From Pseudomonas sp. LRP2-20 (GTDB lineage: Bacteria; Pseudomonadota; Gammaproteobacteria; Pseudomonadales; Pseudomonadaceae): a DNA stretch of 64,000 nucleotides. The notes beneath the pieces were generated by a model that did no database searches, was not told the origin of the DNA, and saw only the letters and a list, made by a program, of their open reading frames with translations. Below are positions 1 through 64,000 of the stretch, in pieces (position 1 is the stretch's first letter; each line of letters begins with the position of its first letter). The DNA is taken from the NCBI RefSeq assembly GCF_024349685.1, contig NZ_AP025944.1:3850001-3914000 (forward strand). Direction: 5' to 3'. A program made the translations under genes and the position numbers.

Positions 1-3000
1 TCGTTCCCGAGCTGCTCGTGGCAGTTAGGGCTGGAGTGACCCCAGCCCCGAGCGGGGTGATAGAGCCGCCCTGCTCGCCCATCATCAGATAGGTCTTGCC
101 TCCCTGGCTCAGCAGTTCAGGCCCCAACTCATTCACCTGATAGAGCGAGTTCGCCGCTACCGGGCCGCCGACTGCGCGCTGACCAGAGACAAAGTTGTCC
201 ATGATCTCAGGGACGTAACCGGCCTGGGTTGATCCGGCCGACGTCGTTCCCCCTCCGAACCACGCAGAGGCCGCCATCGAGCCCAAGCTCACCAAGCTGC
301 CCAGTAGGCCCGAAGCAGCACGCTGGGTTTCTATCCGCACCATGTCGGCCAGAATCGATTTGGTGAAGTCGGCGAACGAGAACTTGCCGGTCATGGCGAA
401 GTTCACGACCGCGTCCTCCATCGAGCTGAAGGCGTTGGTGAACAGGGATCTTGTCTGCCCGGCGACATCCCGGGCCTGTTCCAGGTAGTTCTGGAAGGCC
501 GACGACGCCCCCTTGCGCCAATCGCCCTGGGCGGCCGTCATCTGGTCGTAGTTGGCGATGGTGGTTTCCTGCAGGTCCTTCTCGGCCTTGCCCAAGGCAG
601 CTAGCTTCTGGTTGTACTCATCGAGGCTCATGCCGCGAGAGCCATCACCGTACTGGTTGGCCAGATCCAACCGCTGCTGGTTCACACGATCGGTGATGCC
701 GTTCTGCTGATCCTGCAGGCCGCGCTGTCGATCGCCGAGCCCAAGGCCGTCAGCGGAACGCTGCCCCTGCAGCCTAAGCGCCAGGACCTGCTGGTTGAGG
801 GCATCGGTGTAGGTCTGCACGGCCCTGGCCTGTTTGGCCAACCGACCTTGCTCATTGGTAGCCAAAACCGAAAGCTCGGTATCGGCGTCCTTTTGCGCCT
901 TCACCATGGCGGCGCGGGCGTCAGCAATCTTCTGATCGAGCTGGATTCGCTGCTGGGCGCTGGTGCTACTCCGCCCCTTGGCATCCTCCAGCGCCTTGAT
1001 CTCTGCCTCGTAGGCGTTCGTGACCTCGACCTTTTGCTGCTCGAGGATTGCGGCCCGCTGGGCTGCGTACGACTCTTGCGAGATCAGACCGGCCTTCTGT
1101 GCCGCGTCCAGCTCTTTCTGGTGGTTCTTGTACTCGGCCAGAATGGCGCTCAGCGCGTTCTTCTGATCGTTGAACCCGGAGAGGTCGACTGACGTGGTAC
1201 GCCCGGCAGGATCCTTGAACTGCTTGGCGATGTCGGCCTGCACCCGGGTGATGTTCTCGGGCTTGAGGCGCTCATCGTTCGGATTGACCTTGCGAATCGC
1301 GTCCAGAGACTTGTTGTACTCCTTCAGCGCATCCTCCCGCTTTTCAGCGTTGGTCCTGGCGGACTTCTCCAGGGCGTCGATCTTGCCGATTGCCACAATG
1401 GCCGCCTGCTGCCGCTGGGCATCCAGCTCTTGAGCCCTCGCAATGGCTTGCTGAGTGTCTCGCTGCTGGATGAGAGCTTTGAGCTCAAGGTTGGCGTCGG
1501 TCAGCTTCTTCTGCGCTGCGGTGTCGTCAGGATCACCGTTCACCGCACTCTGCGCCGCTGCCAAGCGCTGCTGCGTCTCGACGATACGACTTTCGATGTT
1601 CTGGTCGCGGCCAATGTTTTTGACCGAGTCTACGGTGGCAGCAACCTCGCCCCGCAGGGCTTTCCAGCCACGCTCCCAGATCGACAGGTTCTCGGTGACC
1701 TCCTTGCTGCGGTTTTTGATGGTATCGACGTAGGTGTCGGTGAGCAGCTTGGCGGCCCCGATGGTGTCGCCCTGCTCCTTCAAGGCAACGATCTGCGAGT
1801 AGGTGGAAGCAGTGAGGAAGTTGTATTGCTCGTTCAGCTCCTTGGCCGCTGCGACCGGGTCCTTGCCGATCTTTACAAACTCAGCGACGGTCTCCTCCAC
1901 TGCGCGGCCTGTAGCATCCCGCCATTCAAGCGCAGCCTCGGTGATCTCGACAAAGCTTCCGGCGGCAACCTTTCCGCTACCGGCCAGCTGAGTCAGCACC
2001 TCAGCAGCGGCGCCGGTGGTCCCCACCGTGGCCGATACCTGAGCAGCCATCCCAGACAACCGGTCAGCAGTAGTGCCTGCCGCGTTGCCGGTGGTGATCA
2101 AGGCCTTCTGGAAGCCTACTGCCTCTTCACTGCCCTTGTAGTAGGCATAGCCCAGCACGCCAACGGCAGCTGCGGCGACAGTGAACGGGTTCACCAGGCC
2201 CATGACGTAGCCGCCCAGGGCCTTCACGGCCGGGCCCACGCCCCCGAACATGTCCTTGAGCTGCCCGCCCTGCTGCAACAGCACGGTGAGCGGCGCCTGA
2301 CCGCCCTGCAGGGACACCACGATGTCGGTGAACTGCGCCGGCACGCCGCGTAATGCTGCAGCCGTGGCCTTGGCCGACATGCCGGTCTTGTTCAGCGCGG
2401 TATCGGCACCGCCCAAGGCCGCACGCGCCTGGTCGATCTTCGTCTGGTACTCGCCGAAGGTCTCCGCATCGAGCGCGCCACTGGTGCGGAAGCCCTTCAG
2501 CTTCTGCTCCATCTGGTCCAGCCGGCCCATTGCCGCGACTGTCGGGTCGATCTTGCCCAGCAGCTCCTCAAGGGCCTGGCCTTCTTCCCGATGCGCGCCT
2601 GCGGCCTTCTTCGCCGCCTCCGCCTGGCGCTCCTCAGTAGCTATCAGGGCCTGGGCCCGGCTGTTGATGGCTGCCTGGCGGCTGGCACTGTCGGACAGAA
2701 CGGCGTTCGCCTGGGCGGTTACCTCGGCGCTCTGCTCGGTTGCTCGGTTGAGCGATTGAACGTACTGGCTGGCCTCCAGGGACGCCTTGGCCACGGCCAG
2801 AATCCTGGCCTGCTGCTCGTCGGCGGATTCGGCGGCGCGCCGGCCGGCCTGGGCACCGGCATCCGTGGCGCTGGTGAGTGCCTCCTGTACCTTGCCCGCC
2901 TGCGCGGCCTCAGTCCGGAACGCCCCCATGTTGGCGGCGGCGCTGCTGAACGCCGTGGAAGCGCTGGTAACGGCGCGCCCCACGGTGGCCATCTGCTGCG

Positions 3001-3217
3001 CCAACTCGGTCTGCTTGGCGTTGAGCGCCTGCAGCTCCTGCACAATCTGCCGGGTATCACCCTGCAGGCTGCCCAGGACGGTCTCCCAGGCACGCCCGGT
3101 TCGACCGGCCGATTCCTCGCTGCGCTTGCCGGCATCAGTCAGCTGGTCAAGGTTGTCCTTGGCCTCAACGGCATCCCCGGAGTCGATCTGAAGACCGAGA
3201 GAAGCGATGGTGGTCAT
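1..3217 (-). CDS. Phage tail tape measure protein (partial, runs off the left edge)
   Basis: About 1,072 codons are visible from ATG at 3217 and no stop is reached. The protein is alanine- and glutamine-rich and mostly helical, with long coiled-coil stretches in the N-terminal and middle parts. A hydrophobic glycine/alanine-rich stretch lies near residues 340-380. Near residue 950 is a lambda gpH-like C-terminal block (SMEDAVVNFAMTGKFSFADF). Tape measure proteins set siphovirus tail length and pass through the membrane during DNA injection. The gene directly follows the tail chaperone frameshift pair, which is the standard position. Missing are the extreme C-terminus and the tail-tip genes beyond it. 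Confidence 0.93.
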   Translation of the reverse strand, partial: MTTIASLGLQIDSGDAVEAKDNLDQLTDAGKRSEESAGRTGRAWETVLGSLQGDTRQIVQELQALNAKQTELAQQMATVGRAVTSASTAFSSAAANMGAFRTEAAQAGKVQEALTSATDAGAQAGRRAAESADEQQARILAVAKASLEASQYVQSLNRATEQSAEVTAQANAVLSDSASRQAAINSRAQALIATEERQAEAAKKAAGAHREEGQALEELLGKIDPTVAAMGRLDQMEQKLKGFRTSGALDAETFGEYQTKIDQARAALGGADTALNKTGMSAKATAAALRGVPAQFTDIVVSLQGGQAPLTVLLQQGGQLKDMFGGVGPAVKALGGYVMGLVNPFTVAAAAVGVLGYAYYKGSEEAVGFQKALITTGNAAGTTADRLSGMAAQVSATVGTTGAAAEVLTQLAGSGKVAAGSFVEITEAALEWRDATGRAVEETVAEFVKIGKDPVAAAKELNEQYNFLTASTYSQIVALKEQGDTIGAAKLLTDTYVDTIKNRSKEVTENLSIWERGWKALRGEVAATVDSVKNIGRDQNIESRIVETQQRLAAAQSAVNGDPDDTAAQKKLTDANLELKALIQQRDTQQAIARAQELDAQRQQAAIVAIGKIDALEKSARTNAEKREDALKEYNKSLDAIRKVNPNDERLKPENITRVQADIAKQFKDPAGRTTSVDLSGFNDQKNALSAILAEYKNHQKELDAAQKAGLISQESYAAQRAAILEQQKVEVTNAYEAEIKALEDAKGRSSTSAQQRIQLDQKIADARAAMVKAQKDADTELSVLATNEQGRLAKQARAVQTYTDALNQQVLALRLQGQRSADGLGLGDRQRGLQDQQNGITDRVNQQRLDLANQYGDGSRGMSLDEYNQKLAALGKAEKDLQETTIANYDQMTAAQGDWRKGASSAFQNYLEQARDVAGQTRSLFTNAFSSMEDAVVNFAMTGKFSFADFTKSILADMVRIETQRAASGLLGSLVSLGSMAASAWFGGGTTSAGSTQAGYVPEIMDNFVSGQRAVGGPVAANSLYQVNELGPELLSQGGKTYLMMGEQGGSITPLGAGVTPALTATSSSGT

Positions 3218-3220
3218 GGT

Positions 3221-3538
3221 CTACTCCATGGATTCGGCCATGACGGCCAAGGCCTCGACCTCCATGACGCGGAGATCGGAGAAAATGTCGGTGAGGTCGC
3301 GGCGCTTGATGCCGAGCATTGATGCCGTTGCGGGGATGGCTGTGTAGTCCAGGCCGGACGGACCGCCAGAAGCTACCCTCCACTGCGTGCCAAGGGCATC
3401 GAACAGGCGGAAGGCTGGCCATGCATCTGGCCAAACCTCCACCACCTCCTCCTCGATGTCATCAGTGGTCAGCCCCAGCGCCGCCAGTTGTTCGGCTGAT
3501 GGGCCCCGCTCGTAACAGGCCCGGGCCGCCGCCCTCAG
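3221..3538 (-). CDS. Tail assembly chaperone, -1 frameshift extension (GT-like, DUF1799-type)
   Basis: This frame has no good start of its own at its true beginning. Reading upstream from the ATG at 3445, the frame stays open through CYERGPSAEQLAALGL and reaches back to the slippery site at 3538-3544, where the upstream chaperone frame stops. Shifting -1 there adds 105 residues to the 127-residue upstream protein, giving a fusion of about 232 residues. In lambda, gpG and gpGT are made this way and load the tape measure protein for tube polymerisation. The extension resembles DUF1799 proteins found between tail chaperone and tape measure genes. Internal initiation at 3445 is possible but would lose the conserved N-terminal part. 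Confidence 0.8.
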   Translation of the reverse strand: MRAAARACYERGPSAEQLAALGLTTDDIEEEVVEVWPDAWPAFRLFDALGTQWRVASGGPSGLDYTAIPATASMLGIKRRDLTDIFSDLRVMEVEALAVMAESME

Positions 3539-3918
3539 TTTCCCAGGCGGGCCGGGCTGTAGGCGGCCTGGAACGCATCGACGACCGCCTTCGGCGCGCC
3601 GGTGCAGGTGCGCACCAGGTCAGCGATGGCCTGGGTGCTGAACTCGTCCTCCAGGTCCCAGCCAGTGACGATCTCGCCCAGCTGCTCGGCCTGAAGGGCG
3701 ATCTCACCGGTGGTGACCTCCTCCCACGTTGCCCCGTCCTTCTGGGCCTTCGCCGCCCAGGCGTCGCGCGCCTTGTTCCAGCGATCGAACATCGCGGACA
3801 GGGCCACGCGGTCCATGTAGCGGAACTGGAACTCAACGGGCGCCGGCTCAGCGCCAATGCGCGGAACCTGCACCACGGCAGTGAACGTGGGGTTCTGAGC
3901 GATCTTGATCTTCGCCAT
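3535..3918 (-). CDS. Tail assembly chaperone (gpG-like), zero frame
   Basis: This 127-residue protein lies between the tail tube gene and the tape measure gene. It is acidic and helical in its C-terminal half, contains a WxxEEVTTGE segment and ends ARLGN just after the slippery heptamer. Siphovirus proteins in this slot bind the tape measure protein during tail assembly; the abundant short form and the rare frameshifted long form are both needed. The start codon at 3918 lies a few bases after a GAGG-like Shine-Dalgarno sequence. Confidence 0.85.
   Translation of the reverse strand: MAKIKIAQNPTFTAVVQVPRIGAEPAPVEFQFRYMDRVALSAMFDRWNKARDAWAAKAQKDGATWEEVTTGEIALQAEQLGEIVTGWDLEDEFSTQAIADLVRTCTGAPKAVVDAFQAAYSPARLGN
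3538..3544 (-). promoter_or_regulatory. Programmed -1 ribosomal frameshift slippery site
   Basis: The minus strand reads GGGAAAC, a perfect X XXY YYZ heptamer in the chaperone's zero frame (G GGA AAC), followed immediately by the TGA stop. Lambda uses GGGAAAG at the same point in gene G. The -1 frame continues open to 3221. Confidence 0.85.
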
Positions 3919-3927
3919 GAGGGCTCC

Positions 3928-4587
3928 TTACGCGCCGGCCAGGATACGAACGGGACGGCCCGACAGCGCGATGCTGATGGTTCGCGTCATGAGGTTGTTC
4001 CGGTCCATGGTCGGGGTGGTGGTGATGCTGACGTAGCCTGGATAGAGAATCTGGTCGCCACCCGGCAGCTTGAGTCGCACCACCACGAGCTCCTTGCTGT
4101 CGCCGTAGTTCTCGACCAGGGCGACGTAGGCGGCAGTCGGCTGGTCTTCGACGGTGATCGACAGCGTGATCGGGTTGCGGTTGGTCGGGAACTGGCGGTC
4201 GTCGTCATCCTCCAGATAGCCCACGGTCAGGTACTGCTGCTCGCCACCGGCCGAAGTGAACGCGGTCACCTTGGAGATCTGCGCCCAGGCGGTCACGGGG
4301 AGCACCGAGCCCACGCCGGCGCCCGGGGTGTACTTGTCCACGCTGGTGGTGTTGAGGCCTTTCAAGGCGAAGGTGTCAGCAGCCACGTTTGCAGCACTGA
4401 CAGCGCGGTCGGCGATGAGCGCCCAGCCGGAGCTGACCAGCAGAACGTCGCCATTTGCGATGTCGTGATCGGCAGCGGTGGCCACGGGCGGCGCGGCATT
4501 GGTCAGGGCGGTGAAGACTACGGCTGCACCGAAAACGCTGGCGATTTCCAGCACAGCGCCGTTCGGCAGCGGGAATTTTGCGGCCAT
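3928..4587 (-). CDS. Major tail tube protein
   Basis: This 219-residue, beta-rich protein has a repetitive Ala/Thr/Val composition. It sits between the tail terminator gene and the tail chaperone pair, where siphoviruses encode the tube subunit (lambda gpV position). Strand-rich segments such as YLTVGYLEDDDDRQF and ITLSITVEDQPTAAYV fit the tube fold. It polymerises around the tape measure protein to form the tail. Assignment rests on order and composition, without recognisable catalytic motifs. Confidence 0.85.
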   Translation of the reverse strand: MAAKFPLPNGAVLEIASVFGAAVVFTALTNAAPPVATAADHDIANGDVLLVSSGWALIADRAVSAANVAADTFALKGLNTTSVDKYTPGAGVGSVLPVTAWAQISKVTAFTSAGGEQQYLTVGYLEDDDDRQFPTNRNPITLSITVEDQPTAAYVALVENYGDSKELVVVRLKLPGGDQILYPGYVSITTTPTMDRNNLMTRTISIALSGRPVRILAGA

Positions 4588-4626
4588 GAAGTATTTCCTC
4601 GTTGTTGCCCGCCGGGCGGCGGTTGG

Positions 4627-5055
4627 TTATGCCCCAGCGGGCGATTGGTCCGCGACTCCGCGGTAGGTGAAGCTGGTCGGGACTGTGTAGGTCGCCGACT
4701 CGGTGATGGTTGGGCCCTGGTCAACCGGTTCGGTCACCAGGCCCTCGAAGCCGCTGCGGCTGAGCGCCGAGTCCAGCTGGAAGAGGCCCGACAGCTCGTC
4801 GACCAGAGTCTCGGCGGTAGCTAGTGGCTGGCCCGCCGGGCAAACGATGCTCACCTGGTAGATGCCGGTGTACTCGTAGGCGTCGCTACCCAGGTAGCGG
4901 CAGGTGGTTCCCGCCGGCAGTTGGAACGCCTGCAGGTAGGTTTCGTCGGGCCCGGCCTCGAAACCCTGCTCGAAGTTCGCGATCCGGATCGGGCGCGCCG
5001 TGGCCCATGCCATCAGCTTGATCTCGATGGCCTGTCGTGCACTTGCGTGGCTCAT
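4627..5055 (-). CDS. Tail terminator protein
   Basis: This 142-residue protein overlaps the upstream neck gene by 4 bp (ATGA). Its size, position just before the tail tube gene, and mixed alpha/beta sequence (KLMAWATARPIRIANFEQGF; TYLQAFQLPAGT) match the gpU/DUF4128 class. These proteins cap the growing tube and join it to the head. No alternative role is suggested by the neighbours. Confidence 0.8.
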   Translation of the reverse strand: MSHASARQAIEIKLMAWATARPIRIANFEQGFEAGPDETYLQAFQLPAGTTCRYLGSDAYEYTGIYQVSIVCPAGQPLATAETLVDELSGLFQLDSALSRSGFEGLVTEPVDQGPTITESATYTVPTSFTYRGVADQSPAGA

Positions 5056-5723
5056 GCTCGGTGAATCCTGATGGCTTCTTCGACGATGCGCTGGAAGTCG
5101 GCGACGGTGACTCGCACCATGCCGCCAGGCGCCTGTGAACTGTGGCCGTACTCCAGAGGGATGGCATACGGCAAGTTGTTGACGATGTAGGCGACCTCGC
5201 CGGCGGAGAGATCACCGGCTGCCAGGAGAAGCCTGTCCAGCGTCTCGCCGGCGCTCTCGATGTCCTCGATCTCGCCTGCGGCTGGAGCGCCGGTGGTGAG
5301 CTGCCAGTTACTGCGGAAGCGGCCGCCCACGTAGCCCTGGCCAACCCTCCGGACGCCGAACCCGAAGTTCTCGCGCTGCTCGCGCTTGGTCAGCGGCTTT
5401 CGCAACTGCAGGCCGCCTTTCAGGTTGCCGCTTTTGGTGTAATTGGCCTGGTCGGACGTGATGCCGGCATTGATGGCCGCCGCCTTGGCGTTGTAAGCCG
5501 CGATCTGCTCGGCCGCGCTGCCCTGGGCCTCGACGTTCACTTTCCAGAGATCCGGGTTGCCGACCGGCGACATGGTCACCAGCTTGCGGCCGACCATGAT
5601 GACGACCTCACGGAAGGTCAGGTCCATCGCCTCCTTGGCGGCCTCTGCGAACTGCTCCAACTGGGCAGCAAAGCTGCCATCCAGGCCGCCGTAGCGGCTG
5701 GTCATATGTGAGCCGCGAGCCAT
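5052..5723 (-). CDS. Head-tail joining / tail completion protein (HK97 gp10-like)
   Basis: The protein is 223 residues from the ATG at 5723, chosen because GAGGAAG precedes it; an in-frame ATG six codons later is possible. It starts with a helical segment, has a middle with SPVGNPDLWK and RSNWQL, and ends with YAIPLEYGHSSQAPGGMVRVTV. That YxxxxEYGHS signature is typical of HK97-gp10-type neck proteins, which sit between the connector and the tail terminator. It is translationally coupled to the tail terminator gene. Confidence 0.85.
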   Translation of the reverse strand: MARGSHMTSRYGGLDGSFAAQLEQFAEAAKEAMDLTFREVVIMVGRKLVTMSPVGNPDLWKVNVEAQGSAAEQIAAYNAKAAAINAGITSDQANYTKSGNLKGGLQLRKPLTKREQRENFGFGVRRVGQGYVGGRFRSNWQLTTGAPAAGEIEDIESAGETLDRLLLAAGDLSAGEVAYIVNNLPYAIPLEYGHSSQAPGGMVRVTVADFQRIVEEAIRIHRA

Positions 5724-5725
5724 GG

Positions 5726-6112
5726 TCACTTCCTCAGCTGAATGATCCAAGTGGCCTTGGCCGCGTCCTGTCCGACGTTCATGACTCGGTAGCCGCTGAT
5801 GCGGTCACCGATGGCGGGGATGGCAGGGACTTCCGTGACCGCGTCGCCATCCTTCACGAACAGCTCGTTCTGCAGCGCCTTGAGGCGTACGTCTGTCGCC
5901 AGGATGCGCGTACCGTCGATCTCACGGGCCTTGTACTGGCCGAAGACACCGCGACCGGCATAGTGCAGCGTTGTCGCTGGCGTGCTGCCGCCCTTCTCAG
6001 GGTCATAGGTGCCAGGTACAGACCGGCTGCCATCAACCACCGCCACTGCGTCGGCCAGATCCGTATCGAAGGCCTGGGCCAGCTCGGCCTGTAACTCGCG
6101 TCGAAGCCCCAT
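5726..6112 (-). CDS. Head-tail stopper / connector protein
   Basis: This protein is 128 residues from the ATG at 6112 (MGLRREL), with an AGGGGGTGAC Shine-Dalgarno sequence. A longer upstream reading with an Arg/Ser-rich leader is the antisense of its neighbour and was discarded. It lies 2 bp from the neck gene and 1 bp from the adaptor gene. Size, order and a beta-rich C-terminal half fit a stopper that closes the portal channel after packaging. Confidence 0.7.
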   Translation of the reverse strand: MGLRRELQAELAQAFDTDLADAVAVVDGSRSVPGTYDPEKGGSTPATTLHYAGRGVFGQYKAREIDGTRILATDVRLKALQNELFVKDGDAVTEVPAIPAIGDRISGYRVMNVGQDAAKATWIIQLRK

Positions 6113-6113
6113 G

Positions 6114-6482
6114 TCACCCCCTGACGATCTTGACCTGGCCTGCGCCCAGATACCGCGCCAGCAGGGCCAAGGCGAAGGACTCACCAGCGCTGATGGCCTT
6201 AGACGTAGCCGAGTAGGTCTTGCTGCTCGACACGCCGTCCGCATCCACGGACTTGCTCAGCACGCCGGTTTCCTTCGCCTGGTACAGATTGCCCGCAGCC
6301 GCCTCCACCGCCACCTCCGCGCCCGCCTGCACGACATCGGCGGGAACCGTGTCGAACTCGGGCAGGCCCTGGTTGGCGAGCCAGGTGTTGGCCATCAGCA
6401 CCGCGCGCGCCTTCTTTTCATCCGGAGCCCAGGCCTGCCCCAGCAGCGCGTCGACCTGATCGATGCTGATGTAGGTCGTCAT
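6114..6482 (-). CDS. Head-tail adaptor (DnaT-like ssDNA-binding family, gp6-like)
   Basis: This 122-residue helical protein begins MTTYISIDQVDALLG and contains the pattern KARAVLMANTWLANQGL and EVAVEAAAGNLYQAKET. It resembles the prophage family often labelled DnaT-like, which occupies the head-tail adaptor position after the capsid gene. It overlaps the upstream small gene by one base (6482). A structural adaptor role is inferred from gene order. Confidence 0.75.
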   Translation of the reverse strand: MTTYISIDQVDALLGQAWAPDEKKARAVLMANTWLANQGLPEFDTVPADVVQAGAEVAVEAAAGNLYQAKETGVLSKSVDADGVSSSKTYSATSKAISAGESFALALLARYLGAGQVKIVRG

Positions 6483-6778
6483 TACGCGGCCCCGTCCAGC
6501 AGTTTCTGCAGGTCTTCCAGGGTGGCTTCAGGCGCGAACTGGACGCCCTTCTCGGTCAGCGCAGCCTGCAGCTTTACCTTCTGCTCGGCTTCTTCAGCGG
6601 CTTTCTTTTCCGCTGCGGACTTGCCGGCCTTCGAGGCTTCACCCTCCTTGATCGGCTCGGGATGCTCGTAGCCCTCCGGCGCGAACTTGGCGTCGATGAT
6701 TTTGTAGCCCTTGCGACGCAGGAAGGTCTTGCGTTCTGCCGACACCGGGTGCTGCTCGTAGATGATGCTATCGCTCAT
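6482..6778 (-). CDS. Small HeH/LEM-like protein of the head operon
   Basis: This 98-residue protein has a basic N-terminus, a Lys/Ala/Glu-rich linker (residues 43-70) and a C-terminal helix-extended-helix-like motif (ALTEKGVQFAPEATLEDL). Proteins of this kind lie after major capsid genes in many tailed phages; a head decoration or nucleic-acid contact role has been suggested for the motif. The linker is probably flexible. Exact function is unknown. Confidence 0.7.
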   Translation of the reverse strand: MSDSIIYEQHPVSAERKTFLRRKGYKIIDAKFAPEGYEHPEPIKEGEASKAGKSAAEKKAAEEAEQKVKLQAALTEKGVQFAPEATLEDLQKLLDGAA

Positions 6779-6820
6779 GGCGATCTCCTGAGGAAGGCGC
6801 CCCGAAGGGCGCGGTACCGG

Positions 6821-7789
6821 TTACTTAGTGGCGTCGCCGATGGTCATGACGCCGGCCGAACCCTTGATGCTGTTCGCCACCAGATCCCAGTTGGTGCCGG
6901 TGGACAGCTCGGAGTTGGTAGGCGACTTGCCGCCGTTGGCGGTGTCCCAGGTGTAGCCCTTGAGGCCCAGGCCGAAGGTGTAGTCGGCCTGCATGGTGGT
7001 CTCGATGCGCTCCTTGCCGTTGGAAGTCTCGATGTTGGTGATCAGGTCGGAACCATCCATCACCATGGCCGCACCGTCGGCCAGGCTGAGCACCTTCTGC
7101 TTGTTCGGGGTGCCGGCCTCGTACAGCGCCGGGGCGTCGGTGACGATGACCGACTTACCCAGCACATCGACGACCAGAACACCGCCCGCCTGGAACAGCT
7201 GCTGGTTGTTGGCCAGGTTCTTGCCGATCAGCGCGTGGTATTGGGCGCCAGTCATGACCTGGGCGATCAGTCGTGCCGAAGCGTCGCCGAACAGCGCGTG
7301 GGCACCGTTGATGGCGATGTAGTCGACGCCAGCGGTTGCCGACACGTCGTTGAGCGCCCCCGGCTGGTTGCCGATGGCTGCGACCAGAGCGGCGATGGCA
7401 GTGTTCAACTGGTCCGAGACGATGGCTTCGGACAGGTTGCGGCTGATGACCTCCAGCGCTTCCTCGGGGTTTTTCTGTACCCAGGACAGCTGTGCAGGCT
7501 CCCACAGGATCGGGCCGAAGCCGCCTGCGATCTTCACCGAGTCGTACTGCTTCTGCGACAGCGGGGTCGCCGCCTGGCTGCCGTTCGCGGCGTAACGGTC
7601 AACGCGACGCTGAGCGCCGTGCAGGCCCGCCCAGAACGATTCCTGCAGGAAGTCACCGTCGATGCCCTGAGTGGTCAGGCGAATCGATCCAGCCGAGGCG
7701 GCGTTGAACTTGTCGACGTCCTGGGTCAGGGTTTCGATGGTGGCGTGGCGAAGGTATTCGTTGAACACCTTCATGTTCGAAAGGGCCAT
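6821..7789 (-). CDS. Major capsid protein
   Basis: This 322-residue protein directly follows the scaffold-like gene and precedes the adaptor genes. It contains capsid-like segments: an N-terminal arm, then DGDFLQESFWAGLHG, a run of helices, and a beta-rich C-terminal part (IVTDAPALYEAGTPNK). It would build the icosahedral head with an HK97-type fold. Start ATG 7789 follows AAGGAGG. Confidence 0.88.
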   Translation of the reverse strand: MALSNMKVFNEYLRHATIETLTQDVDKFNAASAGSIRLTTQGIDGDFLQESFWAGLHGAQRRVDRYAANGSQAATPLSQKQYDSVKIAGGFGPILWEPAQLSWVQKNPEEALEVISRNLSEAIVSDQLNTAIAALVAAIGNQPGALNDVSATAGVDYIAINGAHALFGDASARLIAQVMTGAQYHALIGKNLANNQQLFQAGGVLVVDVLGKSVIVTDAPALYEAGTPNKQKVLSLADGAAMVMDGSDLITNIETSNGKERIETTMQADYTFGLGLKGYTWDTANGGKSPTNSELSTGTNWDLVANSIKGSAGVMTIGDATK

Positions 7790-7798
7790 TGGGCCTCC

Positions 7799-8545
7799 TT
7801 ATTCGCTTGCGATCAGGCCTTTCATGGCTTCCAGGCGCTCTGCCTTGGTGCCACCGAAATTGCCCTGTGTGGTTTTGTTGCCACCACCGCCGTTCGGGGC
7901 GCCGCCGCCATTGGCACCGGAACTCTTCAGGATGTGGTCGCGATGGGGGTACTGCGAGACGAGGGTTTCCAGCGCTTCGTTGAAGTCGGCCAGCTCACCC
8001 GGGCGGCTGCGGCTGAAGATCTTCTGGCCTTGGGCGTCGTAGGCGACCACCTTGCCTTCTTCGATCTTGAAGCTGTTGCCGAAGGTGGCCTGAACCATGT
8101 CAGCCGGCACCGCCATCTTCTCGGCGATGAACTGCGAACGGGCGAAGCTGCCGCCGATCTTCTCGGCATACAGCTGCTGCTCGAAGCCCTGCGCCTTGGT
8201 GTTGGCTTCGTCGAGCTGGGTCTGGAAGGCCTTGCTGATCTCGCCCTTCACCTTCTCGATCTCGCCGGCATCCACCAGCTTCTTGGCGTCGAGGTTGGCG
8301 ACGATCTCCAGAGCTTTCTTGGCAGCCGTGGCATCCTCGATGCCTTCGAACGCCTTGGCGGTCTTCTCGAAGCCGTCGGCGCGCTCGCGGTGCGACTTGG
8401 CTTCGGCATTCAGCCGGGTGATGGTGTTGCGGGTGCCCACGGCATCGAAGGCGACCTCCTTGCCATCGTCCTCGACGTAGACCGGCTTGCCATCTTCGAT
8501 CACGGCGTACTGCTTGCCATCCACTTCAATGGTCTTGAGTTTCAT
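7799..8545 (-). CDS. Capsid scaffolding-like protein
   Basis: This protein is 248 residues from the ATG at 8545 (MKLKTIEVDGKQ). An upstream extension of 26 codons is possible but overlaps repeats and lacks a Shine-Dalgarno sequence. The protein has a beta-rich N-terminus, a long charged helical middle (residues 45-140) and a Gly/Asn-rich tail with GGGAPNGGGGNK. This build and its location immediately upstream of the major capsid gene fit a head scaffold of the DUF6651-like kind. No protease domain is visible. Confidence 0.75.
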   Translation of the reverse strand: MKLKTIEVDGKQYAVIEDGKPVYVEDDGKEVAFDAVGTRNTITRLNAEAKSHRERADGFEKTAKAFEGIEDATAAKKALEIVANLDAKKLVDAGEIEKVKGEISKAFQTQLDEANTKAQGFEQQLYAEKIGGSFARSQFIAEKMAVPADMVQATFGNSFKIEEGKVVAYDAQGQKIFSRSRPGELADFNEALETLVSQYPHRDHILKSSGANGGGAPNGGGGNKTTQGNFGGTKAERLEAMKGLIASE

Positions 8546-8621
8546 GTCGTCTCTCTGGGCCATCCGGCCAGTTGATGAGCCATCCGGCCCCAGTTGCGCC
8601 CCGTCCATCCGAACCGCAGGC

Positions 8622-8647
8622 AAAAAAAACCCCGGCTAGTGCCAGGG
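8622..8647 (-). terminator. Rho-independent terminator between inserted gene and head operon
   Basis: On the minus strand a 7-bp stem (CCCTGGC/GCCGGGG with one G-U pair) and ACTA loop is followed by eight U. It lies directly downstream of the 8664-9281 gene. Confidence 0.8.
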
Positions 8648-8663
8648 CAATAATTGAATTCTT

Positions 8664-9281
8664 TCAGGTGTCCGATATGGACTCACGCCACTCTTTACTC
8701 GCACGCTCTTGTTCTAGATAGCGGCGCATGTACGACACGTACACCGAGTCGAGCGGGACTGAAAAGCGTCCTAGGCTGGTCGTGACCACCAGCATCAGGG
8801 CTGATAAGTCTTTGAATTTCTCCTCTGCATCCATTGCGATTTGTAATCGATGTTTGTTAGGCACGAGAACCGAAACCATCTCTCCAAAATCGATGCGGCC
8901 GACCGGGAAACGAGACTCAAGATAACTGCCCGAAGAAAGACCGATTCTTCGATCAGATGATTTCGACTGAATGTACAGCCCGGTTACCAAGGACGGTCGA
9001 TTGCCGGAAGAAATGATCTTTATCGACAACCCTACATCCATCGAAGCTTGCTCGATAAACAGCCTTTCGGTGTTCTCCCTGCGCTGCTTTTCACTAAGCC
9101 AAAGAGTGACGGCAACTGCCAGGAGCGCACCCAGCCCAGAAACCCAGTCACCAACGCTTCCCCAATCAGGGACGAACTCAACCGTTGACTGTGGGTTCAG
9201 ATTGATACCGGCTGTCAGACCTGCAAGCGCAGACAAGACAGCAACGACCGAAACTGCAGCCACTACAGCGACACCCTTCAT
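8664..9281 (-). CDS. Membrane protein inserted in the head operon (moron candidate)
   Basis: This 205-residue protein has two predicted membrane segments: residues 4-26 (VAAVSVVAVLSALAGLTAGI) and about residues 46-63 (VSGLGALLAVAVTLWL). A soluble C-terminal domain ends with YMRRYLEQERASKEWR. It splits the head operon between the minor head gene and the scaffold gene, and has its own terminator directly downstream. Its base composition is visibly less GC-rich than the flanking structural genes. I recognise no family. The layout suggests an accessory gene possibly expressed in the lysogen. Confidence 0.75.
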   Translation of the reverse strand: MKGVAVVAAVSVVAVLSALAGLTAGINLNPQSTVEFVPDWGSVGDWVSGLGALLAVAVTLWLSEKQRRENTERLFIEQASMDVGLSIKIISSGNRPSLVTGLYIQSKSSDRRIGLSSGSYLESRFPVGRIDFGEMVSVLVPNKHRLQIAMDAEEKFKDLSALMLVVTTSLGRFSVPLDSVYVSYMRRYLEQERASKEWRESISDT

Positions 9282-9313
9282 TGAGTCATACCTGTACTCG
9301 GAAAAGTCGCGGA

Positions 9314-10402
9314 TTATATGGCACCGGATAAGCGGCTGAGCAGTTGTTCAAGGGTGAGGAGCTTTCCCTTGTCGTTGTAGAACGTGCTGAGCTTCAGCCC
9401 GCCCTCGCGCATCAGTCGACCACGCTCAGGGCCAAGGATCTCGTCCTGGCGCGCTGCTGACTGCTTGCTCAGCCATTCGGCATAGGTGGTCGACTCCGGC
9501 ACTTGGCCGTCCATGCTCGCCCGCGTTGCGCCGTCACTGAAACCCAAGACCTTGGCGCTCTTGAGCACCGGAACTTTGGAGGATCGGCAGCAGAAGTGGA
9601 TGCGTCCCGGCCCGGCCAGCCACGGGATAGTGTGGCCAATAGGCTTGTAGGTGCCTAGGGTGTAAGGCAGCCGGTCGCGAATCCGGCAGTCGCTCGATGT
9701 GTGGTTGTCCAGCGTACTGAGCCACTCAACGTGGCTGATGATGTCGCTGTTGGCCTCATACGCTGCGTCGCTGGCTGTTTCGGCAGTATGGGATACCGCA
9801 GACCGCACTACCGCCTCAACGTCGCGCCTGGCCTTCTGGAGGGCCCCGTCGGCGTAATGCTGCACCTTGGTGCCCATGACCGTGCGGACGACATCCGCAG
9901 TGGTGCGCCCCTCGACAACGCCCGAGCGCACAGCGTCGCGCACTGTGGCAGCGCGGCTGGACTCGATGCCGGCCATCCACTCCCTCAGCAGGCGCCCCTG
10001 GAATGGTCGGGCCTGGGCGATCGCCTTCACCGCGCTGAACGCCGGGGAGACGACCGGGTATGCCTCCTGCACCAGCGCCGGAAGAACGGCCCGCAACGCG
10101 CTCTGCTGGAACGCCAGCTCGTAGCTGATCAGCCCGTCGGTCACCTGGTCCATGGCCAGGCGAATCTCAATGAAGGTCTGCTGGTTGATCCGCAGCACCG
10201 CCGACAGGGCGATATCGACGGCCGCAGTTGATAGGTCGATGCCGAGGTTGTCGATCGCGTCGATCAGCGCGGCCCGCAGGTCGGCGTCCTTGCTGTTGAG
10301 GATCTTGATGATCGTCATCACCTGGCTGTTGCTCAGCCTGGACAGGTCGACCTCATGCCCGATCAGCTCGTTCAGCAGCTTCTCGTTGGCCGTCTTCATC
10401 AC
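9314..10402 (-). CDS. Phage minor head / head morphogenesis protein
   Basis: This 362-residue protein overlaps the portal gene by 4 bp. The C-terminal half contains the SPP1 gp7/Mu gpF-type signature: WLSTLDNHTSSDCRIRD, then GHTIPWLAGPGRIHFCCRS, with paired cysteines and a histidine. These proteins sit inside the procapsid near the portal and may be ejected with DNA. The N-terminal two thirds are helical. Confidence 0.88.
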   Translation of the reverse strand: MMKTANEKLLNELIGHEVDLSRLSNSQVMTIIKILNSKDADLRAALIDAIDNLGIDLSTAAVDIALSAVLRINQQTFIEIRLAMDQVTDGLISYELAFQQSALRAVLPALVQEAYPVVSPAFSAVKAIAQARPFQGRLLREWMAGIESSRAATVRDAVRSGVVEGRTTADVVRTVMGTKVQHYADGALQKARRDVEAVVRSAVSHTAETASDAAYEANSDIISHVEWLSTLDNHTSSDCRIRDRLPYTLGTYKPIGHTIPWLAGPGRIHFCCRSSKVPVLKSAKVLGFSDGATRASMDGQVPESTTYAEWLSKQSAARQDEILGPERGRLMREGGLKLSTFYNDKGKLLTLEQLLSRLSGAI

Positions 10403-11784
10403 AGAGTACCGAGGGCCGGGCCCTGGGCCTCAATCTTCGCCAGCTCATCGTCCCAGTCGTATTCGTCGCTGATCACACCGCGGCGCTGCATCTCGGTGAA
10501 CAGCGTCTCCTTGGAGACCATGCCGGCATTGGCCATCGAGACCAGGGTTGGTAGCGAGACCTCTGGCATGTAGTCCACGTCGTAGTTGCCGCGCATCTCG
10601 ACGGTGCCGCCGTCGCCGAGGCTGCGGTACTCGGCCATGAACTGCAGCAGCTGCGCCAGGCAGTCGCCGAAGTGGTTCGACATCCGCTGCAGGGGGGACA
10701 GCTCTTGCGCCGCCTCCTCCTCAGCCTGGGTCGCGGTCTTGGTCGCGGCCCTCTCAGGCGTGAGCAGCTTGCCGCCGGCCATCCGCATCTCATCGAGCAG
10801 GTCCTTCAGCGCGGTGCGGCCGGCTTCCACGGCCTTGCCGGTGTGCTCCACGTACTTCAGGTCGCCACTGGCCGGCAGGTCGGTCAACGACCCGGTGCCG
10901 ACCTTGAACTCCGGCGGTACCGGCCTCCCCTGGTCGGTGAACTGCATCTGCACGCCGATGCGAGCCAGAATCGGGACGCGGATGACGTGCAGGATGTTGT
11001 CCTGGTCGCTCTGGCTCTGCCAGTGCTTGACGTTCAGGTGGGCCAGCTCCAGCAGCGGCGGCTTGGCTGTCATGAAACCGGTGCGCCCGGTGTAGAAGGT
11101 GGCCCATGGGATGCGGTCCAGGCTGGTGGCGCCCTGCTCGTGGAGCGCCCAGACCGCCTTCGACGTTGCGCGGCGGTAGGTTCGCCACCCGCCGGGGATC
11201 AGAACGCGGATCTGCTCGACGCACTTGGCGCCGAACTCGCCATCCTCCTCCTCGACCACCTCGCGGTAGCGGACCATGGTCAGCACGCCGCCTTTGGAGC
11301 GCCAGCCCAGCACCTGGGATGGCTTCACCATCACCACATATGGGCGGACGCCGGCGGCCTGCTCCTCGGCCTTCGTCTTCAGCCCATCAACTGACGGGTG
11401 ATCGACGAATGCGTGGCAGAGGCCGAACCCCAGTCCCTCGCGAAAGAACTCTACCGCCCACGAGTTCAGGTCATTGCCGGCCCGGTCGATGTCCGTTGCC
11501 ATCGCGACGATGTCCTCGGGCACGCCATCGCCAAGCTGCAGGGGCTCAGCGAACACCCTGGCAGTCATGTTGCTGATCGTCTCAGAGTAGGCCGGCAGTA
11601 GCGTCGAGAGGCGCAGGCGTTCCCGGTAGCCTTCGTCCGACTCGGCCGGGTACTGCGGCAGCAGCTTCTTGCCCACTGCCCGCATCGCCATAGTCCCACC
11701 CATGAGCGGCGTGATCACAGCCCAGTACCCACGCATCTCGTCGACGGCGGGAAGCGTGATGCTTGGGTTATCGCTCATGGTCAC
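10399..11784 (-). CDS. Portal protein (DUF4055-type)
   Basis: This 461-residue protein contains YPAESDEGYRERLRL near residue 45, an aromatic-rich middle, and a long helical C-terminal region, as in DUF4055 phage portal proteins. It forms the dodecameric channel for DNA packaging. It lies between the large terminase and the minor head protein and overlaps both by 4 bp, so the packaging module is translationally coupled. Confidence 0.9.
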   Translation of the reverse strand: MTMSDNPSITLPAVDEMRGYWAVITPLMGGTMAMRAVGKKLLPQYPAESDEGYRERLRLSTLLPAYSETISNMTARVFAEPLQLGDGVPEDIVAMATDIDRAGNDLNSWAVEFFREGLGFGLCHAFVDHPSVDGLKTKAEEQAAGVRPYVVMVKPSQVLGWRSKGGVLTMVRYREVVEEEDGEFGAKCVEQIRVLIPGGWRTYRRATSKAVWALHEQGATSLDRIPWATFYTGRTGFMTAKPPLLELAHLNVKHWQSQSDQDNILHVIRVPILARIGVQMQFTDQGRPVPPEFKVGTGSLTDLPASGDLKYVEHTGKAVEAGRTALKDLLDEMRMAGGKLLTPERAATKTATQAEEEAAQELSPLQRMSNHFGDCLAQLLQFMAEYRSLGDGGTVEMRGNYDVDYMPEVSLPTLVSMANAGMVSKETLFTEMQRRGVISDEYDWDDELAKIEAQGPALGTL

Positions 11785-13076
11785 ATTCTCAAGGATTGGG
11801 TCACGATCACTGGTTTGACGATCGGATAGTCATGGTGGATGAAGTAGCCGCCAGCGTCGTTGGCGTGGTCGTTGCCCTGGCTCTTGTCCGGCTCACCTGT
11901 TGGCGCCCAGATCTGCTGCTCTAGGCAGTCTGCGTAGGTTGGGCAGAGATCTGTGTTGACCCGGTAGCGGCGCTCGCCGGCCGAGTTGCAGAACATGGCG
12001 TTCATGGCATTGATCCGGTCTTTCACCGGAGGGTTTGCCTCTGGCGCCATCACTGTAAATCCGGCCTGGCGCAGCAGCTCAAGGTCAGTGGTGCTCGCAT
12101 TGACCGATTTCCGGCCTTTGCCCGAGGCATCGGGGAACACCAGAATTTCGCGCGTCTTGTGGTAATTGCCTTCGGCGTACAGCCAGTAGCGCTCCTTGAT
12201 TTGGCGGATCATGTCGGGCGTGTCGTAGCCGTTCATGATCTCGCCCACCGCATGGGGCATGCCCAGGCGCTTGACGTGGACGATGGCCGACATCTTGCCG
12301 ACGTTGAAGTCCATGCCCACGAAGATCGGCTCGCCGGGCTGCACTGACTCGTGGCTGCCGTTCAGCTTGCGGTTGTAGGCGGTGTAGATCGACCCGGAGT
12401 TGAGGTTGACGAACTGGCCATTCAGGTAGGCCAGGATCAGCTGTTCCGGGTAGGAGTCCATCAGGGATGGGATGTAGTCCGGTGGCAGGTTCAGCTCGTT
12501 GTCGAACGTGCTGGCCTGCACCAGGCCGTACATGCCCTGCATCGCTGGCTTCTCGCGCAGCTGCTTCACGAACTGCTGGTAGACGAACTTGAACCCCTCG
12601 GGGGTCGTGGTCACGTCCACGCCGTTCTTCAGCCCGGGCACGTTGTAGCGCATCCGGGCGATGATCTTGCGCCAAGCATGCTCAGCTTTCAGCGCGGGCA
12701 GAACGTCGAGTTCGTCGACCAGGGCGTGCCCGATCTTGAAGCCCACGATGGTCTGCGGTTTCTCCATCGAGCGGCAAATGGTCGTGCTGCGGTACCGGCC
12801 GCCGCTATAGAACTCGACCTCCTTGTCGCTCTCCTTCGTCTTGACCTTCAGGCCCCAGTCGAAGGCGACCTCCTCGATGGTCGGGAAGAAGATGTCGCGG
12901 ATCTGCGGGTAGGTCGGCGCGAAGTAGCCTGAGTCGATACGAGGCCACTCCCAGACATGCTTGCACAGCGCCGCGCATCCCACCCAGGTCTTACCGGAGC
13001 CGAACCCGGCCACAAAGCCGCGGAACTTCTGCTCCATGCGCAGGAAGCTGGCCTGGGGCACGTTAAGTGACGGCAT
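11781..13076 (-). CDS. Terminase large subunit
   Basis: The protein is 431 residues from the ATG at 13076 (GAGGAAG upstream); a start five codons earlier lacks a spaced Shine-Dalgarno sequence. The ATPase domain has Walker A GFGSGKT near residue 30 and Walker B HALVDELDVL near residue 120. The nuclease domain carries FVGMDFNVGKMSAIVH (first metal aspartate) and further acidic residues. It is the DNA packaging motor that docks on the portal. It overlaps terS by 14 bp. Confidence 0.95.
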   Translation of the reverse strand: MPSLNVPQASFLRMEQKFRGFVAGFGSGKTWVGCAALCKHVWEWPRIDSGYFAPTYPQIRDIFFPTIEEVAFDWGLKVKTKESDKEVEFYSGGRYRSTTICRSMEKPQTIVGFKIGHALVDELDVLPALKAEHAWRKIIARMRYNVPGLKNGVDVTTTPEGFKFVYQQFVKQLREKPAMQGMYGLVQASTFDNELNLPPDYIPSLMDSYPEQLILAYLNGQFVNLNSGSIYTAYNRKLNGSHESVQPGEPIFVGMDFNVGKMSAIVHVKRLGMPHAVGEIMNGYDTPDMIRQIKERYWLYAEGNYHKTREILVFPDASGKGRKSVNASTTDLELLRQAGFTVMAPEANPPVKDRINAMNAMFCNSAGERRYRVNTDLCPTYADCLEQQIWAPTGEPDKSQGNDHANDAGGYFIHHDYPIVKPVIVTQSLRM

Positions 13077-13524
13077 CCGGCTTCCTCGCATCCACTACGT
13101 CAACCTGCACCCGGGTGGGCGGCACGTTGTCGTGGGGATTCTCGTTCTTGGTCTGGCGGTTCACGTAGACGTCGCCGACCTCTTTGGCCGCCTGCTCCAA
13201 CAACTGGGCAGTCAGGGCCATGTTCTTCATGCTCTCGGCCTTCTCGGCCATCCTACCCAAGGCACGGAGACGGTAGGCACGATGCGCAATGGGGATGTCG
13301 GCCGTCTCGGCTGTGAACCGCTCCCGGCATGCATGGAACATGTCCGCCCAACGCTTAGCCAAGCCGCGCCCGGCATACTTGGTTGGGTCATGCCCCTCGC
13401 ACACTTGGCGACTGACATCTACCCCAAATTCTTTCTTGACGGCCTCCACCACCTGGGACGGTGTATCGAAGCAGGCCAGAGCCTGAACAATGAAGGCTTT
13501 GACCTCGCTTCGTAGTGCTGCCAT
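13063..13524 (-). CDS. Terminase small subunit (DUF2280-type)
   Basis: This 153-residue protein begins MAALRSEVKAFIVQALACFD, which resembles DUF2280, the small terminase family of many Pseudomonas prophages. An N-terminal HTH-like part (PSQVVEAVKKEFGVDVSRQ) would bind the packaging site, and the helical middle would oligomerise. It immediately precedes and overlaps the large subunit. Confidence 0.85.
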   Translation of the reverse strand: MAALRSEVKAFIVQALACFDTPSQVVEAVKKEFGVDVSRQVCEGHDPTKYAGRGLAKRWADMFHACRERFTAETADIPIAHRAYRLRALGRMAEKAESMKNMALTAQLLEQAAKEVGDVYVNRQTKNENPHDNVPPTRVQVDVVDARKPDAVT

Positions 13525-13555
13525 GTGAATGTCATCCGTCAGGACCTGTCAGGAT

Positions 13556-14179
13556 TCAGGCCGACTTGATCAGGCAGGTTCCGCAGGCCCTCGAAATGTT
13601 GATCTTGGCCACCTCAGGCGGCCGGCTTGCAGCGTCGATAAGCTGCTGTACGTCCTCGCTGGCACCGTAGCGCCTCACCACCCCGACGAACTCTTCGACG
13701 TCATGGCCGCGTAGGTAGAGCTTGGGTAGCCCATCCTGGGTGAACTTGGGAGCGCCGTACTCATCGGTTGCCTGGTCGATGTGATAAAGCTCGTGTTCGA
13801 CCAGGGCGCAGAACTCAGCGTCGGTGCATTGCGCGCAGTAGTCGGCGGCCAGGGTGATGAGGTAGGTCGGCTCCTCGCCGAACCACTGGCGCATCTGCTG
13901 CTCTTGCCGGGCTTTCTGCCATCCGCCAGCGCGGAACATCAGCTGTTCGGCCTGACCGAGAACCACCCGCCCCTGCTTGGCGAACCCTGTCGATGCCCAG
14001 AGCACGCCGATGTTGGCGTCAATCAGATGGGCGTGCTCGGGGTTATGGATGCTCCCGGTCTCCGCCAGCATCTCGCGGTGGATCCATTCCCATAATTCAG
14101 GGGCGGGACCTAGCGTAAGCCAAAGCGAGTCAAGCAGATCAGCTGGTGGTAATGGTCTAGCCAAAGTTCTTGCCCTCAA
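13556..14179 (-). CDS. Phage putative metallopeptidase (HELYH zinc motif)
   Basis: This protein is about 207 residues. HELYH at residues 129-133 is the HExxH zinc motif, and a CxxC pair lies near the C-terminus. It resembles the PhageMetallopep family found beside terminase genes. The frame opens after an in-frame TAG, and the first usable start is TTG at 14179 or a later TTG, so the N-terminus is uncertain. Substrate is unknown; position suggests a role in head maturation or host interaction. Confidence 0.78.
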   Translation of the reverse strand: MRARTLARPLPPADLLDSLWLTLGPAPELWEWIHREMLAETGSIHNPEHAHLIDANIGVLWASTGFAKQGRVVLGQAEQLMFRAGGWQKARQEQQMRQWFGEEPTYLITLAADYCAQCTDAEFCALVEHELYHIDQATDEYGAPKFTQDGLPKLYLRGHDVEEFVGVVRRYGASEDVQQLIDAASRPPEVAKINISRACGTCLIKSA

Positions 14180-14251
14180 GCCGCTTGTGGCACCGACTTC
14201 CTACATGAGGCAAACTTCCAATGCACCATTGATCAGATAGGGATTTCACTG

Positions 14252-14509
14252 ATGCCATTTCCACCGAAGGAACGTGCTGCACTATTGGAGCTCAAGGGCG
14301 TAGGCCCAACGGTCATTGCCAGACTTGAGCAGATGGGTATCGAAACATTGGCAGAGCTGGGCAGAGCCGATGTTACCGACATCTTGGCCCGAGCATCTGC
14401 CGCAGTGGGATCGACATGCTGGAGAAATAGCCCTCAAGCAAGAACCGCTATTACTGCCGCCGTCGATTTTGCGAAAGGTGCACTTAGCGAAAAGCACGTC
14501 CTTACGTGA
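14252..14509 (+). CDS. Helix-hairpin-helix protein (Cdd1/pathogenicity-locus type)
   Basis: This 85-residue protein has a helix-hairpin-helix motif (LKGVGPTVIARLEQMGI at residues 14-30), as in small Cdd1-like DNA-binding proteins. It is encoded on the plus strand, against the late operon. HHH proteins contact DNA non-specifically. It is probably an accessory gene picked up by the phage; no partner is evident. Confidence 0.75.
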   Translation: MPFPPKERAALLELKGVGPTVIARLEQMGIETLAELGRADVTDILARASAAVGSTCWRNSPQARTAITAAVDFAKGALSEKHVLT

Positions 14510-14603
14510 CCCCATCATTTTGCGCGTCTCGACATGAGCGTGCCCGTGCAGAATGGCAATGATCAGCCCGTGAGGCAGCCCTGCGGCCTCGGCTGCCTCG
14601 ATT

Positions 14604-14699
14604 TCAAAAATTAGAACCCCTCCCCAATTCGGTTAAGACAGCTTTGATCTCACTGCCAATCGGCAACTCATGCCAGATACGGATGACACGCTCCGTCAT
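14604..14699 (-). CDS. Possible 31-residue protein
   Basis: A short minus-strand frame starts at ATG 14699 with GGAG eight bases upstream and encodes MTERVIRIWHELPIGSEIKA and 11 further residues. Only the ribosome site and open frame support it. It may be a remnant. Confidence 0.3.
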   Translation of the reverse strand: MTERVIRIWHELPIGSEIKAVLTELGRGSNF

Positions 14700-14778
14700 G
14701 GAATCGTCTCCGTGAGTCATGTTGATGCCTTCTCCGAATAGAACTAATACTTAACGATCTGTCTGGGGAGACACGAGC

Positions 14779-15015
14779 ATGCAACCAAGATTCGTTATCG
14801 TTCCAGGCGTGCCAATCGAGGGGGAGTCGTTCCACATTGGCAACCGGTTCTACTCCAACACCACTTCGGGCGGCTTCGACATCTACGACAATCAAGAGAA
14901 GGAAAGGCTTAAACGTGCCTTTGCTGATAAATCAGTTGCCTCAGTCGCTTGCGATAAGATGAACGCCGACTCACGCAATCCGGACGAGCTATTTCCCGTG
15001 CTGCGCTCCGAGTGA
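14779..15015 (+). CDS. Small hypothetical protein
   Basis: This 78-residue plus-strand protein starts at ATG 14779 behind GGGGAGACACGAGC. It is rich in Asn, Ser and Asp, with no membrane segment or recognised motif. With the HHH gene it forms a plus-strand islet inside the leftward late operon, which is typical of accessory phage genes. Confidence 0.6.
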   Translation: MQPRFVIVPGVPIEGESFHIGNRFYSNTTSGGFDIYDNQEKERLKRAFADKSVASVACDKMNADSRNPDELFPVLRSE

Positions 15016-15052
15016 AACGTCACGAAACGGCGCGTTTCGAATTTTTGACGCC

Positions 15053-15322
15053 CTACCCTTGCCGGAAAACACGGCCGCGCTGGGCCACCGCATACAGGAC
15101 TATGCCGAGCTTGAGAATGACGCCGTACAGTGTGGGCACGTGGCCGTTCATAGCCAGTACGAACGCGCCGAAGGCGCCGATGGCTACCAGGTAGAAAGCG
15201 ACAGCCAGCAGCGGGTGATCCATGGGGCGTATGCGCCGCAGGTAGTCGCAAGCTGCGATCACCACCAGAACGCTCAGGAATGCATTCGCGCCGATCAGGA
15301 CTTGAATGAGGGTAGAGCTCAT
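15053..15322 (-). CDS. Holin-like membrane protein
   Basis: This 89-residue protein has three hydrophobic segments (about residues 5-25, 38-58 and 65-82) and a short basic tail. It overlaps the next holin-like gene by one base at 15322. Paired small membrane proteins before the terminase genes are typical of Pseudomonas prophage lysis cassettes, where one often acts as antiholin. No endolysin is seen beside them. Confidence 0.7.
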   Translation of the reverse strand: MSSTLIQVLIGANAFLSVLVVIAACDYLRRIRPMDHPLLAVAFYLVAIGAFGAFVLAMNGHVPTLYGVILKLGIVLYAVAQRGRVFRQG

Positions 15323-15633
15323 CAGGTAGCCCCCTTGGCTCCGAACTGACTCACCACCGACTTCAGGACTGGGATGATGTTCATTGCCAGTAGGCCTATG
15401 AGGAAGGCCACGCCGTATTGGGTTTCTCCGCTTGTGCCAAGGCCGAAGTAGCTGATGGCGAGCGGGGTGCAGAAGATCGCGGATGCGAAGCCGGTGAAGA
15501 AGGCGGCGACCGCCTGGCCACGCGTGAGGCCCCGCAGAAAGGTCAGCGAGAGGATCGCTCCTGCGAAGCCGCCAATGATCACGCCGTACTTCACCAGCAG
15601 GACGCCGGCAGTCGTGCTTGCTGGTTCGGCCAT
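15322..15633 (-). CDS. Holin
   Basis: This 103-residue protein begins MAEPASTTAGVLLVKYGVII and has three hydrophobic segments, the start and build of phage holins in many Pseudomonas prophages. Holins form lesions in the inner membrane to release or activate endolysin. It is the first gene of a two-gene lysis cassette with the overlapping 15053-15322 gene. Confidence 0.8.
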   Translation of the reverse strand: MAEPASTTAGVLLVKYGVIIGGFAGAILSLTFLRGLTRGQAVAAFFTGFASAIFCTPLAISYFGLGTSGETQYGVAFLIGLLAMNIIPVLKSVVSQFGAKGAT

Positions 15634-15787
15634 GAATGGTTCCTAGAAGAAAAGGCCCGGAGGTGAGGTCCTATTGAGGGACCGGGCAAACGTGCGGAGC
15701 AGCACATATTGAAAGCCCCGGACGTTGCGAGACTCAGAATGGTAAGCGTACATCCGTTAAACGGATGGGAAGACAATTCACCTGAAC

Positions 15788-15807
15788 AAAAAACCGCCCG
15801 AAGGCGG
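15788..15807 (-). terminator. Rho-independent terminator
   Basis: A minus-strand stem CCGCC/GGCGG with a four-base loop is followed by six U. It lies just downstream of the small 15875-16054 gene. Confidence 0.7.
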
Positions 15808-15874
15808 CTAGCTAATGACTTATTAGCGCTTTCCCAAATTTGTTGGGCGCTTCAATCAGCTCAAATGTTCTACT

Positions 15875-16054
15875 TCACGACTTTCTCGGATCATTTTTTA
15901 CATCTTTCTCAGCAACCTTGTCGTGCCGACTATAGAGCTCTGCCTTTGAAGCCCGCTCGGTGTTGGCAGCCTTACTTCCCTCCGCCCTTGGGCCTTGGGG
16001 AGATGTATTTGCGCCAGAACTTTTTTCACCCTGGCGCGATGTTTTATCTGTCAT
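15875..16054 (-). CDS. Small hydrophilic protein
   Basis: This 59-residue protein starts at ATG 16054 behind AGAGGTTTAT. It is highly charged and Ser/Lys/Glu-rich (DKTSRQGEKSSGANTSPQG), probably disordered, and has no recognised domain. A terminator follows 70 bp downstream, which supports a real transcript in this direction. Confidence 0.5.
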   Translation of the reverse strand: MTDKTSRQGEKSSGANTSPQGPRAEGSKAANTERASKAELYSRHDKVAEKDVKNDPRKS

Positions 16055-16098
16055 ATAAACCTCTGATGAGCCCAGTTATCCGAGCTCAATTAAATGAA

Positions 16099-16492
16099 TT
16101 ACTCAGCGAGTGATCCATCATTTGTACGCATCTGCCTCCGGTCATTCTCCGGACCTTTATCAAGGCCTGGCTCGTCATCATCTGGGGTGTATCCCAGTGG
16201 ATCATCAGCCTCGAGGAGCGTATGTGGCGAAAGAGCCGTACTTGGTGGGGCGCGTTTACCAACGGCGCCCAGGATAAGTCCAACCAGTATTCTGACTACT
16301 GAACTTTTCCATATTTGAAGCTTTTTGATGCTCAGGGGAATCAGGTTCTTGTTCAGGTGTAGCGTCGGGATCGATATAATCGTCCCTATCCTCTGGGCTA
16401 GATTTGTCCAACACCTCGAGCTTTTCTGTACCTGATTCAACTTCGGATTCAAGCCCTGGCGATCCATCTGGTCTGGCAATGTCACTAGACAT
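16099..16492 (-). pseudogene. Acidic small membrane-type gene split by a frameshift
   Basis: The frame starts at ATG 16492 behind AGAGGTACTT and gives an acidic, Pro/Glu/Asp-rich N-terminus (MSSDIARPDGSPGLESEVES). It then shifts out at an AAAA tract after NMEK (about 16316-16320) and stops within 20 codons. The +1 frame continues at that point with a hydrophobic stretch (VVRILVGLILGAVG) and an acidic tail ending at 16099. Removing one A would restore a protein of about 130 residues with a single membrane segment. Either the gene is broken or it uses recoding. Confidence 0.5.
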
Positions 16493-16633
16493 AAGTACCT
16501 CTCATTAACTCAGAAAATCTGAGCTAAGGCGAGTATGCGCCCTAAAGTGGCTATAGGGTGAAATACCAGACCACCGGGAAAACAAAAAATACCGAGGCAA
16601 TGATGGGGACTTTTTAAGCCCTCTTCAAGAAAC

Positions 16634-16655
16634 AAAAAGCCCGCACTTGGCGGGC
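16634..16655 (-). terminator. Rho-independent terminator after pagL-like gene
   Basis: A minus-strand GCCCGC/GCGGGC stem with CAAGT loop is followed by UUUUUG, 22 bp downstream of the deacylase gene. Confidence 0.85.
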
Positions 16656-16676
16656 AAGGGAGCTACGCAGAATGAG

Positions 16677-17186
16677 TTAAATCTGGTGGCTGTAGAACAG
16701 GGAGTACGACTCGATGCCGTCGTTCGGCTGCTTGATACCAGCGTTGGAGTAGTGAATCGCTCGGATACCAACCTTCTGCGTCTCGCCGATCTTCAAGCCT
16801 GCGCCGATGCGGTCTTCGAAGTTGAAGGCCGAACCAAAGTCCTGGTCGCCTGCGGATGTACCAGAGAAGACCGCAAGGCCGATGCCAGCCTCAACGAATG
16901 GCTTCACGTTACCGCTACCGAACTCGTAAACGAAAACGGGCGCAAAGGATAGCGAATGAGCGCCGCCAGAGGCATCACCTGCTTCCCAGTAGGTGTAACC
17001 AGCATCCCAGTACCCGGTGAGACGACCAGTGCTGCTTTCCAGCCAGCTCTTGTCCCAGTCAAACCCGATTCCAACGCGCGCGGTCAGGCCACCCTGACTG
17101 GTCGCTCCAACGGCCCCGGACAATTCAGCGGCCTGAGCACCGACAGCAAAAAAAGAGAGCACCGCTGCGGCGATGATATTTTTCAT
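16677..17186 (-). CDS. pagL: Lipid A 3-O-deacylase (PagL family), prophage-encoded
   Basis: This protein is 169 residues from the ATG at 17186, or two codons longer from a GTG. A signal peptide (residues 1-19, cleavage near AQA/AE) precedes a beta-rich, aromatic-ended outer-membrane barrel. The C-terminal strand holds His145, Ser147 and Glu159. The H-x-S pair and the 12-residue Ser-Glu spacing match the catalytic triad of P. aeruginosa PagL. PagL removes the 3-O acyl chain of lipid A in the outer membrane. It lies between the terminator after the Q-position gene and its own terminator. Family-level confidence is high; being phage-borne, it is probably a lysogenic conversion gene. Confidence 0.88.
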   Translation of the reverse strand: MKNIIAAAVLSFFAVGAQAAELSGAVGATSQGGLTARVGIGFDWDKSWLESSTGRLTGYWDAGYTYWEAGDASGGAHSLSFAPVFVYEFGSGNVKPFVEAGIGLAVFSGTSAGDQDFGSAFNFEDRIGAGLKIGETQKVGIRAIHYSNAGIKQPNDGIESYSLFYSHQI

Positions 17187-17324
17187 AATCACGGAATTCC
17201 TGATGAATTTTTCTTAGCAAGCTATGTGAATCAGATTGCCATCAATTCGTTCCGTGGGTTCTGAAAAATTCTGAAAATAAGCGAAACGCAGGCAGCGGGC
17301 CTATTGAGGCCCTCTTCGGGCAAT

Positions 17325-17350
17325 AAAAAACCCGGCACTATGGCCGGGTT
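17325..17350 (-). terminator. Terminator downstream of the Q-position gene
   Basis: A minus-strand CCCGGC/GCCGGG stem (extended by two A-U pairs) with a six-base loop is followed by a run of U. In lambdoid phages a terminator after Q blocks late transcription until antitermination. Confidence 0.85.
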
Positions 17351-17420
17351 CTGTACATCACTCCTCAACACGCGCGGGAATGACAGGATGGGGATATATT
17401 CGGCAAAGCGGCAAAGGATG

Positions 17421-17957
17421 TCAAGCGGCCATCTTCACAAACAGCTCCTCCTGCTCCAGAAGCTCTACGCCGGCGGTGATGGCCTCCCCCGCCATTTCGT
17501 CCAGCGCCTTGTAGATCTTGCGGCGCCAGTCACGACGAGTGCGCTCCGGCGTGCCCTTGTTGTCGTCCCACTGGTTCATGTCGTAGATGTTCGCCTGCAG
17601 GATGGTAGACGAGCGCTTGCCATCCGCCCCAGGCTTCTGCGGCTCAGCCCACGTCAGCACGGCGTAGAACTTGAAGTGCTGGTGGGCGTGGGTGGCGATC
17701 ACCCGCCCGAGCCCCTTGATTGCCTGGCCGCGCTCTCCGGCGTCCAGAGTGTAGCGCGCGATGAGCGCATTCCAGTGGCGCGGCAGTAGGCGCTTGTGCA
17801 ACAGGCTCCGGTACTCGCAGTCGAGTTCGAAGCGCTCCTGTCGGCTCATCCCGCCGTAACCTGCGCAGCCTTGGTCAGCATCGACCCAGGCCGCCGAGGC
17901 CGTTTTCCCTTCAGATCCGGCCAGCAGGATGCGGACCAGTACGGCAGTCTTGTTCAT
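17421..17957 (-). CDS. Putative antiterminator / late regulator at the Q position
   Basis: This protein is 178 residues from the ATG at 17957, in the ATGA overlap with the upstream 40-residue gene. A five-codon upstream GTG-type extension is less likely. It has HRYTLDAGERGQAIKGL-like helical segments resembling conserved Pseudomonas prophage proteins that follow ninG. Gene order (ninB, ninG, small ORF, this gene, terminator, late genes) is that of a Q antiterminator. No zinc-finger motif is visible, so the function is inferred from position. Confidence 0.6.
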   Translation of the reverse strand: MNKTAVLVRILLAGSEGKTASAAWVDADQGCAGYGGMSRQERFELDCEYRSLLHKRLLPRHWNALIARYTLDAGERGQAIKGLGRVIATHAHQHFKFYAVLTWAEPQKPGADGKRSSTILQANIYDMNQWDDNKGTPERTRRDWRRKIYKALDEMAGEAITAGVELLEQEELFVKMAA

Positions 17958-18076
17958 GCCCGCTCCCCCCACTTGCGCTTGGCCTCGATGGCGATGCCGC
18001 GCCCGATGGTGTAAGCGCCGATGATCATCATCCCCAGGATCAGCAGCTGGCCGCTGTCGGTTGGTGTCCAGTTCAT
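17954..18076 (-). CDS. 40-residue single-pass membrane protein
   Basis: ATG 18076 overlaps the ninG stop and the TGA overlaps the next start, so it is coupled on both sides. The sequence MNWTPTDSGQLLILGMMIIG continues through a hydrophobic segment into a basic tail (EAKRKWGERA). Its short length hides it from ordinary gene calling. Function is unknown. Confidence 0.65.
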   Translation of the reverse strand: MNWTPTDSGQLLILGMMIIGAYTIGRGIAIEAKRKWGERA

Positions 18077-18675
18077 GCTGCTGCCCTCCGTAGGTCTTTG
18101 AGTTTTTGCCTGTACAGGGCCTTGATGGCCTGCAGGTCTTCGATGGTCAGGCGCAGGGCCTTATGAGGGCCTTCCAGCCACTCGACCTGGTCTACGCCAA
18201 TGCGTCTCACCAGGCGGATCCGGTACTCGACGGCATTGCCCGACAGGTTCCGGTTGCACTTCACGCACTGACGGTGGACGTTCAGCGGCTCGAAGCGCAA
18301 CTCCGGGCAGGCGCCCACTGACCGGTAATGGCCGGCGTCCCAGCGGCTGCCGGTGATGAGGTCGTGGTCGCTCGGCAGCGAGTCGCAGCTGATGCACGGC
18401 AGGCCGGCGTCACGCTCCCGGATGTAGGCGTTGAAGACGTCCTGAGCCTCTTTCATGTGCTCGCGTCGGGTCTTCAACTTCTCCCGGCGCTCCTGCAGGT
18501 CCTGGCGGGCCTGCTTGGTGATGGCCTTGGCCGCGATCTTCTGCAGCTTTGGATCCTTGGCCATGGCCTTGGCGCAGGCGATGCTGCACACCTTCTGCGT
18601 GGTCATGGTCGGCTTGAAGGGCTTACCGCAACCTGGTGCCTTGCACTTCTTCGGTTTGATCTCCTTGGCAAGCAT
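18073..18675 (-). CDS. ninG: NinG (Rap) recombination protein
   Basis: This protein is 200 residues from the ATG at 18675. An N-terminal zinc-knuckle-like KCKAPGCGKPF...VCSIAC, a basic coiled-coil, and C-terminal LPCISCDS, GHYRSVGACPELRFEP and HRQCVKCN match lambda NinG/Rap, which binds branched DNA and aids RecBCD-type recombination. It overlaps ninB by ATGA and follows the nin order of lambdoid phages. Confidence 0.92.
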   Translation of the reverse strand: MLAKEIKPKKCKAPGCGKPFKPTMTTQKVCSIACAKAMAKDPKLQKIAAKAITKQARQDLQERREKLKTRREHMKEAQDVFNAYIRERDAGLPCISCDSLPSDHDLITGSRWDAGHYRSVGACPELRFEPLNVHRQCVKCNRNLSGNAVEYRIRLVRRIGVDQVEWLEGPHKALRLTIEDLQAIKALYRQKLKDLRRAAA

Positions 18676-19073
18676 CAGTACCGCCCTCCCCACCGATCCG
18701 GCTCCGTCCAGCGCACGCCATGCTCGGCGCCGAAGGCGTGCATCACTTCGAACAGGTCGCTGAACCACTTCTGCGACTGCTTGCGGGTCGAGACACCCAG
18801 GACGACGAAGCCGCCGTCGATACCCGGCACCGCATCCTGCTTCTGCACCGCAGCGCTGAAGATGTGCTTCCAGTCCTCGTCAGTGAGCTTGCGGCCGTAC
18901 CACTCGACCTGCTGAGAGACGTCGCGGAGCATGGCCCACATCTTTCGGTTGCAGACATCCGGGCGCTTCTCGTCGCGGATGACCACTACCTTGGGCTTGG
19001 TCAGGTCGATGGCGTGCAGGGCGCCGTAGAGGCGGTTGAGGTCCTGGGCGCTACGAAGAGCGAACTCAGACAC
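18675..19073 (-). CDS. ninB: NinB recombination protein
   Basis: This protein is 132 residues from the GTG at 19073 (VSEFALRSAQDLNRLYGAL); the upstream part of the longer frame is antisense to the preceding gene. ExKRPDVCNRKMWAMLRDVSQQVEWYGRKLT is the recognisable NinB core, a single-strand DNA-binding recombination mediator (lambda Orf). It is coupled to ninG and to the upstream small gene. Confidence 0.9.
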   Translation of the reverse strand: MSEFALRSAQDLNRLYGALHAIDLTKPKVVVIRDEKRPDVCNRKMWAMLRDVSQQVEWYGRKLTDEDWKHIFSAAVQKQDAVPGIDGGFVVLGVSTRKQSQKWFSDLFEVMHAFGAEHGVRWTEPDRWGGRY

Positions 19074-19287
19074 TGGCCACCTCCTGCAGCTGCTTCTCCG
19101 CAGCGCGTACACGGGCGGTGAGCTCGCTGATCTCATCGAGCAGGCCCAGCGCGACTTCCTCCACAGTCGTCTCACCAAGGAACTTGTCCAGGGCATCGGT
19201 GTGTCGCTCAAAGGCATCGCCACCCGACCGCCAGGACGCCACAACGGACCACAGCAAGGGCTGTAGTTTTTTCTTGTCGATGGTCAT
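19066..19287 (-). CDS. Small hypothetical protein in the replication operon
   Basis: This 73-residue protein starts at ATG 19287, overlapping the P-like gene stop, and runs into ninB by 8 bp. It is helical (LDEISELTARVRAAEKQLQE) and probably coiled-coil. Genes in this place are common in Pseudomonas prophages. Function is unknown. Confidence 0.65.
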   Translation of the reverse strand: MTIDKKKLQPLLWSVVASWRSGGDAFERHTDALDKFLGETTVEEVALGLLDEISELTARVRAAEKQLQEVASV

Positions 19288-20045
19288 ACGCCCTCCCCGG
19301 CCGGCTGCCCGGCGCGCTTGATGTTCAACTTGGCCAGCAGGTGTGCACGGCACGCGGCGGCGCTGGTTGGGATTTTCTGGATCTCCAGCAGGCGGACCTG
19401 TCGCTGGCTGGCGTGCTCGTCGGCCAGCTGGGCGGCGCTCTTCTGGCTGTCGTGGCCGATGCCGGTAGCGATGTCGCCAAGTGGCTCGCCAGCGACCAGC
19501 ATGCGGATGGTGATGTCGTAGGCCCGGGCGAAGACCTTCTCGGCCCGCTCCACCTCCATCGACCCCAGGTTCTGCGCCTCGCACTGCATAGCAGCGTGGC
19601 GCACCGCTACGTGCGACCAGGTGCGGGAACCTGCCCTGCTGGGGTGGAAATTCTCCAGCGCCTCGGCCAGGGCCCGCGCAAGCGGCGGGATGCCCATCTC
19701 TTCCGGCGTCGGCTGGCACAGCTTGATGAACTTGCCACTGCTCGGGGCGAAGTCGGTACCCAGCACACGGCACTTCTGGATGCCGAAGCGGATCTGTTCG
19801 AGCGTGTTGATGCCCGCCGCGACGAATGACTTGATCCAGCTGCGCTTGGCAGCCTTCAGGGCCTCGTCATCCGGCCACGCCTGCTTCCACGCCGGGAAGA
19901 TTGCCTGCAGCTCCTTGAACAGGGCGTTGACCACTTCGGTGGTGCCTGGGTCCAGCTGCTTGGCTGGGGCCTGGACCTCGGCTGGCAGGTTGCGGGCCGT
20001 GGCCATGATCTGGGTGACGCTCTTGGCCTTGGTGGGCGTGCTCAT
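19284..20045 (-). CDS. Replication protein P (helicase loader)
   Basis: This 253-residue protein follows the O-like gene with a 4-bp overlap. Segments such as VNALFKELQAIFPAWKQAW and AAGINTLEQIRFGIQKCR match the lambda P family, which recruits host DnaB helicase to the phage origin. It is expressed from PR with O. Confidence 0.85.
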   Translation of the reverse strand: MSTPTKAKSVTQIMATARNLPAEVQAPAKQLDPGTTEVVNALFKELQAIFPAWKQAWPDDEALKAAKRSWIKSFVAAGINTLEQIRFGIQKCRVLGTDFAPSSGKFIKLCQPTPEEMGIPPLARALAEALENFHPSRAGSRTWSHVAVRHAAMQCEAQNLGSMEVERAEKVFARAYDITIRMLVAGEPLGDIATGIGHDSQKSAAQLADEHASQRQVRLLEIQKIPTSAAACRAHLLAKLNIKRAGQPAGEGV

Positions 20046-20821
20046 AGCACCCCCAAGTCATCAGCCCAGCTGGTGTCGTCGAAGTCAGGCCCATTGCGTT
20101 GGCGGCGCGGAGGGAACTGGTGGACGTTGCCGGCCTGGGGTAGCTCGTCGTCCCAGCGTTTGCCGTTCAGCCAAGTGGCCGGATGCGGAATGAACTGGCC
20201 ACCGTCCTTCATCCAGTCCGGCGAAACAGCCCAGGCAGCCAGCGCGCTCGCCATGCGCTCGAACAGCTCGGCGTCGACCTTGAGTTTTCCCCAGGCCTTC
20301 TCGGCATTGGCCTTGCCTACCTTTCGCGGGTAGAGCTTCCAGAACCGAGCGAACAGGTCGCCGTCATCGCTCGATGACGAAGGTTTTTGATCTTGATCTT
20401 TCTCTTCTCTTCTCTTCTCTTCTCTGGTCCGCATTCTGTCCGCATCATCTGCGGACGAATTGCGGACAGAATCAGCCTTTCGAGAAACTCTCTTGCGCTC
20501 ACTGTCGTTGGCGCGGCGCTTTGCGCTGGCCCCGTTGTGCTCGTCAAAGCGAGGCATGACAAGGCTTCCATGCTCATCGATGTCCGCCCATTCGACATCG
20601 ACCATGGCCTGAGTGAAGCCTGGCCAGCCGATCACAGCATCCATGGCGTCGGTGGTGTACCCATGCAACACGCCATCGTCAGAGTGCGTGTCAAAGATGC
20701 TCCAGGCGACATGCAGTCCGCCGATCACCCGCAATCTGTCCGCACTCAATGCGGACACCATGCGGAAAACTTTCGGATGCGTCTGAAGATCTACGCGCAT
20801 TTTGATCCAGTCTCCGGCCAT
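20042..20821 (-). CDS. Replication initiator (O-like)
   Basis: The protein is 259 residues from the ATG at 20821 (MAGDWIKMRVDLQTHPKVF). The N-terminal domain resembles phage O/DnaD-type initiators (HPKVFRM...LRVIGGLHVAWSIFD). A charged linker rich in Arg/Glu/Lys/Asp is encoded by the repeat-rich origin segment. The C-terminal part (FARFWKLYPRKVGKANAEKA) is typical of phage replication proteins. It binds the origin iterons and hands over to P. Confidence 0.85.
   Translation of the reverse strand: MAGDWIKMRVDLQTHPKVFRMVSALSADRLRVIGGLHVAWSIFDTHSDDGVLHGYTTDAMDAVIGWPGFTQAMVDVEWADIDEHGSLVMPRFDEHNGASAKRRANDSERKRVSRKADSVRNSSADDADRMRTREEKRREEKDQDQKPSSSSDDGDLFARFWKLYPRKVGKANAEKAWGKLKVDAELFERMASALAAWAVSPDWMKDGGQFIPHPATWLNGKRWDDELPQAGNVHQFPPRRQRNGPDFDDTSWADDLGVL
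20386..20467. other. Probable phage replication origin within the O gene
   Basis: Four 7-bp iterons lie at 20427-20433, 20438-20444 (GTCCGCA) and 20450-20456, 20461-20467 (the inverted TGCGGAC), spaced 11 bp within each pair. Next to them (20386-20426) is a strongly asymmetric pyrimidine tract with repeated TCTCT. Lambda ori has the same build: four iterons inside O beside an asymmetric, easily melted tract. Confidence 0.75.
20738..20766. repeat. Second iteron cluster near the start of the O gene
   Basis: GTCCGCA (20738-20744), TGCGGAC (20750-20756) and a degenerate TGCGGAA (20760-20766). The central inverted pair has the same N5 spacing as the main cluster exactly 300 bp away. Confidence 0.6.
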
Positions 20822-21630
20822 TACTTGGCTCCCACGCCGACCAGGTCGACGAGCTCTTCGAAACGATCGATGTACCAGTGCGGCTGCGTTTCTCGCGGGC
20901 ACTGAGGGCTGGTGATGTTCTTGCCGTAGCGCAGGCCCTTATCAGTCACAGACCAGAAGCACACAGGTTCGCGCTTGCTGTTCTGCCGTGTTCGAGCCTG
21001 GAGGAAGCCGAGTCCGGCTAGGGCACGGTTGAAAGCAGGGGCCGAAGTGTTCACTCCGTGGCGCTTGAGCAGAGCTGTCACAGCCATGGTTGGCATTGAG
21101 CTTCCACCTGTGGCATCCGGTGGTGAGTCGATTGCGTAGCTCGGGAGGAACTGCGGGTCTAGCCCGTTGTTCTCGGCGATCTTGGTCAGCATCGCCAATT
21201 GGCTCGATGGAGCCGGCTTCAGCAGGCGCGTGAAGCACTCCATGATGGCGATCTCACCAATCACCTTGGTGCCATTGGTCGTCACCGCCTGGCGGGCTTC
21301 GGACTGGCCCTCCAGCTCACGCCATCGGCGGATCACCTTCATGCGCAGGGCCGGGCTGTAGCCGGTCAGCAGGCAATCGGTGTGCTCACGGTCGAGCAGG
21401 TACTGCACCTGCTCACGGTTTCTCCCGTCGAGATAGATGTCCTCAAAATTGAGGGGATCGATCTTGAGGTCTTTCAGCATGGCGACAATGTCGCGCTTGA
21501 CGTTGTCATGGCGCTTGCCAGTCAAGCTGGCAATCTCCTTGGACGACATTGTGCGCGCCACAAATCCGCTGACTGCATTTTGTGGCGCGGGCCTCTGGAG
21601 GCCCTGTACATCTGGTGGTTGGATATGCAT
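20821..21630 (-). CDS. Rha family phage regulatory protein
   Basis: This 269-residue protein starts at ATG 21630 behind CTGGAG. Its N-terminal domain carries MSSKEIASLTGKRHDNVKRD, YLLDREHTDCLLTGYSPALR and KVIRRWRELE, the pRha signature. The C-terminal half has a winged-helix-like segment (VTALLKRHGVNTSAPAFNRA). Rha proteins interfere with growth in hosts lacking IHF and regulate early phage functions. It overlaps the O gene start (TAATG). Confidence 0.85.
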   Translation of the reverse strand: MHIQPPDVQGLQRPAPQNAVSGFVARTMSSKEIASLTGKRHDNVKRDIVAMLKDLKIDPLNFEDIYLDGRNREQVQYLLDREHTDCLLTGYSPALRMKVIRRWRELEGQSEARQAVTTNGTKVIGEIAIMECFTRLLKPAPSSQLAMLTKIAENNGLDPQFLPSYAIDSPPDATGGSSMPTMAVTALLKRHGVNTSAPAFNRALAGLGFLQARTRQNSKREPVCFWSVTDKGLRYGKNITSPQCPRETQPHWYIDRFEELVDLVGVGAK

Positions 21631-21656
21631 AATCGACTCCAGTCATATGCAGTTGA

Positions 21657-21702
21657 AAAGGCCGGGCCGCAATCCCGGCTTTTTTTTGCCCGCAATTCGG
21701 GC
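21657..21702. terminator. Bidirectional terminator and second hairpin
   Basis: A GCCGGG/CCCGGC stem with eight T on the plus side and AAAA on the other side can terminate either strand. A second hairpin (GCCCG/CGGGC) follows at 21688-21702. It separates the cro-proximal small genes from rha/O/P. Confidence 0.75.
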
Positions 21703-21716
21703 TTATCAGGGCCTGA

Positions 21717-21896
21717 TCAGGACCTGACGTGGAACGGCTTCACATTACCTCTTGGGCTGCGAGGCTTCGTTCGGCTTGCCAGCTCTTTTCGGATCAGCTC
21801 AGCCGCGAGTTCTTCAGGGCTGACGCCCCGTCTTTTCGCTTCCTGCTCAAGCTGATTCGTCAATTCCTGGTCCAAGCCGATCTGTTCGATAGGCAT
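21717..21896 (-). CDS. Small ribbon-helix-helix-like protein
   Basis: This 59-residue protein starts at ATG 21896 behind AGGAGGGG. The pattern LTNQLEQEAKRRGVSPEELA followed by a second helix is that of ribbon-helix-helix DNA-binding proteins, with a basic tail. It lies between cro and the terminator in the PR operon and is too short for routine gene calling. Confidence 0.65.
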   Translation of the reverse strand: MPIEQIGLDQELTNQLEQEAKRRGVSPEELAAELIRKELASRTKPRSPRGNVKPFHVRS

Positions 21897-21915
21897 TGGC
21901 CCCTCCTAAGGGCCT

Positions 21916-22104
21916 TCAGGCCACGTGCTGATCGCCGGTATTCTCCGAAGCCAGGGCAGCCAGCTGAGCCTCAAGCAGCTCACGGCAGAGCACAGCGCGC
22001 TGAGTACGATGAAACTTGGCCAGCGCCTGAATCAGTTCGAACGTGTCCTCATCGACCCGGACCTTGATCTCGCGGTCATGCAGGTGCTTGGGATTGGCGT
22101 ACAT
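21916..22104 (-). CDS. Small Arc/CopG-like ribbon-helix-helix protein
   Basis: This 62-residue protein starts at ATG 22104. DREIKVRVDEDTFELIQALA gives the beta strand and first helix, and RTQRAVLCRELLEAQL the second, matching ribbon-helix-helix repressors. It follows cro in the leftward operon and probably regulates early transcription. Confidence 0.7.
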   Translation of the reverse strand: MYANPKHLHDREIKVRVDEDTFELIQALAKFHRTQRAVLCRELLEAQLAALASENTGDQHVA

Positions 22105-22135
22105 GCGGGGATTGCTCCTTGCTATGGAAATTGAG

Positions 22136-22372
22136 TTACGCGGCGCCCTTCAGCGCCTTGCGTGCAAACGAGATGAGGTCTGGGCGAAGGCCGGCGATTG
22201 TGATTTCGCCGCCCGAGGCGTCCTGCAGACGTTCAGCCAGGTCGACAGAGGCCTTCCGATGACCACCCGCGAGCTGCCAGAGGTGGCCGACAGTGGTCTT
22301 AGCAGCGGCCGCTACATCCCGCCGGCGCTCATTTGTGGCACTCGCCAACCATTCACGGAGGTGATCATTCAT
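22136..22372 (-). CDS. Cro-like repressor
   Basis: This protein is 78 residues from the ATG at 22372 behind AAGGAG; a longer frame upstream would read through the operators. It has an HTH (RRRDVAAAAKTTVGHLWQLA). It is the first gene from PR, divergent from the CI-like repressor, the classic Cro place in the genetic switch. Confidence 0.82.
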   Translation of the reverse strand: MNDHLREWLASATNERRRDVAAAAKTTVGHLWQLAGGHRKASVDLAERLQDASGGEITIAGLRPDLISFARKALKGAA

Positions 22373-22398
22373 GTGGGTTCTCCTTACACATATGGCGA

Positions 22399-22468
22399 AA
22401 TTTAGCTTATGGCTAATGTTCGAGCAAGGGGAATTTAGCTTTGCGCACATTTAGCACAGGGCTAAACA
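22399..22468. promoter_or_regulatory. PR/PRM divergent promoters with three repressor operators
   Basis: PR (minus): -35 TTGCTC (22422-22427) and -10 TAAATT (22399-22404), 17-bp spacer. PRM (plus): -35 TTGCGC (22441-22446) and -10 TAAACA (22463-22468), 16-bp spacer. The operators TTTAGC-N5-GCTAAA lie at 22401-22417 (over PR -10), 22434-22450 (one good half) and 22450-22466 (over PRM -10). Confidence 0.75.
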
Positions 22469-22485
22469 CTGGCATTCTTCGCGCC

Positions 22486-23328
22486 ATGGATATCTACGAA
22501 ATTCGCAAGCACAACCTGGTCAAGCTGATCGGCAACCAGAGAAAAGGGTCCTGCGCGGAGCGCTGGGGGATGGCTCCTGCACACCTAAGCCAGATCCTCT
22601 CCGACAAGACGGCGAAGAACCTGGGCGACGACGTAGCGCGCCGGATAGAGGAAGTTGAGGGGTTGCCGAGAGGCTGGTTCGACTCTATCCCTTCGGGTGA
22701 CGACGCGCAGCCACTGGTTGAAGCTGTGGACAGCAAGTTGTCGGCTGCAGATTTGGTAAAGCAGATGCTCGCGAAAAGCGGGAGAGGTATTCCTGAGGAA
22801 ACCCGTCAGAGGCTACTGGCTGCAGCCGAGGAGCCAGCTCCTGCGGTCGCTCCAGCCGACAGTGGAGTAGTCAAGGCAGATTTCAACCGCCCCGGCCTGG
22901 TTGGTGATGAGGTCTGGATCGCCCACTATGACGTGCGTGGCGCCATGGGCGGCGGCGAACAAACCCATGATTTCCCCGAGATGCTGCAGGACGTGCGCGT
23001 CAGCCCCCGACACCTGCGTGAGCTGGGCGTTGAGTTCAAAGAGCACTATCACCTGAAGCTCGTCACAGGTTGGGGTCAGTCCATGGCACCCACGATCAAA
23101 AACCGCGACCCACTGATCGTCGACGTCAGCATTCGGGAATTCGCTGGTGACGGGATCTACTACTTCTCCTGGGGTGGTCACGAGTACATCAAGCGCCTGC
23201 AGATCGCGGACGAGGAGTATTTTGAGATGATCTCGGACAACCCGAAGCACAAGGATCGGATGATTCGCAGGGAAGAGACCTACATCCAGGCTCGGGTGCT
23301 TCTCGTTTGGAATGCTCATCTGGTTTGA
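22486..23328 (+). CDS. CI-like repressor (LexA/S24 family)
   Basis: This protein is 280 residues from the ATG at 22486. The N-terminal HTH spans about residues 8-60 (CAERWGMAPAHLSQILSD). The C-terminal S24 domain has the nucleophile in GQSMAPTI (Ser199) and Lys236 in the YIKRL strand. A likely autocleavage segment lies near AMGGGE (residues 153-157). RecA-stimulated cleavage would induce the prophage. The leader is very short, as for lambda cI from PRM. It should bind the TTTAGC-N5-GCTAAA sites in the switch and at PL. Confidence 0.9.
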   Translation: MDIYEIRKHNLVKLIGNQRKGSCAERWGMAPAHLSQILSDKTAKNLGDDVARRIEEVEGLPRGWFDSIPSGDDAQPLVEAVDSKLSAADLVKQMLAKSGRGIPEETRQRLLAAAEEPAPAVAPADSGVVKADFNRPGLVGDEVWIAHYDVRGAMGGGEQTHDFPEMLQDVRVSPRHLRELGVEFKEHYHLKLVTGWGQSMAPTIKNRDPLIVDVSIREFAGDGIYYFSWGGHEYIKRLQIADEEYFEMISDNPKHKDRMIRREETYIQARVLLVWNAHLV

Positions 23329-23342
23329 ACCATGTAAAGAAC

Positions 23343-23366
23343 GAGCCCGCTAAAGCGGGCTCTTTT
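23343..23366 (+). terminator. Terminator after cI
   Basis: GAGCCCGC/GCGGGCTC stem, TAAA loop, then UUUU. It is an 8-bp perfect stem 15 bp after the cI stop. Confidence 0.88.
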
Positions 23367-23425
23367 CTGCCCAGTGATAGCATTTGGCCACAATGGTAGA
23401 ATTCATTTTTTACATGGAGATTGTC

Positions 23426-24577
23426 ATGCGTAGGGTAAGTACCGCATTACTGCTTGTCGCTATAGGCCTCACATCAGGTTGCTTCAAGAATGAATTAAGC
23501 CCTGAAGAGAAGGCGCTCGTTGACAGCCTTCGCACAGAGCTCAAAGCCACGCAGTCAGAACTCAATGACGCGAAAGCAAAGGATGCAACGCTGTCGGGTG
23601 GACTGATGAAGGCCCTAGTTGGCATTCGTGTCGAAATACTCGGGGCCAATGTGGGCTTGCTGGAACAGCGCCTCAATGCTCTCGAATCCGGATCTCCCAT
23701 TAAACAAGTCACACAGGTCAGCAAAGCTGAACCGGAGCTGGCTAAAAAACTTGAGGCGGAGATCTCCGTCGCGAATGAAGATCTAGCTAAATCTAGAGCT
23801 GATGCCGCCGTCACCGGAGGATTAGTCGGCGTGATGAAAGCGGCAGGCGTGGCCACCAAAGAACAAACGCTTGCGATGCTCCAGCAGAGGTACTTGGTTG
23901 CGAAGTACGGTCTGAGTCTGCCATTACCTCCCGTGCAGGCAGTGCCCGCTACTGCTGAGGTCGCGCCCAATGCTCAGGTCAACTCGCCGCTTCCAGCGGC
24001 AGGGAAGCAAGCCCCTGAATTACCTGCAGGCAGTGGACCTTTCGGTCTAGAGGCCGGATTAAGTAAAGACCTGATTGAGAGGATGACCGGGCAGCTGCTT
24101 ACTGTAGAAGACGAAGCTCAGAGCCTCTACATGCTCGAGTCTCCACCTAAGCCCAACGATGCCTTTGAACAGTATGGTCTTATCATTTCCCCAACGGTCG
24201 GGCTGTGTCAGATCCGCGCTATTGGTAAAACAATCAATACCAACGATTACGGGCACCAGCTGCGTGATGCGTTCAATGGCCTGCAATCGGCACTTACTAC
24301 CGTCTATGGAAAACCCCAGGTGCTAGATGCTCTTATGCCAGGAAGTATCTGGAAGGACTCTCGAGACTGGATGATGGCATTGCGAAAGAAGGACCGTTCG
24401 CTGATTGCAGAATGGAAGTCGACTCAGTCGGCCCCTCTCAAAAGCGATGTGAAAAACATCACCATGGTTGCCCGCGCTCAAAACACTGATAAAGGCTACA
24501 TAGTGGCTCAATACTCATTTTCTAACGAACCTACATGCGAAGCTGAAGAAAATCAGCGAACAACTGGTTCGCTTTGA
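23426..24577 (+). CDS. Prophage lipoprotein downstream of cI (moron)
   Basis: This protein is 383 residues from the ATG at 23426 (GGAG eight bases upstream). A lipoprotein signal ends in the lipobox LTSGC (Cys19). A helical coiled-coil (residues 22-150) is followed by a Pro/Ala linker and a C-terminal soluble domain with two cysteines. Codon use is less GC-rich than the phage core. It stands alone between the cI terminator and another terminator, on the lysogenic side of the switch, so it is probably expressed in the lysogen. An envelope role such as superinfection exclusion is inferred; I do not recognise the family. Confidence 0.78.
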   Translation: MRRVSTALLLVAIGLTSGCFKNELSPEEKALVDSLRTELKATQSELNDAKAKDATLSGGLMKALVGIRVEILGANVGLLEQRLNALESGSPIKQVTQVSKAEPELAKKLEAEISVANEDLAKSRADAAVTGGLVGVMKAAGVATKEQTLAMLQQRYLVAKYGLSLPLPPVQAVPATAEVAPNAQVNSPLPAAGKQAPELPAGSGPFGLEAGLSKDLIERMTGQLLTVEDEAQSLYMLESPPKPNDAFEQYGLIISPTVGLCQIRAIGKTINTNDYGHQLRDAFNGLQSALTTVYGKPQVLDALMPGSIWKDSRDWMMALRKKDRSLIAEWKSTQSAPLKSDVKNITMVARAQNTDKGYIVAQYSFSNEPTCEAEENQRTTGSL

Positions 24578-24595
24578 GTCCCCAGTAGCAAGGAA

Positions 24596-24619
24596 GCCCG
24601 CCTGACTGGCGGGCGGGCT
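24596..24619 (+). terminator. Terminator after the lipoprotein gene
   Basis: GCCCGCC/GGCGGGC stem with TGACT loop, followed by a GGGCTTTC tail. It is 18 bp after the stop and may also act on the converging minus-strand gene. Confidence 0.65.
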
Positions 24620-24632
24620 TTCGCATTAGATA

Positions 24633-24956
24633 TCAGAATGGAGCCTCTTCGGCCACCTCAACCTCGCTATCCTCCTCAATGATAAAGTCGTCTCGCTCCT
24701 GAAGCGCACTTCGCTCCCACCGGACGGTCACCGTGCCGTCGTCATTGAACGTCAGATCCAGCTCGGGCACCTCAGCGATCAGCCCGATCACCTCCTCCCA
24801 CTCTGCCTCCCCGTCCGTGTCCAGGCGATGGATCGTCACCCAGCGCTGCGTCTGCGCGATCGGGTGATTGATCATCGAAGACACCCTCAGGCTTAGCCGC
24901 TCTAACCCGGTGATTTCCTGGCGCTGCTTCGGCGCCGCTTTGTTCTGCTTGGACAT
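24633..24956 (-). CDS. Hypothetical acidic protein under operator control
   Basis: This protein is 107 residues from the ATG at 24956, with a Shine-Dalgarno sequence GGAGATGGAG; an upstream ATG at 25004 lies inside the operator and was rejected. The N-terminus is basic, the middle is beta-rich (ELDLTFNDDGTVTVRW) and the tail is very acidic (EEDSEVEVAEEAPF). No family is recognised. It is the only gene of a leftward unit whose promoter carries a CI-type operator. Its position corresponds to delayed-early leftover genes beside PL. Confidence 0.65.
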   Translation of the reverse strand: MSKQNKAAPKQRQEITGLERLSLRVSSMINHPIAQTQRWVTIHRLDTDGEAEWEEVIGLIAEVPELDLTFNDDGTVTVRWERSALQERDDFIIEEDSEVEVAEEAPF

Positions 24957-24999
24957 AGCTCCATCTCCGAAAGCTGTATATTCGTACAGTGATTTCAGA

Positions 25000-25018
25000 A
25001 TCATAGCGCAGTGCTAAA
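25000..25018 (-). promoter_or_regulatory. Leftward promoter with repressor operator
   Basis: Minus-strand -10 TATGAT at 25000-25005, with a weak TTTACC/TTACCT 17-18 bp upstream. The operator (ATAGC-N5-GCTAAA type) at 25002-25018 overlaps the -10, so the same repressor would silence the 24633-24956 gene. Confidence 0.6.
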
Positions 25019-25083
25019 TCTCAGGTAAAGGCCCTGCTCAAGAACTCCAGCCCTGGAGGAATTTTGTCGCTCGGCGAAAATAA

Positions 25084-25127
25084 TTTAGCTTTGAGCTATT
25101 GACGACGCTTTAGCGCTTGGCTAAATT
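25084..25127 (+). promoter_or_regulatory. PL-type early promoter with two operators
   Basis: -35 TTGACG (25099-25104), 17-bp spacer, -10 TAAATT (25122-25127). Operators TTTAGC-N5-GCTATT at 25084-25100 and TTTAGC-N5-GCTAAA at 25109-25125 cover the -35 and the -10. It drives the long rightward early operon towards int. Confidence 0.8.
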
Positions 25128-25178
25128 TCACCTCAAGCAGTCACCCACCAGGGACTGCCGAGGCCCTCTCCGGCCGCC

Positions 25179-25281
25179 GCTCTTTAACAGCCAGCGCAAC
25201 AACAAACAGACCGCATTGCCTCTACCGGCGACCGGCGAGCAGACAGGCCCGAAAGCCTGCCAACGATAGGGAGAACCCTAT
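25179..25281 (+). promoter_or_regulatory. Candidate antitermination (nut/put-like) leader
   Basis: GCTCTTTAACA at 25179-25189 matches the rRNA-type boxA bound by NusB/S10. Downstream are two small hairpins: CAGGC-CCGAAA-GCCTG (25244-25259) and ATAGGG-AGAA-CCCTAT (25266-25281). They lie in a leader of about 450 nt between PL and the first gene (25580). The rest of 25019-25579 has no convincing gene. Confidence 0.6.
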
Positions 25282-25579
25282 ACGGCTGCTCGAGGTGAAA
25301 CGCCCCTACAAGCCCTGACCGTGTGAATGACCCGGCATGCAATGCGCCCCGCCATCCCCGGCGGCAGTAGGGAGGAAGCGAGCGGCGCCCACCGGTAACC
25401 GGCGGCGCGGTGAGCGACCAGACAACAGCGTGCGAACTGGACAAGGGCCAGGTGGTACCGGATGCGCACCGAACAGATTTGAGCCAGCGACCGACGCCAG
25501 TAGCGGGTTGCGGCAGATTTCCTCGATGCCCTTCTCGCGAGGGGTATCAGAGAAATCAACCCAGAGAAAGGAGCTCTTC

Positions 25580-25759
25580 ATGAGCGGATTCACCAAAGGC
25601 CAGGCCGTCATCCTCACCAACCCACGCGGCGTCGATAAGGCCGGCAAGTTCGTCGGCGTCAAGAACCTCGGCACCGGGCGCGGTGGCGGCGACTACTTGG
25701 TGGTCGACGTCGAAGGCAAGGAACTGAAGGCCCGCGCCAGCAAGGTGCGCGCCGCCTGA
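25580..25759 (+). CDS. Small hypothetical early protein
   Basis: This 59-residue protein starts at ATG 25580 behind AAAGGAG. It is a small beta-rich protein (SGFTKGQAVILTNPRG...GDYLVVDVEGKELKARASKV), resembling a short KOW/SH3-like barrel. It is the first gene after the PL leader. A KOW-like fold would suit nucleic-acid or ribosome contact, but this is only inference. Confidence 0.7.
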   Translation: MSGFTKGQAVILTNPRGVDKAGKFVGVKNLGTGRGGGDYLVVDVEGKELKARASKVRAA

Positions 25760-25822
25760 TTTCACTGGCTGGCCTTGGCGACAGGGCCAGACGGGAAATC
25801 AACCGCCCTGGAGGGCAAGACG

Positions 25823-25996
25823 ATGCAACGCTTCGTAGTTTCGACTCGACTGCCAAAGTTCTACCGCGACCAGGGCTACCGCGCTGAGATCATTGATCGT
25901 AGACACCCTGAGCCAACCGGCCCAGCCCCAGTCGCTATCGCATGGTTCCACAGCAAGCCGGAGGCAGATGCCTTCCTTGCCCAGCACTTCAACTGA
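25823..25996 (+). CDS. Small hypothetical early protein
   Basis: This protein is 57 residues from the ATG at 25823 (GGAGGGCAAGACG upstream). It contains FVVSTRLPKFYRDQGYRAEI and ends AFLAQHFN. No domain is recognised. It lies in the operon behind PL. Confidence 0.65.
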   Translation: MQRFVVSTRLPKFYRDQGYRAEIIDRRHPEPTGPAPVAIAWFHSKPEADAFLAQHFN

Positions 25997-26050
25997 ACAA
26001 CCAGCGCCACGTCAGCCTGACGTTAACTGCCCGATGCCCTGCTCCCCATC

Positions 26051-26182
26051 GCAGGCTGCATCGGTGGCCACTCTGAACGCGAGTTGATCGCCGCGAATTG
26101 TGAGCGTGGGTAGCGTCTCTCCGCATGGTGAGGCGTCCCGACACCCGGTTTGCCCCGGAGAGTGGCCACCGATGCATCCCGC
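26051..26182 (+). ncRNA. Candidate structured RNA closed by an 18-bp stem
   Basis: The segments 26057-26074 and 26159-26176 are perfect 18-bp inverted repeats enclosing 84 nt. Outward pairing continues for several bases with two mismatches. The region lies in a 305-bp stretch without a gene (25997-26301). The enclosed part has further short stems and no convincing ORF. It could be a leader element or a small RNA. Confidence 0.5.
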
Positions 26183-26203
26183 ATCCCCTTCCCTTCACTT
26201 CGA

Positions 26204-26276
26204 CCGCATTAGGCAGGCGCCAGGCCACCTTTCACGGTGGGTTTGGTCACCCGCGCCTGGCTCCTGGCCAATGCGG
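26204..26276 (+). ncRNA. Candidate branched RNA element upstream of the 26302 gene
   Basis: Nested stems: CCGCATT/AATGCGG (26204-26210 with 26270-26276), CAGGCGC/GCGCCTG (26214-26220 with 26253-26259) and the inner hairpin CCACC/GGTGG (26225-26240). It ends 25 bp before the start codon of the next gene, where translation control is possible. Confidence 0.45.
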
Positions 26277-26301
26277 CCGCACAACCGACAAGGAGGACGC
26301 C

Positions 26302-26721
26302 ATGGGCGCACTTCGAGCAGCACAATGGCGGTACGACCATGCTGAGCCGGAAGACGACTCGGCGTATCAGGAAGCGGCGCAAAACTGGATCGAGAGCAAG
26401 GCCGAGGAGCTGGTTGGCGGCTGCGATGTTCTGATCCCGCAGCGCTTTGGCGGGCCGGTTGGCGTGCGCCAAGAGCAGTTCGTGGCCAAGCTGGCCGAGT
26501 ATCTTCGCGCTCTGCAAGAAGCTGAGAAGGACGACCTCAACGCCCTAGCCCTACTCCTGCTCCAGGCGCAGGCCGGCGGCCCGGTTAAGAGCATGGTCCC
26601 TGACATCCTCGGCCCTAGCGACCACGTCGGCGGAAAGCTCTTCGAGATCGCCGAGTCGATGCTTGAAGGGTACGCCGAACAAGGCGTGCAGCACGACGCC
26701 GATCAGGCCAATGAGCCATGA
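26302..26721 (+). CDS. Hypothetical early protein
   Basis: This protein is 139 residues from the ATG at 26302 with a strong AAGGAGGA; longer upstream frames run through the structured leader. It is acidic and helical (QEAAQNWIESKAEELVGG; FVAKLAEYLRALQEAEKDD). No family is recognised. It is coupled to the next gene by an ATGA overlap. Confidence 0.72.
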   Translation: MGALRAAQWRYDHAEPEDDSAYQEAAQNWIESKAEELVGGCDVLIPQRFGGPVGVRQEQFVAKLAEYLRALQEAEKDDLNALALLLLQAQAGGPVKSMVPDILGPSDHVGGKLFEIAESMLEGYAEQGVQHDADQANEP

Positions 26722-26909
26722 GCCCGCACGTCCTGCTCGACAACGAATTGGATGCCCTGGCCGACCCATCAACCCCGCTCAGCTGGTCCGTGATGATCCA
26801 GAAGCAGCTCACCGAAATGATGGCCGACCAGCGCATCACCATCGAAGAGTTCAACCACTACTGCGGGCGCCTCAACAAGATCGTTGACGGGCGCAAGGAG
26901 GTTGCATGA
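26718..26909 (+). CDS. Small hypothetical early protein
   Basis: This 63-residue acidic, helical protein is coupled at both ends by 4-bp overlaps. It contains LSWSVMIQKQLTEMMADQRI. It is probably co-translated with its neighbours; function is unknown. Confidence 0.65.
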   Translation: MSPHVLLDNELDALADPSTPLSWSVMIQKQLTEMMADQRITIEEFNHYCGRLNKIVDGRKEVA

Positions 26910-27121
26910 CTACGCCGATCTTCCCGTCGATCATCGACGACCAGGTGGCCGAGGCTGCTCAGGCCGTGCCAGACGACCGCATCCTGATGGTGTTCAAGGG
27001 CCTGACGATGGAGGACGCCATGAATCAGGCGCGCCTGGCTCACATCGAGAATCCGGCGGCTTGGTCTGGCCGGGCCTACCTGTGCGGCATGTGCACCCTC
27101 GCCTACGAGGTCCGCACGTGA
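26906..27121 (+). CDS. Small hypothetical early protein
   Basis: This 71-residue protein starts at ATG 26906 (GGAGGTTGC upstream). A CxxC pair lies near the C-terminus (YLCGMCTLAYEV), possibly a metal or redox site. It is coupled to both neighbours. Confidence 0.65.
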   Translation: MTTPIFPSIIDDQVAEAAQAVPDDRILMVFKGLTMEDAMNQARLAHIENPAAWSGRAYLCGMCTLAYEVRT

Positions 27122-27231
27122 GCCGCCAGCAGGCCAGGCGCATGGCATTCTGGCGGGGCTCCTTCTCCATGCTCTTCGCCTGCACCTTCTTCATGCTCGC
27201 CAGCTCACTGGCCAGCAGCATCACTTCCTGA
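27118..27231 (+). CDS. 37-residue membrane protein
   Basis: GTG at 27118 overlaps the previous stop (GTGA). A basic N-terminus (SRQQARRMAFWRG) is followed by one hydrophobic segment (FSMLFACTFFMLASSLASSI). It is too short for routine gene calling; coupling and composition support it. Function is unknown. Confidence 0.55.
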   Translation: MSRQQARRMAFWRGSFSMLFACTFFMLASSLASSITS

Positions 27232-27409
27232 ATCACACGCACCCGAGCACGGCGGGCCGCACTGCGGATAACCGTACCCCTTCGGGAGCGTAAGCGGCGA
27301 GAGCGCGCAACCATCCACCGCAGCCAGGGCCTGGAGCGTACCTCCGTGCCTGGGTGACCTGGCATTCCCTATTCCAACTGACGGCGCCGGCCAGGCGCGA
27401 GGTTTTCTA

Positions 27410-28534
27410 ATGTCCGCAGAACAGAAACTGATCGCGATCGAAGAGATCAGCGAGGCGAACGCCCCGGCCATCTACGTGGCTGGCGGCCTGCAGCAATTTA
27501 TCGACCTGGTGAAGTCCGAGATCGAAGGCGAAGTGCCAGACCTCACCACCCGCAAGGGTCGTGAGCGGATCGCCAGCTTGGCCGCCAAGGTCAGCAAGTC
27601 GAAGACGGCCGTCGAGAAGCCCGGCCGCGACTACCTGCGCCGGCTCAAGGAAATGCCGAAGGTGGTCGAGGCCGAGCTTCGCGAGTTCGTGACCAAGATG
27701 GACACGCTGCGGGATGAAACGCGCCGACCGCTCACCGAGTGGGAAGCCGCCGAGGATGCCCGCATAGATCGCCACAACGACGCCATCAACCGCATGAAAG
27801 ACCTGGCCACCGAGCTGGCCGCGCTGGATGCAGAGCAGCTGCAGGCACGCATCACCGAGCTCTCCGCGTTTGTCCTGGGCGATGCCTGGGAGGAATTCGA
27901 AGCCGAGGCCGCCCGAGCCAAAGAATCGTCGATGAGTGCTCTGCAGGCCGCCCTGGCCGCACGCCAGAAGTACGACGCCGAGCAGGCCGAGCTAGCCCGC
28001 CTGCGCCGCGAGGCAGAAGAGCGCGCCGAGCAAGACCGCATTCGGGCAGCACAGGAGGCCGCCGTCGAGGCCGAGCGCCAGCGCGTGGCACAGCAGCAAC
28101 AAGCCGAGCGCGAAGCTGCAGCCCGCCGCGAGCAGGAGCTGCTTGATCAGGCCGCTGCGCAAGAACGCGAAGCCGAGAACCAGCGCCTGCAGCTCAAGCT
28201 CCAGACGGAACAAGCCGAGCGCGCCAGGGTGCAGGCCGAGGCCGATCGCGTGGCCGCCGAGCAGCGGATGGAGCAGGAGCGTCAGGCTGCAGCATTACAG
28301 GCTGAGCGCGACATTGAGCTTGCCCGCGAGGACGAGCGCCGCCGAGCTGATGCCGCTGCTGCCGAGATCCTCCGCCAGCAAGAAGCCCGCGAGGCCGACA
28401 AAGCGCACCGGGCCAGCATCAACCGAGCCGCCATGGAGGCCTTCATCGCAGAGGGCATGCCTGAGGCCTGCGCCAAGCAAGCGGTCACCCTGATCGCGCA
28501 GCGCAAGATTCCGAACATCGCCATTTCCTACTGA
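27410..28534 (+). CDS. Coiled-coil protein of the recombination module
   Basis: This 374-residue protein has a globular N-terminal part (residues 1-105, with LAAKVSKSKTAVEKPGRDYL). A very long Glu/Arg/Gln/Ala-rich coiled coil follows (about residues 175-330), and the C-terminus is helical (AFIAEGMPEACAKQAVTLIA). It lies directly upstream of the ERF and YqaJ genes, as similar proteins do in many siphovirus recombination cassettes. It may assist the annealase/exonuclease pair. Confidence 0.75.
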   Translation: MSAEQKLIAIEEISEANAPAIYVAGGLQQFIDLVKSEIEGEVPDLTTRKGRERIASLAAKVSKSKTAVEKPGRDYLRRLKEMPKVVEAELREFVTKMDTLRDETRRPLTEWEAAEDARIDRHNDAINRMKDLATELAALDAEQLQARITELSAFVLGDAWEEFEAEAARAKESSMSALQAALAARQKYDAEQAELARLRREAEERAEQDRIRAAQEAAVEAERQRVAQQQQAEREAAARREQELLDQAAAQEREAENQRLQLKLQTEQAERARVQAEADRVAAEQRMEQERQAAALQAERDIELAREDERRRADAAAAEILRQQEAREADKAHRASINRAAMEAFIAEGMPEACAKQAVTLIAQRKIPNIAISY

Positions 28535-28544
28535 GGCACCGACC

Positions 28545-29306
28545 ATGAGCAGCACGATTATTGTGCCGGAGCAGCGCCGCCAGATGACCGCGCCAGCCCA
28601 GGCAGACAGTAGCATCCTGGCCGTCATCAGCCGGGCTGCCACCGACCCAACCTGCGACATCGACAAGCTGGAACGGCTCATGGCCATGCATGAGCGCATG
28701 CAGGCCCGTGATGCTGAGGCGGAGTTCAACGCGGCAATGGCTGCCATGCAGAGCGACATCCCGAGCATCGCCGAGCGCGGCGCCATCGTCGTGAATGGCC
28801 AGAAGCGCAGCGACTACGCCACCTTTGAAGACATCAACGATGTGATCAAGCCGATCATGCAGACGCACGGCTTCGCGATCACCTTCAAAGTCGAGAACGT
28901 GCCGGCTGGCCTAAGCGTCACCGGCATCCTGATGCACCGTGCCGGACACCGCGAGAGCACAACCATGCTGCTCCCGCTCGACACCAGCGGCAGCAAGAAC
29001 GCTGTCCAGGCGGTCGGGTCGTCCACCAGCTACGGCAAGCGCTACGTCATGAGCGCCCTGCTGAACCTCACGACCAGGGGCGAGGACGACGACGGCCATG
29101 CCGCTGTGCCAACGGCAAACGTCACCAGCGTGCAGGCGGCAGGCATCACCGCCCTGCTCGGTCGCTGCACACAGAAGACCCGCGACTGGTTCACCAGTGA
29201 GTATGGAACAGCCGAATGCGTACCGAAGGGTCGCCATGACCTGCTGGTTGCGCAGCTGAACAAGGCCATCAAGGCCGCGGAGGCCGCAAATGCAGATAAT
29301 CAGTGA
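28545..29306 (+). CDS. ERF family single-strand annealing protein
   Basis: This 253-residue protein has the ERF core YATFEDINDVIKPIMQTHGF and GSSTSYGKRYVMSALLNL. ERF proteins anneal complementary single strands during phage recombination and circularisation. The gene overlaps the following exonuclease by 17 bp, as for Red/RecET-type pairs. It is in the early PL operon. Confidence 0.92.
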   Translation: MSSTIIVPEQRRQMTAPAQADSSILAVISRAATDPTCDIDKLERLMAMHERMQARDAEAEFNAAMAAMQSDIPSIAERGAIVVNGQKRSDYATFEDINDVIKPIMQTHGFAITFKVENVPAGLSVTGILMHRAGHRESTTMLLPLDTSGSKNAVQAVGSSTSYGKRYVMSALLNLTTRGEDDDGHAAVPTANVTSVQAAGITALLGRCTQKTRDWFTSEYGTAECVPKGRHDLLVAQLNKAIKAAEAANADNQ

Positions 29307-29907
29307 CATCGAGCAAGGCACTCAGGCCTGGCTGGACCTGCGCCTGGGCATCATCACCTGCAGCGAGCTGGATTGCCTGCTGGTGAACGGCAAGGGCGAG
29401 GCTGGTTTCGGCGCCGGCGCCTTCACCTACATGAACACCCTGATCGGCGAGCGCATCACCGGTGAAGCGGCCGACCCGTTCACCGGTAACCGCCACACAG
29501 AGCGCGGGCACGAACTGGAAGGCACCGCCCGAAGCCTGTATTGCGACCGTGAGGACGTCCAGACCCAGCAGGTGGGGATCATCCTGAATCACGGCATTGG
29601 CTACTCGCCAGACGCTCTGGTCGGCGAAAACGGCTTGACCGAGATCAAGACCAAGCTGCCAAAGCTGCAGGTCGACGTGATCCTGGGCGGCGAGATCCCG
29701 AAAGAGCATGTCGCTCAGTGCCAGGGTGGGCTGTGGGTGTCTGAGCGCGAGTGGATCGATTTCATCTGCTATTGGCCAGGCATGCCGCTGTTCGTGAAGC
29801 GTGCCTACCGGGACGAGGCGATGATCCGCAAGCTCTCGGAGCGCGTGAAAACCTTCTACGAAATCCTCGACGAGCGCATGAATCGCGTGCTCGGAATCGC
29901 AGCATGA
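29290..29907 (+). CDS. YqaJ-like exonuclease
   Basis: This 205-residue protein has the PD-(D/E)xK nuclease pattern of YqaJ/lambda exonuclease: WLDLRLGIITCSELDCLL at the start, TERGHELEGTAR, GYSPDALVG and LTEIKTKLP with the catalytic Asp-Glu-x-Lys, then HVAQCQGGLWV. It degrades one strand of double-stranded DNA to load the ERF annealase. Confidence 0.92.
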   Translation: MQIISDIEQGTQAWLDLRLGIITCSELDCLLVNGKGEAGFGAGAFTYMNTLIGERITGEAADPFTGNRHTERGHELEGTARSLYCDREDVQTQQVGIILNHGIGYSPDALVGENGLTEIKTKLPKLQVDVILGGEIPKEHVAQCQGGLWVSEREWIDFICYWPGMPLFVKRAYRDEAMIRKLSERVKTFYEILDERMNRVLGIAA

Positions 29908-29914
29908 GGTGAGC

Positions 29915-30457
29915 ATGAACCAATCCATCGACCTGGAGGCCGCCAAAGCGGCCTTCTTCGCGTCTGGCGGCCAACTGGTTGTGCTGGAGGGATTCACCTA
30001 CCGGCCGCTGCCACCGCGCAAAGGACCTGAAGTGCAGCCGGCGTCGGCCACCAAGGTGCCTTCCAAGAAGGCCGAGCCATCGCCCCGCAAGGAAAAAATG
30101 AAAGCCCGCGCCGACCAGGTGGCCGAAATGGCCAAGACCATGACGTGTCAGCAGGTCCATGAGGCCGCTGGCATTTCCAAGCAGGCCCTATTCCGGGCCT
30201 CACGGGAAGGCAACTTCGTGTTCCGGCGCGCAGAGCGGAAGAAGTCGGCCAACAGTAAGCGCGATGCCCAGCGCCAGATCCAGCGGAACCTGAAGCGGAT
30301 CGAGGAGCTGAAGGTGGTCCAGCAAATCTGCGCCCTGCGCGACACCGGCTTGCACCGCGCCCAGGTAGCCGAGCAGTTGGGCCTGAATTACGGAACGCTG
30401 GTGAAGATCATCGAGCGCAACGATATCAACTTCCCGCGGGTGCGTGTCAGGAAATGA
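29915..30457 (+). CDS. Putative HTH protein
   Basis: This protein is 180 residues from the ATG at 29915; a GTG two codons earlier is possible. A basic Lys/Arg-rich middle lies between two HTH-like segments: TCQQVHEAAGISKQALFRAS (about residues 75-95) and TGLHRAQVAEQLGLNYGTLV (about residues 145-165). Such double-HTH proteins occur in early phage operons. Role is unknown, probably regulatory. Confidence 0.7.
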   Translation: MNQSIDLEAAKAAFFASGGQLVVLEGFTYRPLPPRKGPEVQPASATKVPSKKAEPSPRKEKMKARADQVAEMAKTMTCQQVHEAAGISKQALFRASREGNFVFRRAERKKSANSKRDAQRQIQRNLKRIEELKVVQQICALRDTGLHRAQVAEQLGLNYGTLVKIIERNDINFPRVRVRK

Positions 30458-30538
30458 AGCGCATCAGCACCATGGTCCGCCAGCGCCGGCGGCAAGAACA
30501 GTTCCACCTGCCGCCCAGCGGCCTCTCGGAGCACAGAC

Positions 30539-30904
30539 ATGCAGAAAGCACCTTCTGGTGTGGTAACCCTGCCGGCCTGGATGAATCGGCCGGTCAGGAA
30601 GCTGTACAACACCCGCAGCGGCGGTCAGTACCGGCCTGATGATGTGGCCCTGGCCTTTGCCCTTAGCCTGCGCGTGCACGACAGCGCCGATCACTTGCGC
30701 AGGCTTGCCCGGCGCCTGGTGGACAAGGTCTGCCTGGAGCATCAGCCGAACATGAAGCGGCTGTCCCGCGAGCCGGACGACGCCAAGGTGTTCGACGCCG
30801 CGCTCAAGATCATCAACCGGGTTTGCGACCTGCTGGAGTACGCGCCTGGCACCGCATTCGTGCGCAATGGAGGCGATGATGGCTCTGACGCAGCAGCAGC
30901 GTGA
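30539..30904 (+). CDS. Hypothetical protein
   Basis: This 121-residue protein starts at ATG 30539. It is helical and basic, with ALSLRVHDSADHLRRLARRL and LSREPDDAKVFDAALKI. No family is recognised. It overlaps the next gene by 26 bp. Confidence 0.65.
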   Translation: MQKAPSGVVTLPAWMNRPVRKLYNTRSGGQYRPDDVALAFALSLRVHDSADHLRRLARRLVDKVCLEHQPNMKRLSREPDDAKVFDAALKIINRVCDLLEYAPGTAFVRNGGDDGSDAAAA

Positions 30905-31190
30905 CGAGAAGCGTCGGGCGAAGGCCGAGCGCCTGCAGGAGGAAGACCTGCGCTTGAAGGTTCGACCAGGGACTAAGCAGGCCCTGCTGGAACTGATGGA
31001 GTGGGCCGGGATCAACGAACAGGGCGAGGCGATGACGCTGATGATTCATCACTTGCATGGGCTGGGCCCGGGAGGCGCGCTGCCGCTGCTGACACCTCCG
31101 CGCCACGAAATCACGGTGTCACCGGCTGTGGCGCGAAAGCTTGAGAATTTCCGGGCGCGCGAGGCGCTCCGTATTTGCTCCGATGGCTAG
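30879..31190 (+). CDS. Hypothetical basic protein
   Basis: This protein is 103 residues from the ATG at 30879 with GGAGGCG upstream. A charged helical N-terminus (QQQRDEKRRAKAERLQEED) and an RHH-like middle (KVRPGTKQALLELMEWAGI...EAMTLMIHHL) suggest a ribbon-helix-helix-type DNA-binding protein. It converges with the minus-strand gene at 31187. Confidence 0.65.
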   Translation: MALTQQQRDEKRRAKAERLQEEDLRLKVRPGTKQALLELMEWAGINEQGEAMTLMIHHLHGLGPGGALPLLTPPRHEITVSPAVARKLENFRAREALRICSDG

Positions 31191-31492
31191 ACGGACTTTG
31201 CCGGAGCACCAGCTCTCGCTACCGCCAGCCTCAAGAGCGATGACAGAGCCTCACCGAATCCTACTTCGCGCTTTCCAACGGCCTGAGCCAAGTCGTCGTC
31301 ACTGAATATTTGCTCTTGGAGAAGCTCTCCATTTTCTTTATTTATCGATAGGTACCCTTCGCTCACTACGCCGTGAACAAGCCCCACTGCAAATGTGGAA
31401 TACTTTCCGTTCTCATGCTGATGCTCCTTACGTTCCGCATCCGGGTATTTTCCGAAGAACGATACGAAAGCGGTATGTCGCTGCAATTCCAT
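31187..31492 (-). CDS. Minus-strand hypothetical protein (moron candidate)
   Basis: This protein is 101 residues from the ATG at 31492 with GGAG seven bases upstream. The longer reading in this frame is antisense to the 31607-32020 gene and was discarded. The protein contains HTAFVSFFGKYPDAERKE and a helical C-terminus. Base composition is lower in GC than the neighbours. It interrupts the rightward operon on the opposite strand. Confidence 0.6.
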   Translation of the reverse strand: MELQRHTAFVSFFGKYPDAERKEHQHENGKYSTFAVGLVHGVVSEGYLSINKENGELLQEQIFSDDDLAQAVGKREVGFGEALSSLLRLAVARAGAPAKSV

Positions 31493-31606
31493 TGAGAGTC
31501 TCCATCTTTCCGGCCCCATGCCGGTCACCCGTAATACCCCATCCCAAACCAAATTGCCACCATGCCGCATCCGGCCACGGAGGGCGGCGCATGCATGGAG
31601 AAAGCC

Positions 31607-32020
31607 ATGAGCAACTACAACTGCGACCACGTTCGACGCACCTACGACGTGCCGGCCGAGATCGGCCGCCGCGTGATCGCCAACGGTGAGCCAGGCGTCA
31701 TCATGGCCGACCGCGGCCACTACATCGGGGTCATCCTCGACAGCGACCCGAAGAAGCGCATCCGCAACTACCACCCAACCTGGGAGATGCAGTACGGCGA
31801 GATGGCCGAGAAGCTGCCACTCAAGCAGTGGCAGGTCCTCACCAACGGGATGTACGACTGGGACGACGTGCGTTACATGCTGGGCGATGCGCGCCATTAC
31901 GTGCAGCGTGTTTGGGCCGCCACTCGCAGCCAGGCCAAGTATCGGGCCTATCAAGAGCTGGCCGAGTGCTTCAACGACGACGCCACCGCCATGCTGTCGT
32001 TCAAGGTACGTGCCGCCTGA
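31607..32020 (+). CDS. Hypothetical protein
   Basis: This protein is 137 residues from the ATG at 31607 with GGAGAAAGCC. The N-terminus resembles a small beta barrel (RTYDVPAEIGRRVIANGEPG VIMADRGHYIGVIL), and the C-terminus carries helices. It is a conserved-looking early phage protein of unknown role. Confidence 0.7.
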   Translation: MSNYNCDHVRRTYDVPAEIGRRVIANGEPGVIMADRGHYIGVILDSDPKKRIRNYHPTWEMQYGEMAEKLPLKQWQVLTNGMYDWDDVRYMLGDARHYVQRVWAATRSQAKYRAYQELAECFNDDATAMLSFKVRAA

Positions 32021-32060
32021 CTCTCCGCCGCTTCCGGACAATCAGCGGCACGATGATGAT

Positions 32061-32309
32061 CTACTTGCACTGCAACGCCACTTCTCCCAAAGGACCGCCA
32101 GTTCCATTGGCTGAAAATGCGACGACGCATTGCATCGCTCCACAATTGCAATTGTAAACGGCGTGCTTATTCCCAATCAGGTTAGCCTGGTCAGAACACC
32201 CGCAAGCACTTGGAGCAACGTTGGCCTGCGGCTGCGCCTCAACCTTTTCACCGCAGCCAACCAACTGGGCGGTTGCTAGAGCAATTCCGAAAACGATGAG
32301 AAATCTCAT
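32061..32309 (-). CDS. Small cysteine-rich lipoprotein (moron candidate)
   Basis: This protein is 82 residues from the ATG at 32309 (GGAGGACTCTA upstream). A signal peptide ends in the lipobox LVGC (Cys19). The mature part has seven further cysteines (CGC; CNC; two more), suggesting disulfides or metal binding. It is encoded against the operon. An envelope-targeted accessory protein is likely. Confidence 0.68.
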   Translation of the reverse strand: MRFLIVFGIALATAQLVGCGEKVEAQPQANVAPSACGCSDQANLIGNKHAVYNCNCGAMQCVVAFSANGTGGPLGEVALQCK

Positions 32310-32390
32310 TAGAGTCCTCCTTGTTCGACCATAGCGGAATAGCACACACCAACTACCTGAACAAAACGACGCTGCTGGGAGATCCTGCCA

Positions 32391-32411
32391 GCGCCTTCCC
32401 CTATTCAATGA
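32391..32411 (+). repeat. Intergenic repeat copy 1
   Basis: GCGCCTTCCCCTATTCAATGA, abbreviated here as GCGCCTTCCCC plus TATTCAATGA. It overlaps the stop codon of the minus-strand gene 32401-32580. Identical 21-bp copy at 32647 and near-identical copy at 33364. Confidence 0.65.
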
Positions 32412-32580
32412 CAGGATCGGCGCCCAGGCCTTTCCGGTAGCGCGCAATCGCAATGATCTGGCGCAGGCAGATGACCATTTCCTTCTTCAGGTGCTCATCC
32501 GGCAGCCCGATCTTTTTCAGCATTGCCAGGGCTTCTTCCTCGATCGAGGCAAGGGCCTCGGTATCGCTTTTCAGTGTCAT
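32401..32580 (-). CDS. Small hypothetical protein
   Basis: This protein is 59 residues from the ATG at 32580 with a strong GGAGGTCGCC. It is helical and acidic in the N-terminal half (SDTEALASIEEEALAMLKKI), with EHLKKEMVICLRQIIAIARY after it. It lies on the minus strand inside the rightward operon. Function is unknown. Confidence 0.6.
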   Translation of the reverse strand: MTLKSDTEALASIEEEALAMLKKIGLPDEHLKKEMVICLRQIIAIARYRKGLGADPVIE

Positions 32581-32646
32581 GGCGACCTCCACCAGGTCGA
32601 TTCAACCATGGATTGATAGCTCAGCAGAACAATGCGCGCCACTGCG

Positions 32647-32667
32647 GCGCCTTCCCCTATTCAATGA
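32647..32667 (+). repeat. Intergenic repeat copy 2
   Basis: Same 21 bp as copy 1. Homology to copy 3 continues past the core (ACGCCTCC, then GCGCCTGC) for about 50 bp, ahead of the DUF1003 gene. Confidence 0.65.
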
Positions 32668-32755
32668 TTACGCCTCCTCTATAAAGGCTGCGCCTGCCGA
32701 GAGCGCTGGCGGGCTAGTCTAAACTGGACATAAGAAACCACCACGGAGCCAGCAC

Positions 32756-33319
32756 ATGGACCCGTTAACCTCTAAGCAGTCTAAAACTCATGAAATTCCT
32801 GAAAACGTCGACCATCTCAGGTTTCATCGCGCCCATGAACATTTACACCACCCTTTTGGCAACGATGCATTTGCTCGCAGGGCAGAAGCTTTCGCTCGTT
32901 TCTTTGGCACGCCGTTGTTCCTAGGGTCTCAGTCACTAGTGGTTGTGATTTGGATGGGTGTCAGCCTGTCGGGGCTGTCAGCATTCGATCCCTACCCCTT
33001 CATTCTGCTGAATCTAGCGTTTAGCCTGCAGGCGGCCTACGCGGCACCTCTAATTCTTCTAGCACAAACTCGCCAAGCCGACCGTGACAAAGCAGCGTCC
33101 GAAGCAGACGCAAGACATCGAGAGGCAATCGCCATGGCCAATCAAAGACGGCAGCGGGACGCAGAGCTACACAGCATGCAGCTTGTGCATTTGTTGGAGC
33201 AAAATACATACCTAACGGAAGTAACAAAACAGATGAGTGAAAGAATCGAGGTGCTCACTTCGCAGATACACTCGCACTTGCTTACTTCGTCAGACAAGGC
33301 GCCTACATCTAGCAACTAA
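32756..33319 (+). CDS. DUF1003 family membrane protein (moron candidate)
   Basis: This 187-residue protein has the DUF1003 pattern: an amphipathic stretch before the membrane (FARRAEAFARFFGTPLFLGS), a first membrane segment (residues 60-80), PYPFILLNLAFSLQAAYAA as the second, then LLAQTRQADRDK and a coiled-coil tail. Composition is clearly lower in GC than the surrounding phage genes, and a repeat lies on each side. Function of the family is unknown; it is not a usual phage component. Confidence 0.82.
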   Translation: MDPLTSKQSKTHEIPENVDHLRFHRAHEHLHHPFGNDAFARRAEAFARFFGTPLFLGSQSLVVVIWMGVSLSGLSAFDPYPFILLNLAFSLQAAYAAPLILLAQTRQADRDKAASEADARHREAIAMANQRRQRDAELHSMQLVHLLEQNTYLTEVTKQMSERIEVLTSQIHSHLLTSSDKAPTSSN

Positions 33320-33363
33320 GATCTTCATCTATCACCAGTTTCAAACAGCCTTAGCGCCCACCA

Positions 33364-33384
33364 GCGCCTTCCCCTATTCAACGA
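33364..33384 (+). repeat. Intergenic repeat copy 3
   Basis: One mismatch to copies 1 and 2 (ATTCAACGA). It is followed by a GC-rich hairpin region just before the 33431 start codon. Confidence 0.6.
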
Positions 33385-33430
33385 TAACGCCTCCCCGGCG
33401 AGGGCGGCGCCTGCACGCAAGGACCACAAC

Positions 33431-34213
33431 ATGACCGAACAACAGCACGACGAGAGCAAGCTCGAGCGGGTCATCCGCAAGATCAAGCGCTGCCTGGCCC
33501 TTTCCAAAAGCTCGAACGAGAACGAGGCAGCTACTGCGATGCGCCAGGCCCAGGCGCTGATGTGCGAGTACCGCCTCACCGAGCTGGATGTCCGCCTGAG
33601 CGACGTGGATGAGGTCCAATCGGAGAAGTCCAGGGCGAACCGCCGGCCAACCTGGGATCGGCACCTTAGCGGGATCGTGGCCAGAGTGTTTGGTTGCCGA
33701 CCTCTCTCTTATCGCCACTGGTGCGACAACTCCGGACGCATGGTGGAGCGGGCCTTGTTTGTCGGCGTCACACCAGCACCCCAGATCGCGATGTACGCCT
33801 ACGAAACCTTGCTTGCCAAGCTGACGCAGGCGAGGCGCGACTATGTGGCGCAGGTCCGATCCGGCAAAAGCCGGAGCGCCTACTCGCCAGAGACTGCCGG
33901 CGACCACTTCGCAATCGCGTGGGTTTCAGTGGTGCACAGCAAAATACATCAGCTAGTGCCCTGCGGCGAGGAAGATCCAGCCATTGAACAGCACTCCAAC
34001 GGCCGCGACTTGATGGAGGTGGAGAGCCAGGACAAGGCACTGATCGAGCAGTACTTGGCCGGGAAGGAAATAGGCAAGCTCCGCAAGGCTCGCGCCGTTG
34101 AGCTTGATATGGCGGCGCAGATCGCCGGGATGCTCGCCGGGCAGCGCGTAGAGCTGAACCCTGGAATGGTTCACTCGGGCCAGGCCGCTACGCAGATCAG
34201 TCATTCAAGGTGA
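33431..34213 (+). CDS. DUF2786/DUF7168-type protein
   Basis: This 260-residue protein has an N-terminal DUF2786 block (RVIRKIKRCLALSKSSNENE, then AATAMRQAQALMCEYRLTEL). A C-terminal region follows with VFGCRPLSYR, VGVTPAPQIAMYAYETLLAK and a basic helical tail. The family is frequent in phages and mobile elements; the biochemical role is unknown. It sits in the accessory half of the early operon. Confidence 0.82.
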   Translation: MTEQQHDESKLERVIRKIKRCLALSKSSNENEAATAMRQAQALMCEYRLTELDVRLSDVDEVQSEKSRANRRPTWDRHLSGIVARVFGCRPLSYRHWCDNSGRMVERALFVGVTPAPQIAMYAYETLLAKLTQARRDYVAQVRSGKSRSAYSPETAGDHFAIAWVSVVHSKIHQLVPCGEEDPAIEQHSNGRDLMEVESQDKALIEQYLAGKEIGKLRKARAVELDMAAQIAGMLAGQRVELNPGMVHSGQAATQISHSR

Positions 34214-34221
34214 GGTTAAGC

Positions 34222-34605
34222 ATGAGCACATTCGCAGTGTTCGGCATGACCGCGAGCGCGGCGCTCGGTGATGCCCGGAAGCAGACCAAGATCACCAAGC
34301 CGAGCGGAAAGGCTGGCTGCCCTCCCCTGGAGCTGACGCCAAGCGAGTGGAATGAGGCTGTGCAGCGCAACGCGGACGCCATCATGGCCGGCGAGAAGGT
34401 GAAGCAGCTCAGCGCCCTATTCGACACTCCGCTGCACGCTCAGCAGTTCATCGATCTGGCCAAGAAGGCCGGCGCATGCCGCGACCTGAAGATTCGCTGC
34501 AAGGCCGCCCTTCTCGATGTGAAGGGCAAGAAGATTCTCAGCCCCAAAACCAGAATGCCCGTTATCGGCTGGAGCGACTACTTACCAGGCCGCGAGGTCG
34601 CCTGA
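34222..34605 (+). CDS. Hypothetical protein
   Basis: This protein is 127 residues from the ATG at 34222 with GAGGTTAAGC. It contains FAVFGMTASAALGDARKQTK and helical segments, and ends with IGWSDYLPGREVA. No family is recognised. Conserved-looking, coding-like composition. Confidence 0.65.
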   Translation: MSTFAVFGMTASAALGDARKQTKITKPSGKAGCPPLELTPSEWNEAVQRNADAIMAGEKVKQLSALFDTPLHAQQFIDLAKKAGACRDLKIRCKAALLDVKGKKILSPKTRMPVIGWSDYLPGREVA

Positions 34606-34781
34606 TCCGGCTCGCCGACCAACTCACAACGGAAATTGACGTAAACGCCAGGCGATGGCTGTTGCCAGCTCAACTTGTGCGGGGCATCGCAGAAGTGGCA
34701 CTCAACAATCTTATCCGGCTGCCCCTGATAGAACTCGACATCGAATTCCTCTCCGCAGTCCTTCGCTTTGCACATGACCAT
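34578..34781 (-). CDS. Small zinc-ribbon-like protein
   Basis: This protein is 67 residues from the ATG at 34781 (GAGGG upstream); a longer start exists at 34820. Cysteine pairs CKAKDC and CHFCDAPH, spaced by about 22 residues, suggest a single zinc ribbon, with another Cys near the end. It converges with the preceding plus-strand gene. It may bind nucleic acid. Confidence 0.6.
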   Translation of the reverse strand: MVMCKAKDCGEEFDVEFYQGQPDKIVECHFCDAPHKLSWQQPSPGVYVNFRCELVGEPDQATSRPGK

Positions 34782-34854
34782 TCTTGAATCCCTCTTAGAT
34801 TGGTCGCCAAGCATACCCACTCATTCGATCGCGACCAACGCATGAGGTATCCCC

Positions 34855-35388
34855 ATGCCCACAGAAAACCGATCCAGCAACACCGAACTGATGAGCCAGG
34901 CCGCATCGGCCATCGAAGACCTGCTGGCCAACGGCTCAGGTGCCATAGCGGCCGGCGCATGGGCCGGCCTGCCAGCCGAACTGCGCGCTCTCGCCGCTGT
35001 GCCCGCCCCGCAGCCCCACCCCGAGCCTATAGCCTGGATGGTTGGTACTGCCTTTTGGTGGACCAAAGAAGGTGCAGAGAGGGATGCGGCAGAGATGAGC
35101 CTACCGGTGATTGGCTTGGGACCGATGACCAACTCCGCTCAGGTTGAGCGGCTGCGAGCTGCCTTGAAGTTCTACGCCGACCGGGACCACTTCGCGGAAG
35201 AAATTGGCAGCGACTGGGACAGCGTGAGCGGCGAACCTGCGAACATCCTCTGGCACGAACATGAAGCCTGGTTTGTTGAGGATGGCTCGATTGCCAGAGC
35301 TGCGTTATTGGAAATTTCTGAGCATGGATTAAGGCTGAAAGTCGCAGATCCCTCTGCGACTTCGAATCAGGCTGGTAACGAAGGTTGA
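34855..35388 (+). CDS. Hypothetical protein
   Basis: This 177-residue protein starts at ATG 34855. An Ala-rich helical N-terminus is followed by an aromatic segment (IAWMVGTAFWWTKEGAERDA) and an acidic C-terminal part. Phage proteins with an EPIAWMV-type segment and a later helical domain are common in early regions. Role is unknown. Confidence 0.65.
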   Translation: MPTENRSSNTELMSQAASAIEDLLANGSGAIAAGAWAGLPAELRALAAVPAPQPHPEPIAWMVGTAFWWTKEGAERDAAEMSLPVIGLGPMTNSAQVERLRAALKFYADRDHFAEEIGSDWDSVSGEPANILWHEHEAWFVEDGSIARAALLEISEHGLRLKVADPSATSNQAGNEG

Positions 35389-35570
35389 GTTCTCTGGCTC
35401 AGAAAGATGACCCATGCGTCAAATGCCTTTTGGTGCCAGACCACCGCATCATCCCAGGAGACGCCGTCAATCTCACCTTTAGAAATTAGGTGCCTGAGCC
35501 TGGAATTTGAGGCTTCCAATTCTAGGAGGTGTCGATGAGCCGTGTAGCGAAAATCTTCGTTGCTTAGCAT
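35367..35570 (-). CDS. Small hypothetical protein
   Basis: This 67-residue protein starts at ATG 35570. It is helical (YTAHRHLLELEASNSRLRHL) with a Trp-rich middle (VSWDDAVVWHQKAFDAWVIF). It converges with the 34855 gene with 22 bp overlap. Supported by coding-like composition only. Confidence 0.5.
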   Translation of the reverse strand: MLSNEDFRYTAHRHLLELEASNSRLRHLISKGEIDGVSWDDAVVWHQKAFDAWVIFLSQRTQPSLPA

Positions 35571-35728
35571 TGGACTGATGTCCTGAAGGGCTGGCTCGAG
35601 AATACGTGCCGATGTCCCTGTGCTTTCATTGTGACATCAAATCGAAGCGATCACTCAGCAATCCTTAAAGTCCGCACGACTCGCACAGAACACGTTTGTA
35701 CTCTTTCCGCCTGTAACCCCTTTCCGCT

Positions 35729-36028
35729 CTACTTCGAGCGAGAGAAATGATCGATCTGAGGGACGGCATCGGTGGCAATGCGGCGAGCACGGCCCACGCC
35801 CCATGCTAGCGCCGTGGCCATCGAGTCGCCGGGGGGAGAATCGAGGGCCTCCTCATGGATGGCCATACCTCCTAGCGCATAAACACCGACGAACACCTGC
35901 TTGTTGCATGTTTGCGATAGTCGCACACGGACATCGATGTATGTCCCGTCATCGAGCGTCTCGTCATGACAGCGGTGGTGAAGTGTCGGGTCAGCCCAGC
36001 TCCAGAAAACATCACCGCGAATTCTCAT
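35729..36028 (-). CDS. Hypothetical protein
   Basis: This 99-residue protein starts at ATG 36028 behind GGAGAGCTTC. It has a beta-rich middle (DDGTYIDVRVRLSQTCNKQV) and a helical C-terminus. It is encoded against the operon. No recognised family. The 158-bp stretch 35571-35728 downstream holds no visible gene. Confidence 0.6.
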   Translation of the reverse strand: MRIRGDVFWSWADPTLHHRCHDETLDDGTYIDVRVRLSQTCNKQVFVGVYALGGMAIHEEALDSPPGDSMATALAWGVGRARRIATDAVPQIDHFSRSK

Positions 36029-36190
36029 GAAGCTCTCCTACGACTTTAGTTGTAATTAGTGCTGTATTGCCACCATAGCGAACCCCCAGGTTTACGCAAA
36101 TCTGCCGGTCTGTCTGTGAGCTGAATCGGACAATCGGCAATTCCTCTCCCCTCTATTCACTGCCGCGATATGGCGGCCAAGGACGAAGTC

Positions 36191-36517
36191 ATGCCTGAAG
36201 AAAAGCAACTCATCCAGCCGCTGCAGGTTAAGCGCGATGAATACGGTTTCTGGACCCACCCGGCCTGGCAAGATGACGGCGATGAATGCGCGCTGCCTTT
36301 CAGCTGGTTCGGCGACCACGGACTGGAGTACTGCCTCGTCGAGATGGAAAACGACGCACCTGAAGGAATGATGGAAGACTGGATGGACGACGGCGATTAC
36401 GACTGCACGCCCTGGCAGCCCAGCAAGCCTGCTGGTGATGGTTGGTTCACCTTCTCGATTCACGATACTGAAGACGGCCCCGTCTGCGTGTGGGTCCGCC
36501 AAAAGGTGGCAGCATGA
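36191..36517 (+). CDS. Hypothetical acidic protein
   Basis: This protein is 108 residues from the ATG at 36191 (AAGGACGAAGTC upstream); an earlier ATG at 36170 lacks a ribosome site. It is very acidic and Trp-rich (MENDAPEGMMEDWMDDGDYD), an unusual composition reminiscent of DNA-mimic-type phage inhibitors, though no family is recognised. It is coupled to the next gene by ATGA. Confidence 0.65.
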   Translation: MPEEKQLIQPLQVKRDEYGFWTHPAWQDDGDECALPFSWFGDHGLEYCLVEMENDAPEGMMEDWMDDGDYDCTPWQPSKPAGDGWFTFSIHDTEDGPVCVWVRQKVAA

Positions 36518-36765
36518 CCCGCCTCGCCCTCTGCCTCTTGCTGCTGGCCAACGGCGCCAGCGCAACCGAGAACGTCATCGACGTGCAGCACGACATCCAG
36601 CGCGGCGTCACCTGCTACCTGCTGAATGGGGTAGGCATCAGCTGCATCCCCGACAGCCAGCTGCAGGCCGGCAACCAGCGCCAGCTCTCCCCGCACGAAA
36701 CCCAACCCGAACCTACACCCGCTCTGGCGCCTGGGCGCTGGATTGATGAGAGGTATGAGCTGTGA
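36514..36765 (+). CDS. Small secreted protein
   Basis: This protein is 83 residues from the ATG at 36514. A clear signal peptide (MTRLALCLLLLANGASA) is followed by a mature part with two cysteines (VTCYLLNGVGISCIPDSQL), probably one disulfide, and a Pro-rich tail. It would be periplasmic. It is coupled both sides. Confidence 0.68.
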   Translation: MTRLALCLLLLANGASATENVIDVQHDIQRGVTCYLLNGVGISCIPDSQLQAGNQRQLSPHETQPEPTPALAPGRWIDERYEL

Positions 36766-37274
36766 CAGAAGACAACATCATCAAGCTGTCGGCCAAGGCC
36801 ATGGGCTTCGATCTGGAGCACCGGCGCGGCAGTGACGCCTTCTACTACGACGACCCCGATATAGGCCGCGAGGTATGGCTGCCGATGCAGGATGACCGGC
36901 AGACGATGCTCATCATCGCAAAGCTCAGGATGGACATCTGCTGCTTGCACCACCTCGCTCGCGCCACAGCGCATGTGCCGTATGTCGGCTTCAAACAGAG
37001 TGAGGTGTCGCATGCAGACGAACCCAGCGGCCGGATGAGTGCTCTGCGCCTGGCAGTGGCAACAGTGGCGGCCAAGTATGGCCAGGGGATGCTCGACGGC
37101 GGGACAGACGAGCGAGTTCTGGGTCACTTGCTTGGCATCGAAGGCTCAACCGCCCACGCCATGCGCGGCGCGATCCGAGAGTCTCGCGAGGAGATCAGCA
37201 AGGCGTGCCAACGCCTGAAGCGGAAGGGGCTGGTGACCAACAAAGGGCCTTTCTGGCAGGCGGTGCAACGATGA
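36762..37274 (+). CDS. Hypothetical protein
   Basis: This 170-residue protein starts at GTG 36762, overlapping the previous stop. The N-terminal half is a compact domain (FYYDDPDIGREVWLPMQDDR). The C-terminal half is winged-helix-like (RVLGHLLGIEGSTAHAMRGA...ACQRLKRKGLVTNKG). Possibly a DNA-binding fusion. Confidence 0.62.
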   Translation: MTEDNIIKLSAKAMGFDLEHRRGSDAFYYDDPDIGREVWLPMQDDRQTMLIIAKLRMDICCLHHLARATAHVPYVGFKQSEVSHADEPSGRMSALRLAVATVAAKYGQGMLDGGTDERVLGHLLGIEGSTAHAMRGAIRESREEISKACQRLKRKGLVTNKGPFWQAVQR

Positions 37275-37669
37275 CCGACCTGATCGAAGTGAAGACGGCA
37301 GACCTGATCGGCCATGCGCTCGACTGGGCGGTCGCCCAGGCCGAAGGGCTTGAGGTCTTCCTGGTAGGCCCGCAGTACAACGTGCCGTGGCGCGTGTTCT
37401 GGAAGAAGCGCGGCCAGGCGCTGGAGTGGGATGTGCTCTACAACCCGCACGAGGACTGGCAGCTGGGCGGGCCGCTGATCGAGAAGCACGTTCGTCTGAT
37501 CGAAGCCTCGTCCTCAAACGAAGTAGCAGCCCTCGTTTGGTGTCCGGTAGCCGAGCGCGAAGGCGAAGGCTGGGGAAGGACCATTCTCTGTTCGTCGATG
37601 CTAGCCATCGTCGCCGCCAAGCTAGGCGATACCGTTCAGGTGCCGAAGGAGCTGATGCCATGTTCCTGA
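37271..37669 (+). CDS. NinX/DUF2591 family protein
   Basis: This protein is 132 residues from the ATG at 37271. DLIGHALDWAVAQAEGLEV at the N-terminus and PKELMPCS at the end match DUF2591 phage proteins. Function of the family is unknown. It overlaps the following 21-residue gene by 10 bp. Confidence 0.8.
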   Translation: MTDLIEVKTADLIGHALDWAVAQAEGLEVFLVGPQYNVPWRVFWKKRGQALEWDVLYNPHEDWQLGGPLIEKHVRLIEASSSNEVAALVWCPVAEREGEGWGRTILCSSMLAIVAAKLGDTVQVPKELMPCS

Positions 37670-37725
37670 TACCGATCGCAGCACCGCTGCTCATGGCCTA
37701 CCTGATCTACAGGGAGCCGCGATGA
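37660..37725 (+). CDS. 21-residue membrane peptide
   Basis: ATG 37660 follows AAGGAGCTGATGCC. The peptide is one hydrophobic segment with a basic tail (FLIPIAAPLLMAYLIYREPR). It is coupled to the next gene by ATGA. Far below normal gene-calling length, but the ribosome site and coupling are good. Confidence 0.5.
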   Translation: MFLIPIAAPLLMAYLIYREPR

Positions 37726-37913
37726 GCAAGAACTGCAACACCTGCAAGTGGCTGGAGTGGGTTGACGGCGAAAGCGAGTCGGACACCGGCTTCACGTGCA
37801 ACAAGCGTCATCAGCAGATGTGGGCCGACGGCCGCGAGCAAGAGCTGCTCGACAACCTGGAGCGCGACGATTACCGCGCGCGCTACAAACGCTGCTTCGA
37901 ACCAGAAGCCTAA
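37722..37913 (+). CDS. Small cysteine-containing protein
   Basis: This 63-residue protein begins MSKNCNTCKWLEWVDG, with cysteines at 5, 8, about 26 and about 59, a possible small zinc site. Small proteins with NCNTCKW are common in Pseudomonas phages. Role is unknown. Confidence 0.68.
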   Translation: MSKNCNTCKWLEWVDGESESDTGFTCNKRHQQMWADGREQELLDNLERDDYRARYKRCFEPEA

Positions 37914-37969
37914 CCCCTCCCCCTACTACTCAAGCCCGCCGACATGCGCGGGCATGGAGAGCTATTGCC

Positions 37970-38521
37970 ATGATCATCGACGACGTGATGACGGACAAAA
38001 TCACGCTGCACGGCCTGGGCTTCGTCCAGGTTCAGCTGCAGGGCGAGCAGCGCCTGCACGTGTGGCACCCCGAACTGCCGCGGCGCTCCTGCTTCGAGCA
38101 CTCGGCCATCCACGACCACCGGTTCAACTTCGTGTCGCGGATCTTGGTCGGGAAACAGATCAACCACTGCTACGACATGCGCCGGCTTGATGATGGCGAA
38201 TTCGTTCTCTACCTGCATGAGGGGGCGCGTCAGGCTGGCGGCGGTAGACCTTGGATGCCGGACGGCAGGGCCGACATGGTGCACCACTCGACCTGCACTA
38301 TTGCCGCCGGCGACGTGTACACCACCAGAGCCTACGAGTACCACCGGACCGAGCCAGGCGGTGACGGCCGAGTGGCCACCATCATGCAGAAGCGCGGCGA
38401 GTACCCCGCCGGCGCCCACTCCACCTGTCGTTACGGCGTCAAGCCGGACACGGACTTCGATCGCTACCAATGGCCCGCCGCCAGACTCTGGGAAGTCGTG
38501 CGCGACGTGCTGCTGGCCTGA
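37970..38521 (+). CDS. Cupin-like hypothetical protein
   Basis: This protein is 183 residues from the ATG at 37970 with GGAGAGC. Histidines in HSAIHDHRFNFVSRILVG, HEGARQ, HHSTCTIAAGDVYTTRAYEY and HRTEPGG follow a cupin-like pattern (HxH early, a further His later), so a metal-binding beta barrel is plausible. A GCCCGC/GCGGGC hairpin (37934-37953) precedes the ribosome site. Substrate is unknown. Confidence 0.65.
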   Translation: MIIDDVMTDKITLHGLGFVQVQLQGEQRLHVWHPELPRRSCFEHSAIHDHRFNFVSRILVGKQINHCYDMRRLDDGEFVLYLHEGARQAGGGRPWMPDGRADMVHHSTCTIAAGDVYTTRAYEYHRTEPGGDGRVATIMQKRGEYPAGAHSTCRYGVKPDTDFDRYQWPAARLWEVVRDVLLA

Positions 38522-38558
38522 CCACCAGCCTGCCGCCACCGGCGGCGTGGAGACCACC

Positions 38559-38801
38559 ATGTGCAAAGTCACCCTAGACGAATGGGCGCACGATCACTTC
38601 AGGACGCCGCCCAGCAGCAACACCCTACGCCGTTGGGCCCGCGAGGGCCTGATCACCCCGGCCCCGGTAAAGCACGGACGCAGCTACTATGTTGAGGCTG
38701 ATGCCTGCTACCGGGAGCCCGAGCCGCTGCCCCGCGTTCCTATGGGCAGCTCCCTTGTAAACCGAATTGCGAGTGCACGATATGGCGCCCAGGCCGCGTA
38801 A
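38559..38801 (+). CDS. xis: Excisionase (Xis-like)
   Basis: This 80-residue protein resembles lambda Xis: LDEWAHDHFRTPPSSNTLRR, then WAREGLITPAPVKHGRSYYV, a winged helix that bends DNA at attR. It overlaps the integrase start by 20 bp. A GCCGCC/GGCGGC hairpin lies just before its ribosome site. Excision after induction requires it with Int. Confidence 0.88.
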   Translation: MCKVTLDEWAHDHFRTPPSSNTLRRWAREGLITPAPVKHGRSYYVEADACYREPEPLPRVPMGSSLVNRIASARYGAQAA

Positions 38802-39888
38802 GCCAGGATCAAAGGACCTACCGCCCAACCTCTACAGAAAGACCGACAAGCGAAACGGGGTTATCTACTACACGTATCGCGACCCCGTGAGCAACCGAAT
38901 GTTTGGCTTGGGCAGCGATAAGGCGAAAGCGATCGAGGAAGCGGTCGCCGCCAACATGACCCTGCAAAAATTCTCGCCTACCTTAGCCGTAAGGATGGCG
39001 CCAGAGCCAACAGTCAAGGACAGAACGTTCTGCGAGTGGATAGACGAGTATCGGCATGTCCTAGTTGAGAGGGAGCTTTCGTCCTCCACCATGCGCACAG
39101 TTCACTACATTCTCATTCGTTTGGTGGCCGTTTTCGGCGACAAAGGAATGCGATCTATTACCACCATGGATGTCGCCGACTATCTCACTGGGTTTGTTAA
39201 AGCTGGGAAGGGGCAAATGGCAAAGGGTATGCGCTCTCAGCTGAAGGACATTTTCATGGAGGCAATGGCTAGGGGTTGGGTGGATAGCAATCCTGTTGAA
39301 GCAACCCGAGCGGCCAAGGTGAAGGTTAAGCGCCAGCGACTCAGCCTGGAGCTGTGGAAGGCGACTTACGAAGAGGCGAAGCACCCGTGGCTAAAGCGAG
39401 CCATGGAACTTGCCATCCTCACCGGCCAGCGCCGGGAGGACATTCTCTCTTTCGTGTTCAAGGATGAGGTGGACGGATATCTGCAAGTCGTCCAGGCGAA
39501 GACAGGAGCCAGACTCAGAATCAGCACCAGCCTTACACTGGAATGCGTGGGCCTGAACTTGGGTGAGGTGATTCGGCGCTGTCGCGACAGGGTGATTTCA
39601 AAAAACTTGATACATCACCATCGGACTGTTGCGCGAGCAAAGGCAGGCACTCCACTCATGCCGGATACCGTAAGCAAAGAGTTCGCCGCTGCGCGAGATC
39701 GTGCAGCAGCGAAACTCAAGCTGGACCTCGGCGACAGCCCGCCATCGTTCCATGAGCAAAGATCCCTGGCCGCACGATTGCACGAGGAAGAAGGCCGAGA
39801 CCCTCAGCGTCTGCTGGGCCACCGGACGGCAAAAATGACCGATGTGTATCTCGATAGCCGTGGCTCTGAGTGGATAGATGTTGCGTAG
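38782..39888 (+). CDS. int: Tyrosine integrase (lambda Int type)
   Basis: This protein is 368 residues from the ATG at 38782 inside xis. The N-terminal arm-binding domain has DLPPNLYRKTDKRNGVIYYT and YRDPVSNRMFGLGSDKAKAI, as in lambda Int. The catalytic domain has TGQRREDIL (Arg), FHEQRSLAA (His-x-x-Arg), LLGHRTAKMTDVYLD (second His and nucleophile Tyr). It ends the prophage; the attachment site should lie just downstream. Confidence 0.95.
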   Translation: MAPRPRKPGSKDLPPNLYRKTDKRNGVIYYTYRDPVSNRMFGLGSDKAKAIEEAVAANMTLQKFSPTLAVRMAPEPTVKDRTFCEWIDEYRHVLVERELSSSTMRTVHYILIRLVAVFGDKGMRSITTMDVADYLTGFVKAGKGQMAKGMRSQLKDIFMEAMARGWVDSNPVEATRAAKVKVKRQRLSLELWKATYEEAKHPWLKRAMELAILTGQRREDILSFVFKDEVDGYLQVVQAKTGARLRISTSLTLECVGLNLGEVIRRCRDRVISKNLIHHHRTVARAKAGTPLMPDTVSKEFAAARDRAAAKLKLDLGDSPPSFHEQRSLAARLHEEEGRDPQRLLGHRTAKMTDVYLDSRGSEWIDVA

Positions 39889-40073
39889 GTTTGTAATTTA
39901 GTTTTTGGGAAATATTGGGGAGGATTTGGGGATAAAAGAAAAATCCTTTAATTTCAAAGCCTTAAAGGATTCCATGTTTATGGGCCAGATACACTGCAAT
40001 ACAAAACCCCGCAGGCAAGCACCCACGCGCTCGGTACACTGCGCCCATTCCCCCTTGAACAGGAACGCTGCGA
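39889..40073. other. Probable attachment-site (attR/attL-end) region
   Basis: Between int and the host response regulator the GC content falls sharply. There are three TTGGG(G)A-type repeats at about 39904-39932, candidate Int arm sites. A perfect 10-bp inverted repeat follows (AATCCTTTAA with TTAAAGGATT, 39942-39971). After about 39975 the sequence regains host composition. The core cannot be fixed because the other prophage end is outside the window. Confidence 0.55.
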
Positions 40074-40814
40074 ATGGAACATGTCGATCACATTCTGATC
40101 GTCGATGACGACCGTGAGATCCGCGAACTGGTCGGCAACTACCTCAAGAAGAACGGCCTGCGCACCAGCATCGTCGCCGACGGCCGGCAGATGCGCGCCT
40201 TCCTCGAAGCCAACAGCGTCGACCTCATCGTCCTCGACATCATGATGCCCGGAGACGACGGCCTGCTGCTGTGCCGCGAGCTGCGTGCCGGCAAGCACCG
40301 CAACACACCGGTATTGATGCTGACCGCACGCAACGACGAGACCGACCGCATCATCGGCCTGGAAATGGGCGCCGACGATTACCTGACCAAGCCGTTCTCC
40401 GCACGCGAACTGCTGGCCCGTATCAATGCCGTGCTGCGTCGCACGCGCATGCTGCCGCCGAACCTGACCATCAGCGAGAGCAGCCGCCTGCTCGCCTTCG
40501 GCCAATGGCGGCTGGACACCACCGCCCGCCACCTGCTGGACAGCGAAGGCACCCTGGTGGCGCTCAGTGGTGCCGAATATCGCCTGTTGCGCGTGTTCCT
40601 CGACCATCCGCAACGGGTGCTCAGCCGCGAGCAGCTGTTGAATCTGACCCAGGGCCGCGAAGCCGATATCTTCGACCGCTCCATCGACCTGTTGGTCAGC
40701 CGCTTGCGGCAGCGCCTGGGCGACGATGCGCGGGAACCGAGCTGCATCAAGACCGTTCGCAGTGAAGGCTATGTGTTCTCGCTGGCCGTGCAACTGCTCG
40801 AGTCACCGTCATGA
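40074..40814 (+). CDS. OmpR-family response regulator
   Basis: This 246-residue protein has a receiver domain (residues 5-118) with Asp11/12/13, phospho-acceptor Asp55 in DLIVLDIMMPG, Thr in MLTARN and Lys in DYLTKPFS. A winged-helix DNA-binding domain (about residues 140-240) has LSGAEYRLLRVFLDHPQRVL. It pairs with the histidine kinase overlapping by 4 bp. Beside a copper/RiPP locus a metal or envelope signal is plausible, but the ligand is unknown. Confidence 0.93.
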   Translation: MEHVDHILIVDDDREIRELVGNYLKKNGLRTSIVADGRQMRAFLEANSVDLIVLDIMMPGDDGLLLCRELRAGKHRNTPVLMLTARNDETDRIIGLEMGADDYLTKPFSARELLARINAVLRRTRMLPPNLTISESSRLLAFGQWRLDTTARHLLDSEGTLVALSGAEYRLLRVFLDHPQRVLSREQLLNLTQGREADIFDRSIDLLVSRLRQRLGDDAREPSCIKTVRSEGYVFSLAVQLLESPS

Positions 40815-42094
40815 AGTGGCCGCGCACCCTGGCCTCGCGCCTGGCGCTGATCTTCTTCACCGGGCTGGTACTGGCCTATGGGCTGTCCTTCAGCCTGCAG
40901 GCGTATGAACGCTACATCAGCAGCCGCTCGATGATGCTCAGCAACCTGGAACTGGACGTTGCCACCTCGGTGGCCATCCTCGACCGCCTGCCTGCCGCCG
41001 AGCGCGCTGCATGGCTGCCGCGCCTGGAGCGACGCACCTATCGCTACCGGCTCGACGAAGGGCTGGCCGGCCAAGCGATGCCAAGCAGCGACCCACCCAT
41101 GGCCGCCGAGTCGATCATCAAGGCCATTGGCAGCCAGTACCGCCTGACCTTCCAGGAGATTCCCGGCCCTAATGCGCACTTTCAGGCGCATCTGCGCCTG
41201 GCCGATGGCGCACCGCTGACCATTGATGTCACCCCGGCCCCCGTCCCGGTAGCGCGCTGGCTGCCGCTGGTGTTGCTGATCCAGCTTGCCGTCCTTCTGT
41301 TCTGCACCTGGCTGGCGGTTCGCCTGGCCATCGGGCCACTCACTCGCCTGGCGCAGGCGGTTGATGACCTCGACCCAGACAAACCCGGCGTGCTGCTGGA
41401 CGAAAGCGGCCCGCGCGAGGTGAAGTACGCTGCCGTTGCATTCAATGCACTGCAGGCACGGATCGCGGCCTACCTGAAAGAGCGCATGCAGCTGCTTGCA
41501 GCCATTTCCCACGACCTGCAAACGCCGATCACCCGCATGAAGCTGCGGGTCGAGGTGATGGATGAAGGGGTCGAGAAGGAAAAACTCTGGCACGACCTGG
41601 ACGCCATGGAGCATCTGGTGCGCGAAGGCGTGGCCTACGCACGCAGCATGGACATCAACACCGAAACCCCGTGCCGGATCAACCTCGACGCTTTCCTCGA
41701 CAGCGTGGTGTTCGACTACCAGGACAGCGGCGCCCAGGTGCAGCGCCACGGCAATACCGGCAGCCTGCTGGAAACCCGCCCGCATGCCCTGCGCCGGGTA
41801 CTGGTGAACCTGGTGGACAACGCCCTGAAGTTTGCCGGCAAGGCTCAGCTTGAGGTCAGCCGCGAGCACGGCAAGACGCTGATTCGGGTGCTGGATGAAG
41901 GCCCGGGGATCCCCGCCGAAGAACTGGACGAAGTGCTCAAGCCGTTCTACCGGGTAGAAAGCTCGCGCAACCGCAGCACGGGCGGTACCGGCCTGGGGCT
42001 GGCCATTGCCCACCAGCTGATCCAGGCCATGGGCGGCAGGCTGACCTTGAGCAACCGCAAGAGCGGCGGTTTGTGCGCCCAGATCGAGCTGTGA
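40811..42094 (+). CDS. Sensor histidine kinase
   Basis: This 427-residue protein has TM1 at residues 8-28, a periplasmic sensor of about 115 residues and TM2 at residues 150-174. A HAMP-like linker follows. The HisKA box AAISHDLQTPITR has His234, the N box is LVNLVDNALKFAG, and the G boxes are VLDEGPGIP and GGTGLGLAIAH. The periplasmic domain has no cysteine or methionine cluster. It phosphorylates the upstream regulator. Confidence 0.93.
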   Translation: MKWPRTLASRLALIFFTGLVLAYGLSFSLQAYERYISSRSMMLSNLELDVATSVAILDRLPAAERAAWLPRLERRTYRYRLDEGLAGQAMPSSDPPMAAESIIKAIGSQYRLTFQEIPGPNAHFQAHLRLADGAPLTIDVTPAPVPVARWLPLVLLIQLAVLLFCTWLAVRLAIGPLTRLAQAVDDLDPDKPGVLLDESGPREVKYAAVAFNALQARIAAYLKERMQLLAAISHDLQTPITRMKLRVEVMDEGVEKEKLWHDLDAMEHLVREGVAYARSMDINTETPCRINLDAFLDSVVFDYQDSGAQVQRHGNTGSLLETRPHALRRVLVNLVDNALKFAGKAQLEVSREHGKTLIRVLDEGPGIPAEELDEVLKPFYRVESSRNRSTGGTGLGLAIAHQLIQAMGGRLTLSNRKSGGLCAQIEL

Positions 42095-42238
42095 CGGCAG
42101 AAAACGGCGGCCGAGCGGGCCGCCCTACAGCCGCCGTGCCTACAATCCGATACATAAAGCCACTTTCACCGACACACTGCAGATACCCGTCCCGCCCACA
42201 CTCCCGGTCACACAACGACACCCCGGGAGACCTCATTC

Positions 42239-42853
42239 ATGAAGCCGCTCACCCTACCCTCCGGCTGGAAGCTGTTCGCCGCCCTTGCGGGCTTGACCTT
42301 GCTCATGACCGCCGTGGTCCTGCTCGGCGCTGCGCCAGGTGCGGATGGCCTGCGCAGTGCCATTCGCGCCACGGCGCGCAGTTCATTCGCGTTGTTCCTG
42401 CTGGCCTTCCTGGCCTCGTCGGCAGCCACCCTGCTGCCCGGCATCGGCAGCCGTCGGCTGCTTCGCGAGCGGCGCTACCTGGGCCTGGCCTTCGCCTTTT
42501 CGCACACCGTGCACGGTGTGCTGATCTACCGCTATGCCCAGCAGTTTCCTGAACTGTTCTGGGCCGGGCGCACGGCTACCTCGAGCTTGCCCGGCAGTAT
42601 CGGCTACCTGTTCCTGCTGCTGCTCACCCTGACTTCGTTCAAGGCCCCGATGCGGCTGCTCGGCGGCCGAGCCTGGAAAACCCTGCACAGCACCGGCATG
42701 TGGGTGTTGGCCGGGGTGTTCTGCCTGTCGTTCTACAAACGCATCCCCATGGGCGGCTGGTACCCACTGGCCTTCGCCCTGATGTTCAGCGCCATCGCCC
42801 TCAAACTGACTGCAAAGCTGGCGCCCCGCCGCGCTGCCAACGCCCTTTCCTGA
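42239..42853 (+). CDS. Ferric-reductase-like transmembrane protein
   Basis: This 204-residue protein has about six membrane segments and histidines in [11 protein letters not shown] and LHSTGMWVL, placed like the heme ligands of ferric-reductase/MsrQ-type domains. GGGAGACC precedes ATG 42239. It lies between the two-component system and the DoxX/HvfX gene, 145 bp after the kinase, which leaves room for a regulated promoter. It may move electrons for metal or disulfide chemistry. Confidence 0.75.
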
Positions 42854-42867
42854 AGCGAGATACCCAC

Positions 42868-43353
42868 ATGAATGCACTGACCCGTACTTTCAACCAAGTC
42901 GATCACCTTGGTAGCTGGACTGCCGACCTGCCGTTGCGGCTGTTCCTGGCCTGGGAGTTTTTCGAGTCCGGCCTGGAGAAATTCAACGGCAGCAACTGGT
43001 TCGGCGATTTGCAGGGGAGTTTCCCGTTCCCCTTCAACGCCCTGCCAGCAGAGCTGAACTGGCAACTGTCGATGTGGGCAGAACTGCTTCTGCCGCTGCT
43101 GCTGTTACTTGGCCTGGGCACTCGGCTGGCGTCGGCGGGGCTGATGGTGGTGACCGTGGTGGCGATTGCCGCCGTGCACTGGCCTGCGCAGTGGTCGAGC
43201 CTGGCCGAGTTGGCGCAAGGCTATGCCATTACCGACCAGGGGTATGGCAACTTCAAGTTGCCGCTGATCTATCTGGTCGCGCTGTTGCCACTGCTGCTCA
43301 AAGGCTCGGGTCGCATGAGCCTGGACCACTGGCTCAAGGCCCGCACACGGTAA
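42868..43353 (+). CDS. DoxX family membrane protein (HvfX/BufD-like)
   Basis: This protein is 161 residues from the ATG at 42868 with four membrane segments. [20 protein letters not shown] at the N-terminus is the DoxX signature. DoxX proteins of this subgroup accompany oxazolin/bufferin gene sets and have been linked to copper handling. It is convergent with the hvfC-like gene, 38 bp away, with a terminator between. Confidence 0.83.
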
Positions 43354-43361
43354 CGACACGC

Positions 43362-43386
43362 CGGGGCTGCATGGCAGCCCCGTTCT
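43362..43386 (+). terminator. Terminator between convergent doxX and hvfC-like genes
   Basis: A perfect 9-bp stem CGGGGCTGC/GCAGCCCCG with ATG loop is followed by TTCTC. The stem may serve both strands. Confidence 0.7.
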
Positions 43387-43391
43387 CCCAC

Positions 43392-44087
43392 TTACCGGGT
43401 ACCGACGATGATGCCCTGCCCACGCAACTGCTCAAGCATCGTCAACCCCTCTTGCAGGCTGGCCGACAGCGCCTGCAGACGGTCCCGCCCACGGCCTTGC
43501 AGCACCAGCAAGCGGTAGGTCATGTGGGAAAGACGGGCAAACCGCACACTCAGACCGGCATCGCGATAAACCAGCAACAAAGTCGGTGCAACAGGCGCGA
43601 TTTGTGGCCGAAAACCGGGGCCCATGCGGTCGACCGGCCAGTGATAGGCCAATACCTTTGCCGTGCACGACAGCACGGGTTCTGCTTCCAGCAAATCGCC
43701 CTTCGGGTCATGGGGCGGGTCTTGGGCATCACTCAGGTAAAGCTGTGTCTCGACGCACTCGTAATGGGCCAGTTCCACCTCCCACGAAGCCTCTGGTTGC
43801 ACGTCCTGCAAGTAGTCGACAAAAGCACCGGCGATTTCGGTGAACAATGGCGTTTTGCAGCGGTAGCTGGCATAAAAATCATGCACCCGCGCATGCCAGC
43901 ACTGCTCGCCAAGCGTTTGCCGAAGCACTGGAAAACTGTTCGCCAGCAGCCCTTCGATGGTGCCGTAGAACAACTCGCGGTACACCTTCAGGCGCCGAGC
44001 CTCCAGCCCCGGAGGGGGGGCATGGCGCAGCGGATCTCGCAGATGCCGCGCCAGGGTGAATTGCTGGTTACGCAATGTGCTGCTCAA
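43392..44087 (-). CDS. DUF2063 partner protein of MNIO enzyme (HvfC/BufC-like)
   Basis: This 231-residue protein has an N-terminal DUF2063 domain ([13 protein letters not shown], then [34 protein letters not shown] and FVDYLQ), and a C-terminal domain with [20 protein letters not shown]. In oxazolin and bufferin pathways this protein recognises the precursor and works in complex with the DUF692 oxidase. It overlaps that gene by 20 bp. Confidence 0.9.
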
Positions 44088-44907
44088 GCGCTACCTCCTG
44101 TTGAATGGCTCGCATGCGCTCGACCTCTGCGAGCAAATCGGCCAACGGCGGGTAATTGAAATCGCGCTCCAGGACCGAAGGCACAGCCCCGAAGCGCTTG
44201 CAGGCACTGGCGAACAGGCCCCATACAGCGTCCTTCACCGGCGCGCCATGGGTATCGACCAGAAGATCCGGCGCCTCCTGGTAATGGCCCGCCACATGCA
44301 TCCCTGCCACGCGTGCTGCGGGTAGCCCGCGCAGGAACGCCTTGGCGTCGTAGCGGTGATTGCAGGCATTGACGAAGACGTTGTTGACGTCCAGCAACAG
44401 GTCGCAGTCGGCTTCATCGAGCACTGCGCAGACGAACTCCAACTCAGTCATCGCCTGATAAGGCGCGGCGTAATAGCTGATGTTCTCCACGGCAATTCGC
44501 CGCTGCAATTCATCCTGCGCCTGGCGGATACGCGCACTGACCTGATGCACGGCTTCTTCGGTAAACGGTATCGGCATGAGGTCGTAAAGGTACCCATCGT
44601 CGCTGCAGTAGCTCAGGTGCTCGCTGTAATGGCGCACCTGATAGCGATCCAGAAAGCGCCGAAGCTGCTGCATGAAGTGCCGGTCCAGTGGCAAGCTCCC
44701 GCCCAAGGACAGGGACAGCCCATGGCAGCTCAGCGCATAGCGCTCGGCCAGTTGCGCCAGGCCTCGGCCATAGGCACCGCCAACGCCGATCCAGTTTTCC
44801 GGTGCGCATTCCAGAAAGTCCACTGCACCTGGGGTGAGGTCGAGCAGTTCGGGCATCAGGCCACGGCGCAGGCCGAGGCCGGTGAGCAAGGGTGTGCTGT
44901 TCATCAT
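44068..44907 (-). CDS. DUF692 multinuclear non-heme iron oxidase (HvfB/BufB-like)
   Basis: This protein is 279 residues from the ATG at 44907 (AGGGGATTCA upstream). The TIM-barrel metal ligands are visible: [60 protein letters not shown] and LERDFNYPP. Enzymes of this family modify cysteines of precursor peptides to thiooxazole or oxazolone-thioamide groups. The hairpin upstream separates it from the precursor gene. Confidence 0.93.
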
Positions 44908-44922
44908 TGAATCCCCTGTCAA

Positions 44923-44957
44923 GAAAAACGCCCCGCCTGACATGCAGGAGGGGCGTT
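44923..44957 (-). terminator. Attenuator/terminator between RiPP precursor and enzymes
   Basis: A minus-strand stem AACGCCCC/GGGGCGTT with a second inner stem CCTG/CAGG is followed by UUUUU. It lies 22 bp after the precursor stop and before hvfB, so most transcripts probably end here and favour precursor. Confidence 0.8.
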
Positions 44958-44978
44958 GTCGTTGAGTCGGCAACTCAA

Positions 44979-45233
44979 TCAGGATTTGCTTTTATCGGGG
45001 CCGGCCTTGCCACTGCTACCGCATTTGCCTTCACCACACTTGCCTTCGCTTTTCTCGGCTTTGCTATCGCCACCGCATTTGCCTTCACCACATTTACCTT
45101 CCGCTTGCGCCTTGGCATCAGCCAGCAGGTAGCACTGCGGCAGCGGTTCGACGGCAAACGCGCTGCTACCGACTGCCATGCCGCCAATCAGTGCAGCGCC
45201 GAGCAGGCCAAGGGTTTTACGTGCTTCAGTCAT
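44979..45233 (-). CDS. Oxazolin/bufferin-type RiPP precursor with four EGKCG motifs (HvfA/BufA2-like)
   Basis: This protein is 84 residues from the ATG at 45233. A signal peptide (residues 1-27, SAFA/VEP) is followed by Cys34. Two tandem pairs of EGKCG motifs follow at residues 45-54 and 63-72, then a Gly/Lys/Ser tail. EGKCG is the motif whose cysteines are modified by the HvfB/HvfC pair in Haemophilus; related bufferins bind copper in the periplasm. The modified and unmodified cysteines cannot be told apart from sequence. Confidence 0.88.
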
Positions 45234-45366
45234 GATGCAGCTCCACTTTGCTTGAGAAGTGGAGCCATTAGGCCGCAGTTCTGCCACGCGGCTGAATCAC
45301 CGAAATTGGCATGTCATGTAGGAGTCGCCCTACCGTGCTGACAGATACGCCCCCTGCACTCGCCGA

Positions 45367-45927
45367 TCAATCCTCCAGGGGTTTAGGGGGAGCGGCTGGC
45401 TTGGCTGGCTTGGCTGGCTTGGCTGGTTTGCTGTCCTTGGCCTTGGGTTCAGGTACCGCCGCCACAGGTTCCGGCGCGCTCACGGCCTTTTCACTCGCCG
45501 GTAGCTCATCGACTGCCTTGAAGATCACCTGCGTGTCGATCTTCCCGCCTGATTCATCATCCTTGAGCACGTGACGCTCACCGTCCATGCCCACCAGGAT
45601 CACCTTGGTGCCCTTGCTGGCGCCCAGCTTGAGTTCACGAATAAGGGCCATGGTGGTCTGCTGTTCGAGGTTCTTGTCCTCACGCTTGCCCATCATCTGG
45701 GCAACGCTGAACAGCACCAGTTTGCGCTCCTTGAACCCCGCCTGGGTGGCAGGATCCTTGAGATCCTCGTTCAACCCCCTCAAGGTGGGGTCGGCACTGC
45801 TCGGAGCGATGACGACCAATGGCCTGGCCTTGCCCAGTTCCTTGGCCAGCGGCGCATCACTGTCAGCCGCAAGCAGTGGGCCAGCAACAGCGAGCAAGGT
45901 GGCGAGGGTCATTGACCGGACGAGCAT
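45367..45927 (-). CDS. DUF4174 periplasmic protein with C-terminal KPA repeats
   Basis: This 186-residue protein has a signal peptide (residues 1-20) and a thioredoxin-like DUF4174 domain (RPLVVIAPSSADPTLRGLNE; LVLFSVAQMMG; GTKVILVGMDGERHVLKDD). A Pro/Lys/Ala tail has KPAKPAKPAKPA, encoded by a near-perfect DNA repeat (45398-45428). No redox cysteines are seen. It is upstream of the RiPP precursor, 133 bp away, in the same direction. Confidence 0.85.
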   Translation of the reverse strand: MLVRSMTLATLLAVAGPLLAADSDAPLAKELGKARPLVVIAPSSADPTLRGLNEDLKDPATQAGFKERKLVLFSVAQMMGKREDKNLEQQTTMALIRELKLGASKGTKVILVGMDGERHVLKDDESGGKIDTQVIFKAVDELPASEKAVSAPEPVAAVPEPKAKDSKPAKPAKPAKPAAPPKPLED

Positions 45928-46142
45928 GCGAATCTCCTTATTTCTCTCGATAAACCAAAAGACTACGGATCAGGGAGAAAGATCCGACAAAAGCCTAAAC
46001 CACCTGACGCGCATTGGGGCAGGCGAAAGGTAACTGGCCATTACCGGGAGCCCCAGGCTGATCCTAGCCAAGCGCAGCAGCCAAGGCATATGACCAGAGC
46101 ATAGTCCAACCCGGCGCTGTGCTGCGCTCGCTTCTGCAGGGT

Positions 46143-49100
46143 TCATGGTGCCTCCACCCCTTGCAGCGCTTGCCGTGTCAACGCCAGCTTGCGCTCATGC
46201 TGATCCACTTCGATCACGGCCTGCAGGGCCTGGATCTCAGCTTCGGAATGCAGGGCCGCCAGCTGTTTGCGGTAATGGTCAGGAACACGCAGAGCCTGTG
46301 CGTGAGCCTTCTCCAGATAGCGCTGCCAGAAACGGCACTGCACCATCCACTCTGCCAGGTCGTCGTCGGTCTCCTGCCCTGTCACCCAGGCCGCAGCTTG
46401 TGCTGCCCGTCGGGCGTCGACCAGGGCGGAAGCAGGAAAACGCATCATCTGCGTGTTGATCGGCAAATCGAGTTCGTCGCGCAAGTGAATGTTGTAAGCC
46501 AGCACCACCTCGATTTCCTCGAGCTCTGGCGATCGTTGTTGCCGGGAGCGAAAGTCGCGCAATGCATAATCATTGAGCCGCGCCAGCCGCCACAGGCGTC
46601 TTGCCAGCCTAGCCAGCACCTGAGACTGACTGGCACCGGCCGCCTCGTGCTCGGCGTGCCACACCAAGGCCCTTACCTCCAGTTCACTGAAATGGATGGC
46701 GGCGCCGTCGCCACAAGTCTCAATCTGGGCAGCGGCAAACAGCTCGTCGCGCAAGGGGGCGAAGTCAGCCATCTGCTGCATCATTTCCATCACCCGCCGC
46801 GCCAGGTCGCTCCCTTGCGCGCCGCTGAAATCGGCGGACTGAGTGAGTTCCTTGAGCAGGCTGAAGAAATGTTCGCATCCGTCCTCATCCTCAAGCGTTG
46901 ACCAGAGCGAGGCAAACGGTGCACGTTGCTCATGGCCCTGGCGATCCAGCCAGAGCAGGCGGGTCGGCACATTGCCAGGCGCTGGCAACACGCCCCCCAT
47001 GCCTCTGGCGACCCTGGCTTCGATCAGCCGCTCGCGTTCGGCAGGTGATAGATCATTACCCTCCAGGGTGACCTTGCCACGACGCCAGACCGGCGAGTCG
47101 TAAAACCCTTCGGGCAGCTCAGCAAGCCGGTCGCCTTCCATATCGAGCACCTGCAGGTCCTCCAGCTCCATCACACCGATCGGTAACCGCGTGATGCCCG
47201 TGTCGCGCAACCTGAGCTCGACCAGATCCCGCATCGCCTGCACCGAGAAGTTGGCACGCAGCGGGTTTCTAGACAGGTTCAGGTAAAGCAGCGACTCGCA
47301 GCCGGCTAGCAGCGTGGACTGAGAAGGGTCCAGTTCGATCTGGTTGTCATAGAGGTCCAGCGCCCGTAAGCGGCTGAGTTGCACCAGTTGTGCTGGCAAC
47401 CGCTGCAAGTTGTTGCCCGACAATTCCAGGGTACAGACATTGGGAAAGGCGCGCAGGAACCCGTCTGGCAGTTCTTTCAGACCCGATTGCTCAAACTGCA
47501 GCACCCTGACATGCGGCAAGCTCACCTCGACAGGCAACTCCGGCAACTCGTCCACGTCACGGCCGATCCAGCGCCAGCTGTACCCCTCTTCGTAACGGTT
47601 GCGGTAACTCTGCTGAGGCACAATATAGCGCCAGCAGTCGATCAGCCCGCGCCTGAACTCCCGCCGCGCCTGGCGCTGCCTGGCAGTGGGGGCACGATGG
47701 GCCCACGCCTTGAGTTGACGATTAAGCACCTGCAGCTGCTGCTCGAGTTCCCCAATCAGTAGTGCAACGTCGCGTCCCGACTCGCGAACATCCTCCAGCC
47801 AACGGCGAATCTGAGGCTCGTCGTCGTCGAAATCCGGGTACAGCTCCGCCACCCGTGCTGCCAGCGAGCGCGGCCGGAACGTGAAGGCATCGAACCAGCC
47901 TGGGCAGCAACTGAGCGGATACCCGACACACTTGCCGACCCGTTGCGGCGCAACCCACCATGCCGGCTGGCGTGCTACACCGAGCATCGCTGGCATCTGC
48001 GCACGCTGCTCGACCGCGCGCTCGGCAAAGGCCTGCCGCAAGCTAGCTGCCAGCGGCTGCGCAAGCCCCAGCGCGTTCCACTGTGCGGCAGGAAGCGCGC
48101 GGGCCATGACCTCGAACAAATCACCCGGCTCACCCAGCCCTTGTGCATCGCGAAGTGCGAACTGACCTTGCCGATGGATCAGGTCAATGGGTGTTCCTGA
48201 GCCTCGGGTGGTCAGCAGCGGTCCCGGCGCCTGGTCGTCGAACAGCCGCCAAGCAGCCCTATTTGCGCCCTGGTCAATGTTCTCAAACAGGCGCAGCGCA
48301 GCGCGCGCCAGGTCAAGGTGCTGCGGGGTATCGATCTGCATTGCCTCGATCACACGTGAGACCCGGGCATGTATCGCACTGGCCCTTGCCAACCTGGCCA
48401 GCCCGAGGGTGATGCGGCCGAAGTCCAACAACGCCAGGCGATCGGCATTGGTCGCCGCACGCAGCACAGCATCGGCGCCCAGCACATGCAAACTGGGGAA
48501 CGCCCGGCGCAGTGTGGCGATGCTCGCAGACTCAGGCAGTTGCAAGTCTTCGTACCATTGCTGCCACAACGCCTGGCGGCTGGCCCAGGCCAGTTCGCCC
48601 AGCGCGGGTCCAGACAAGCTTGCCGCACCGGGCAAGGCCCGGGCATAGGCGAGCGCGTCCGAATCCTCGGTCACACGCCCCGCACGCAAATGTTCGATCA
48701 GTTGTGCCACGCGCCCGGCCAGGCGCGCGCGCAACACGGCATCGACCAGCGCCGGCTCCGGCGCCCTGCCGTACATGTGCAAGGCGCGCAGATCATCACT
48801 CGCCAGCCCCTGATTGGCCAGCACCTGATCGACCTGACGGTCGCTCAACTGACTGAAGGGACTGCCCAGGCGCCGGAACAGGTAACGCGGGTCAGCCCAA
48901 TGGGAAGGCCGTTCGCACCATAAGCGCCAGGCGCCAGCGCCGTTATGGCGTAACAGGGGGCCGTGCCCCTGCTGTGGTCGTATCTGCCATTGTTCGTCCT
49001 CGCTGCGCTGCACGATGCTGTACCAATGCCCGTCCAGTTCCACCAGGTCATGCTCACCCTCGGCATGGATACCCAAGGCATCCGACTCGCTATCCGCGCC

Positions 49101-50579
49101 GGGCGCCGCGCGCCGGTATGCCTGCAGGTTCTGGTCCCAGAGTTTTTCACTGCCATCTTCCAGTTGCGTCGGCACCAGGCCATCGACAAAGCTGGAGCCC
49201 GTCCAGGCCCGCCGCGCAAGACCAATGGCAACCCCGGTGAGCGCGACCAGTGCCACATCCCTGGCGACCTTGGTCAAGTGTTCCAGCGCTGCTTGGCTAT
49301 CCCCTTCGCGCCAGTCGTCGATACCCTGAAATACCTCGCCCAGCAGCTCCCAGACGGTTACCGCCAGCATCACGCCGCCCAGCGCCGGTACGAACAACCC
49401 TGCCAGGCTCCCCAAAGCCCATCCTTGCTGCTTGAACTGCTGGTCGCGTTGCGCCTGCAGGGCTCGGTCCACGTGGGCCGTTGGCGTGACGAGCATCGCC
49501 GCATCGTCCTTTATCTGGGCAATACGTGCTGCTGGCAAATGATCGAAAAGCGCCTCGCTGACGCTCAGCAGGTGCCCCGTCAGGCTGCCGCGGGTATAGG
49601 CGGCGAAGAATCGCTGCTGATCACGAAGCTTGATGAAGCGGCAGAAGAACTGCTGGTATTGCCGATCCCCGAGGCGCTGCTCCAGCACTTCGCCAACAAA
49701 ACCTTGCAGGCTCCGGTGGCCGCTCCAGGCGCCATTGCGATCGCCCGGAATGTACACGAGGATTCGCCGTGTGGTATTGCGCAACAAACCCTCGTCAAGC
49801 ACCTGCAGCACAATGACCTGTTGCACGTCGCAGCCACTGAGCTGCAGTTGCCGATAGCGCACCACCGAACCGTCCAGCTGCTGCAGGCGCGATTCCTTCG
49901 CCAAGGTGATGATCAGTTCCAGTTCACGGTCATCCAGCGCCCCGTCGCTTCTTGCCCTGTAGGCATCGACCAGCAGACCCTGGCGCAGCATCTGCGCCAG
50001 GGTTGCCCTGAACGCGTCATCCAGCACGGCGTTCAGATGCTGCTGATAAGCCGCGCCCAGGTCCAGCTTGCGGCAGAGCCCCGCAAAGTCAGCCGCCGAC
50101 CGTTGCCCCAGCTCCTTGCCCAACACATCGAACAGGCCATTGCGCCTGGGCTCACCCTCCCCGGCCGCTTCCTGGGCAGTGAAGTTATTCAACGCAGCCT
50201 GATACAGCGGCGTGTCGGTGTAGTCCCGGTCCATCTGCGGCCAGCGCCCGGTGGCCCATGTCGGCTTCTCGGTGAAGTAGTAATACCAGCGGCGCAGGTA
50301 CAACAGGTCGACATCCACGTCGCGCTCGTATCGGCCCGCCAAGGCTTGGTTCAATGCCCGCTTGACGAAGGCATCGACAGGCTGCAGACCCGCGAGGCGG
50401 GTAGCAAGCTGATGTCGATGCACGAGGCAGGCCTTGAGCGCCTGGCTGACGGCATCCAGCTGCACGCTATCCAGCCTGCCCAGCCAGCCAGGCAGGCGCT
50501 TGGCGATCAGCTTGTCTTGATATGCCTGCTCCATGGCCAGATGCTGTTCCGCCGTGAGCGCTCGATCAGGTATGCCCAT
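46143..50579 (-). CDS. NEL-type E3 ubiquitin ligase effector with LRRs, copy 1
   Basis: This protein is 1,478 residues from the ATG at 50579 behind GGAGGCATTT; nine upstream codons from a GTG are less likely. N-terminal region: dermonecrotic-toxin-like (DUF6543) sequence with a hydrophobic hairpin near 400-425. Leucine-rich repeats run from about 1035 to 1200 (LPDGFLRAFPNVCTLELSGN and following). The C-terminal NEL domain has the catalytic CxD motif ETCGDG with Cys1289. NEL enzymes ubiquitinate host eukaryotic proteins. No secretion signal or secretion genes are nearby. Confidence 0.88.
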   Translation of the reverse strand: MGIPDRALTAEQHLAMEQAYQDKLIAKRLPGWLGRLDSVQLDAVSQALKACLVHRHQLATRLAGLQPVDAFVKRALNQALAGRYERDVDVDLLYLRRWYYYFTEKPTWATGRWPQMDRDYTDTPLYQAALNNFTAQEAAGEGEPRRNGLFDVLGKELGQRSAADFAGLCRKLDLGAAYQQHLNAVLDDAFRATLAQMLRQGLLVDAYRARSDGALDDRELELIITLAKESRLQQLDGSVVRYRQLQLSGCDVQQVIVLQVLDEGLLRNTTRRILVYIPGDRNGAWSGHRSLQGFVGEVLEQRLGDRQYQQFFCRFIKLRDQQRFFAAYTRGSLTGHLLSVSEALFDHLPAARIAQIKDDAAMLVTPTAHVDRALQAQRDQQFKQQGWALGSLAGLFVPALGGVMLAVTVWELLGEVFQGIDDWREGDSQAALEHLTKVARDVALVALTGVAIGLARRAWTGSSFVDGLVPTQLEDGSEKLWDQNLQAYRRAAPGADSESDALGIHAEGEHDLVELDGHWYSIVQRSEDEQWQIRPQQGHGPLLRHNGAGAWRLWCERPSHWADPRYLFRRLGSPFSQLSDRQVDQVLANQGLASDDLRALHMYGRAPEPALVDAVLRARLAGRVAQLIEHLRAGRVTEDSDALAYARALPGAASLSGPALGELAWASRQALWQQWYEDLQLPESASIATLRRAFPSLHVLGADAVLRAATNADRLALLDFGRITLGLARLARASAIHARVSRVIEAMQIDTPQHLDLARAALRLFENIDQGANRAAWRLFDDQAPGPLLTTRGSGTPIDLIHRQGQFALRDAQGLGEPGDLFEVMARALPAAQWNALGLAQPLAASLRQAFAERAVEQRAQMPAMLGVARQPAWWVAPQRVGKCVGYPLSCCPGWFDAFTFRPRSLAARVAELYPDFDDDEPQIRRWLEDVRESGRDVALLIGELEQQLQVLNRQLKAWAHRAPTARQRQARREFRRGLIDCWRYIVPQQSYRNRYEEGYSWRWIGRDVDELPELPVEVSLPHVRVLQFEQSGLKELPDGFLRAFPNVCTLELSGNNLQRLPAQLVQLSRLRALDLYDNQIELDPSQSTLLAGCESLLYLNLSRNPLRANFSVQAMRDLVELRLRDTGITRLPIGVMELEDLQVLDMEGDRLAELPEGFYDSPVWRRGKVTLEGNDLSPAERERLIEARVARGMGGVLPAPGNVPTRLLWLDRQGHEQRAPFASLWSTLEDEDGCEHFFSLLKELTQSADFSGAQGSDLARRVMEMMQQMADFAPLRDELFAAAQIETCGDGAAIHFSELEVRALVWHAEHEAAGASQSQVLARLARRLWRLARLNDYALRDFRSRQQRSPELEEIEVVLAYNIHLRDELDLPINTQMMRFPASALVDARRAAQAAAWVTGQETDDDLAEWMVQCRFWQRYLEKAHAQALRVPDHYRKQLAALHSEAEIQALQAVIEVDQHERKLALTRQALQGVEAP

Positions 50580-50648
50580 AAATGCCTCCGTCGTTTTCGA
50601 AGGCACGAGGTTAGGCGGTTCAAGTGCCTGGCCCAGGCTAGATAACTA

Positions 50649-53600
50649 CTACTCACGCAGCGATGGCTGCGGTACAACCGGCGGTATGAAGACCAGGGGC
50701 AGGTTGCGGGAAATGGCTTCGCGAGAAAGCGCTTCCAGCAGGTTACGCTCGCGCTGCTGGATGCGCGCTTGCAGGCGGTCGATCTGCACCTGCCCGGCGT
50801 CGCTTGAGAGCAGTGTCTCCAGTTCATCGTACAAGGCTTGCGGCACACGCAGCCGGGCCTGGTACTGTTGCGTCAGGTGCTCGCGCCAGAACTGTTGGGT
50901 AAGCAGGTAGTCAACCAATGCATCGCTTGACTGGGCAGACCTGACCAGGCGCTGGGCATTGACCAGGTCGTAGGTTGCAAGGTTGGCCACCCCAGGGTTG
51001 AGCATTTCGTCATGTTCGATAGGCAGATCCAGCGTATCTGCCAAGGCCAATCGATAGGCCAGCGCGAACTCGATCGACTCTTCCGGGCGGCCCGCTGCAA
51101 TGGCATGCATCCCGGCCACCGTATCCAGCGTGTCCAGCCGCCAGCACTGCGCCCCCAGGTGCAGCAACGCGCATTCGCGCTCGCCTGACAATTCGCCGTG
51201 CAAAGCCTTCCAGACCCGCACTCGCACTTCCAGGTCACTGAAGCGCAGGGTCGCATTGTCCTGGCAATGCTCGGTCAGCGCATGCTCGTACAACTGTGCC
51301 TGCAACGCCGGGCGCTCGGACATATAGGCCAGCATTCTGAACACTCGCAACGCCAGGTAGCGGGCCAGAAACCCGTCCTGAAAATCGGCCGAGGTGGTCA
51401 GCCGCTCCAGCAGGTGGAAGAAGTCCCTTGAAGCAGGCTTGCCATCGAGCTTGCCCCAGATGTCGGCCATCCGGTCACGCTGCTCACGGGCAACCAGGTC
51501 GAGCCAGCGCAGCTTGAGCGGTACTTCGCCGTCGCCCACTTCATGCCAGGCGTCCGCAGCCAACGCCAGTGGATTGCCGCTAAGCCGCACCCTGGCGCCA
51601 AGCCACAGCCTGGAACGGTAGAAGGCGAATGGCAGCGCAGCAATGCGGTTTTCGCCCAGGTCAAGGGTCGTGAGCCGCGCCGCCTGCATCACCCCCACGG
51701 GCATCTCGACCAACTGCGTGTTGCACAGCAACAATGTGCGCAGATCAGGCATGCCCTCCAGCGCAAACGCGCGCGCCAGCGGGTTGTGCGAAAGATTGAG
51801 GTAGACCAGTGAACCGGCACGCGCCAGCGCGCTATGCAGGGGTTCGTCCATTCGCAACTGGTTGCCCGACAGGTCCAGCACCTTCAAGCGAGCGGCCATG
51901 GCCTCAGGCAGCGACAGGCTGCGCAACCGGCAGTTGGTCACGCTCAGTGAACTCAGCGAGGGGAAGGCCCGCAGGAAGCTTTCCGGCACTTCGCGCAGTT
52001 GCAAGGTACGCAAGCCGATTTCCGACACATGGGCGAAGCTGACGTCGGGCGGTAGTGCGGGTAACGCGTCCAGGTCGCTGCCGTAGGTGCTGAACATGTA
52101 GGCGTGCTCTTCGGCAACCGCACCAAGCTGGCGCGGCACCTGATAGCGCCAGCATTCGAGCAGCCCTTGGGCGAACTCCCTGCGTGCCTTCCAGCGCCAG
52201 GTGCGAACGGTGGAAAACTGCCAGGCCCTGAGGCACTGGCGCAAGGCCGTGAGCTGTTGCCGCAGCGCTTGCAACTCGGTAGCCGGGCTTCGTTGCGACG
52301 CTCGCATGTCATCGAGCCAGCGCGCGACCGCTTCGTCGTCCAGCCCAGGGTACAGATCACGCAACTCTGCCAGCAGGCTGACGGGGCGCTGCCGTTGCAG
52401 CCCGAGGCGGCGGCGCCACTGACTCAGCGGGTAGCCGACCCGACCATCACCCAACTGTTGTGGCATCCGGAAAAAGCCAGGATCACGCCTGATACCGAGC
52501 CACTCTGCCAGCTTGTCTTGCTGCCCCGCCAGGCGGCTGGCCAGCGCAGCCCGCAACTGCGAAGCGAATGGCTCCCCCAGCGCCAATACGGCACGCTGTT
52601 CGGATGTGCAAGCACTGGCCATGACATCGAACAGGTCTCCGGGCTCCCCCACGTTGGCGCCGCTTTCACCGCTGAGCTGGAACTCGCCGCCTCGATGGCG
52701 CAGGCGCCACAACGGCTGCCCGACCGTGGAGCGGCTCACCGGCTCCAGCGCGTCACCGTCGAACAACTGCCAGGCGGGGGCGTCGTCGGCACCCGGTAGT
52801 TGCTCTGCCAGCCTGAGCACCACACGGGCCAGGTCCAGGCTCTGCGGGGTGTCGAACAGCAGTGCTTCGTGCACCCGCAGGCAGCGGATGCGCCTGGCCA
52901 GTGCGGCCGCCGAGAGTTCCAGATGCGCCTGGCTGGCCCCATTCAACAGTTCCTCGGCGCCCAGGCGATGCAAGCTGGGGAAACTGCGCTGCAGCTCATG
53001 GGTATCCGCCGTGACGGGGTATTTTTCGTAGTAAAGCTGCTGCAGGAATGACCGGCGCCGGCGCCATACCTGTGTTGCCAAGGCCTGCGGCGATAGCCCC
53101 TCAGCTCCCTCCCAGCGCTGCACGCGTTCAAGCAGTTCAGGGTCAGGTGCAGTACCGCTTTGCAGTTGACTGACCAACGCCTGAATGCGCCTGGCCAGCA
53201 ATACTCGGCTCACGGAATCGACCAGGCAAGCTTGCGGCGCACGACCACAGACGTGCAAGCCGCGCAACTGATCGGCGTCGATGGCATGAATGGCCACCAC
53301 CTGATCGATCTGTTCGTCGCTCAGTTGCCCGAAATCGTTACCCAGGCGGCGGAACAGCGCATAGGGGTCGTCCCACTCCAGCGGCGATTCGCACCAGACT
53401 CGCCAGGCACCCGCGCCGTTGTGGCGCAACATGGGACCGTGGCCGTCGCGGGGCAGCACTTGCCACTGCCCGTCGTCGAGCTGGCGCACTGCGTAGAAAT
53501 GACCTTGCATGCGTACCCAGCACTTGTCGCCCAGGCGATAGATGCCCTGTTCATCAGACAGCGCCTGGACCGGGGGGGCGACGCTGCGCAAAGGCACCAT

Positions 53601-55133
53601 GTCGAACTGCCAAAGCAGCTCGCGGCCATCTTCGAGGCGAGCCGTCACCAGGCTGTCGACCAGGTTCCACTCCCGACTCAGCGCACGCACTGCCACGGCG
53701 GTGGCGCCGCCCGCAATGACGGTGCCCAGAATGCTCAGCAGATGGTCCTGTGCTGCCCGAACATCGCCCTCGCGCCAGGCCTCCGCGGCATGAAACACAT
53801 GCTTGAGCATATCCCAGGCGACTGCGGCCAGAACCACGGCATTCACTGCCGGCACGAACAGCCCCGCCAGCCCCGCCACCGTCCACAGGGCCGAGATGAA
53901 GCGCGCCTGGCGCGCTTGCTGGACCTCGCGATCGAGCACCTTGACCGGCACGGCGATGAAGGCTGCATCGGCCTTGATCTGTTCGATCCGGGCCTGGGCC
54001 AGGTGATCGAACAGCGGCAACGGATAATCGACCATGTGCTGGTCCATGTCCCGCGAAGCGGCCTCGACCACGTCCATCAGTTCAAGACCAACCCTGGCAA
54101 AAAACGACGCCTGGTCACGGCGGCGCACGAAGCGGCTGAAAAAACGCTGGTAGGCCTCATCGGCCAGGCGCTTGCCCAGCGTGCGGCGAATGAAGGTATC
54201 GAGGTCCATCGCCGCGCTCCATGGGCTGACTGGGTCTGCGGGAACATGCACCAGTACTCGCCGGTTCGCGCCGAACCCGGCGGCGCCGTCGATTTCGAGC
54301 ACGACGATCTGTTCGAGCGCGCATTGGTAAACCGTCAGCTGACGTGCCCGTACCGGGTAACCGGCGGGCGACCCAGGCCAGTCGCCACGGCACAAGGCAA
54401 ACACCAGTTCCAGCTCGGTGACCGTCAGCACTCCCTCGGCATGCGCCCGGCAAGCGTCGACCAGCCAGGTCGCCGATTGCTGCTCTTTCAATGATGCGCT
54501 CACGGCATGCCCGCTGGCAGTCTGTGCGGCGGGTGCATCGAGAATGGCGGCGAGGTGATCCTGGTAGCGTTGACCGAGGTCCAGTTTGCGGCACCCTCTG
54601 GCGAATGCCTGGGCGCTCATCAGCCGCAACGTCGAGCCATCGCGCTCCACCACGCGATCACTGCGCGGCAGGGCCTGCCCGCTGGCTTGCGCTTCGGAGA
54701 AGTTGGCCAGGGCTGCATCAAGCAGGGGCGAATCGTGACTGGCTTTTTCCCGCTGCGGCAAATGACCTGTGGCGAATTCGGGTTTGCCGGTGATGGGAAA
54801 ATAAAAATGTCGGTAGTACAGCGACTCGCAATCGACCGAGGCATACAGGCTCTCGCGCAGGGCCTGCTGCAACAGCGGTTTGCAGTACTGCTGGATGCCC
54901 TGAATACGCGCCAGGTCCAGGCTCAGCCGTTGTCGGCAGACCAGGCTGGCCTTCAGTGCCTGCTGCAGCGCCACCATTTGCCCGGCAGTCAGCGCCGGCC
55001 CTTGCCTGCCGCTTGCAGAATCCAGCCGGAGCCGGGCAACCCAGCTTGGCAGGCTGCGGGCGATCATGGCGTCCTGAAAGCCTTGTTCCATCGCCAGCCA
55101 GCGATCTTCAAGAGGGTCGTTACCTTGTTTCAT
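50649..55133 (-). CDS. NEL-type E3 ubiquitin ligase effector with LRRs, copy 2
   Basis: This 1,494-residue protein is a paralogue of the adjacent gene with the same layout: toxin-like N-terminal half, hydrophobic segment (VAGLAGLFVPAVNAVVLAAV near 460-480), LRRs from about 1055 to 1220, and a NEL domain with EHCQDNA (Cys1290). ATG 55133 follows GAAGGTGCGAC. The two genes are 69 bp apart and diverge strongly in sequence, so the duplication is old. Confidence 0.88.
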   Translation of the reverse strand: MKQGNDPLEDRWLAMEQGFQDAMIARSLPSWVARLRLDSASGRQGPALTAGQMVALQQALKASLVCRQRLSLDLARIQGIQQYCKPLLQQALRESLYASVDCESLYYRHFYFPITGKPEFATGHLPQREKASHDSPLLDAALANFSEAQASGQALPRSDRVVERDGSTLRLMSAQAFARGCRKLDLGQRYQDHLAAILDAPAAQTASGHAVSASLKEQQSATWLVDACRAHAEGVLTVTELELVFALCRGDWPGSPAGYPVRARQLTVYQCALEQIVVLEIDGAAGFGANRRVLVHVPADPVSPWSAAMDLDTFIRRTLGKRLADEAYQRFFSRFVRRRDQASFFARVGLELMDVVEAASRDMDQHMVDYPLPLFDHLAQARIEQIKADAAFIAVPVKVLDREVQQARQARFISALWTVAGLAGLFVPAVNAVVLAAVAWDMLKHVFHAAEAWREGDVRAAQDHLLSILGTVIAGGATAVAVRALSREWNLVDSLVTARLEDGRELLWQFDMVPLRSVAPPVQALSDEQGIYRLGDKCWVRMQGHFYAVRQLDDGQWQVLPRDGHGPMLRHNGAGAWRVWCESPLEWDDPYALFRRLGNDFGQLSDEQIDQVVAIHAIDADQLRGLHVCGRAPQACLVDSVSRVLLARRIQALVSQLQSGTAPDPELLERVQRWEGAEGLSPQALATQVWRRRRSFLQQLYYEKYPVTADTHELQRSFPSLHRLGAEELLNGASQAHLELSAAALARRIRCLRVHEALLFDTPQSLDLARVVLRLAEQLPGADDAPAWQLFDGDALEPVSRSTVGQPLWRLRHRGGEFQLSGESGANVGEPGDLFDVMASACTSEQRAVLALGEPFASQLRAALASRLAGQQDKLAEWLGIRRDPGFFRMPQQLGDGRVGYPLSQWRRRLGLQRQRPVSLLAELRDLYPGLDDEAVARWLDDMRASQRSPATELQALRQQLTALRQCLRAWQFSTVRTWRWKARREFAQGLLECWRYQVPRQLGAVAEEHAYMFSTYGSDLDALPALPPDVSFAHVSEIGLRTLQLREVPESFLRAFPSLSSLSVTNCRLRSLSLPEAMAARLKVLDLSGNQLRMDEPLHSALARAGSLVYLNLSHNPLARAFALEGMPDLRTLLLCNTQLVEMPVGVMQAARLTTLDLGENRIAALPFAFYRSRLWLGARVRLSGNPLALAADAWHEVGDGEVPLKLRWLDLVAREQRDRMADIWGKLDGKPASRDFFHLLERLTTSADFQDGFLARYLALRVFRMLAYMSERPALQAQLYEHALTEHCQDNATLRFSDLEVRVRVWKALHGELSGERECALLHLGAQCWRLDTLDTVAGMHAIAAGRPEESIEFALAYRLALADTLDLPIEHDEMLNPGVANLATYDLVNAQRLVRSAQSSDALVDYLLTQQFWREHLTQQYQARLRVPQALYDELETLLSSDAGQVQIDRLQARIQQRERNLLEALSREAISRNLPLVFIPPVVPQPSLRE

Positions 55134-55211
55134 GTCGCACCTTCACGTCTTATGAAGAGGCAACGCTAATTCCCAGGCTTGCCGGCATGGGTTACATAGC
55201 TACCCCGCGGC

Positions 55212-57572
55212 TCAGAACAACAGCAGCTGGCGATCGGTGAGGGCACTGAAGTCATCACCGACGAAAGGCAGGATGGCATCGGCCACCGGTTGCAGTTGCC
55301 GACTCAGGTAGTGCTCATAGTCGATCGGCGCCTGCAGGTTCTCCAGCGGCTCGGGGCCTGCGGTGGTGATCAGGTAGCTGATCCAGCCGCCGCGCTGGTA
55401 TTGCCGAGGGCGGCCCAGGCGGCCGTTGTAATCATCTGCCAGGCGTGCAGCGCGCACATGCGGCGGGACATTGCGCTGGTAGTCGGCCAAGGGCCGGCGC
55501 AGGCGCTTGCGGTACACCAGCAACGCGTCGTGCTCGCCCGCCAACGTCTGGCGCACGTACTCGATGACATATTCACGGTAGGGTTGGCCACGGAAGATCC
55601 GCCCGTACAGTTCCTGCTGGAAGCGCTGAGCCAGCGGCGACCAATCGGTGCGCACCGATTCCAGGCCCTTGTAGACCATGTTTTCGCTGCCATCGGCGCG
55701 CTGCACCAGGCCGGCATAACGCTTCTTGCTGCCCTCGTCGGTACCGCGGATGGTCGGCATCAGGAAACGCCGGTAATGCACCTCGAACTGCAACTCCAGC
55801 GCGCTTTCCAGCTTCAGTGTCGTGCGCAGGTGTTCGCGCCACCACTGGTTGACCTGTGCCACCAGATCACGGCCAATCCGCGCCGCCGCCTCTTCGTCAT
55901 GGCCGCCCTTGAGCCAGACGAACGTGGAATCGGTGTCCCCATAGATCACCTCATAACCTTGCGCTTCGATCAGCGCCCGGGTCTGGCGCATGATCTGGTG
56001 GCCGCGCATGGTGATCGACGAGGCCAGGCGCGGGTCGAAAAAACGGCAACCGCTGGAACCCAGTACCCCGTAGAAGGCATTCATGATGATCTTCAGCGCC
56101 TGCGACAGAGGCGCATTGCCCTCGCGCTTGGCCGCCTCCCGGCCCTGCCACACACGCTCGACGATGGCCGGCAGGCAGTGCCGGGTACGCGAGAACCGCC
56201 CGCCGCGAAACCCCTCCACGGAATGCTCGTCATCCGGCAGGCGCAAGCCTTCGACCAGGCCCACCGGGTCGATCAGGAAAGTCCGGATGATCGACGGATA
56301 CAGGCTCTTGTAGTCCAGCACCAGCACCGAGTCGTACAGGCCAGGGCGCGAGTCCATGACAAAACCACCTGGGCTGGCCTCGTCCGGGCGGCTACCGAGG
56401 CTAGGCGCGACGAAGCCCAGGCGGTGCATCTGCGGGATGTACAGGTGGCAGAACGCAGCCACCGAGCCACCGCTGCGGTCCACGGCAAGGCCGGTGACCG
56501 AGGCGCGCTCCAGGAGGAACTCAAGCAGCCGGGTATGGGCGAAGATACGGGTGACCAGCTCACAGTCCTTGAGGTTGTAGCGCGCCAGGGCCGGCTTGTC
56601 CTCGGCGAAGCGGCGGTTGATTTCGTCCATGCGCTGGTACGGCGTATCGATGGCTTTGCCTTCGCCAAGCAAGGTCTGGGCAACGCTTTCCAGGCTGAAC
56701 GAAGGGAAGCTCCAGGTCGCAGAACGCAGGGCCTCGATGCCGTCGATCAACAGCCGCCCCGGCGCATCGGCGAACACGTGGCCACCGCCGGCCTGGCTGC
56801 GCAAGGACATCGGCGCCGCGTTGCGGCCCAGGGCCAGGGGCACCTGCAGCGCCTTGGCATGCTCGTGCAGCAGGCGCAGGTCGAACTGGATCAGGTTCCA
56901 GCCGATGATTGCATCCGGGTCGTGCTCGGCCATCCACTGGTTCAGGCACAGCAACAACTCGGCGCGGTCAGCACAATAATGCAGGTCGAAATCCAGCTCA
57001 TCGGCCGCGCCATTGGCCGGCCCGAGCATGTATACCTGGCGCTGGCCACAGCCTTCCAGGGCGATGCTGTACAACTCGCCGCGCTCGCTGGTCTCGATGT
57101 CCAGCGAGGCCAGGCGCAGCGCAGGGCGGTATCCCGGCGAGGGCTTGAGCTGAGCATCGCAATACACGCCCTGGGCATCCGGCTGGCCGGTGAACTGCAC
57201 CGGCGCAGTGATGAAGCGCTCCATCAGGTAGCGCTCGGGTGGGCGTATATCGGCTTCGAACACGTCGATCCCGGCTGCACGCAGGCGCTGTTCCAGTTGC
57301 ATCAACTGACGGTGCTGACGGGTGTACAGGCCAAGCATCGGCCGCTGGTCGAAGTCCTTCAGGCGCAGCGGCTTGAGTTGCACCCCCTGCTCCCTGGCCA
57401 ACAGCACACGGGCGTGCTCGGCCTGCGCCTGGGGGATGAACGCCACCGACTCCTGCGCAGCCAGGCGCAACAACCTTGGCCCGGCATCGGTTGCCAGCCA
57501 GAACTCCACGCAGGTGCCTTCGGGCGTGTCATGCCAATGCCGGGTCAGGACAAAGCCCTGTTGCAACTCCAC
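55212..57572 (-). CDS. polB: DNA polymerase II (family B)
   Basis: This 786-residue protein matches the usual length of bacterial PolB. The exonuclease motif [15 protein letters not shown] lies near residue 150. Polymerase motifs: [42 protein letters not shown]; and a late [17 protein letters not shown] region. It restarts replication after damage and bypasses lesions, usually under SOS control in E. coli. I did not find a clear LexA box in the short upstream part. Confidence 0.95.
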
Positions 57573-57662
57573 TGCGTGGTCCTCGCCTCGTCTGCACGGT
57601 TGATGGCGACGATTCTACGCCAGCGCGCCGTCGGTACGAAGCCGACGTGCCGGACCAGGGTT

Positions 57663-58583
57663 TCAGCCGTACAGGTAGTTGATGTCCTTGTAGGCCAGCG
57701 GCGGCACCTGGGCGAGCAGAAAATCGCGCAGCTTGTGCATCTGCCGTGCTTTCGGGCTGCTCTTGAGCCAGGTCATGTAGTACCCGTCACCGGTCGACAC
57801 CGCGTGCTTGAAGGGGGTCACCAGGCGTCCGGCGCCGAGGTCGGCACTGGCCAGCACCAGGTCGACCACCGAAATACCCAGCCCCTGCTGAGCTGCCGAG
57901 ATGCCCTGGTCAAGGGTGTCGAACACCTGGCCCTGGTCGATGCTGATGTCCAGTGCATCCATGCGTGCCAGCCAGCGCCGCCAGTCGCGGCGGTCGGGTG
58001 ACGGGTGCAGGAACTCACACTGGCGCAGGTCGGCCAGCGCCGGTTGCGCTTGGGTCATGTAGTCAGGGTGGCACACCGGGATCAGCCATTCATCGAACAG
58101 CTTGATGCTCTCGACATCGGCCGGGAAACGGCCATTGGCCAGGAGGATGGCGCAATCGTAGGGCTCGGAGTAGAAGTCCACCGAGTCGATGTCCATCCAC
58201 ACGCTCGACAGCTGCACGCTGCAGTTGTCTTCGAGCTTCTTGAAGCCGTCCAGCGCCCGCAGCAGCCAGCGCACGGTCAGCGTCGAAGGGGCTTTCAGAC
58301 GCAACCCATAGCGGTCCTGGCGCAGCAGCGCACAAGCGTTCTCGATGATCTTGAAACCGACCTTCAGTTCTTGGGCCAACAGCCGCCCATGCTCGGTGAG
58401 GCTCAACTTGGGACCACGGCGCTCGAACAGGTCGCAGCCGAACATGGATTCGAGCGTCTTGATGTGATGGCTGACCGCGCCCTGGGTCAAAGCCAGCTCT
58501 TCGGCGGCCCGGGTGAACGAGCCGTAGCGCGAGGCCACCTCGAAGGCACGCAGGGCGTGCAATGCTTGAATCCGTTCCGACAT
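57663..58583 (-). CDS. LysR-type regulator (GcvA-like)
   Basis: This 306-residue protein has the N-terminal winged HTH SFTRAAEELALTQGAVSHHI (residues 22-41) and a substrate-binding-like C-terminal domain. It is divergent from the GntA-like gene; the 161-bp AT-rich gap is the likely operator, so it probably controls that gene. Ligand is unknown. Confidence 0.9.
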   Translation of the reverse strand: MSERIQALHALRAFEVASRYGSFTRAAEELALTQGAVSHHIKTLESMFGCDLFERRGPKLSLTEHGRLLAQELKVGFKIIENACALLRQDRYGLRLKAPSTLTVRWLLRALDGFKKLEDNCSVQLSSVWMDIDSVDFYSEPYDCAILLANGRFPADVESIKLFDEWLIPVCHPDYMTQAQPALADLRQCEFLHPSPDRRDWRRWLARMDALDISIDQGQVFDTLDQGISAAQQGLGISVVDLVLASADLGAGRLVTPFKHAVSTGDGYYMTWLKSSPKARQMHKLRDFLLAQVPPLAYKDINYLYG

Positions 58584-58744
58584 GATGCCCTCGAAGCATG
58601 AGTGAGACTAATAGTAGGTCATAGTTCCACGCGTTTTACAACGTGAAGAGCGTCTCAGAAAATGCAGGTAAATAACAAAGATAAGTATCCAACCTGCCTG
58701 CATAAGAGTGGAACGCTCTCTTACTTAAATCTCCTGGGGAAATC

Positions 58745-59527
58745 ATGTTTACGGTTTATGGAAACTGCTATCGCCTGGATGCGCTAGAGCTGGCCGATGA
58801 ACATGTACGGAACACTCAGCACTGGACGCACCAAACCATACAGCATTTTCGCAGCGTGCTCGCCAACCCCGACTTTCCGTGCCTGTTCGGCCGCAAAGCA
58901 GTAGCTGGCGCATCCTGCCACATCCTCTTCGCCCGTGCCGAGCAACTGGCCGATGATATCGCCCAGGGCCTGGCGGAGTACGTGCGCACCATCACCCCCG
59001 TGCCTATCAAGCAGCGCATCGGCAGCCCGCTGGTGGTGTTTCTCGAAACGGCCATCGACACCAGCCTGGCCGAGCAACAGGCGCTGGCCTGGAAGGTACT
59101 GCGTGGGGTCCACGCCCGTGACCCGCATCCGTGGCCACAGGCGATCCCCACCGACCCGCACGACAACGCCTGGTCGTTCTGCTATGCCGGCATGCCGCTG
59201 TTCATCAACATGAACTTCCCCGGCCACCAGCAGATGAAAAGCCGCAACCTGGGCCCGCATATCACCTTCGTCATCAACCCGCGGGAGAACTTCGACGAAG
59301 TGGCCAACGCCAGCACCGAAAGCGGGCAACGCATTCGTGCCCGCATTCGAGATCGGGTGCGCCACTACAACGACGGGGTCATGCCCGAAACCCTGGGCTT
59401 CTTTGGCCAGGACGACAATTTTGAATGGAAGCAGTACCAACTGCAGGAAGCAGGCTCGCTCAATCCGTCGCGCTGCCCCTTTCATGCCCACGCCCATGCG
59501 ACACCCGACACTCTGATCGAGAACTGA
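58745..59527 (+). CDS. YqcI/YcgG family protein (GntA-like heme N-hydroxylase)
   Basis: This 260-residue protein has family segments FPCLFGRKAVAGASCHILFA, LHGV-type core, AWSFCYAGMPLFINMNFPGH, HITFVINPRENFDEV and RCPFHAH near the end. The FPCxFG pattern, conserved histidines and terminal Cys-Pro-Phe-His fit the YqcI/YcgG family. One characterised member, GntA, is a heme-dependent N-hydroxylase of a guanidine amino acid. The substrate here is unknown. ATG 58745 follows CCTGGGGAA. Confidence 0.85.
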   Translation: MFTVYGNCYRLDALELADEHVRNTQHWTHQTIQHFRSVLANPDFPCLFGRKAVAGASCHILFARAEQLADDIAQGLAEYVRTITPVPIKQRIGSPLVVFLETAIDTSLAEQQALAWKVLRGVHARDPHPWPQAIPTDPHDNAWSFCYAGMPLFINMNFPGHQQMKSRNLGPHITFVINPRENFDEVANASTESGQRIRARIRDRVRHYNDGVMPETLGFFGQDDNFEWKQYQLQEAGSLNPSRCPFHAHAHATPDTLIEN

Positions 59528-59529
59528 CC

Positions 59530-60159
59530 GTGAATACCGCACTGACCCTGACTTACGCACTCACCGTCCTGCTGTTGATCGCCACCCCTGGCCCGGTGGT
59601 GGCGCTGATCGTCAACACCGCCGCGGCCTCCGGCTCGCGCAAGGCCATGTTTACCGCCGTTGGCACCAACTGGGCCTCACTGGTACTGATCGGCGCCGCC
59701 GCCTGGGTCATCCTCACCAGTGCCGCCATCGACAAGGCCTGGCTCAGCGGCATGAGCCTGCTGGGCTGCCTGTTCATCGGCTACATCGCCGTGGGCACCC
59801 TGCGCGAGTGCCTGCAGGCGCCTGCCGCCGACGAGGCCGATGTACAACCGGCCAAAGCCGGGCGCGGTGGGTTGTGGCAAGGCTTCATGGTGGGCATTTC
59901 CAACCCGAAGGACATCATCTTCTTCATCGCCTTCTTCCCGCAGTTCATCCAGATCACCGAATCGTTCGGCAAGAGCATGGTGGTGCTGTCGCTGTTGTGG
60001 GTGCTGATCGATTTTGCCGTGCTCAGCCTGTACATCTTCGCCATTGGCAAGATCACCTCGCAACGCAGCAACCGCCTGATCTCCCTGGCCTCGGGGGTCG
60101 TCCTGCTGCTGATCGCCGCCGGTGGCCTGGCCTATAACCTCAAGGAGCTGGCGGGCTGA
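59530..60159 (+). CDS. LysE/RhtB family exporter
   Basis: This protein is 209 residues from the GTG at 59530, two bases after the GntA-like stop. The N-terminal signature IATPGPVVALIVNTAAASGS and later SNPKDIIFFIAFFPQFIQ are those of LysE/RhtB amino-acid exporters, with about six membrane segments. The tight spacing suggests it exports the product or substrate of the preceding enzyme. Confidence 0.9.
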   Translation: MNTALTLTYALTVLLLIATPGPVVALIVNTAAASGSRKAMFTAVGTNWASLVLIGAAAWVILTSAAIDKAWLSGMSLLGCLFIGYIAVGTLRECLQAPAADEADVQPAKAGRGGLWQGFMVGISNPKDIIFFIAFFPQFIQITESFGKSMVVLSLLWVLIDFAVLSLYIFAIGKITSQRSNRLISLASGVVLLLIAAGGLAYNLKELAG

Positions 60160-60200
60160 ACGCCCTGCGCCGCCGCAACGCCAGCCAGGAAGGAGCGCCC

Positions 60201-61295
60201 ATGACACCGTCCGCAGCCGCCACGCACGTCCCGGGCCTCACTTCGCCACTGCATCAGGACTACCAGCGTTTTCTGCTGCTGGGCAACCGCCGCGCACCGC
60301 ACACCCTGCATGTGCACGAGAGCGGCTACCGCTCCGGCACCATCAACACCGATGCCCTTGGCCTGCGCTACAGCCATTGCGCAGGCAAGCGCTTCTCCGC
60401 CGCCGAACGCGGCGGTGCACCGCGCATCAACCTGCTGGTCGGCGGCTCCACCGCCCTGGGTATCGGCGCAAGCTCCGATGAACATACGGTGGCCTCGCAC
60501 CTGTCGATGCTGACCGGTGAAGTCTGGCTGAGCCTGGCCGGCTGCGGGCTCAACGCCAGCCAGGAACTGCTGTTGTTCCTGACCCACCAGCACCGCTTCG
60601 GCGAAGTCGGCCATGTGGTGCTGCTCAGCGGCCTGAACACCTTGGCCCATGAGGCCCTCGGCGAAGTCCTCGCCGGCCCGCACGGACCACAACAGGCCAA
60701 GGCTCTCCAGGCCTACCTGAACAGTTTCAACGAGGGCATGCCGCCTGTTGGGCCGGCTCGCCGGGCGACGCTGTGGCAACGCCTGGGCCAGGCACTGGCA
60801 CCGCGGCGCAATGAACCGGCCCCCAGCTGGCCGCTGTCCGCCCCGGAAAAACGCCTGGCGCGAGCCGCCGACAGCATCGGCCGCACCTTGCGCCAATGGG
60901 ACCGCATGCTGGCTGACAGCCACGCCACCCTGACCTTCATCCTTCAGCCCCTGCTGCCCTGGTGCCGAGAAACCCTGCCGACAGGTGAACAGGCGATGCT
61001 GACCGCCCTGCAACAGCAACCGGCGAATTTTGATCGCCTGCTTGAGGGCACATTCGACAGCCAGCTGCATACAGCCTTCTTCCGCCGCATCAAGAGCCAG
61101 GCAGACCCGGTGCCCTGCTACGACATGAACAGCATGCTCAGCAGTTCGCCGGTATTCGGCGCCGATCTCTTCGTCGACCGCCTGCACCTGAACGACTTGG
61201 GCAACAATGCCCTGGCCAAGGTGATCACTGCCAAACTGGGGCTGGCCCAGGAACGACACGCACTGCGCAAGGTCACACCGATCAAGCTGGTCTGA
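60201..61295 (+). CDS. SGNH/GDSL-like protein
   Basis: This 364-residue protein has an N-terminal NTDALGLR and LLVGGSTALGIGASSDEHTV segment, typical of SGNH hydrolase block I with Ser. Near the C-terminus is DRLHLNDLGNNALAK, the Asp-x-x-His of block V. GGAAGGAGCGCCC precedes the ATG. No signal peptide. It follows the exporter by 42 bp, so it is probably in the same operon. Substrate is unknown; block III/V matches are partial. Confidence 0.75.
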   Translation: MTPSAAATHVPGLTSPLHQDYQRFLLLGNRRAPHTLHVHESGYRSGTINTDALGLRYSHCAGKRFSAAERGGAPRINLLVGGSTALGIGASSDEHTVASHLSMLTGEVWLSLAGCGLNASQELLLFLTHQHRFGEVGHVVLLSGLNTLAHEALGEVLAGPHGPQQAKALQAYLNSFNEGMPPVGPARRATLWQRLGQALAPRRNEPAPSWPLSAPEKRLARAADSIGRTLRQWDRMLADSHATLTFILQPLLPWCRETLPTGEQAMLTALQQQPANFDRLLEGTFDSQLHTAFFRRIKSQADPVPCYDMNSMLSSSPVFGADLFVDRLHLNDLGNNALAKVITAKLGLAQERHALRKVTPIKLV

Positions 61296-61451
61296 CAGCC
61301 GACCGTCGGGGTTTCGATTTCAGCCCGCGCTTGGCTAGAATACCCCGTCGTTCCGATTCGCCCGAGGCGTACGCGCAGTTGTGATCAATCATCAAGCCGC
61401 TCACCCTGACCTGGCAGCCTGCTGGCCCCGTTTGTTACCCGGGGCACGCCT

Positions 61452-62141
61452 GTGAGCCGCGCCGCCCTGGCGCCGGCGCTGCTCATCGCGCTGTCGCCGG
61501 TTACCGCAAACGCGCTCGAAGTTCGCATCGACCCACACGCCGACCTGCTTTACCGCCAGGCGCTGCCGCTGCTGGAGCAGGCCGAAAACCAGGACGACAA
61601 CGGCACCCTGCGCATCGCCATCGGCGTTGACCCGGAGCTCAACCGCCAGGGCCGGGCGATGGCACAGACCCTGCCGACGGCAGTGGCGTTGCTGAAAAAG
61701 TCGGTGGAGCTTGGCCACCCGGTGGCGCAGTATCGCCTGGCGCTGTACTACACCACTTACCTGCCTGCAGCACAGATCGCCGATGCCGCCTGCCCGCTGC
61801 TGGAAGCCAGCCTGAAACAAGGCTTTGCACCACCGGCAACAGTGATTGCCAGCTGGTGCGCCCCCTACAACACCAGCCCGGCCTACCGCGAAGCCCTCGA
61901 AGCGATCCCGAGCATGGCCACCTTGTACGCACCTTATTACCCGCAGCCGGCCGCACGCCTGGCCTGCAGCCGCAGCCACCCGCAGGGGCTGCAGATGCAG
62001 TGGGGGCGCCAGCGCGACTACCAGGCCGAGGTCTACCGGCTGCTCAGTGAGCTGGATCCACAACATCGCCAGGCACTGCTGCAGAAAGCCGTGGACATCA
62101 ATGGCTGCGTGGCGGCGCAGCAGCGGCTGACCAGGCGATAA
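61452..62141 (+). CDS. Secreted Sel1-like repeat protein
   Basis: This 229-residue protein starts at GTG 61452 with a signal peptide (residues 1-21, TANA/LEV). Helical repeats of Sel1/TPR type (AVALLKKSVELGHPVAQYRL; CPLLEASLKQGFAPPATVIA) and five cysteines suggest a periplasmic scaffold with disulfides. No family-specific function is recognised. The upstream gap (61296-61451) has no gene. Confidence 0.7.
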   Translation: MSRAALAPALLIALSPVTANALEVRIDPHADLLYRQALPLLEQAENQDDNGTLRIAIGVDPELNRQGRAMAQTLPTAVALLKKSVELGHPVAQYRLALYYTTYLPAAQIADAACPLLEASLKQGFAPPATVIASWCAPYNTSPAYREALEAIPSMATLYAPYYPQPAARLACSRSHPQGLQMQWGRQRDYQAEVYRLLSELDPQHRQALLQKAVDINGCVAAQQRLTRR

Positions 62142-62152
62142 TTGCCTGTACC

Positions 62153-62225
62153 GGCCCTTCGCGGCTGAAGCCGCTGCTGCAGGTCAACGCTTTCCCTGTA
62201 GGTGCGGCTTCAGCCGCGAAGGGCC
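62153..62225. repeat. REP-type inverted repeat pair
   Basis: A perfect 22-bp inverted repeat (62153-62174 and 62204-62225) with GGCCCTTCGCGGCTGAAGCC-type sequence and CTGTAGG/CTGCAGG flanks. This resembles the REP/BIME elements scattered in P. putida-group intergenic regions. Confidence 0.75.
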
Positions 62226-62316
62226 AGTGCAGGCAGCAAACAAGCAAGATCGTTCAAGCCACCCGCCCCACGGCTCTGTCATGCTGCCCTACCTCGCAAA
62301 ATGTGTCGCAGCCATC

Positions 62317-63018
62317 ATGCCCAGCAGTCCCTCCATCGCCCGCCAAGCTTTCCTGCACGGCGCCATCGCCATCCTGCCGCTGTCCCTGGCCGTCGCCCCC
62401 TGGGGCCTGCTCGCCGGTTCCATGGCCATCGAGGCCAATCTCAGCGCCTGGCAAGGCCAGGGCCTGTCGGCGATCGTCTTCGCTGGCGCCGCGCAACTGG
62501 TGGCCATCGGCATGCTCAAGGGCGGTGCCAACCTGCTGTCGATCCTGCTCACTACCCTGCTGCTGACGTCCCAGCACCTGCTCTATGGCCTGTCCATGCG
62601 CCCGGTGCTGTCGAACCAGCCGTTGCGTTGGCGGCTGGGCCTGGGTTTCCTGCTCACCGATGAATTTTTCGCCCTCACCAGCCACTACGACCAGCAGCAG
62701 TTCAACCGCTGGTATGCACTCGGCGTGGGCCTGACCTTCTACGTCGCCTGGAACCTGTTCACCCTGGCCGGCATCGTGCTGGGCCAGAACATTCCGCACC
62801 TCGACCAGCTAGGCCTGGACTTCTCCATCGTCGCCACCTTCGTCGCACTGATCGCGCCACTGGTGCGCAACCTCGCCACCGTGGTGTGCGTGGCCGTGTC
62901 GCTGTTCTGCTCAGTGCTGTTCAGCTACTGGCACTGGGAAACCGCGCTGGTAGCCGCCGGCCTGCTGGGCATGGCGGCCGGCTTCGTCTGCCAGAAATTC
63001 ACCGGAGGCCGCCCATGA
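62317..63018 (+). CDS. azlC: AzlC family branched-chain amino acid transporter subunit
   Basis: This protein is 233 residues from the ATG at 62317; upstream in-frame starts at 62281 and 62227 are possible. The AzlC pattern APWGLLAGSMAIEANLSAWQ, FAGAAQLVAIGML and LLTSQHLLYGLSMRP is clear, with several membrane segments. With AzlD it forms an exporter for branched-chain or related amino acids. It overlaps azlD by 4 bp. Confidence 0.9.
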   Translation: MPSSPSIARQAFLHGAIAILPLSLAVAPWGLLAGSMAIEANLSAWQGQGLSAIVFAGAAQLVAIGMLKGGANLLSILLTTLLLTSQHLLYGLSMRPVLSNQPLRWRLGLGFLLTDEFFALTSHYDQQQFNRWYALGVGLTFYVAWNLFTLAGIVLGQNIPHLDQLGLDFSIVATFVALIAPLVRNLATVVCVAVSLFCSVLFSYWHWETALVAAGLLGMAAGFVCQKFTGGRP

Positions 63019-63329
63019 CCTGGCTACTGATCTTCGCCATGGGCGCCGTAGTCTTCCTCAACCGCTACGCCTTCCTGGAGCCACGCCTGCCCCTGCGCCT
63101 GAGCTCCAACGCCCGGCAGTTCCTCGGCTTCGCCGTGCCCGGCATGCTCACCGCAATCTGTGGGCCGATCATCTTCCTGCCCGGCCACCAGCTCGACCTG
63201 AGCCCGCTTAACCCTTACCTGCTTGGCGCGCTGGTGGCCGTGGCGCTGGTGCTGTTGACCCGCAGCGTGTTGCTGAGCATGCTGGTGAGCATGTTGATCT
63301 TCTTCCTGCTGCGCAGCTGGCTGGCATGA
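63015..63329 (+). CDS. azlD: AzlD family transporter subunit
   Basis: This 104-residue protein has four membrane segments, with AVVFLNRYAFLEPRLPLRLS at the N-terminus and VPGMLTAICGPIIF. It is the small partner of AzlC, coupled by ATGA on both sides. Confidence 0.9.
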   Translation: MTWLLIFAMGAVVFLNRYAFLEPRLPLRLSSNARQFLGFAVPGMLTAICGPIIFLPGHQLDLSPLNPYLLGALVAVALVLLTRSVLLSMLVSMLIFFLLRSWLA

Positions 63330-64000
63330 GCACGCCCCTGCGCGAACAGACCCACCTCTGGCAGGCGCCGGCCCTCGGCGACGTCGAGATGCTGCATGCG
63401 CGCTACTTCCAGCAGCGCTTCGCCCCCCCATGTGCATGAAGGCTACGTGTTCACCGTGATCGAGTCGGGCGCGCAGCGCTTCTGGCACCGTGGCAGCGAG
63501 CACCTGGCGCCGGTCGGCAGCATGGTGCTGATCAACCCGGACGAGCTGCACACCGGCGCCACCGCCCACGAAGCCGGCTGGCGTTACCGAGGGTTCTATC
63601 CGGAGCATGAACGGGTCACCGGCGTGCTGGACGAGCTCGAGCTGAGCCGCCACGGCATGCCGCGCTTCAATGACAGCGTGATCCAGGACCCGGCCCTGGC
63701 GCAGGCCTTCAGCCAGTTGCACCAGCTGTCGGAAGCCGGTGCCAGCGCCTTGGAGCAACAGACCGCCTGGCGCCAGGCGGTACTGGCCCTGGTGCAGCGC
63801 CACGGCCATTGCCCCGAACCCACGGCCCCTGGCAACGAACCGCTGGCGGTGGCGCGTGCGCGGGAACTGCTGGAAAGCCAGTTGGCGGACCCGCCGTCAC
63901 TGGAGGCCCTGGCCGCTGCGGTCAACCTGTCGCCCTTCCACTTCGCCCGCGTGTTCCGCCAGGCCACCGGCCTGCCACCGCACGCCTGGCTCAAGCAACG
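63326..64000 (+). pseudogene. AraC-family regulator with a frameshift at a C7 run (partial)
   Basis: ATG 63326 overlaps the azlD stop. The frame reads MSTPLREQTHLWQAPALGDV and then reaches TGA at about 63438. Removing one C from the run at 63423-63429 restores an AraC-type cupin (HVHEGYVFTVIESGAQRFWH; NPDELHTG) and the HTH at the right edge (LEALAAAVNLSPFHFARVFR). The gene would regulate azlCD. The cause may be a real mutation, a phase-variable tract or a sequencing error. The 3' end lies beyond the window. Confidence 0.8.

Follow-up and report, generated by a model that had tools for sequence, protein, structure and literature searches.

Oxazolin clusters and redox-protein genes of Pseudomonas may be switched by a two-component system through a shared predicted DNA site

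Analysis of a locus from Pseudomonas sp. LRP2-20 suggests that a response regulator and histidine kinase pair (RR and HK) switches oxazolin clusters and redox-protein genes through one DNA site. The HvfA-B-C-X cluster found here is probably coupled to a two-component system of the OmpR/EnvZ type that regulates itself and has a redox-sensing kinase, and the circuit marked by this site, which we call the box, would include hvfA, a DUF2790 gene, and the gene for a ferric-reductase-like protein (FRD). Support for the two-component link comes from the shared box, the co-occurrence of FRD and RR, and Lysobacter loci in which the genes form a one-direction series behind a single operator.

Coordinates are positions in the 64-kb window, the whole stretch of DNA that was analysed, and strand signs are relative to it. 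The genes named in the original prediction are all present as coding-length open reading frames with family matches, and they lie where it had placed them and on the strands it had given: RR, HK, FRD, and HvfX on the plus strand, and HvfC, HvfB, HvfA, and the DUF4174 protein on the minus strand. The features are as follows.

39982 to 39994, no strand: right junction of a presumed prophage, common stretch GGGCCAGATACAC, overlapping the RR box
39987 to 40005, plus: RR box AGATACACTGCAATACAAA, proximal half of the RR operator (box-matrix score, 28.0 bits)
40074 to 40814, plus: RR, OmpR-type response regulator (PF00072, 110 bits; PF00486, 77.6)
40811 to 42094, plus: HK, EnvZ-like membrane sensor histidine kinase (HATPase_c, 88.9 bits; HisKA, 25.1)
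42138 to 42156, plus: FRD box GCCTACAATCCGATACATA (box-matrix score, 22.5 bits)
42239 to 42853, plus: FRD, ferric-reductase-like membrane protein (PF01794, 39.6 bits; cut-off, 28)
42868 to 43353, plus: HvfX, DoxX family (NF050144, 155.7 bits; cut-off, 80)
43392 to 44087, minus: HvfC, DUF2063/NGO1945_C partner protein (NF050145, 238.4 bits; cut-off, 142; also PF09836 and PF22106)
44068 to 44904, minus: HvfB, MNIO/DUF692 peptide maturase (NF003818, 407.9 bits; cut-off, 360; PF05114, 338.4)
44979 to 45239, minus: HvfA precursor (NF050137, 51.2 bits; cut-off, 19.5)
45367 to 45927, minus: DUF4174 protein, co-directional with hvfA and on its upstream side (PF13778, 68.3 bits; cut-off, 27)

Judged by profile matches, HvfA, HvfB, HvfC, and HvfX are an oxazolin-type (EGKCG) MNIO RiPP cluster of a known kind, as first proposed; each scores above its NCBIfam cut-off. 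The predicted EGKCG precursor is present and is best read as a protein of 86 amino acids, with a start chosen by us. Sequence inspection finds four GKCG motifs and no EF-hand in HvfA, together with a hydrophobic N terminus that ends in AFA and looks by eye like a signal peptide. HvfA scores below the cut-off of the equivalog model NF050188 (30.3 versus 95) and has no Pfam match at 0.01, DUF2282 included. Assignment to a bufferin (Buf1/Buf2) cluster is not supported, with the BufB-type model NF050167 giving 273.7 against a cut-off of 310. The hvfB and hvfC genes overlap by 20 bases, and hvfA is present in 62 of 149 Pseudomonas genomes, 52 of which also carry RR (raw counts that ignore kinship).

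RR and HK, by their domains, are an OmpR-type two-component system, a receiver and Trans_reg_C regulator paired with a membrane kinase. PF00072, PF00486, and HATPase_c exceed their cut-offs, and HisKA falls just below (25.1 versus 26.9 bits); the best NCBIfam match of HK is EnvZ (165.8 versus a cut-off of 415). RR orthologs of 81 to 100% identity occur in 81 of the 149 Pseudomonas genomes, and the best RR-like protein of RR-lacking genomes is at most 57% identical. In HK, H234 and the intramembrane C165 are kept in 78 of 78 kinase sequences (some genomes counted twice). The structure model of HK is poor (pTM, 0.39).

The box is 19 bases long, with internal repeats of a period of about 10 to 11 bases, and the full operator consists of two facing boxes approximately 30 bp apart, TTTGTATC-N4-TGTATC-N13-GATACA-N4-GATACAAA. 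It is found upstream of RR, FRD(-HvfX), the DUF2790 gene, and most hvfA genes of the RR-bearing Pseudomonas loci scored. Among the 19 RR promoters listed, the window included, 12 contain the RR box exactly and the other 7 have 1 to 5 changes. A box pair with a sum of at least 14 lies near 18 of 19 RR loci from proteobacterial genomes and plasmids, compared with none in 180 kb of Markov-resampled sequence. Both halves exceed 5 at 13 of the 19, with the second box facing the first at 29 to 31 bp, and in the other five pair-bearing loci the sum is carried by one strong box. The exception is L206, a short piece; in a wider stretch of the same genome (L251), two pairs precede HvfX. No box lies upstream of the RR of L065, and in close relatives the second halves at RR are weak, about 3 to 10 bits.

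Within the window, the RR box is the top site (28.0 bits), the FRD box is second (22.5 bits, from a matrix whose training set included it), and the next site scores 13.3. Under an RR-only matrix with small pseudocounts, the score of the FRD box is 1.6, which places it among the top 4.3% of random windows, from a null that included real sites; because this matrix is too sharp and its null held real sites, shuffled controls were used instead. In the P. putida group, FRD promoters have a single box rather than a pair. A sigma-70 scan of the locus returned no promoters, an uninformative result.

For hvfA, the training set of the matrix comprised only RR and FRD boxes, and the threshold was set at 99% of shuffles. 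Pseudomonas hvfA genes have an upstream box at 40 of 44 loci in RR-bearing genomes versus 2 of 10 in RR-lacking ones (kinship ignored), and the RR-only matrix gives 37 of 44 versus 2 of 10. The boxed hvfA genes are often far from RR: at 29 of the 44 loci, over 12 kb separates the two or they are on different contigs, and 28 of these 29 pass the threshold. The RR-lacking genomes with a box are L102, where it is good, and L104, where it is borderline.

A search of the genome finds the consensus, with at most one mismatch, at six places. Three of these belong to RR, a second hvfA, and the DUF2790 gene; the remaining three have no box pair. Allowing two mismatches yields 80 matches versus 40 for the reversed pattern, indicating that two-mismatch matches are chiefly noise. 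The surroundings of 77 of the 80 were scanned (30 in L072 to L101, 41 in L210 to L249, and 6 in L068, L069, L070, and the window), with three omitted near 2866402, 2873937, and 3634070. Among these 77, pair sums reached 14 only at the DUF2790 gene, at the second hvfA, and at RR, where a single strong box accounts for the sum. Lone sites of 16.7 bits lie in L224, L240, and L242.

A 54-kb element to the left of RR is presumably a prophage. The similarity of relatives to the window begins at 39983-39984, within the right junction, and the left junction is at genome position 3835655, where the GGGCCAGATACAC stretch occurs with one base changed. The presumed prophage appears to have split the RR operator and cut off its distal, weaker half. 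The thioredoxin-like gene that accompanies RR is of the TlpA/AhpC-TSA type; it lies near RR in relatives, behind the DUF2790 gene, and on the far side of the presumed prophage in this genome. In all 14 whole-genome stretches, a TlpA-like match lies no more than 10 kb from RR, and such a match is missing from two of three plasmid stretches, although TlpA-like proteins are common anyway. The original prediction had put sensor, redox protein, and thioredoxin-like protein in one circuit, which apparently holds in relatives, but its choice of DUF4174 as the last of these does not: DUF4174, which keeps its position next to hvfA in P. putida-group relatives, lacks a box at all 8 loci scored, and the TlpA-like gene fills the role.

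In the Lysobacter loci L189 and L191, HvfX-A-B-C-FRD-TRXL-RR-HK all run in one direction, with one strong box per locus, before HvfX. In rhizobial-type loci, the box stands before hydrolase, thioredoxin-fusion, and OsmC-like genes, with hvf not nearby. This company of thioredoxin, OsmC-like proteins, hydrolases, and FRD, a matter of neighbours only, suggests envelope redox or thiol stress. DUF2790 genes are among the most responsive in the part of a KT2440 lanthanide study seen here (PMC11520305), which we treat as a lead only.

FRD is the sole PF01794 match in the genome. Its residues H89, H92, and H150 are invariant in 21 of 21 aligned sequences, and it is presumably a b-type haem carrier; in a structure comparison, its model resembles the membrane domains of STEAP and NOX5. 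STEAPs reduce iron and copper. FRD occurs in 30 of 149 Pseudomonas genomes, all 30 of which have RR (raw counts that ignore kinship), and RR is not next to FRD at 12 of 31 FRD loci.

We envisage that HK would respond to a thiol or redox disturbance of the envelope brought about by an oxidant, an organic peroxide, or an electrophile, excess copper being among the possible causes, and that phosphorylated RR would bind the box and activate box-bearing genes. FRD and HvfX would move electrons across the membrane and re-reduce periplasmic partners, candidate acceptors being the TlpA-like thioredoxin, Cu(II), and the cysteine-rich precursors. Mature HvfA would bind copper.

An alternative that we regard as possible, if not favoured, is that the two systems are mere neighbours in this genome, with RR/HK running FRD-HvfX (and genes elsewhere) and hvfCBA independent, for example with DUF4174. 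Of the regulator-site regions originally proposed, 42.1 to 42.24 kb before FRD does contain a predicted box, but 45.24 to 45.37 kb before hvfA does not. The box-matrix scan finds none before hvfA in the window or in its clade, whose precursors also lack the EF-hand tail, leaving the circuit incomplete at the local copy, and DUF4174 is likewise boxless. Among Pseudomonas clusters, 7 of 7 precursors lacking an EF-hand (the window and six named loci) are boxless, and 9 of 9 EF-hand precursors are boxed; the DUF4174-hvfA co-direction also persists in L112 to L114, L117, and L129, where the two-component system is not nearby. Against independence, hvf genes are still in the regulon, since a second hvfABC locus elsewhere in this genome, with its hvfA promoter near genome position 2744050, carries a box of 22.6 bits and a pair sum of 25.3; in addition, HvfX, an Hvf maturation protein, follows the boxed FRD gene. 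On the shared-circuit reading, the local hvfA would have left the circuit, its box and EF-hand tail gone, whereas the second hvfABC keeps its box.

The nature of the signal also admits other readings. A circuit for copper or soft metals, of the kind that the original prediction suggested, in which HK senses periplasmic copper and RR induces a RiPP that binds copper together with a cupric reductase and accessory proteins, seems to us doubtful. It draws on the likeness of the FRD model to STEAP membrane domains and on two papers seen in part, in which oxazolins and bufferins bind copper and are held to be protective against it (PMC12452194) and the E. coli copper system CusSR also drives msrPQ (PMC9302797). 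RR and HK nevertheless score far below the heavy-metal (CusRS/CopRS/CzcRS) models (RR, 141.8 versus 279.2 for TIGR01387; HK, 97.8 versus 292.55 for TIGR01386), and comparison of the kinases finds no conserved cysteine in the periplasmic part, where His123 and His127 vary (kept in 66 and 68 of 78 sequences, respectively); the rhizobial-type boxes without nearby hvf also argue against it. A hybrid account is unlikely: a widespread envelope-redox system with a Cys165 switch in HK, recruited in gammaproteobacteria for copper-binding MNIO RiPPs, in which FRD-HvfX is dedicated to electron transfer in the membrane and reduces Cu(II) or precursor thiols, so that the peptide traps Cu(I). YedY is MsrP. 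It is highly improbable that FRD acts as MsrQ in MsrPQ-like methionine-sulfoxide repair, even with a weak match to the MsrQ model and, in the part of a Caulobacter study seen, YedY co-regulated by sigma-F with DUF692/DUF2063 operons (PMC3511200). The match is 32.8 bits against a cut-off of 130 (NF003831), and PF00174, for the molybdopterin protein MsrP, has no match in the genome, the same search being positive in 9 of 14 control genomes; an MsrPQ pair was rejected on these grounds.

In the portions consulted of the papers cited below, several known systems resemble the locus in part. HvfABC-X/Buf_EGKCG clusters (PMC12452194, PMC13097082, PMC13419390) have the EGKCG precursor, HvfB, HvfC, and HvfX in common with it; the locus adds the two-component system, its box, and the TlpA-like gene. 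Small numbers of Buf_EGKCG clusters include ferric-reductase and oxidored_molybd genes (PMC12452194), and "two-component" and "histidine kinase" have no occurrences in the main text of that paper or of PMC13097082. The Caulobacter sigma-F bufferin operons (PMC3511200) place MNIO, DUF2063, DoxX, and a YedY-annotated redox enzyme under one stress regulator, but with an ECF sigma factor and a membrane negative regulator in place of an OmpR-type system and box, and with a DUF2282 precursor; they were studied under chromium. The gold- and copper-responsive GIG operon of Legionella and Cupriavidus (PMC5413113) comprises DoxX, DUF2063, DUF692, and a short precursor; this precursor is of the DUF2282 type, and a two-component system is not among the four genes listed. 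CusSR-MsrPQ of E. coli (PMC9302797) ties copper stress to an MsrQ/ferric-reductase-type membrane electron carrier without an MNIO peptide, whereas the present locus has no MsrP and the scores of its RR and HK do not reach the heavy-metal cut-offs.

In the literature seen, in part, on DoxX, MsrQ, and HvfX together with two-component systems and on P. aeruginosa neighbours, we found no description of this two-component system, nor, in that on oxazolin clusters, of switching in Pseudomonas or of roles for HvfX and the reductase-like protein. With an operator predicted, a regulator conserved, and few targets listed, this switching and these roles can be tested directly, and Pseudomonas genomes offer a natural contrast between clusters with and without the regulator. 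The circuit raises the question of whether the copper peptides are part of a redox response or of a metal response.

The gene list of the original prediction was correct: the open reading frames between 40074 and 45927 match an OmpR-type response regulator (RR), an EnvZ-like membrane sensor kinase (HK), a ferric-reductase-like PF01794 membrane protein (FRD), HvfX, HvfC, HvfB, the EGKCG precursor HvfA, and a DUF4174 protein. HvfB, HvfC, and HvfX pass the NCBIfam Hvf-family cut-offs; HvfA passes the EGKCG domain model and fails the HvfA equivalog model, and the locus misses the threshold of the NCBIfam bufferin maturase model. The 6.03-Mb host genome encodes a second hvfABC locus (L069), whose precursor contains EF-hands, and a third, distant MNIO protein (L003; 36% to HvfB). 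The closest named relative of FRD is from Pseudomonas sp. R28(2017) (98% identity), with more distant ones in P. monteilii, P. taiwanensis, P. soli, and others; these are members of the P. putida group. A large effector-like gene (46143 to 50606, minus strand) with ToxA_N, leucine-rich repeats, and an NEL (E3 ligase-type) domain adjoins the cluster, followed by a neighboring open reading frame (50649 to 55133, minus strand); similar large genes occupy the equivalent position in all seven close relatives (L037 to L043).

Promoter comparison of 20 loci encoding this two-component system (TCS) identified a 19-base box, AGATACACTGCAATACAAA or variants, upstream of RR in 19 (exact in 12 of these), L065 being the sole exception. 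In its complete form, the predicted operator has two facing boxes, 29 to 31 bases apart. Among 19 RR loci outside the window (16 genomic, 14 of them outside the genus, and 3 plasmid), 18 have a pair sum of at least 14, versus none in 180 kb of Markov-resampled sequence, a mark that one strong box such as the window's RR box can reach alone; both half-boxes exceed 5 in 13 loci, and in 5 others one strong box carries the sum. The remaining locus, L206, is a 3.7-kb piece only, and a wider stretch of its genome (L251) has two pairs immediately upstream of HvfX. In each of the Lysobacter loci L189 and L191, only one site exceeds 14 bits, and it heads the gene series, some 165 bases before HvfX.

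Sites and integrase in the window:
38767 to 39888: integrase, within the insertion described below
39987 to 40005: RR box, before RR, 28.0 bits
42138 to 42156: FRD box, before FRD, 22.5 bits; its sequence belonged to the matrix training set

The third-best site in the window scores 13.3 bits. Under a sharper RR-only matrix, the FRD box falls to 1.6, within the top 4.3% of random windows, and the matrix scan of the window detected no box upstream of hvfA. Elsewhere in the genome, L069 has a box of 22.6 bits (second half weak, pair 25.3) and a DUF2790 gene has a pair of 28.3; three more places differ from the box by one mismatch at most, and these lack a pair.

The alignment of relatives extends on the left up to genome position 3835655 and on the right from window position 39983. 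These ends enclose an insert of about 54.3 kb, a presumed prophage (window 1 to 39982 plus genome C1:3835655-3849999, the latter being L070), with two more phage-family proteins besides the integrase at its right edge. It sits between RR and a divergent DUF2790 gene, and the repeat at its end shares bases with the RR box, which divides the operator: the proximal box remains whole, and the distal half-box lies on the far side with the DUF2790 and TlpA-like genes. The distal half-box is weak in close relatives too (about 3 to 10 bits). We infer that RR autoregulation is altered in this genome. DUF2790 and TlpA-like (thioredoxin-like) genes are regular RR neighbors (L145, L147 to L151, L153 to L161, and the 31 named loci). 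All 14 whole-genome stretches and 1 of the 3 plasmid stretches have a TlpA-like match no more than 10 kb from RR, a count that is weak because such proteins are common. DUF2790 genes of P. alloputida KT2440 are reported to be lanthanide-responsive (PMC11520305).

To relate the box to hvfA, we scanned the roughly 360 bases that precede the first EGKCG motif region with a matrix from RR and FRD boxes only, at the 99% level of shuffles. A box exceeds this threshold in 40 of 44 hvfA loci of RR-bearing genomes versus 2 of 10 of RR-lacking genomes (kinship ignored); the RR-only matrix gives 37/44 versus 2/10. The four RR-bearing loci under threshold are the window, L037, L043, and L136, and the two RR-lacking loci with a box are L102 (clear) and L104 (borderline). 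The 44 loci (30, 13 others, and the window) are a subset of a hand-merged list of 61 hvfA places in RR-bearing genomes, 15 within 12 kb of RR and 46 farther away or on another contig (often in drafts); among those tested, 12/15 near and 28/29 far loci pass. The RR-lacking set is all 10 such hvf genomes; their best RR-like match reaches no more than 57% identity, and 4 of them have none at 1e-60.

Among Pseudomonas clusters with a recognizable precursor (none is visible in 14 of the 31 named loci), the box is present in 9/9 with EF-hand precursors (L163, L165, L170, L172, L174, L175, L177, L188, L192) and absent in 7/7 without the EF-hand (window, L162, L164, L168, L178, L180, L184). A missing EF-hand tail (hvfA, 44979 to 45239, and relatives) coincides with the missing box in these clusters. 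The two Lysobacter precursors have the EF-hand, with the box at the series head instead. Box-bearing EGKCG precursor genes over the 99% level also occur in L122 to L125, L127, L128, L134, L139, and L141, with no HvfB or HvfC matches in the 5 to 8 kb covered around each; these precursors are possibly orphans that enzymes elsewhere would mature.

FRD orthologs occur in 30/149 genomes of the genus. Across 31 FRD stretches (L037 to L067, leaving out the window and two further places at 39% identity), RR adjoins FRD in 19, HvfX lies downstream of FRD in 22, and the cluster ends with HvfCBA in 12. At other loci, alpha/beta hydrolases come after RR-HK-FRD, or FRD-HvfX is accompanied by a dienelactone hydrolase and a GST-like gene (GST by eye only). 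RR-HK-FRD-HvfX plus HvfBC is found in 16 Pseudomonas loci among the 31 named loci, partly the same genomes under another name. L189 and L191 read HvfX-HvfA-HvfB-HvfC-FRD-thioredoxin-RR-HK in a single direction; L251, from another genome of the same class, has HvfX-A-B-C-FRD with divergent thioredoxin-like-RR-HK. RR is present in 52/62 genomes with hvfA versus 29/87 without, and in 30/30 with FRD versus 51/119 of the remainder (kinship ignored in both). Among the box-adjacent genes at loci of the same phylum are those for an alpha/beta hydrolase, an OsmC-like protein, and a thioredoxin fusion whose DsbD_TM match is below cut-off (24.1 vs 27.1).

Residues His89, His92, and His150 of FRD are invariant in 21 aligned sequences. 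The folds nearest its predicted model (pLDDT 81.7) are the membrane parts of STEAP and NOX5; matches ranked 1 to 7 have E values of 0.004 to 0.087 (probability 1.00), with none at or below 0.001. Profile searches of the genome detected neither a PF00174 protein nor a further PF01794 protein. The second membrane helix of HK carries Cys165, conserved in 78/78 kinase sequences; Met42 is conserved in 77/78. The comparison reaches down to about 51% identity and counts some genomes twice. These residues are a possible redox switch. The predicted HK model is weak.

PMC12452194 describes the core genes, sigma factors, and NrsF, and notes that a few EGKCG clusters include ferric-reductase or oxidored_molybd genes. 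The terms "two-component" and "histidine kinase" appear nowhere in its main text, and likewise in that of PMC13097082. Caulobacter sigma-F, as described in PMC3511200, governs DUF692/DUF2063/DUF2282 operons together with YedY and parallels the TCS locus, although the regulator differs. PMC8719888 lists DUF692 "Pep" clusters of P. fluorescens and names no TCS for them. Among the matches listed, in which subscription literature is thinly covered, no title or abstract opening reports a TCS link.

The box, the co-occurrence, and the gene positions are established at the level of DNA and protein comparison. HK would sense envelope thiol/redox stress; copper as the main signal is a less likely possibility. 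RR would bind the box and activate the genes behind it, FRD-HvfX would carry out membrane electron transfer, and HvfA would trap copper.
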